From the IMG/VR virus record IMGVR_UViG_3300027899_000090, positions 1 through 20,164 of that record: 20,164 nt of DNA, one strand, 5' to 3'. The notes below the pieces were generated by a model, which had not been told where the DNA came from, searched no databases, and saw nothing but the letters and a program-made list of their open reading frames with translations. The DNA is from a virus. The position numbers and the translations under genes are program-made. Shown here piece after piece: positions 1 through 20,164 of the stretch (position 1 is the stretch's first letter; every line of letters begins with the position of its first letter).

Positions 1-273
1 TGTACCTTGAGCGAGCATATGAATTATGAGTCAGCTCAGCCTATCCCACGAGCAATCGATAAGGTAAACCAGTTATTCCTTGATGGAAATGAGATCGTTT
101 TCTGGACTGCCAGAGGGACTCGAACTGGAATTGATTGGAGACAATTAACTGAGAGTCAACTTTCCTCCTGGGGCGTCCAGTATCACGAATTAAGATTCGG
201 TAAACCAGTATATGATTGGTTTATTGACGATAAAAATATCAATTCAACAGATTGGTTAAATGGCACGAGCTAG
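1..273 (+). CDS. HAD-superfamily sugar-phosphatase-like protein, 5' truncated by window edge
   Basis: The reading frame is open from base 1, so the gene begins outside the window; about 90 C-terminal residues are visible. What remains carries the later HAD motifs: FWTARG (motif II region, Thr), then GIDW, and a C-terminal FGKPVYDWFIDDK block holding the motif III Lys and the motif IV acidic pair. The nucleophile motif DxDGT is not visible and should lie just upstream, because the first residues (CTLSEH) look like the stretch that follows it. The WTARG...TGIDW...ELRFGKP pattern is typical of small HAD proteins annotated as capsule or LPS biosynthesis phosphatases, common in phages and surface-sugar clusters. 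The substrate is unknown. It overlaps the next gene by 14 nt, so the two are probably translated together. An internal TTG (base 7) or ATG could serve as a start but would drop the catalytic Asp, so I treat it as partial. Confidence 0.8.
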   Translation, partial: CTLSEHMNYESAQPIPRAIDKVNQLFLDGNEIVFWTARGTRTGIDWRQLTESQLSSWGVQYHELRFGKPVYDWFIDDKNINSTDWLNGTS

Positions 274-862
274 AGTATTAATATTAGGAAATGATCCTCA
301 AATAAACAGGATAGACTTTAGTAGACTTTCTAAAGATATAATTACAGTTGGTGTAAATCGTATTTGGTTAAAGTATATCCCGCAGTATTTCTTCTTCAAT
401 GACTATGCAATAATTGATGAGCTTGAAAAGTCTCCTGAAATTTTACAAAAAATTAAAGAGAAGTCTACTGTATTTTCTAGTGATTGGATACTACAGGCGA
501 AACGTCCAGTTCCTAATTGGGTTAAAGTATACGATCGCACAACTAAATACAATTTCCCAGATTCAATAACCACTGGCATGCAACTTTTTTCTAGACATAT
601 CGTCGAAAGAAATAGGTGCTCATTCTATATCGCTGGAGTTTCACTAACTTGGCAAGAACCTAGTCACTTTTGGAAAGTGTTAGATCACCCTTCAACGAAT
701 AAGCATGGTGACTCTTGGTATTCTCCAAGATTTGAAAGAATGAACCATAATTTTAAACAGCTGAAGAATACTGGGTTTGAGATGATTTCAGTAAATCCTA
801 ACTCTTTACTAAATAAGATGATGCGATACGAAAATATCGAAAATCTCTATAAGAAATCATAG
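260..862 (+). CDS. Probable glycosyltransferase-like (sialyltransferase-like) protein, 200 aa
   Basis: The N-terminus (VLILGNDPQINRIDFSRL, then ITVGVNRIWL and YFFFND) has the layout of a Rossmann-like nucleotide-sugar-binding start: a glycine turn after a first strand, a 'name-and-number' second strand VGVNR, and a third strand ending in ND. This pattern occurs in sialyltransferase-like and MptE/DUF115-like proteins of surface-glycan loci and in some phage genomes. A central TTGMQLFSRHI segment and an IAGVSLTW strand follow. No signal peptide or membrane segment is visible. The start overlaps the upstream HAD gene by 14 nt, which supports a shared sugar-modification role (surface, capsid or DNA glycosylation). 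The stop overlaps the stop of the convergent spike gene. The family assignment is by pattern only, and a non-catalytic Rossmann protein remains possible. Confidence 0.5.
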   Translation: MARARVLILGNDPQINRIDFSRLSKDIITVGVNRIWLKYIPQYFFFNDYAIIDELEKSPEILQKIKEKSTVFSSDWILQAKRPVPNWVKVYDRTTKYNFPDSITTGMQLFSRHIVERNRCSFYIAGVSLTWQEPSHFWKVLDHPSTNKHGDSWYSPRFERMNHNFKQLKNTGFEMISVNPNSLLNKMMRYENIENLYKKS

Positions 863-866
863 AGAT
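843..866 (-). terminator. Hairpin across the overlapping convergent stop codons
   Basis: ATCTCTAT (843-850) and ATAGAGAT (859-866) form a perfect 8-bp inverted repeat with an 8-nt loop. Both converging genes end inside it (stops at 860-862 on + and 857-859 on -). Read leftward, the hairpin is followed by the T-rich run TTTCGATATTTTC, so it could terminate the baseplate operon. Read rightward there is no T tract. The stem is AT-rich, so it would be weak. Confidence 0.4.
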
Positions 867-1645
867 ACCTTAACCGTATTCGAAAGAGTAGTTACTTTAG
901 CCGCCTCAACTGCTGGTGAGATAACTGAACCTATTGGTAATTTTGTATCAATTACACTTGCCATAGCCGCAAGTAATAGGAATAGTTGATCCCCTAGGAC
1001 AGCTGGGCCACTTACTGGGTTGTGGCCGACTTTTACAAAGTTTCCATTAATCCAAATATCATTAGAAACTGCCTCGATCTCACTTCCTGAAGAGACTTCA
1101 ATCCTTGAATTTGCATGAATTGAAATATTTCCACCTTTCAATTCAATAATTGACTGTGTTTGATCGTGTTCTATCGTGATAGACTTATCCCTACCGATAT
1201 TTACTCTAGATCCCTTAAGCTGCATTGTGATTCCTTTGCTAATAGTGAACCAGATCTTTAACTCTTCATCTCCATCAAATAGAACAATATGCGAACCTAA
1301 GTATTCGCCATCTTTTCCTAACTCTTCTCTGACATCTTCTGAAATTTCATGTAATGAGTAATACTCCGGAGAGTAAGGATTGCCGTTATCAAATCTAACT
1401 GCAACGACTCCTCCTTTTTTTGGAACAGAGAGCGATCCTCCCTTGCCATCAGTTCCAAAAAAAGCACTCTTCTGTTTTGGATATGCCCAAGGTAAATCTT
1501 CAACTGGAATATCATCGTGTATTCCAACTACTCTGATTCTAGCTCTACCCTCTTTTCTAGGATCATTTGGATCCTCAACTATTCCCAAGAATTGTTTATC
1601 TACTAGATCACTAGCTCTTCTCTCTATATCGTGATTATGGTCCAT
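857..1645 (-). CDS. Baseplate central spike protein, gp5-like, without lysozyme domain
   Basis: The product would form the membrane-piercing needle at the tip of the tail tube. Residues about 18-100 fit the gp5/VgrG N-terminal OB fold: a strand with FLGIVEDPNDP, then GRARIRVVGIHDD, DLPWAYPK, and GGVVAVRFDNGNPYSPEYY. Residues about 130-200 are short alternating beta repeats (GITMQLKGSRVNIG, SITIEHD, SIIELKGGNISIHA, SRIEVSSGSEI) expected of the triple-stranded spike. The C-terminal NPVSGPAVLGDQL stretch resembles the end of gp5-type and gpV-type proteins. At 262 aa it is less than half of T4 gp5 (about 575 aa) and has no lysozyme insert, so wall digestion must come from another protein. It is the last gene of the leftward baseplate operon, and the gp27-like partner is two genes upstream. 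The ATG is the first methionine in frame, with a 31-nt gap to the preceding gene. Confidence 0.8.
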   Translation of the reverse strand: MDHNHDIERRASDLVDKQFLGIVEDPNDPRKEGRARIRVVGIHDDIPVEDLPWAYPKQKSAFFGTDGKGGSLSVPKKGGVVAVRFDNGNPYSPEYYSLHEISEDVREELGKDGEYLGSHIVLFDGDEELKIWFTISKGITMQLKGSRVNIGRDKSITIEHDQTQSIIELKGGNISIHANSRIEVSSGSEIEAVSNDIWINGNFVKVGHNPVSGPAVLGDQLFLLLAAMASVIDTKLPIGSVISPAVEAAKVTTLSNTVKVSL

Positions 1646-1676
1646 ACCTAGTTATACTTACGTTTTATACTATGGT

Positions 1677-2732
1677 TCAATTACCGTATATGTTTCCTAA
1701 GTCAGTTACTGGAGGTTCTAGAAAATTACTAGCTGCACCAAGCGCCGGATTAATTAATCCTCCAATCGTGGCCAGTGAATTTTGTACAGACTGTCCCGCA
1801 TTTTGAATATCGTCGCCAATTACTGGTAGACCAGATAAGAAAGATCCAATATTTGCTGCAGTTGACCCAATATTTCTTAAACTCCATGGATTGTTTACAT
1901 CTGATTTTGTTTGATCATCAAACAGTTTAGTACCATCTGCATATCTACTCTCCTCTTCAAAATATCCAACCTTTATCTTAAATGAATTAGTTGCTGGAGT
2001 ATTATTAGTAGTTACATCAAGCTTAGATCCACCTGAAAAACTTTCAGAAAAGTCAAACTCACATTGTCTGCACTTAAATTTTATGTAACCGTACTGTTCT
2101 AGCACATTTGAAAGAACGTTTCCTCCACCTACAATATTTCCAAGTTCACCAGTGTTTATTCCAAAAGCATTTGCAATATTCTGACCTAGTCCAGGTATTC
2201 TATATCTTAGGTTTCTGGCCTCTGCCATGTATATGTCCATTGAAAACCAACGCAAATTATCTGGAACTCTTTCTCTCATGTGTACTTTATCATATACTGC
2301 ATTTCTATAGATGTCTGCTAATTCAGTGATCCTCAAGTCAACTGCCTCCAGTGTGTTTACGGTAAGCACTGACTCTTTTGCTTTCCATCCACCAGTAGTA
2401 TTAGTTGCGTCCTTCCACATATTGGTCAATCCAGAGATACTTTGGAAATACCATGGAGCATCAAACGTCAAGTATCGCAAGATACCTTTGAATACTTTGA
2501 TTGAGTTTGCCTTGTCAGCATGACCTCTACTCTTTAGGAAACTTATCATACTGCCATCTGACTCTCCAAATATCGGTGAATCCCAAATATGTCCATTTGC
2601 TAGCGATCCGCTTGAATCTTCGAATGCAAAATCTATAGCAAATGTCAAGAAAGTAGGCTCATCATATGGATCAGTAAAGACACCTTTTCTAAAATTATCA
2701 GTTTTATTCTTAATGCCTAGAAAATTATGCAT
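1677..2732 (-). CDS. Baseplate or tail-tube-type structural protein, 351 aa
   Basis: I do not recognise the family with certainty. The middle of the protein (about residues 150-260) contains RVPDNLRWFSMDIYMAEARNLRY followed by a hydrophobic Gly-rich stretch and KFKCRQCEFDFSES...NSFKIKVGYFEEESRY. This alternation of beta strands resembles the tube-forming fold shared by tail tube and gp48/gp54-type baseplate tube proteins. A CxxC pair sits near residue 220. The last quarter is rich in Gly, Ser, Asn and Ala and looks flexible. There is no signal peptide or membrane segment. It lies between the hub (gap of 3 nt from the stop at 2736) and the gp5-like spike, in a run made entirely of baseplate genes, so a role at the junction of hub and tube is a reasonable inference. 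Expression should be late, from the motif at 6755. Confidence 0.6.
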   Translation of the reverse strand: MHNFLGIKNKTDNFRKGVFTDPYDEPTFLTFAIDFAFEDSSGSLANGHIWDSPIFGESDGSMISFLKSRGHADKANSIKVFKGILRYLTFDAPWYFQSISGLTNMWKDATNTTGGWKAKESVLTVNTLEAVDLRITELADIYRNAVYDKVHMRERVPDNLRWFSMDIYMAEARNLRYRIPGLGQNIANAFGINTGELGNIVGGGNVLSNVLEQYGYIKFKCRQCEFDFSESFSGGSKLDVTTNNTPATNSFKIKVGYFEEESRYADGTKLFDDQTKSDVNNPWSLRNIGSTAANIGSFLSGLPVIGDDIQNAGQSVQNSLATIGGLINPALGAASNFLEPPVTDLGNIYGN

Positions 2733-2735
2733 AGG

Positions 2736-4232
2736 TTATTCAGTTTTTTTAGAAGGTGACCATTCTCGTCTAGCTAGGAAAAATTCAGTATATAAACCGT
2801 TCATGTGTAGACTATCATAGTGATATTTAACTCCACTTACATAATAATATCCAGTCAACTGTTGATCGGCAGTTTCTGCGTTTAGATTAGCTGCATCGTC
2901 TCCCTGTTTTACTGGAGTATCTTCGATTCCCTTACTTGCCTTAAATATCTTTTCAGCTTGCTGAACTGATATGTATACTGGAATCGTAAATCCTCTGGAA
3001 ACTTGAAAATTAATATTATTTAGCGTTGCCTTAAGGACAACTTTATCTAATTCTTTTAAGTTATGAGAATTTAATAGTCTTGCCGCATTCCATTCAGGAT
3101 GAGCGTTTCCATAGTCAATATTCATCCATTTTCTTATAGTATTTTCAGCAAGACTCTGCTCTTCTGGAATAAGATAACTTTTTTGATCTCTATCTATACT
3201 CTTTAGTGGAGCCATGAAAAAATCCTTAAATTTATCCTTAGCTACAGTCGATGCCTTTAGATGATCGTAATAATATATCTGCTTCTTATAACCTTGACGC
3301 TTTAGGATATTTCCTTGATCAGATATTAGGCTCAACTCAGTAATATAATTAGACATACCACTCTCCTTCAATTCAGTAGTCAAGTAGTTCATGATAGTTG
3401 TCTCATTAAGTTGAACCTGTGCGCCTGAATCCTTTGCATTCTGGTTTATTCCACTGGAAAGAGAATTTGGTGCGTTTAGAAAAGTCTTCTGTGCCTCCTC
3501 AACCATTAACTGACGATTTACCTCAATATAATTTAGATAGTAGTATTTGTCAATAAATCCTGTGAAAAAGGAGTCGTCATTTTGGTAGGCATGCTCGACT
3601 ATCTCTCTAATAAAATCCAAATTACCTAGATTAGTGTTAATCCAGGTCATATTATCATTAGGCGAACTCTCATTCTCAGCAAATCCCAGACCCAGATCAT
3701 CGCATATCTTCTTCAGAGCATCTTTTGAATTCGTCTTTGGATAGCTTTTTGAGATATTGTTATAGATCGTAGGAATATAAAGTTCTCCCTTCACCATGTA
3801 TGTCGTCCCTATACCTACTCCCTTCTTCAATCCGGTAAATTTTGCTGGAATCGATTTTATGCCCGTTATCAAAAAGTCACAACGAATTGGTTTAAATTTA
3901 TCGTTGCCGACTTTTAGGTAGACATTCATTATTAAATTAGTCTTTGGAAAGTAATCACCTGCATACTCTCCCATACCATCAATAAATGTCATTGAGATAG
4001 TTGGTATAAATCCGGTCTCGTCGATTGTTAGTGTTTCAATTGACTTTATGATTTGTCCACCTATCTTTACAAACGGCTTATTTGCACCAGTAAGTTGTTC
4101 AGTACTCGGTAAATTCTTTGGTGCCTGATAAGAAGCGTCTATTGATCCTCCAGAGGAAGAGTCCTCTTCAAAAAGGGTCTTTAACGGAACCTTTGGTAAA
4201 ATTGTACCCTTGATTATTTGTCCAAATGACAT
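2736..4232 (-). CDS. Baseplate hub protein, gp27 / late-control-D-like
   Basis: The product probably forms the trimeric hub ring that holds the spike and starts the tail tube. The N-terminal third has the gp27/gpD pattern: FVKIGGQIIKSIETLTIDET, PTISMTFIDG, LIMNVYLKVGN. A characteristic block follows: KDALKKICDDLGL (about residues 170-182), MTWINTNLGNLDFIREIVEHAYQ (about 194-217) and FTGFIDKYYYLNYIEVN, where late-control D proteins place their conserved W...D.....A element. At 498 aa it is longer than T4 gp27 (about 391 aa); the extra length is mostly in the C-terminal half, which ends with YYYVSGVKYHYDS...FFLARREWSP. The start overlaps the stop of the gp53-like gene as TAATG, which points to coupled translation. 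The gp5-like spike that should dock on it is two genes downstream. Confidence 0.72.
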   Translation of the reverse strand: MSFGQIIKGTILPKVPLKTLFEEDSSSGGSIDASYQAPKNLPSTEQLTGANKPFVKIGGQIIKSIETLTIDETGFIPTISMTFIDGMGEYAGDYFPKTNLIMNVYLKVGNDKFKPIRCDFLITGIKSIPAKFTGLKKGVGIGTTYMVKGELYIPTIYNNISKSYPKTNSKDALKKICDDLGLGFAENESSPNDNMTWINTNLGNLDFIREIVEHAYQNDDSFFTGFIDKYYYLNYIEVNRQLMVEEAQKTFLNAPNSLSSGINQNAKDSGAQVQLNETTIMNYLTTELKESGMSNYITELSLISDQGNILKRQGYKKQIYYYDHLKASTVAKDKFKDFFMAPLKSIDRDQKSYLIPEEQSLAENTIRKWMNIDYGNAHPEWNAARLLNSHNLKELDKVVLKATLNNINFQVSRGFTIPVYISVQQAEKIFKASKGIEDTPVKQGDDAANLNAETADQQLTGYYYVSGVKYHYDSLHMNGLYTEFFLARREWSPSKKTE

Positions 4233-4819
4233 TAGAATAGATTTGCTTTAGTTAATTGTTGAATAAGTCTAGCTCTTGAGATAGGTACTGGACAATTATC
4301 TTTGTTTATTTGAGTCACATCATCTCCAAAAATAACCTTTCCATCTTTTACTTTAATATTCTTATTTCCCGCAGTATTTACGTTTGGTGGAACAATCTCT
4401 TTTACCCTGTCCTTTAATGCCTCTAATCTCTTCTTATCTTTAACTGTTTTTGGATTAAGAAGTTTATCTTCATTTGAAGAGAGTTTAGCAGTGCCTTTTT
4501 CTAAAACAGTCGTCGGCGGAACTAACGCATTTGCTAGTGCTTTGTAAGGTGGAGCAAGTAATATTTCTCCAGGCGCAAGCGAAAATGGATTAGAGATCCC
4601 ATTATACTTCATTAGGAGTTCGTAGTATGATTGCTCTGAATACATTCGAACTGAGATCAAATCAGGTCGCATTGCCTCCTCCTCTTGAACTTGTATAAAA
4701 CCCTCAGCTGCACCGCCGGTCTTTTCAAAATTAAAAGTTGAACTAATTAAGTCAACTAGAGAATCTCCATTAGACTTAGTAAAAATCGCCTTAATTCTTA
4801 AAAGTTTTGAAATTAGCAT
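4232..4819 (-). CDS. Baseplate wedge protein, gp53-like, with LysM-like domain
   Basis: Residues about 47-92 contain EAMRPDLISVRMYSEQSYYELLMKYNGISNPFSLAPGEILLAPP. This is the LysM-like unit of T4 gp53, Mu-type tail protein X and XkdP-type proteins: a loop ending in RPDLIS, a helix carrying YYELLMKYNGI, a turn NPFSL, and a strand ending in LLAPP. In T4 gp53 helps join baseplate wedges around the hub. At 195 aa the length matches T4 gp53 (196 aa). The C-terminal part is Lys-rich and contains a beta-like segment (NKNIKVKDGKVIFGDDVTQI). It starts 1 nt after the stop of the 640-aa gene and overlaps the hub start by one base. The gp53 family name is inferred from the motif and from context. Confidence 0.65.
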   Translation of the reverse strand: MLISKLLRIKAIFTKSNGDSLVDLISSTFNFEKTGGAAEGFIQVQEEEAMRPDLISVRMYSEQSYYELLMKYNGISNPFSLAPGEILLAPPYKALANALVPPTTVLEKGTAKLSSNEDKLLNPKTVKDKKRLEALKDRVKEIVPPNVNTAGNKNIKVKDGKVIFGDDVTQINKDNCPVPISRARLIQQLTKANLF

Positions 4820-4820
4820 A

Positions 4821-6743
4821 TTAATCCTTTGTTTTTAATTCTCTAAAATAGTCTACTAATACTGGCGATTCTGCAAATTTTGCACCATACATTCCTTTGA
4901 CTCTAGGTCGATAGACATTCGCTGTACTACTTGCTTCTTGCAAAGAATTAGATGCGGCAGTTGGATCTGTGTATCCATCCTTTGGATATACTCCTTCTCT
5001 TACATCAACTATTGATTTGTTAAACGTCTTTAATGCATCTTTTCCATTTGCAGTTTCGGAGAATGTTCCGTTTCTTGCGTCATTCGCAGTTACACTATTT
5101 CTTTCTCCAAATGAATTGAATCCAGATGAAGGTTGAGCAAGCTTACCATACGATAATGGTCCTGCTCCCAAGTTAAACATTGATTCAATATCTTGCTTTG
5201 CCCTAGGTCTTCCTGGATTAAGTGTAACCGTAAATTCAACTTCAGTTGGAAAATCATCAATCCCTAGAGACTCAGAAAACTTAATTGTCGTGTCCTTTAG
5301 ACAAAGATTACCAATTACCGCAAATGGATTCATAGGATTTCCTACAGTAAGATGCCATTCTCCAACTGCTCTGCCGTCTAGAAAGGATCGCATCTTTAGA
5401 GGAGTCTGGATCAAGTCCTTTACAAATTGTCCAGCTAAGTTTTTTGATGCACTTGACTGGGCAATTTCGTTTGCTATACCCGCAAGATCATCTTCTGAGA
5501 ACTCCTTAGCAACGTCTTCAATCAACTTATTTAATTTTTCTGATTTTTCTTGAAACTGTGCAGTCATATATTTAATAACCTCTTGTATTCCTCCAATAAA
5601 ATCGCCCTGTTCAAATTTTTGAGTAGGTAATCCAGGCACAATATATCCAGTCTTTTGAAAATATCGAATACTTCCTCCCCAAAATTCTGCAGTATTGTGT
5701 GTAAGCGAGAGAAAATTTGAAATAAGATCCAACATTGCAATCTTCGGATTAATATTACTAAACGATCTAAGCTTATATGAAAATTTTAATTTTATTTCAT
5801 GAGTAAATATGAATCCTCTTTTTCTCATTTGAGTATTATCAATCACATTAACTGGTCCAAGAACACGATTCCAATATTGACCTTCGCTACCGTATGCTTC
5901 CTGCAGCCAGTCCTGTGCCTTTTTATCAAATCCACTCGCAGCCTGCGGGTTCTCAGCGGCGGTCAGTGCTAATATAATATTCTTTAAGTTAGGCTTATCC
6001 TTAAGTAGACCGACCGACGCAGTATCTAGTAGTGCCTCACTACTAATCTCATTACCCATAACGTCTTTAACATCGGCAGTTATTTTATCCCAATTGAAAC
6101 CATAATTCATACCAAGTACACCAGAAAGAGAATTGCCAGTATCTTCTCCCCACCAAGTAACTGCTTGTGCAATTGGTACTAGCGGCATTTTTGATTGTGC
6201 AATCTGCAAATTGTCCTCGACTGGAATAGGATATCTACGAAGAGTTAGCAATCTATTATTTGGAATCTTTCCATAAAACTTACACCATAAGAAATCATTC
6301 CATTGATATGGGATAGGACCTAGAGTTGTTCCGTCAAGACCAGAGTCAGCTGCGTCTGCTGCCCACTTAATAATTTCAGAGGCACTTGGATTTTCTACAT
6401 TTGCCTTTATATCTGTAATTAGTGCAGGTGTATCCTTAGTCGTTGAATCACCAGTCGCATTGAGAATAGTTAAATCACGGTGATTATTTGGTCTATAACT
6501 TGAGCCGTCAGTTGCTCCAAACTTTGCGTATCTAAAATTGTAGAAAGGATTAAATAGCGAGTCAGTTCCAAATACTTCCCTTGCACTATTTCCAGTAGCG
6601 TCAGCTGCTGAACTTTCGACCTTTGAGTAAGTGGACTCAAACTGGGGAAACTTCTCGCTTTCACTATTCTTAAGAATCGTGCTTATTGCTGAACCTACTG
6701 ATTCACCAACGTTTGTATCTGACCCAAGGATAAATCCTGCCAT
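4821..6743 (-). CDS. Large tail/baseplate structural protein, 640 aa
   Basis: This is the first gene of the baseplate operon and sits directly behind a late-promoter-like motif (6755-6769). I cannot assign it to a named T4 gene. Visible features are a Ser/Ala-rich N-terminus; PYQWNDFLWCKFYGKIPNNRLLTLRRYPIP near residues 145-175; a Lys/Glu-rich, probably coiled stretch near 390-430; and a C-terminal block (about 450-530) with LKMRSFLDGRAVGEWHLTVG, NPFAVIGNLCLKDTTIKF, PTEVEFTVTLNPGRPRAKQD and IESMFNLG. I recall this last block from virion structural proteins of other phages, but I cannot verify that here. There is no signal peptide. Spacing to the gp53-like gene is 1 nt, so it is part of the same transcript. 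Candidates are a gp48/gp54-type tube-baseplate adaptor or a lineage-specific baseplate component. Confidence 0.6.
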   Translation of the reverse strand: MAGFILGSDTNVGESVGSAISTILKNSESEKFPQFESTYSKVESSAADATGNSAREVFGTDSLFNPFYNFRYAKFGATDGSSYRPNNHRDLTILNATGDSTTKDTPALITDIKANVENPSASEIIKWAADAADSGLDGTTLGPIPYQWNDFLWCKFYGKIPNNRLLTLRRYPIPVEDNLQIAQSKMPLVPIAQAVTWWGEDTGNSLSGVLGMNYGFNWDKITADVKDVMGNEISSEALLDTASVGLLKDKPNLKNIILALTAAENPQAASGFDKKAQDWLQEAYGSEGQYWNRVLGPVNVIDNTQMRKRGFIFTHEIKLKFSYKLRSFSNINPKIAMLDLISNFLSLTHNTAEFWGGSIRYFQKTGYIVPGLPTQKFEQGDFIGGIQEVIKYMTAQFQEKSEKLNKLIEDVAKEFSEDDLAGIANEIAQSSASKNLAGQFVKDLIQTPLKMRSFLDGRAVGEWHLTVGNPMNPFAVIGNLCLKDTTIKFSESLGIDDFPTEVEFTVTLNPGRPRAKQDIESMFNLGAGPLSYGKLAQPSSGFNSFGERNSVTANDARNGTFSETANGKDALKTFNKSIVDVREGVYPKDGYTDPTAASNSLQEASSTANVYRPRVKGMYGAKFAESPVLVDYFRELKTKD

Positions 6744-6754
6744 AGTACTCTCTA

Positions 6755-6769
6755 TTTTTATTATTTATT
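6755..6769 (-). promoter_or_regulatory. Late-promoter-like motif before the baseplate operon
   Basis: On the - strand this reads AATAAATAATAAAAA. ATAAATAAT ends 16 nt before the ATG at 6743. It is one of six copies with nearly the same spacing and resembles the T4 late promoter TATAAATA. Confidence 0.6.
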
Positions 6770-6797
6770 GAAATCTATAGAATTAGTATGACCTCTT

Positions 6798-7136
6798 CTA
6801 TTTACTCTTATTCTTTATAAAGTCAGAAAAATTCGATACCTTTCCTCCAGGAGTAACTACTGCCTCCTTCTTTTTAGACTTACCTTTACTCTTTTTTCCT
6901 GGACCAGCTAGAGCAAACATATCCATATCTGCAGGTAGAGCATCAGGAGTTTGCATAATTTGACCAGGAGACTCTGGGTTAACTGGGATAAATCCAGGCG
7001 AATCAGATACTGCGATCATATCTTCTTTAACTTCAGTATCTCTTGATCCAGAAACTATACTAGATGATTTGAGAGCATTCATTTTAACCAGATCAGCTTC
7101 TGTAATCATTTTACTTACAAAATCAGTAAATCGCAT
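6798..7136 (-). CDS. Small late protein with capsid-targeting-like N-terminus, 112 aa
   Basis: No family is recognised. The N-terminus MRFTDFVSKMITEA resembles the T4 capsid-targeting sequence (MKTYQEFIAEA), and the ITE-A step fits the T4 prohead protease rule of I/L-x-E before the cut (after residue 13). The C-terminus repeats the same theme: VSNFSDFIKNKSK, with FSDFIK echoing FTDFVSK. Between them lie a low-complexity, Pro/Ser/Asp-rich stretch and a Lys-rich patch (KKSKGKSKKKE) that could bind DNA. It is preceded by a late-promoter-like motif (7153-7162) and separated by 54 nt from the baseplate operon start. I infer a packaged internal protein or a head-assembly factor. The gene is supported by its dedicated promoter motif, its placement and the lack of any competing frame. 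Confidence 0.65.
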   Translation of the reverse strand: MRFTDFVSKMITEADLVKMNALKSSSIVSGSRDTEVKEDMIAVSDSPGFIPVNPESPGQIMQTPDALPADMDMFALAGPGKKSKGKSKKKEAVVTPGGKVSNFSDFIKNKSK

Positions 7137-7152
7137 TGCTCAAAATGTTTTA

Positions 7153-7162
7153 GTTATTTATC
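7153..7162 (-). promoter_or_regulatory. Late-promoter-like motif before the 112-aa gene
   Basis: The - strand reads GATAAATAAC, ending 16 nt before the ATG at 7136. The last base and the A-rich tail differ from the other copies, but the spacing is the same. Confidence 0.5.
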
Positions 7163-7171
7163 TAAATAAAG

Positions 7172-7197
7172 AAAGGCGATTATTTATCGCCTTTTTT
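7172..7197 (-). terminator. Strong hairpin terminator, possibly bidirectional, containing a promoter-like motif
   Basis: AAAGGCGAT (7172-7180) and ATCGCCTTT (7186-7194) form a perfect 9-bp stem with the loop TATTT, followed on the + strand by three more Ts. Read leftward, the direction of the genes here, the stem is followed by CTTTATTTA, so it can end the transcript of the 63-aa gene, whose stop lies inside the stem-loop. The - strand of the hairpin also contains GATAAATAAT (7179-7188), identical to the core of the late motif. Confidence 0.75.
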
Positions 7198-7371
7198 AAA
7201 TTTACTGTAAGGAATCACCCAAAGTTTTCTCTTAATACTCTTCTTCAGAAAATCATATATTGAAGTTTTTGGATCGTCGTCAGGGTGTTGTACCACTGCA
7301 TTTTCTAGAGGTTCTTTTCCTTTTCGATAGTCTTCAAGGTTTTGCCAACTTTCTGGTTTCTTTTTGCTCAC
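7180..7371 (-). CDS. Small basic hypothetical protein, 63 aa
   Basis: The product is a short, highly charged protein (many Lys, Asp, Glu) with no recognised family and no membrane segment. It begins at a GTG 10 nt after the stop of the metallophosphoesterase gene; no ATG is available in frame near this position. Its stop codon lies inside the terminator hairpin, which marks it as the last gene of this operon and supports it as a real reading frame. The C-terminal KKSIKRKLWVIPYSKFKKGDK is strongly basic. A DNA- or RNA-binding role is possible but is not shown by any motif. Confidence 0.5.
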   Translation of the reverse strand: MSKKKPESWQNLEDYRKGKEPLENAVVQHPDDDPKTSIYDFLKKSIKRKLWVIPYSKFKKGDK

Positions 7372-7381
7372 AAGTTATGTA

Positions 7382-8935
7382 TTATTTTAAAGTAGTAAAT
7401 TCTCCATCAACAAAATGAATATGTTGTGCTTTTGCGTCAGTGTGTATCAATATGTGAGACTGACCCCAATTACTTGCACCTAAGTTATATCCTATTCTCA
7501 GATGAGTAGTTGTTCCTACTGAAAGAGCACCATCTTTTCTTCCTGGAGAGTGGTAGTGTCCGACTGCAATTTTAGTGTTTAGCTTTCTAAATTGAAGTAA
7601 TGATCCTCGGCTTCCACCCGATCCAATATCTCCATGCTGTCCAAGTTCCCAACTATTTACTAGATAACTATCACTTCTTCCAAGAGTCTTGAAATTAGGA
7701 AATTTCTTATTTATTAAGAACGGGATAATTCCATTCGGTGCCTCATTATTTAGGATCGCTGCAGAGAACTGCATATATTCTAACGAATTCTTTGGAGTAA
7801 CTGTTTTTCTCCAGTCAGTGTCTTTCAACCACCTGTCAATAAAATCATCGTGATTACTTCGAACGATTACTACATTATAGTCTTGGAATTCTTCCAATCC
7901 AGTCAGCATAGTATCGATCTCGTTCTTTAGAGAATTAGTACCATCTACCTCTTTTCTGTATTGCGCAAACGGATCCTTTATTTCATGGTGATTAATTGAA
8001 ACTCCATCAAATACATCGTGTAAGATCACATGTTCTGGATGGATCTTTGCCATTAGGTCAAAGGTAGCATCGACTACTGACTGATCATGATTACCGTAGT
8101 GAATATCTCCCCAAACAATCGCAGACATCTTGTCAATTCGAGTCACAGTACGATCCTCTGTTCTAAAATAGAGATCAGTAAAGCTACCAGTATCAGTTGC
8201 GGTAACTTGTCGAATAAAGAATACTTCATCGTCCTTTATCTCAACGATTACAAATCCAAGAGTATGATGAAATTCTCCTTTCTTTCCAGATTTAGAATCA
8301 GTGTAATTCTTAACTGTGCATGCACCAGTCGTAAGCATTAGTTTTGGTCTATTTCCTTGAAGAACAGGAATTGGCTCGAGGTGTACTTTTGGTGATCCAA
8401 ACACACATGAGTTAATTCCACTCATTCCTTGAAGACCAGTAAGTGGATCTATTGAGGTTGGTGGAATTTTAACATCTGACATGATCGAGAGATACTTATG
8501 TAAGTCGTGTCGATTTGCATCAAGATACTCACCAATTCTATCTGACCAAGTATCGTATTTCTTATCTGTAAATACTGATGTTGGATTTTTATATCGACCT
8601 GCAATTACATGGATATCTGCATCCAAGAACTCTGCATAAGCTTCGATATTGTTAATAAATTCTTCGTGTACTGGAGTATCGTTCTGTGCCCAAGTTATGA
8701 TAAATCTCTTCTTTTCTCGATTTACCTCCCTTGACTTTGCATTGATAAGTTGAGGTGACTCCTCAACATGCTTAATATTATAACCTAATTTTGAAATCCA
8801 GTGCTGAATCGTTCGTTCAGATCGTTCGAATTTTTCAGCAAGTGTGCGAAGTCGTTTGTCCCATGAAATTTCTTTATTAAAATAGATTTCAGCAATAAAC
8901 TCAATGTCTTCATCTTCTAATTCAGTAAACTTCAT
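7382..8935 (-). CDS. HTH-metallophosphoesterase, phage T5 A1-like
   Basis: Residues about 24-52 (KRLRTLAEKFERSERTIQHWISKLGY) form a helix-turn-helix of the kind found in phage regulatory and terminase-small-like proteins. The C-terminal half is a calcineurin-type metallophosphoesterase with all the expected metal-binding blocks in order: GDIHYGN (276-282), HDVFDG (306-311), RSNHDD (359-364), QHGDIG (433-438) and GHYHSPG (459-465). The middle (about 60-260) is not recognised. The overall type recalls the A1 protein of phage T5, needed for second-step DNA transfer and host DNA degradation, and its relatives in many large phages; this comparison is from memory. Nuclease or phosphodiesterase activity is likely from the intact metal ligands, while the biological role is inferred. 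It follows the ligase fusion by 48 nt and is followed by the 63-aa gene. Confidence 0.75.
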   Translation of the reverse strand: MKFTELEDEDIEFIAEIYFNKEISWDKRLRTLAEKFERSERTIQHWISKLGYNIKHVEESPQLINAKSREVNREKKRFIITWAQNDTPVHEEFINNIEAYAEFLDADIHVIAGRYKNPTSVFTDKKYDTWSDRIGEYLDANRHDLHKYLSIMSDVKIPPTSIDPLTGLQGMSGINSCVFGSPKVHLEPIPVLQGNRPKLMLTTGACTVKNYTDSKSGKKGEFHHTLGFVIVEIKDDEVFFIRQVTATDTGSFTDLYFRTEDRTVTRIDKMSAIVWGDIHYGNHDQSVVDATFDLMAKIHPEHVILHDVFDGVSINHHEIKDPFAQYRKEVDGTNSLKNEIDTMLTGLEEFQDYNVVIVRSNHDDFIDRWLKDTDWRKTVTPKNSLEYMQFSAAILNNEAPNGIIPFLINKKFPNFKTLGRSDSYLVNSWELGQHGDIGSGGSRGSLLQFRKLNTKIAVGHYHSPGRKDGALSVGTTTHLRIGYNLGASNWGQSHILIHTDAKAQHIHFVDGEFTTLK

Positions 8936-8956
8936 ACATTGTAAAAGTTTTGTTGT

Positions 8957-8962
8957 ATTATA
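8957..8962 (-). promoter_or_regulatory. Possible -10 element before the metallophosphoesterase gene
   Basis: The 48-nt gap contains TATAAT on the - strand, 21 nt before the ATG at 8935. No clear -35 or Bacteroidota-type TTTG element is seen at proper spacing. In an AT-rich genome this can occur by chance. Confidence 0.2.
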
Positions 8963-8983
8963 TCTATAAACTTGATATAAGTT

Positions 8984-10903
8984 TTAGATACTGTCCTCCT
9001 TCACATCAGATTCAATAAGTTTAGAATCTAGTAAAGGCGTAATAATCTTTTCTTCAAGAATCAAATCTGTTACTTCAGTGACTACTTCATTTACCCTTAA
9101 CTCAAGTTCCTTTTGAAGATTAAAAAATTCACCAGCGATTGCAGTTGGTACTAATTTTTTAAATTTTGTAAAATCTGAAGTTTGAATAGCCTTAATTACG
9201 TCATCTGATTTTACAAAAATCGGAAGCTCAACAAGTTTAAATTCAGAAGAGAGTCTTAGCGGTATATTCTTCTTCTTTACATAATCCAATTGAAGTACAT
9301 AATCTTTCATTCTGCTTTCAGAAGTTCCCCAAAGTAGCGGAGTATATTCAGGTTGAATTACTTCAAGAATATCTTCAAGTTGTCCGCCTGCAATAATTCT
9401 GACGTCTGCAATTATCTCCGGATACTCTTGTTGAGTTTTTGCAAGCATCATCCTAGTCTCCCTTAGTGAAAACGGTGACTTCTTATTCTGTACATCAGGT
9501 TTAATTGCAACAAAGATAGTCTTATTTCCATTCTTTGCTTTTAACTTTTCAGCTGCTCGAATATGTCCCATCGTTACTGGTTGAAAACTACCAATCAAGA
9601 GATTTACTGGAATAGCCTCAACTTTTTTGTAAGCTCCTTCAGCTACCTCCTTTTCACTAAGTATCGCCTCCTCATTTGAAGATCCTACAAATTCGCTAAA
9701 ACTTGGAAAGAGACTTTCATAAACAGTATCTCCCATTATAACATTTTTAAGTTTAGTTACAATAAGATTAAGTTGAGTAAGTAACTGTGGACTAAAGAAA
9801 CCAGATGAAGACTTCTTTCTAGTTTTTCTAAAGAAATTTAGAAGAATCTTGTATATCTCAGAGTAGGTTTCGTTATTCTTTAATAGTTTAATAATTTCTG
9901 GATCCTTGATTAAGCTTGCATCGAGTTCAAATTCAGGTCTTTTTAAATATTCTGGTACTTCAAGTGAAAGTCCTTCGTATTTACCAGCATATTCTTTGAT
10001 AAAGTCTTTAAACACTGCGTTTACAAGAGAAACATATTTTTCATCGAATGTTTCTCCATTCTCACACATCTTTTGTAATTCTTCAAGACTATATAGCTCA
10101 AAGTTATTCATTAAGTCAATAACAATAAGCCAAATATAATCCTGTGATCTGTTCTCTTTTGGTTTAGTATTAGTTGATACCTTATAATTAAAGATAGGAT
10201 CCACTAGTTTTGCCAAGAATACTGATTCCTCAGATGCCTCATTATAAAATCTAAATACAAGAGTTTCAATATTTCCGTCTAGATTATTCTTTAAAAAAGA
10301 ATTAGGTAACTCTTCGTTTAGGATAGAGAGAATATACTTCGTAAATGAGGTAGTCTTAAATTTTTGATTTAATTCATCTGCGGGTGAATAGACAAACTCT
10401 AGGATTGCTGATTTTTGTTCATCAGTAAGTCGCCCTTCAAAAACAATAGGTGATCTCTCAACTCCAAGGTAATCTGCCCACTTATCTAATTGCTCTTTAT
10501 TTTGAACAGTTGCGACCACATTACCTGCATCATCCATCTTATGAATATACGACAAGATTAGATGATTCTTTGGAAGTCTGTCGTATTTACTACTAACTGT
10601 ATCATTGTTTGTAAAATACTCAAATCCAAAATAGAAATTAGATGGAATTCTCTGCCTCTTTTCAGGAGAAATTGACTCAAAGTATGAAATTGCATGATTA
10701 TAGTACTTCATCAGTACTCTATCTACATAACTTATCTCTCCAGACTTTTTAAAATACTTAAAGTCATCACTCTTGTTCTTCTTTACACCAAAGAAAGTAC
10801 CATCTACTTTTTCATTGATGATAACATATGAGTTAAGGAGACTCTTTAAAAATTCTTCGCCCTTCTTTTCGTATACCTCTTTGAGGTTGTTGATTCCTGC
10901 CAT
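8984..10903 (-). CDS. Ligase-like nucleotidyltransferase fused to NMN adenylyltransferase-like domain
   Basis: Two enzyme domains are visible. The N-terminal part has the covalent nucleotidyltransferase signature of RNA/DNA ligases: INEKVDGT with the KxDG lysine at residue 32, FYFGFEYF (90-97, motif III-like), DGNIETLVFRF (209-219, motif IV-like) and FLAKLVDPIF (229-238, motif V-like). Residues about 240-425 are helical and unassigned. The C-terminal part has the GxFxPxTxGH signature of adenylyl/cytidylyltransferases (GSFQPVTMGH, 438-447), then FSLRETRMML (478-487) and a C-terminal SDDVIKAIQTSDF...LVP. That last element sits where NMN or pantetheine-phosphate adenylyltransferases have ISSTxIR, but a Lys replaces the Arg. 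Long phage proteins annotated as 'cytitidyltransferase' have a similar layout. A polynucleotide ligase with an NAD-making domain is plausible; neither substrate is certain. It starts 5 nt after the 187-aa gene. Confidence 0.7.
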   Translation of the reverse strand: MAGINNLKEVYEKKGEEFLKSLLNSYVIINEKVDGTFFGVKKNKSDDFKYFKKSGEISYVDRVLMKYYNHAISYFESISPEKRQRIPSNFYFGFEYFTNNDTVSSKYDRLPKNHLILSYIHKMDDAGNVVATVQNKEQLDKWADYLGVERSPIVFEGRLTDEQKSAILEFVYSPADELNQKFKTTSFTKYILSILNEELPNSFLKNNLDGNIETLVFRFYNEASEESVFLAKLVDPIFNYKVSTNTKPKENRSQDYIWLIVIDLMNNFELYSLEELQKMCENGETFDEKYVSLVNAVFKDFIKEYAGKYEGLSLEVPEYLKRPEFELDASLIKDPEIIKLLKNNETYSEIYKILLNFFRKTRKKSSSGFFSPQLLTQLNLIVTKLKNVIMGDTVYESLFPSFSEFVGSSNEEAILSEKEVAEGAYKKVEAIPVNLLIGSFQPVTMGHIRAAEKLKAKNGNKTIFVAIKPDVQNKKSPFSLRETRMMLAKTQQEYPEIIADVRIIAGGQLEDILEVIQPEYTPLLWGTSESRMKDYVLQLDYVKKKNIPLRLSSEFKLVELPIFVKSDDVIKAIQTSDFTKFKKLVPTAIAGEFFNLQKELELRVNEVVTEVTDLILEEKIITPLLDSKLIESDVKEDSI

Positions 10904-10908
10904 ACTAA

Positions 10909-11472
10909 TTATTGTGCTGGATTTTCTGTTGGATTTTCTTTAGGAGTCTCTTCAGTTTGAGTAGGCTCTTCTGTCTCTTGCGGTTTCGAATTCATTGCTT
11001 TTCTAATACTAACTGAATCCATGCTAATCGAGATACTTCGTACGTTATCTGAATCCTCTGCGTTCGTTGTAAAGTAGTCAACTATCTTCTTAAGATTCAT
11101 ATTTAATGTCTCTTCTCCAAATCCTCCAGCCTTTTCAATCTTAGCCTTAAGCATTTTTGTTGCATTCCAACTACCATTATAACTTATTGACCAACAGTAA
11201 AATCTTACCTCCTCGTTTTTGCTAGTATAATAGTGTTGCATGTCCTGAATTTTCTGGATTGCACCATTTGCATCACGATAAGTCGTTGCTCTGCCTAATG
11301 TATCTGAAGGAACTCCAAATCTAACGTCGTCAGACAATACTTCCATTAACTGTGAAATACGATCAATGATTTGATCAGCAGTGTATCCTTTCAACGGTCG
11401 GTCGCCGTTCGGGGAACCTGTTTCCTCAGCTTCTTTTAAATATTGTGTGAATCCTTTTAGTTCTCTAGCCAT
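10909..11472 (-). CDS. Late protein with capsid-targeting-like N-terminus, 187 aa
   Basis: No family is recognised. The N-terminus MARELKGFTQYLKEAEE has the aromatic-spaced pattern of T4 capsid-targeting sequences, and LKE-A fits the T4 gp21 cleavage rule (L/I-x-E), with the cut after residue 14. The body (about 25-150) looks folded and mixed alpha/beta, with a helix around ADQIIDRISQLMEVLSDDVRFG and a strand pair VRFYCWSISYNGSW. The last 25 residues are a disordered Pro/Glu/Thr tail. It sits directly behind a late-promoter-like motif that overlaps the stop of the kinase gene, and is followed 5 nt later by the ligase fusion. I infer a late protein, possibly packaged into the head or processed by the prohead protease. 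Confidence 0.65.
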   Translation of the reverse strand: MARELKGFTQYLKEAEETGSPNGDRPLKGYTADQIIDRISQLMEVLSDDVRFGVPSDTLGRATTYRDANGAIQKIQDMQHYYTSKNEEVRFYCWSISYNGSWNATKMLKAKIEKAGGFGEETLNMNLKKIVDYFTTNAEDSDNVRSISISMDSVSIRKAMNSKPQETEEPTQTEETPKENPTENPAQ

Positions 11473-11481
11473 TGCAACTAA

Positions 11482-11498
11482 TTTTTTATTATTTATTA
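11482..11498 (-). promoter_or_regulatory. Late-promoter-like motif overlapping the kinase stop codon
   Basis: The - strand reads TAATAAATAATAAAAAA. ATAAATAAT ends 15 nt before the ATG at 11472. The motif begins inside the kinase gene: its last codons AAT AAA TAA are the motif core. Confidence 0.6.
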
Positions 11499-12103
11499 GA
11501 GAAGTTCAACGCATGTTCACTAAAGTTCGTAATCATAGCATTAAATTCAGCCACACTAATCTCATTAAAATGATTAGTGAACTCCATATAACGATTTCCA
11601 CGATCAGGATCGTATACATAGTCGCTAAATTGGTCAATTACTAAGTTAAAGAGGGAACTTTCTGCTTCATAATCTTCAAAGTTACTAAAGTAGTCCTTTT
11701 CTCTCTTTTCTGGAGTTGGCATGCTCTTTCTAGTAAGATAAACGAGCGCACAGTTCATATAGAGATCACTTTTAAGAATCTTTTCAAATTCATCTAGCAA
11801 TCTTTGCTGATCTAGTCGTTTTCTATAGATAGACCATACATATGCTGAAAAGATAGATCTATCAAATACAAGTATCTTGTCCTTTAAGATAGTCTTGTTT
11901 AATTCAAGGATAGTTAGCACATTTGCTATGCTAAAATAGTGTACTCCTGGACCAGCGTCATGATCTCTTATCCCAAGATAATCAATATACTTTGCAAAGA
12001 GAAACTTATAGTAGATTATGTCAGGATTTTGATTCTGTTTAAAGAATTCCTCAAGTAGGTGTGTTTTGCCAGAGTGTCGCGGGCCCTCGATAAAAATTAT
12101 CAT
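11489..12103 (-). CDS. P-loop kinase, dNMP/deoxynucleoside or polynucleotide kinase-like
   Basis: A Walker A motif GPRHSGKT (residues 7-14) opens the protein. LVFDRSIFSAYVW (78-90) carries the Asp-Arg-Ser triad typical of thymidylate and deoxynucleoside kinases. The C-terminal half is helical, with DPDRGNRY before the last helix pair. At 204 aa it has the usual length of a dNMP kinase. Its start overlaps the stop of the HAD gene by four bases (ATGA), so the pair is translationally coupled. A kinase beside a HAD phosphatase repeats the two activities of T4 polynucleotide kinase-phosphatase (PseT), here as separate proteins, although the DRS motif also fits a nucleotide kinase such as a T4 gp1 analogue. 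The substrate cannot be decided from the sequence. Confidence 0.72.
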   Translation of the reverse strand: MIIFIEGPRHSGKTHLLEEFFKQNQNPDIIYYKFLFAKYIDYLGIRDHDAGPGVHYFSIANVLTILELNKTILKDKILVFDRSIFSAYVWSIYRKRLDQQRLLDEFEKILKSDLYMNCALVYLTRKSMPTPEKREKDYFSNFEDYEAESSLFNLVIDQFSDYVYDPDRGNRYMEFTNHFNEISVAEFNAMITNFSEHALNFSNK

Positions 12104-12681
12104 AGTAATTGTATTCTTTGTTCTTCTGAAAGTTTAATATTTTCTATTTTAAACATTTTTGACTTATCTACAATATAAGTAGACAGTTTACACTTTGGAG
12201 CTCCAAAAAACTTAAGTGGATCTTCATTAAGAGACTCAAATACTTGGTGATATTTCTGTATCTGCTCAATTGAATCTTCATATACTTTAACTTCTACTAG
12301 ATTTGGTAATTGCCGCATTATCTCAAGAGCAGTGGTCGTCTTATCTGATTTTCTTCCTAGCAAATAGATTTGATCAAATCGCATTCCTCTTTTTTCTAAT
12401 ACTTCTCGAACTTCCTTCTCAAGTTCGCTAACTCTATGTGTGATTACAATAGATAAGTAGTCTTCTCGATTCTCTCCATCCTTCCATGCACTGAATACTG
12501 GGCCAATTGCCTGAATATTATGTGAATCTTCGCATAGGGAGATCGGGTGATCGTAGAATTCGTATGGAGTCTCGAAGTCGAATCCATGTTGTATATCTAT
12601 ATGTCGATTACTCGTGTAACTAGGTACCCTTACGATCGTTTCATCAAAATCAAAAATCTGTAATACTTTTACTTTATCCAT
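12100..12681 (-). CDS. HAD-superfamily phosphatase, RNA-repair (SAK)-type
   Basis: All four HAD motifs are visible: IFDFDETIV with nucleophile Asp11 and general acid Asp13; VITHR with Thr81; a Lys at 111 or 114 in GRKSDKTT; and VYEDSIEQI with the acidic pair Glu135-Asp136. The DFDET start, the large insert between motifs I and II (about residues 20-75) and the THR motif fit 'Swiss army knife RNA repair-like' HAD proteins, which often occur near ligases and kinases in phages. Partners are the overlapping P-loop kinase and, two genes further on, the ligase-like fusion. A 2',3'- or 3'-phosphatase acting on nucleic acid ends is the leading idea, by context. It is transcribed divergently from the 163-aa gene across a 56-nt gap. 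Confidence 0.75.
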   Translation of the reverse strand: MDKVKVLQIFDFDETIVRVPSYTSNRHIDIQHGFDFETPYEFYDHPISLCEDSHNIQAIGPVFSAWKDGENREDYLSIVITHRVSELEKEVREVLEKRGMRFDQIYLLGRKSDKTTTALEIMRQLPNLVEVKVYEDSIEQIQKYHQVFESLNEDPLKFFGAPKCKLSTYIVDKSKMFKIENIKLSEEQRIQLL

Positions 12682-12710
12682 GGTAGTTATCTTATCTACT
12701 ATATTCTATT

Positions 12711-12726
12711 GATAAATAATAAAAAG
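12711..12726 (+). promoter_or_regulatory. Late-promoter-like motif before the 163-aa/uvsY/uvsW operon
   Basis: The + strand reads GATAAATAATAAAAAG, with ATAAATAAT ending 17 nt before the GTG start at 12738. It lies in the divergent gap between the HAD gene and the 163-aa gene. Confidence 0.6.
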
Positions 12727-12737
12727 TTTTAACCCAG

Positions 12738-13229
12738 GTGAGACAAAAGTTCATAAAACTATTCGAAGACTATACTAAGGATCAATCTGAGACTCCAGTG
12801 TCTGGCGAAGCATGGACTCACGTTCGTGATACTATTCAAACTAGAAGACCGTTCGTAATTATCGTGTTTAAGAACAAGGATAGTTATGCTAGCGCACTTG
12901 CTAAGGATCTTTCTACATATGAATGTATCAAACAAACGGCAATCATCTTTACTTCAGAAGGAGAAAAGAGATATCCATCTGTCTTCTTTTCACTAGACCA
13001 TGATCAAGAATTTAGTAATAAAGTAAAGGAGCTTTATGAAAAATTCAAGATAAAATCGCTAGTCGTTGGCAAAGCAAATTCTGAGTATTCTACCCTCTAC
13101 CTTGATGACGGGACCTCGACTGATTTTGGAAACGAGATTGTTTCTACACTAAGTCCAGAAGAGTTAGAGTCCTCTGATCAATTTAAGTTAGGATCAGTAT
13201 ACTATAGATTTATTACATTTGAAGGATAA
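12738..13229 (+). CDS. Hypothetical late protein, 163 aa
   Basis: No family is recognised. It starts at GTG, the only suitable codon near the upstream motif; this gives MRQKFIKLFEDYTKD, whose aromatic spacing is like the capsid-targeting-type N-termini of other late genes here (LFE-D also satisfies L-x-E, though less convincingly). The rest looks like a compact alpha/beta domain: strands FVIIVFKN, QTAIIFTS, SVFFSLDHD, SLVVG and a C-terminal VYYRFITFEG. It leads a + strand operon with probable uvsY 32 nt downstream and uvsW after that, so it may work in recombination-dependent replication or simply share late timing. A Rossmann-like fold is possible, but no catalytic motif is seen. Confidence 0.65.
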   Translation: MRQKFIKLFEDYTKDQSETPVSGEAWTHVRDTIQTRRPFVIIVFKNKDSYASALAKDLSTYECIKQTAIIFTSEGEKRYPSVFFSLDHDQEFSNKVKELYEKFKIKSLVVGKANSEYSTLYLDDGTSTDFGNEIVSTLSPEELESSDQFKLGSVYYRFITFEG

Positions 13230-13261
13230 ACCCAATCCAATAAATTAGTATAACTACTCGT

Positions 13262-13711
13262 ATGAGCGATGTACCTGAATCAAATTCCAAGAAACCATCA
13301 ATAACTGAGAGATTTCAAAAGCGACGTTCTGATATTTCAAAAGAAATCTATGAAAGTATCGAACGTCTCTCAAACCTAAAGACCCTAAAGGATGCTCAAG
13401 TACAGATGCTCTCACTAAGACAGAGACTACTTGAGGACAACCATACTCTACTCGAGAATATAACTATGCTTAGAAAAAAGTATAGAGAAGAACGCGCTGC
13501 TGAGATGGAGAATATCTCAAAGAATCTTCAATTAAGGTATCAGTCCAACGAAAAAACTGTTGTTATTGAGGGTAGAACATCTGCCACTAAAGAATACTTG
13601 GAAATATTTGAAAATCAAGTAGCATTCTTTACTGATTCAATCAAGACAATTGATAATATTATCTTTGGAATAAAGACGCGGCTCGATATTGAAAAGACCC
13701 TGGGCCTCTAA
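13262..13711 (+). CDS. uvsY: Probable UvsY-like recombination mediator
   Basis: At 149 aa it is close to T4 UvsY (137 aa). It is predicted to be almost entirely helical, with long charged helices (about 20-45 and 55-90) and a C-terminal helical segment YLEIFENQVAFFTDSIKTIDNIIFGIKTRLDIEKTLGL. In spacing and character this matches the UvsY C-terminus that drives oligomerisation. UvsY loads the UvsX recombinase onto single-stranded DNA displacing gp32. The strongest support is position: it lies 14 nt before a clear UvsW helicase gene, and uvsW and uvsY are near neighbours in T4. There is no sharp sequence motif to prove it, and a generic coiled-coil protein is the alternative. The preceding sequence AATAAATTAG is only a weak match to the late motif. 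Confidence 0.5.
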   Translation: MSDVPESNSKKPSITERFQKRRSDISKEIYESIERLSNLKTLKDAQVQMLSLRQRLLEDNHTLLENITMLRKKYREERAAEMENISKNLQLRYQSNEKTVVIEGRTSATKEYLEIFENQVAFFTDSIKTIDNIIFGIKTRLDIEKTLGL

Positions 13712-13725
13712 AAAAATCGAACTAT

Positions 13726-15300
13726 GTGTTACGATTTAAACTCATCAACGATAACAACACAATTAAACTAGTTAACTTTGATCTTAACTCTGAAAGAAAC
13801 GATCTATTCAAATTCTTTAAGAGAAAATCTAAGAAGGCAGCGTTTAATGTTCTAGTTGATCGTGGTGTTTGGGATGGATTTGATCACTTTATTAATAAAG
13901 AAGGAGAAATTTCAGTCAGTCTCTGGAAAGAAGTTTACAATTTTGCTAATGCCTATGGTTACGACTGCGAAATTGAAGGAATCGACGCTCTGCTTAGCCT
14001 AGGACTAGATCGTGATAAGTATCTAAAGTATGTAAATCGACTACTTGATGGAGTAGTTGATGAGCATAACTTACCAATTGTTCCTAGAGAATATCAAGTA
14101 GAAGGAGCTTTTCGTGCAATCAAGTATAAATTCTGTACTCAGGAACTTGCAACCTCTTCTGGTAAAACCCTAATCTTCTATATCTATAATTCATTCTTAA
14201 GAGATGCAAAAAAGGTTGACTCTTCTCGCAAAAGTCTTATAATAGTTCCAAACGTTTCCCTAGTCAACCAAACTGCTGACAAATTTAGGTTATATTCTGT
14301 TGGTAAAACACAATGGAATATCTGTGAAATTGGAGGAGATGATAGATTTAACCAAGCTCAATTTGATAGTAGTGAATTAGTAATTTCAACATATCAAAGC
14401 TTACATAATCTTCCTAAGGAAATATTCAAAGCATTCACAGTGGTTTGTGTAGATGAGACTCATAAATCTCGTGGAAATTCGATTAAAGAAATCCTTCTAG
14501 CCTGCTCCAATTGGAAATATCGATTAGGTCTTTCTGGAACTGTGAAGATTGAGGAGAAATTCTCAGACTTTTTTAGAGTTCAGGAAAATGTTGGACCTCT
14601 AGTAATGATACTTTCAGCAAAACATCTTATCGATAAAGGGTTCTCTCCAAATATCCAGATACAGATCTTGAACCTTAAGTACGATAGATCTGATCCATAC
14701 CTTAAAGCCTATTGGGAAGTAAAGAACACTAGTAAGGACACTTATGCAAGTGCAAAGGATTACGGCAGAGACATGTTAGCAATTGAACGCAATTTCATAT
14801 TTGACAGTGAACCTCGACTAGAGTTTATTAACTCACTAGTAAAGAAATTTGAAAAGAACACACTAATCCTTTTCTCTGATATAAAGAACAAGTACGGCAA
14901 GAAGATTCAGCAGAAATTACTTGAGTGGAATAGTGATACTTTCTATATAGATGGAAGTATCGAATCCACTGACCGAGATGATTTTAAACAGACAATGGAA
15001 TCCAAAGGCAATGTAGTAATAGTTGCCTCGTATGGTACTTTTTCCACCGGAATTGACCTGAAAAATGTGCATAATATTGTATTTGCAGAGTCAACTAAAG
15101 CTGAGATCACAATACGCCAATCAATTGGCCGCGGAATGCGAAAGCTTGCAGAAAAGAATCACGTAACTATCTGGGATCTAGTAGATCAATTAGATGGATA
15201 CATGGTAAAGCACGCAGAAAAGCGAGAAGAAATATACAGAGATCAAGAGTTCAAGATTGCTAAGAAAGAAGTCATCTTGTCTCAAGAATCATCTGTATAA
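13726..15300 (+). CDS. uvsW: UvsW-like superfamily 2 DNA helicase
   Basis: T4 UvsW unwinds branched and R-loop DNA, driving fork regression and the switch from origin- to recombination-dependent replication. Helicase motifs appear in order: PREYQ (120-124), Walker A TSSGKT (143-148), LIIVPNVSLVNQ (171-182), ISTYQSL (220-226), DETH (243-246, where T4 has DECH), SGT (270-272), VIVASYGTFSTGIDLKNVHNIV (about 431-452) and QSIGRGMR (465-472). The N-terminal DRGVWDGFDHF matches the UvsW N-terminal domain. At 524 aa it is close to T4 UvsW (about 500). The start is GTG; an ATG two bases earlier is out of frame and soon meets a stop. It probably shares the late-motif transcript starting at 12711, as expected for a gene that T4 expresses late. 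It converges on phoH with 12 nt between stops. Confidence 0.9.
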   Translation: MLRFKLINDNNTIKLVNFDLNSERNDLFKFFKRKSKKAAFNVLVDRGVWDGFDHFINKEGEISVSLWKEVYNFANAYGYDCEIEGIDALLSLGLDRDKYLKYVNRLLDGVVDEHNLPIVPREYQVEGAFRAIKYKFCTQELATSSGKTLIFYIYNSFLRDAKKVDSSRKSLIIVPNVSLVNQTADKFRLYSVGKTQWNICEIGGDDRFNQAQFDSSELVISTYQSLHNLPKEIFKAFTVVCVDETHKSRGNSIKEILLACSNWKYRLGLSGTVKIEEKFSDFFRVQENVGPLVMILSAKHLIDKGFSPNIQIQILNLKYDRSDPYLKAYWEVKNTSKDTYASAKDYGRDMLAIERNFIFDSEPRLEFINSLVKKFEKNTLILFSDIKNKYGKKIQQKLLEWNSDTFYIDGSIESTDRDDFKQTMESKGNVVIVASYGTFSTGIDLKNVHNIVFAESTKAEITIRQSIGRGMRKLAEKNHVTIWDLVDQLDGYMVKHAEKREEIYRDQEFKIAKKEVILSQESSV

Positions 15301-15312
15301 TTCTATCTACTC

Positions 15313-16083
15313 TTACCGATTACCGTTCAGCTTTTCAGAATTCTCGATTTTATCAAATACTTCTTCAAGTATCTTGATAATCGGGTGACGTACAATATCT
15401 TCTTTAGAAAGCTGAGCTAATCCAATCTCCTTGATTCCAACAAAGTGATCGATCAATATCTCAAGAGCACTTTTTTCTCTCTTGTTTACTGACTTTTGCT
15501 TAACGTCTCCTAGAAAGATCATCTTAGCGTTTGCACCTATTCTAGTAATTAGGGTGCGTAGGTTATCTTTTGAAATCTGTTGAGCTTCATCAATTATAAT
15601 AATCGAATCGTCTAGAGTAACTCCCAATGCAAATTTAATAGGGAGAATCTCAATAACTCCAGTTGCCTTAAGATCGTCTGTTGCAGACTTGCCGATAATC
15701 TTATTGAAGTTACTGATAAATGGATACATGTACATCTCCATCTTCTCTTGTAGAGTTCCCTTAAGATATCCTATCTCTTCGTCCTTTGGAACGTTTACTG
15801 ATTTTATTAAGATAATCTTCTTGTAGGTAAGCGGCTCATCTTTGATAAACTTAAGAGCTCTTGCGCAAGCTAGATAAGTTTTACCTGTTCCTGGAGGACC
15901 AGTTATTACTGAGATTACAGTGTCCTCTATTGCAGAAATAACGTCCTTCTGTGCTTTTGATTTACACTTGATATCGATCTTTCCAGCGAGTACACGTACT
16001 GACTTTAATCTTTCTGAGTCTCTTTCCCAGCTCTCGATCTCTTCATTTTCTTCTTTACTGAATTTGTTTTTTCCTCTAGCCAT
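15313..16083 (-). CDS. phoH: PhoH-like P-loop ATPase
   Basis: A PhoH-family ATPase of 256 aa. Visible motifs are Walker A GPPGTGKT (62-69), a KSVNVPKDEEIGYLKG segment (94-109) typical of the family (Ser-Val then Pro, and E-x-G-x-L-x-G), Walker B IIIIDEAQQ (161-169) and the sensor-like FLGDVKQ (190-196). The first 40 residues are charged and lack a KH domain. PhoH genes are very common in marine and aquatic phages of all tail types; a link to phosphate stress is often assumed, but the biochemical role in phages is not settled, and nucleic-acid-dependent helicase or RNase functions have been proposed for relatives. It follows the 205-aa gene by 5 nt and should share its transcript. Confidence 0.92.
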   Translation of the reverse strand: MARGKNKFSKEENEEIESWERDSERLKSVRVLAGKIDIKCKSKAQKDVISAIEDTVISVITGPPGTGKTYLACARALKFIKDEPLTYKKIILIKSVNVPKDEEIGYLKGTLQEKMEMYMYPFISNFNKIIGKSATDDLKATGVIEILPIKFALGVTLDDSIIIIDEAQQISKDNLRTLITRIGANAKMIFLGDVKQKSVNKREKSALEILIDHFVGIKEIGLAQLSKEDIVRHPIIKILEEVFDKIENSEKLNGNR

Positions 16084-16088
16084 AGTTT

Positions 16089-16706
16089 TTAGTATATTTT
16101 AGTTGCGATCACTATTCCAAGTATTGTTCTGGAATAGTGTAATTGAAAATTAAGGTATGCGACAATTGCATTTAATTCTTTTCCTTTTGGATCCAAGTCA
16201 GTCATCTTTTTATAATTCAACTTAAGTAATCCATGCATCTGTGTTGAAGTTAGACTTGCCTCGTTCATTGCGATGATATCTGCTAATATCATATTATAGT
16301 CTACACCAGAGAGATTGTCAGAGCCGAGTAAACCTACAAATTTTCTACCCTTCTTTATTTGTTCTATCTTTAATTCAAGGTCATCACTTGCAAGTCCAGA
16401 GTCAAGTTGCTCCCTGATAAGATTTAATTTGGAGATAGTTGCTGCCTCTTCTGAAATAAAGTAGACGTCCTCTTGATATAGTGAGATAGTTATGCTTGTC
16501 TCTTTCTCGAGATATGAAAAGTTGAGAGTAGTATCCGTGCCGAATGTGCCTAATATCTGGATTAGGATAGGAGCGACTCCGATATCCGCTGGGTCAGTCC
16601 CTTCCATTTCCAGAGTTAGCTCGTAATCCTCAAAAGGAAATGCTTCCATGAACGGAAAGACTACGTATAGCTCTGAAGTTTTATCTAGCGGCTCGCTCTC
16701 ACTCAT
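16089..16706 (-). CDS. Hypothetical late protein, 205 aa
   Basis: No family is recognised. The N-terminal half is acidic with beta-strand character (LYVVFPFMEAFPFEDYELTLEM, ILIQILG, TLNFSYL, SITISLYQEDVYFIS). The C-terminal half is helical, with an IEQIKKGRKFVGLLGSDN turn, and ends in the hydrophobic segment YSRTILGIVIATKIY, too short to call a membrane helix with confidence. It begins 16 nt after a good late-promoter-like motif and is followed 5 nt later by phoH. An early-acting role is unlikely if the motif works as proposed. The start ATG is supported by the constant motif-to-start distance. Confidence 0.6.
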   Translation of the reverse strand: MSESEPLDKTSELYVVFPFMEAFPFEDYELTLEMEGTDPADIGVAPILIQILGTFGTDTTLNFSYLEKETSITISLYQEDVYFISEEAATISKLNLIREQLDSGLASDDLELKIEQIKKGRKFVGLLGSDNLSGVDYNMILADIIAMNEASLTSTQMHGLLKLNYKKMTDLDPKGKELNAIVAYLNFQLHYSRTILGIVIATKIY

Positions 16707-16716
16707 CTAAAACTTC

Positions 16717-16733
16717 TTTCTTATTATTTATTT
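16717..16733 (-). promoter_or_regulatory. Late-promoter-like motif before the 205-aa gene/phoH
   Basis: The - strand reads AAATAAATAATAAGAAA, with ATAAATAAT ending 16 nt before the ATG at 16706. Confidence 0.6.
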
Positions 16734-16760
16734 CAAGTATACCTGGCTTAACTTGATAAT

Positions 16761-16835
16761 AGTCAAATTTAAGAAATCTAGTAGGTTAGCGGTGAGCCCA
16801 TTAAAGTTAAAATATTTAGTCAAAATTAGCTAGTA
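16761..16835. repeat. Imperfect direct repeat in the divergent intergenic region
   Basis: AGTCAAATTTA (16761-16771) followed by CTAGTA (16778-16783) recurs as AGTCAAAATTA (16818-16828) followed by CTAGTA (16830-16835), with a shorter spacer. It lies in the 201-nt gap between the 205-aa gene and the polymerase half. A small stem AGCTAG/CTGGCT (16828-16844, one G-U pair) overlaps the second copy. An operator or a remnant of a duplication is possible; chance is also possible in AT-rich DNA. Confidence 0.3.
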
Positions 16836-16890
16836 TCACTGGCTATAAAAAAGGCCTCTTTTCGCTAATTTGTTTAAACCATTTACATTT

Positions 16891-16900
16891 TATAAGTAAT
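16891..16900 (+). promoter_or_regulatory. Weak late-motif-like element before the polymerase half
   Basis: TATAAGTAAT differs by one base from TATAAATAAT but ends only 7 nt before the ATG at 16908, unlike the 15-17 nt of the other copies. It may be a -10 element or a chance match. Confidence 0.2.
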
Positions 16901-16907
16901 AGACATC

Positions 16908-18332
16908 ATGGAAGATACTTCAAAACAGATTAAAAAGCTAGATCTTAAGCAGAATGCTATAAAGATTCTTATTAACTCAATATATGGAGCATTTGGCAAT
17001 AAGTGGTTCTACTTCTATAATCCAGATATTGCACAGTCGATTACTCTACAGGGTCAAGATCTAATTAAGTTTAGTATCAAGGCAGTAAACCACTACTTTT
17101 CTGAGAAGTGGCATCTTGACACTGAACTACATGAGATGCTCGGACTCTCTAAGTATAAGATCAATAGAATTATTGACGAGGCTGCCATCTACACAGATAC
17201 TGACTCTATATATGTACAGTTCGACTCTGCAATAAGTTCAATAGAGGGAGCAGAACTTACCTCAGATGAAGCTTTAAAGATATGTGTTGCGATTGACAAT
17301 CATCGACTCTCTACCTATTTTGATCAGTGTTTTGAAAAGTACGGAAGAGTGTTTAACACTAAGAATCGTCTAAAGTTCAAACTCGAAAACCTATCAGAGT
17401 ATGGTATCTGGTTAAAGAAGAAGAATTATGCAATTAAGGTCGCATACGATCCTAATCCTGCAATGGAACTTATTCCAATGGAAAAGAGAAAATTGATTAT
17501 CAAGGGACTTGAGCCAGTGAAAAGTTCATATCCCGATTGGTCACGAGTGAACCTAGTAGTCTTAACTGAGTTTATTATGAAGGTCGGTAAGAAACTTGAT
17601 CTTGAACTCGATCTTATTCCAAAACTTAAGGAGCTAAGAAGGATATTTGAAGATCTTTCAACTGACGAGGTTGCATTCAATTTCAATATTCGAGTGTATA
17701 ATAAGTATGTAGAAGATGAGGCAACCTTAAGTCTTAGAAAAGGAATATCAATCTATCCTAGAGCAGCTGCCTACTATAACCACCTTCTAATAAAGACTGG
17801 ACTAAATACGAAATATTCTCCAATTAGAGAAAAGGATAAGATTAAATACTATTACTGTGCTCCAAATGAGCATGGTTTTGATGTATTTGCATACTCACCT
17901 CAAAATTATCCAGTAGAGATTGCTCCACCACATGATAAGGAACAACAGTTCTTTTCTCTTATTGTTGAACCAGTAAATAGACTACTTGAGGCAATGCGAA
18001 TGAGCTCAATTGATATTCATCTAAAAAGAAATATTGAAGTAGTTAGACCAAAGAGCAAGAAGGAACTTACTGAAGATCAGATATATCCACTGTATATAGT
18101 CGATTCAGATACCTTAGGTTATGTTGAAGTTCCTGAAAAATTTTGGAAGATTATTGGTAATCCTGATGCAGCTATTCCAGAAGATAGCTTCTCTGAATAC
18201 TTGACTGTAATAACTAAATACGGATTAAATTCAGTAGTTGTTCCTAAGTTTGAACTTGAAAAGTATATCAAGAGATTAGCTAAAAAGAAACAAGAACCAG
18301 TCATTGAAGTAGAAACTGAAGATGCTGAATAA
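16908..18332 (+). CDS. 43: DNA polymerase family B, C-terminal half (split gp43)
   Basis: The protein begins just before polymerase motif B: KQNAIKILINSIYGAFGN (14-31), then motif C YTDTDSIYVQ (95-104) with the catalytic Asp pair, and a thumb-type GIWLKKKNYAIKVAYD block near residue 165. Everything N-terminal is missing: the 3'-5' exonuclease domain and motif A (DxxSLYPS) with the other catalytic Asp. An in-frame stop at 16893 and - strand genes upstream exclude a nearby continuation, so this is a separate gene rather than a local frameshift. T4 gp43 is about 898 aa; these 474 aa correspond to fingers, palm remainder and thumb. Split gp43 genes are known in some Aeromonas T4-like phages and a physically divided polymerase is reported for Rhodothermus phage RM378 (from memory). 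It overlaps the primase start by 11 nt. Confidence 0.88.
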   Translation: MEDTSKQIKKLDLKQNAIKILINSIYGAFGNKWFYFYNPDIAQSITLQGQDLIKFSIKAVNHYFSEKWHLDTELHEMLGLSKYKINRIIDEAAIYTDTDSIYVQFDSAISSIEGAELTSDEALKICVAIDNHRLSTYFDQCFEKYGRVFNTKNRLKFKLENLSEYGIWLKKKNYAIKVAYDPNPAMELIPMEKRKLIIKGLEPVKSSYPDWSRVNLVVLTEFIMKVGKKLDLELDLIPKLKELRRIFEDLSTDEVAFNFNIRVYNKYVEDEATLSLRKGISIYPRAAAYYNHLLIKTGLNTKYSPIREKDKIKYYYCAPNEHGFDVFAYSPQNYPVEIAPPHDKEQQFFSLIVEPVNRLLEAMRMSSIDIHLKRNIEVVRPKSKKELTEDQIYPLYIVDSDTLGYVEVPEKFWKIIGNPDAAIPEDSFSEYLTVITKYGLNSVVVPKFELEKYIKRLAKKKQEPVIEVETEDAE

Positions 18333-19473
18333 AATGTTCGATATTGCTGTGAGTTACTCTGTACCAGATTTTTGTCTAGACGTTCTAAAAAAGAGATTTC
18401 CTGGAGATCAGCTACGTCAAAAAATAAACGAATATGACGATGACAAACTCAATTTTGCTTGTCCGTATTGTGGTGACTCTGAGAAAGATCCAAATAAGAA
18501 GCGAGGACACATGTACCTCACTACACAAACCTATAAATGTTATAATGATGGTTGTGCTATCTGGGTTAAACTTGATAAGTTTGTATCGAAATTTGCACAG
18601 AAATATCAGTTAAATATTCCTGGAGTAGAGGAGAAGAAGGTAGAGTTTAAACCTAGTGTTTCTACAAAGAAGAAGGGTTTCTTAATCGAGTTCTTAATTA
18701 ATAGAGAAGTAGGTAAAAAGCTTCTAGTTTTTAGTGATCTCGTTGACAGATTTACTCTATTTCCTTGTTCTAGTGCAAATCCAGATAGTCCAATTGGTCA
18801 GTTTATAGATCGCAGAAAGATCAATAACCTTCCAGTATTTGAACAGAGCTGTTATTATGACTCTAGGCAGGACAAGATCTACATATTTAATCTTGACTTA
18901 AAATCTGGTAGAGTCCTAGGATTTGCAGTTCGCCGAATTTCAGATGATTATCCAGGTCCAAAGTATAATATAAAGAATTACTCAGATTTTAAGAAAACAG
19001 GTATTCTTACTGATCTTGCTGATGAGTTTATTCGAGAAGTAGACTCCATTAATAACTACTTTAATATTCTAAATATTGATTTTTCAAAAAAGATAACTAT
19101 CACTGAAGGACAAATCGATGCAATGTTCGTGGATAACTGTATTGCAACCACTGGTGTAACCAAAAGTAAACAGTTATTAGATAACCTAGTTGCAAAGAAT
19201 AATGTTAGAATCCTATTTGATAATGACTCTGCTGGAAAAAATCAGACAATTGAGCTAATTAAGAAGGGATACACAGTATTCTTATGGAATAAACTAACGA
19301 CATCACTCCGTAGAAAATATCCAAAGGCAGTTCGAGAGATTATTGAAATTAAAGATATTAATGATCTATACCGTTTCATGCTAACCAAAGACGCTGGCAT
19401 TACTTTTGAAAAGTTCAATGAGCTGCTCAATAAATACTTTTCAGATTCAGTGTTCGATCTACTTCTAGTTTAA
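18322..19473 (+). CDS. 61: DNA primase, gp61-like
   Basis: It makes RNA primers for lagging-strand synthesis with the replicative helicase (gp41 in T4; not in this window). The N-terminal zinc-binding region reads ACPYCGDS (Cys47, Cys50) with DPNKKRGHMYL and YKCYNDGC (Cys73, Cys78), closely matching the T4 gp61 pattern CPVCGDS...NKARG, although the second Cys pair is spaced by four residues. The TOPRIM catalytic part has ITITEGQIDAMFV (Glu262) and ILFDNDSAGKN (Asp300, Asp302). At 383 aa it is close to T4 gp61 (342 aa). Two in-frame ATGs exist: 18322, inside the polymerase stop region, and 18334, just after the polymerase TAA; I give the longer form. Both indicate translation coupled to the polymerase half. 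Confidence 0.88.
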   Translation: MLNKMFDIAVSYSVPDFCLDVLKKRFPGDQLRQKINEYDDDKLNFACPYCGDSEKDPNKKRGHMYLTTQTYKCYNDGCAIWVKLDKFVSKFAQKYQLNIPGVEEKKVEFKPSVSTKKKGFLIEFLINREVGKKLLVFSDLVDRFTLFPCSSANPDSPIGQFIDRRKINNLPVFEQSCYYDSRQDKIYIFNLDLKSGRVLGFAVRRISDDYPGPKYNIKNYSDFKKTGILTDLADEFIREVDSINNYFNILNIDFSKKITITEGQIDAMFVDNCIATTGVTKSKQLLDNLVAKNNVRILFDNDSAGKNQTIELIKKGYTVFLWNKLTTSLRRKYPKAVREIIEIKDINDLYRFMLTKDAGITFEKFNELLNKYFSDSVFDLLLV

Positions 19474-19487
19474 TAAATAATAAAAAG
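19471..19487 (+). promoter_or_regulatory. Late-promoter-like motif before the acidic 105-aa gene and gp4
   Basis: The + strand reads TAATAAATAATAAAAAG, starting in the primase stop codon. ATAAATAAT (19473-19481) ends 16 nt before the ATG at 19498. Confidence 0.6.
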
Positions 19488-19497
19488 ATTAGACACA

Positions 19498-19815
19498 ATG
19501 AACAATCGAATTAAATCTCTTTACGAATACGCAATGGGAGTAAATCCTGAAGAGGTAAACTTGGAGGAGTTAAACTTAGATGAAACAATGTTGGACGAAC
19601 TCGTTGAACTTGTTGGATCTGAAGAAGAAGTTGAAGCTGCTGCAGAATCTGCTTATAAAGATCTAATGGCTTCTTTTGAGAAGAATGAAATTGAATTAGC
19701 TGATGGAGATATTCCTGAAAAACTTGCGATTGCTTCTCTAATTATTAAACTTGTGGAATTAGGTAAAATTGGTCCAGAAGATGCTGATGAATTCATCAAA
19801 AATAATCTTGACTAA
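19498..19815 (+). CDS. Small highly acidic late protein, 105 aa
   Basis: No family is recognised. It is very acidic: by my count 28 Asp/Glu against 8 Lys/Arg. It is predicted to be helical, with Leu/Glu-rich stretches (VNLEELNLDETMLDELVELV, KLAIASLIIKLVELGKI). The N-terminus MNNRIKSLYEYAMG shares the aromatic pattern of other late genes here. It has its own late-promoter-like motif and lies 3 nt before the gp4-type head completion gene, so a head-related role is plausible: a small acidic scaffold or core component like T4 gp67/gp68, or a packaged protein. Neither is shown by homology that I can recognise. The composition would also fit a DNA mimic. Confidence 0.65.
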   Translation: MNNRIKSLYEYAMGVNPEEVNLEELNLDETMLDELVELVGSEEEVEAAAESAYKDLMASFEKNEIELADGDIPEKLAIASLIIKLVELGKIGPEDADEFIKNNLD

Positions 19816-19818
19816 ACC

Positions 19819-20164
19819 TTGTCAAACAAGAACAAGAATATACAAGATTTCCTAAAGCCGCAGAACGGAAAGGTTAAGCAGGGCTACTTTACTCCACAGA
19901 ATCCAGAAAAATACAAGGGTGATCCTTCTAGAATAATCTATAGGTCTAGTTGGGAACTTAAGTTTTTGATGTATTGTGATTCAAACGAATCAGTAGTTGA
20001 GTACACTGCTGAACCTATTGGAATACTCTATCCTAATCCTATCCTAAAGAAGGAAGCAACCTATTGGATAGACTGTTACATGGCTACAAAGAATAAGGAC
20101 GGATCCATCAGTAAGTGGTTAATAGAGATTAAACCTAATAAATACTTAACTCCGCCAGTTCCAC
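19819..20164 (+). CDS. 4: Head completion protein, gp4 (gp50)-like, 3' truncated by window edge
   Basis: Read from the TTG at 19819, 115 codons are open to the window end. The sequence has the T4 gp4 signature: GYFTPQNPEKYKGDPSRI, IYRSSWELKFLMYCDSN, VVEYTAEPIGILYPNP, then a strand with DCYM and the C-terminal EIKPNK, which carries the acidic and Lys residues of a PD-(D/E)xK nuclease-like fold. In T4, gp4 completes the filled head before tail joining and may trim or protect the DNA end. TTG is chosen because it lies 3 nt after the preceding stop, places MSNKNKNIQDFL at the N-terminus, and the next in-frame ATG falls inside the conserved WELKF block. The rest of the gene lies outside the window. 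Confidence 0.85.
   Translation, partial: MSNKNKNIQDFLKPQNGKVKQGYFTPQNPEKYKGDPSRIIYRSSWELKFLMYCDSNESVVEYTAEPIGILYPNPILKKEATYWIDCYMATKNKDGSISKWLIEIKPNKYLTPPVP

Follow-up and report, generated by a model that had tools for sequence, protein, structure and literature searches.

The start-linked motif found in this viral DNA is a previously undescribed variant of the T4-type late promoter. We analyzed a stretch of 20,164 nucleotides (the window), a 20-kb fragment for which megablast finds no match to a cultured phage. Taken as a whole, the motif is very probably best explained as a late promoter of a deep-branching, uncultured group of T4-related phages, read by a sigma factor of the gp55 family, with a start on an A run that may also aid translation.

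Five exact copies of the motif, ATAAATAAT, and one variant, ATAAATAAC, precede start codons in the window by 15 to 17 nt (Table 1). All six lie where a sequence-only reading had placed them, and its claim that their spacing is too regular for AT-rich chance holds up well. Counting as start-linked those copies with a start codon 14 to 18 nt downstream that opens an ORF of 50 aa or more, 5 exact copies were observed against 0.003 per shuffle (300 dinucleotide shuffles of the window); irrespective of start codons, the exact motif occurs 6 times, against a mean of 0.95. If, following T4 geometry, +1 is set twelve bases downstream of the initial A of ATAAATA, leaders of 12 to 14 nt are predicted instead of the roughly 10 nt first proposed. 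The ACTAAAA form seen at 7147..7161 is common among relatives. The site at 11482..11496 overlaps the ORF before it at its 3' end, and that at 19473..19487 the primase ORF at its stop codon. The promoter at 12712..12726 probably also drives a UvsW-like helicase operon, and the gene next downstream of the 205-aa ORF is PhoH-like. A further exact copy (7179-7187, minus strand), absent from the sequence-only reading, has no start codon at promoter spacing; it falls in the loop and 3' arm of a hairpin that looks like a terminator, and was excluded from the promoter count.

Table 1. Predicted late promoters and a terminator-like hairpin in the window. Gap, distance from motif end to start codon; footprint, motif presence in orthologous upstream regions.
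Feature	Sequence	Position	Strand	Gap (nt)	Predicted +1	Predicted leader (nt)	Downstream ORF	Footprint
Late promoter	ATAAATAATAAAAAT	6754..6768	-	16	6756	13	640 aa, 4821-6743	present in the single region found
Late promoter (ATAAATAAC at 7161)	ATAAATAACTAAAAC	7147..7161	-	16	7149	13	112 aa, 6798-7136	no orthologue found
Late promoter	ATAAATAATAAAAAA	11482..11496	-	15	11484	12	187 aa, 10909-11472	21/21
Late promoter	ATAAATAATAAAAAG	12712..12726	+	17	12724	14	163 aa, 12738-13229 (GTG)	25/25
Late promoter	ATAAATAATAAGAAA	16717..16731	-	16	16719	13	205 aa, 16089-16706	28/30
Late promoter	ATAAATAATAAAAAG	19473..19487	+	16	19485	13	105 aa, 19498-19815	28/28
Terminator-like hairpin (-11.6 kcal/mol, z -3.6)	AAAGGCGAU-AAAUA-AUCGCCUUU	7172..7195	-					

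The genome-wide enrichment whose absence would have refuted the sequence-only reading was found, and strongly, in five large related phage records, which contain 24 to 42 start-linked sites each, versus 0.4 to 0.6 in shuffled sequence. In these records, ATAAATAA is the highest-scoring 8-mer 5' of genes in a de novo search; the same script finds TATAAATA in T4. Sites occur on both strands in the window and its relatives. Phylogenetic footprinting detected the motif at 103 of 105 orthologous upstream regions of window motif genes, against none of 160 upstream regions of seven control genes, and the motif is retained at orthologous genes despite diverged flanks. The extended motif is not shared by T4-like Bacteroidota phages at large: MaF61 lacks extended sites, PTm1 shows no clear excess and Lak-A2 a weak one (20 vs 7.6).

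The motif marks late-type genes. In G002, one of the three largest relatives (with G001 and G008, each above 130 kb), family scans match motif genes to tail sheath, prohead protease, baseplate wedge, head closure, endolysin and spanin, and non-motif genes to polymerase, helicases, ligase, topoisomerase and nucleotide enzymes. The portal, terminase and major capsid genes also have no box immediately upstream, so that operon transcription is needed for these three.

The full element can be written RATAAATAA-N-WAAAA. In a profile of 141 sites, A or G occupies position -13 in 93% of cases and ATAAATA extends from -12 to -6, which bears out the likeness to the T4 late promoter, with an altered first base and an A-rich extension, that had been noticed in the window. 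A reaches 98% at +1 and 95% at +2, then falls steeply at +3. No -35 box is present, with no position from -47 to -15 carrying more than 0.29 bit of information. At the common spacings, the A run stays equally far from the core however far the core lies from the start codon. Since it tracks the core and not the start codon, the A-rich tail is primarily part of the promoter and initiator, and a tail serving as ribosome signal only is ruled out. Predicted leaders average 13.6 +/- 3.2 nt, versus 20.1 +/- 8.1 nt in T4.

A candidate sigma factor for this box is encoded by all three of the largest relatives, where gp55-family proteins were detected with E-values of 1e-16 to 1e-20; the family comprises 27 close loci in all. 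By tblastn, the relatives' gp55 homologue, a protein of 132 aa, matches annotated late sigma factors, and in a fold comparison T4 gp55 (7d7c) alone among PDB entries matches it at E<0.001. Structure prediction used contig rows only. T4 gp55 residues N13, F86, Y97 and T99, known to contact A-12, A-9 and A-8 (PMC7892883), are kept in the homologue, whose pocket is mostly, not wholly, conserved; it also carries a conserved L[DE]F[IL]S tail. The gp55 gene is absent from the 20-kb window, itself a fragment, and none was found in prokaryote genome contigs. The window's own virus presumably carries one, and we infer that gp55 reads the ATAAATA box. The sequence-only reading had also pointed to gp33 and gp45, neither of which was found by sequence. 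For gp45, no match was obtained to phrog_223, PF09116 or PF02916 (T4 and/or Syn9 being positive in the Pfam searches), and for gp44 nothing at the level of T4 or Syn9 was seen in the relatives, in records that may be incomplete in both cases. For gp33, which is small and fast-evolving, phmmer and profile comparison gave no hit, and family searches, phmmer and hhalign gave nothing convincing for gp45, gp44, gp33 or gp62.

We may also hypothesize that the late promoter is read by another factor, either a second sigma with regions 2 and 4 (phrog_1740) or a host sigma. G001 and G002 do encode another sigma-like protein, some 210 aa long. However, T4 and cyanophages use a nearly identical box with gp55 (PMC2988020, PMC2984593), most of the pocket residues that contact A-12, A-9 and A-8 are retained in the homologue, and the lack of a -35 element leaves nothing for sigma region 4 to read. 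A separate motif, AGTATAAT, precedes non-motif genes and makes a likelier target for the second sigma. The TAnnTTTG box of Bacteroidota is not enriched in these phages. We consider recognition by a factor other than gp55 improbable.

The proposed absence of Shine-Dalgarno use is borne out in these phages: Shine-Dalgarno 4-mers occur at 3 to 7% of genes in the related phages, against 53% in T4. Two positions are locked to the start codon: -12/-11, beyond the initiator, with A in 59% vs 36% (p 2e-6), and -3, with A in 59% vs 33%; p-values for start-locked A are optimistic because the sites come from related genomes. This agrees with the translation determinants of Flavobacterium johnsoniae, located at -3, -6, -12 and -13 (PMC6847099). 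Dual use of the element in translation is plausible. The earlier idea of a combined late promoter and A-rich translation signal is supported, with a refinement: the promoter is upheld and the start-locked A at -12/-11 and -3 fits a translation role, but the A tail is tied to the core, and any translation role would come in addition.

Could the motif be an RNA-level translation-initiation element only, of an A-rich Kozak or S1 type? Its short and fairly constant distance to the start, the lack of Shine-Dalgarno sequences and the preference of Bacteroidota for A at -12/-13 would agree with this. Yet the core matches that of known late promoters exactly and is found some 25 to 17 nt ahead of the start codon, for the most part 5' of the start-locked A preference; the A run follows the core and not the start codon; and co-transcribed or early genes, which also need translation, do without the motif (0/160). 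A purely translational element is very unlikely. The low GC content of the window (36%) might suggest AT-rich chance or a repeated mobile element, a view that can practically be dismissed in light of the shuffles, the strand-aware link to start codons and the retention at orthologues with diverged flanks.

In the preferred reading of a T4-type late promoter, a phage-encoded gp55-family sigma, consisting of sigma region 2 only, would guide the RNA polymerase of the host to a -10-like box of 8-9 bp, R(-13) A T A A A T A A(-5), without a -35 element. Transcripts would begin on the A run, where both +1 and +2 are A, and would have leaders about 10 to 17 nt long. Their A-rich 5' end, at roughly -14 to -11 relative to the start codon, may also serve the A-rich initiation preference of the host ribosome. 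A bolder version, which we put forward tentatively and consider less likely than its alternative, fuses promoter and translation signal in one element and also makes late transcription independent of a phage sliding clamp. The mRNA's own A-rich 5' end would be the contact, probably with bS1, that replaces the Shine-Dalgarno sequence in Bacteroidota ribosomes; because the A-run 5' end would supply this contact, the distance from promoter to start codon would be fixed. The clamp may be replaced by the extended A/T-rich box, or by the host clamp, contacted via the gp55 L[DE]F[IL]S tail.

The hosts of these T4-related phages are probably Bacteroidota. An A1-like protein is nearest to phages of Maribacter, Flavobacterium and Cellulophaga, a hub protein is mainly shared with phages of Prevotella, Tenacibaculum, Flavobacterium and Chryseobacterium, and the capsid has Lak phages as its nearest named relatives. 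The lack of Shine-Dalgarno sites is a further, likewise circumstantial, pointer to such hosts.

The system shares with T4 (TATAAATA, gp55/gp33/gp45) the ATAAATA core, the lack of a -35 element, an AT-rich initially melted region, late-type genes on both strands and, in the relatives, a gp55-family sigma with most DNA-pocket residues kept. T4 has T at -13, where the present element has A or G, although A occurs there at nine T4 late sites (PMC2988020). The element also differs from that of T4 in an additional conserved A at -5 and in an A run conserved from -2 to +2; leaders are shorter and vary less in length, Shine-Dalgarno use is lacking, and gp45, gp44 and gp33 are not detectable. The cyanophage late promoter, NATAAATA (S-PM2, Syn9), likewise does not fix its first base as T, and one Syn9 site reads ATAAATAACTAAAAA; however, Syn9 has only 2 extended sites versus 45 in G002, cyanophage leaders are longer (mean 23 nt), and gp45 and gp33 homologues occur in cyanophages (PMC2984593). 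Aeh1, with a/gC at -13/-12 (PMC2988020), has a purine at -13 as here, but C instead of A at -12. As here, Far-T4 phages are uncultured aquatic T4 relatives with PhoH (Roux et al. 2015, PMC4360716), and a marine member is predicted to infect Bacteroidetes (PMC7198788). RM378, a cultured Far-T4 member, is a poor match: it has 2 ORFs in common with G002 at E<=1e-8, and its upstream motif differs (TTATTTAA). Roux et al. did not detect the T4 core genes for transcription regulation in Far-T4 phages, and thereby left their late transcription open (PMC4360716). To this question our results bring a promoter, a sigma factor and 24 to 42 predicted start sites per large record, for a gp55 system that apparently dispenses with the phage clamp required in T4, and whose promoters seem built to suit a host lacking Shine-Dalgarno use.

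The window, 20,164 bases long, is an entire virus record of IMG/VR. Its genes encode a baseplate hub/lysozyme, a UvsW-like helicase, PhoH, a primase and the C-terminal portion of a DNA polymerase of family B, a content of the T4-related myovirus type. No close cultured relative of the window was found. The most similar cultured-phage proteins are largely from Bacteroidota phages (Maribacter, Flavobacterium and Cellulophaga; also Prevotella Lak, Tenacibaculum and Flavobacterium); cyanophages are also among the most similar for polymerase and primase, and Lak is the most similar for the capsid of a relative. Uncultured relatives are numerous in IMG/VR, with polymerase identity reaching 79% (76% for G001, one of the large related records used here; stretch L145).

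All six late boxes described in the sequence-only reading are present in the window, at the gaps it gave to the start codon (16, 16, 15, 17, 16 and 16 nt). Exact copies of ATAAATAAT number six, against a mean of 0.95 in dinucleotide shuffles; five have an ORF-opening start codon at 14-18 nt, against 0.003 in the shuffles, which bears out the claim that the spacing is too regular for chance. The sixth copy, overlooked in that reading, lacks a start codon at this spacing. It is part of a terminator-like hairpin (GGCGAU...AUCGCC) with U-rich sequence after it, just upstream of a real promoter. The dominant box spellings, ATAAATAATAAAA and ATAAATAACTAAAA, both occur in the window.

We then took five large related records (207, 176, 139, 129 and 125 kb in length, the fourth covered over 120 kb). 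The enrichment expected from the window extends genome-wide: copies of ATAAATAA followed by a start codon at 14-20 nt number 29 in G001 (207 kb), 42 in G002 (176 kb), 24 in G008, 27 in G003 and 33 in G004, compared to 0.4-0.6 in shuffles of these records. When the 8-mers preceding called genes were counted de novo, ATAAATAA ranked first in all five; the script is validated by T4, where it ranked TATAAATA first. A weight matrix with its 10th percentile as cutoff gave 162 matches genome-wide, of which 122 fall immediately before called genes.

The strongest single result is footprinting at the window's own genes. The box is kept upstream of orthologues of the motif genes in 1/1, 21/21, 25/25, 28/30 and 28/28 cases, despite diverged flanks and protein identities of about 39-76% (rows shown); for the 112-aa ORF the search yielded no orthologue. 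Orthologues of seven neighbouring motif-free genes (A1-like, UvsW, polymerase, PhoH, primase, hub/lysozyme and gp53-like) carry the box in 0 of 160 cases.

Of the G002 genes, 43 come immediately after a box; their matches are to tail sheath, prohead protease, baseplate wedge, head closure, endolysin, spanin and surface/adhesin families. The 84 larger box-free genes have matches to polymerase, helicases, recombinase, ligase, topoisomerase, ribonucleotide reductase and PhoH. Portal, terminase and major capsid are box-free too, probably as internal members of late operons; one boxed ORF is directly upstream of the capsid gene.

Features and their coordinates (L-numbers are DNA stretches read)
Feature	Location	Observation
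Family B DNA polymerase	window 16908-18332(+)	C-terminal half only
Split polymerase, G002	L157:12899-14332(-) and L160:6412-7830(-)	N-terminal half is a separate distant gene in relatives
T5 A1-like DNA transfer protein	window 7382-8935(-)	inside a T4-like phage; closest in Flavobacteriia phages
Sixth exact ATAAATAAT	window 7179-7187(-)	
Promoter behind the hairpin	window 7161(-)	
Late promoter within inverted repeat	L158:15473-15510(+)	AAGCCC...GGGCTT, -10.9 kcal/mol
Second sigma-like protein	L163:9805-10431(+); L172 about 13298-13849(+)	~210 aa, phrog_1740 match
AGTATAA(T)	L156-L195; window upstream of 13262(+) and 1645(-)	before late-box-free genes
Flavobacterium phage MaF61	L208-L216	palindromic GATAAATATTTATC ahead of several genes
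Rhodothermus phage RM378	L246-L252	own strong upstream 8-mer TTATTTAA, 24 genes vs 0.7 expected
Tenacibaculum phage PTm1	L217-L227	own strong upstream 8-mers AATACATA and host-like TATATTTG

A homologue of the late sigma gp55, anticipated in the sequence-only reading, is present in the three largest records, G001, G002 and G008 (phrog_234, E 1e-16 to 1e-20). A tblastn search with a protein of the family returned proteins annotated as late sigma factors, from cyanophages among others; a profile built from these three records' proteins alone reached T4 gp55 in the PDB (E 3e-4), and an AlphaFold model (mean pLDDT 77) had T4 gp55 (7d7c chain F) as its sole match below 0.001. In T4, pockets formed by Y97, N13/H95 and T99 take adenines -12, -9 and -8 (PMC7892883). 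N13, F86, Y97 and T99 are kept here, R57 is R or K, L54 is changed, and H95 is F, as in cyanophages. Twenty distinct homologues share a conserved tail and hydrophobic end, with L-[DE]-F-[IL]-S in all but one; the resemblance of L-[DE]-F-[IL] to the T4 clamp-binding SLDFL epitope is a candidate clue. The sliding clamp gp45 and co-activator gp33, likewise expected, and the gp44 loader were not found in the related records by family, phmmer or profile searches, those with Pfam being positive for T4 and/or Syn9. These proteins may be too diverged or encoded elsewhere than in these records; otherwise, late transcription would do without a phage clamp.

We profiled 141 sites, selected so that ATAAATAA is fixed at -12 to -5, and numbered them by T4 geometry, which puts the TATA box at -13 to -6, with positions named as in PMC2988020 and PMC7892883. 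Almost no information is present from -47 to -15, and thus no -35 element. Position -13 is A/G, with T at only 6%; this fits T4, whose T-13 is outside the pocket-inserted bases (PMC7892883). A reaches 84-88% at -2/-1, 98% at +1 and 95% at +2, then drops abruptly; a conserved run ending at +2 is the appearance expected of an initiator. The late promoter within an inverted repeat precedes an ORF of roughly 655 aa that itself lies ahead of the capsid gene, with similar sites in G001, G004 and G008; in read-through RNA, the box would end up in the loop of a hairpin.

The A-rich tail had been proposed as a translation signal. The run itself is promoter-locked, since, across groups of sites with start-codon gaps of 14-20 nt, its A's keep a constant spacing to the core (95-100% at indices 12-13). 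Apart from the run there is a separate, weaker preference locked to the start codon. A makes up 59% at -12/-11, compared with 36% at -9 to -4 (p 2e-6); for -3 the figures are 59% vs 33% (p 2e-7). Both p-values are optimistic because the genomes are related. These A's may act in translation; they are at the same positions as the determinants of Flavobacterium johnsoniae, where -3, -6, -12 and -13 promote translation of mRNAs without Shine-Dalgarno sequences (PMC6847099). The suggested lack of Shine-Dalgarno use holds, with SD 4-mers at 3-7% of gene starts vs 53% in T4. Predicted leaders (T4-geometry +1) measure 13.6 +/- 3.2 nt, shorter than those of T4 (20.1 +/- 8.1) and Syn9 (23.1 +/- 8.4). 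In the simplest reading, we infer that leaders with no SD to accommodate would have shrunk until the initiator A's reached the ribosome's A-preferring site.

Other motifs accompany these and other phages. Some 18 nt ahead of AGTATAA(T), which may be an early or middle promoter, lies an A-rich patch resembling AAAC; many copies of the motif end just 5-9 nt before ATG, and the mRNAs would then have little or no leader. The MaF61 palindrome is perhaps a two-way late promoter.

Far-T4 would be a plausible label for this phage group; Roux et al. explicitly left the transcription of Far-T4 phages open (PMC4360716). A literature search on Far-T4 promoters gave no published description of a fixed A run with a short leader. 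Set beside the cyanophage late promoter, NATAAATA, and that of Aeh1, with a/gC at -13/-12, the late box is a gp55-type late promoter, a new variant in both sequence and layout.
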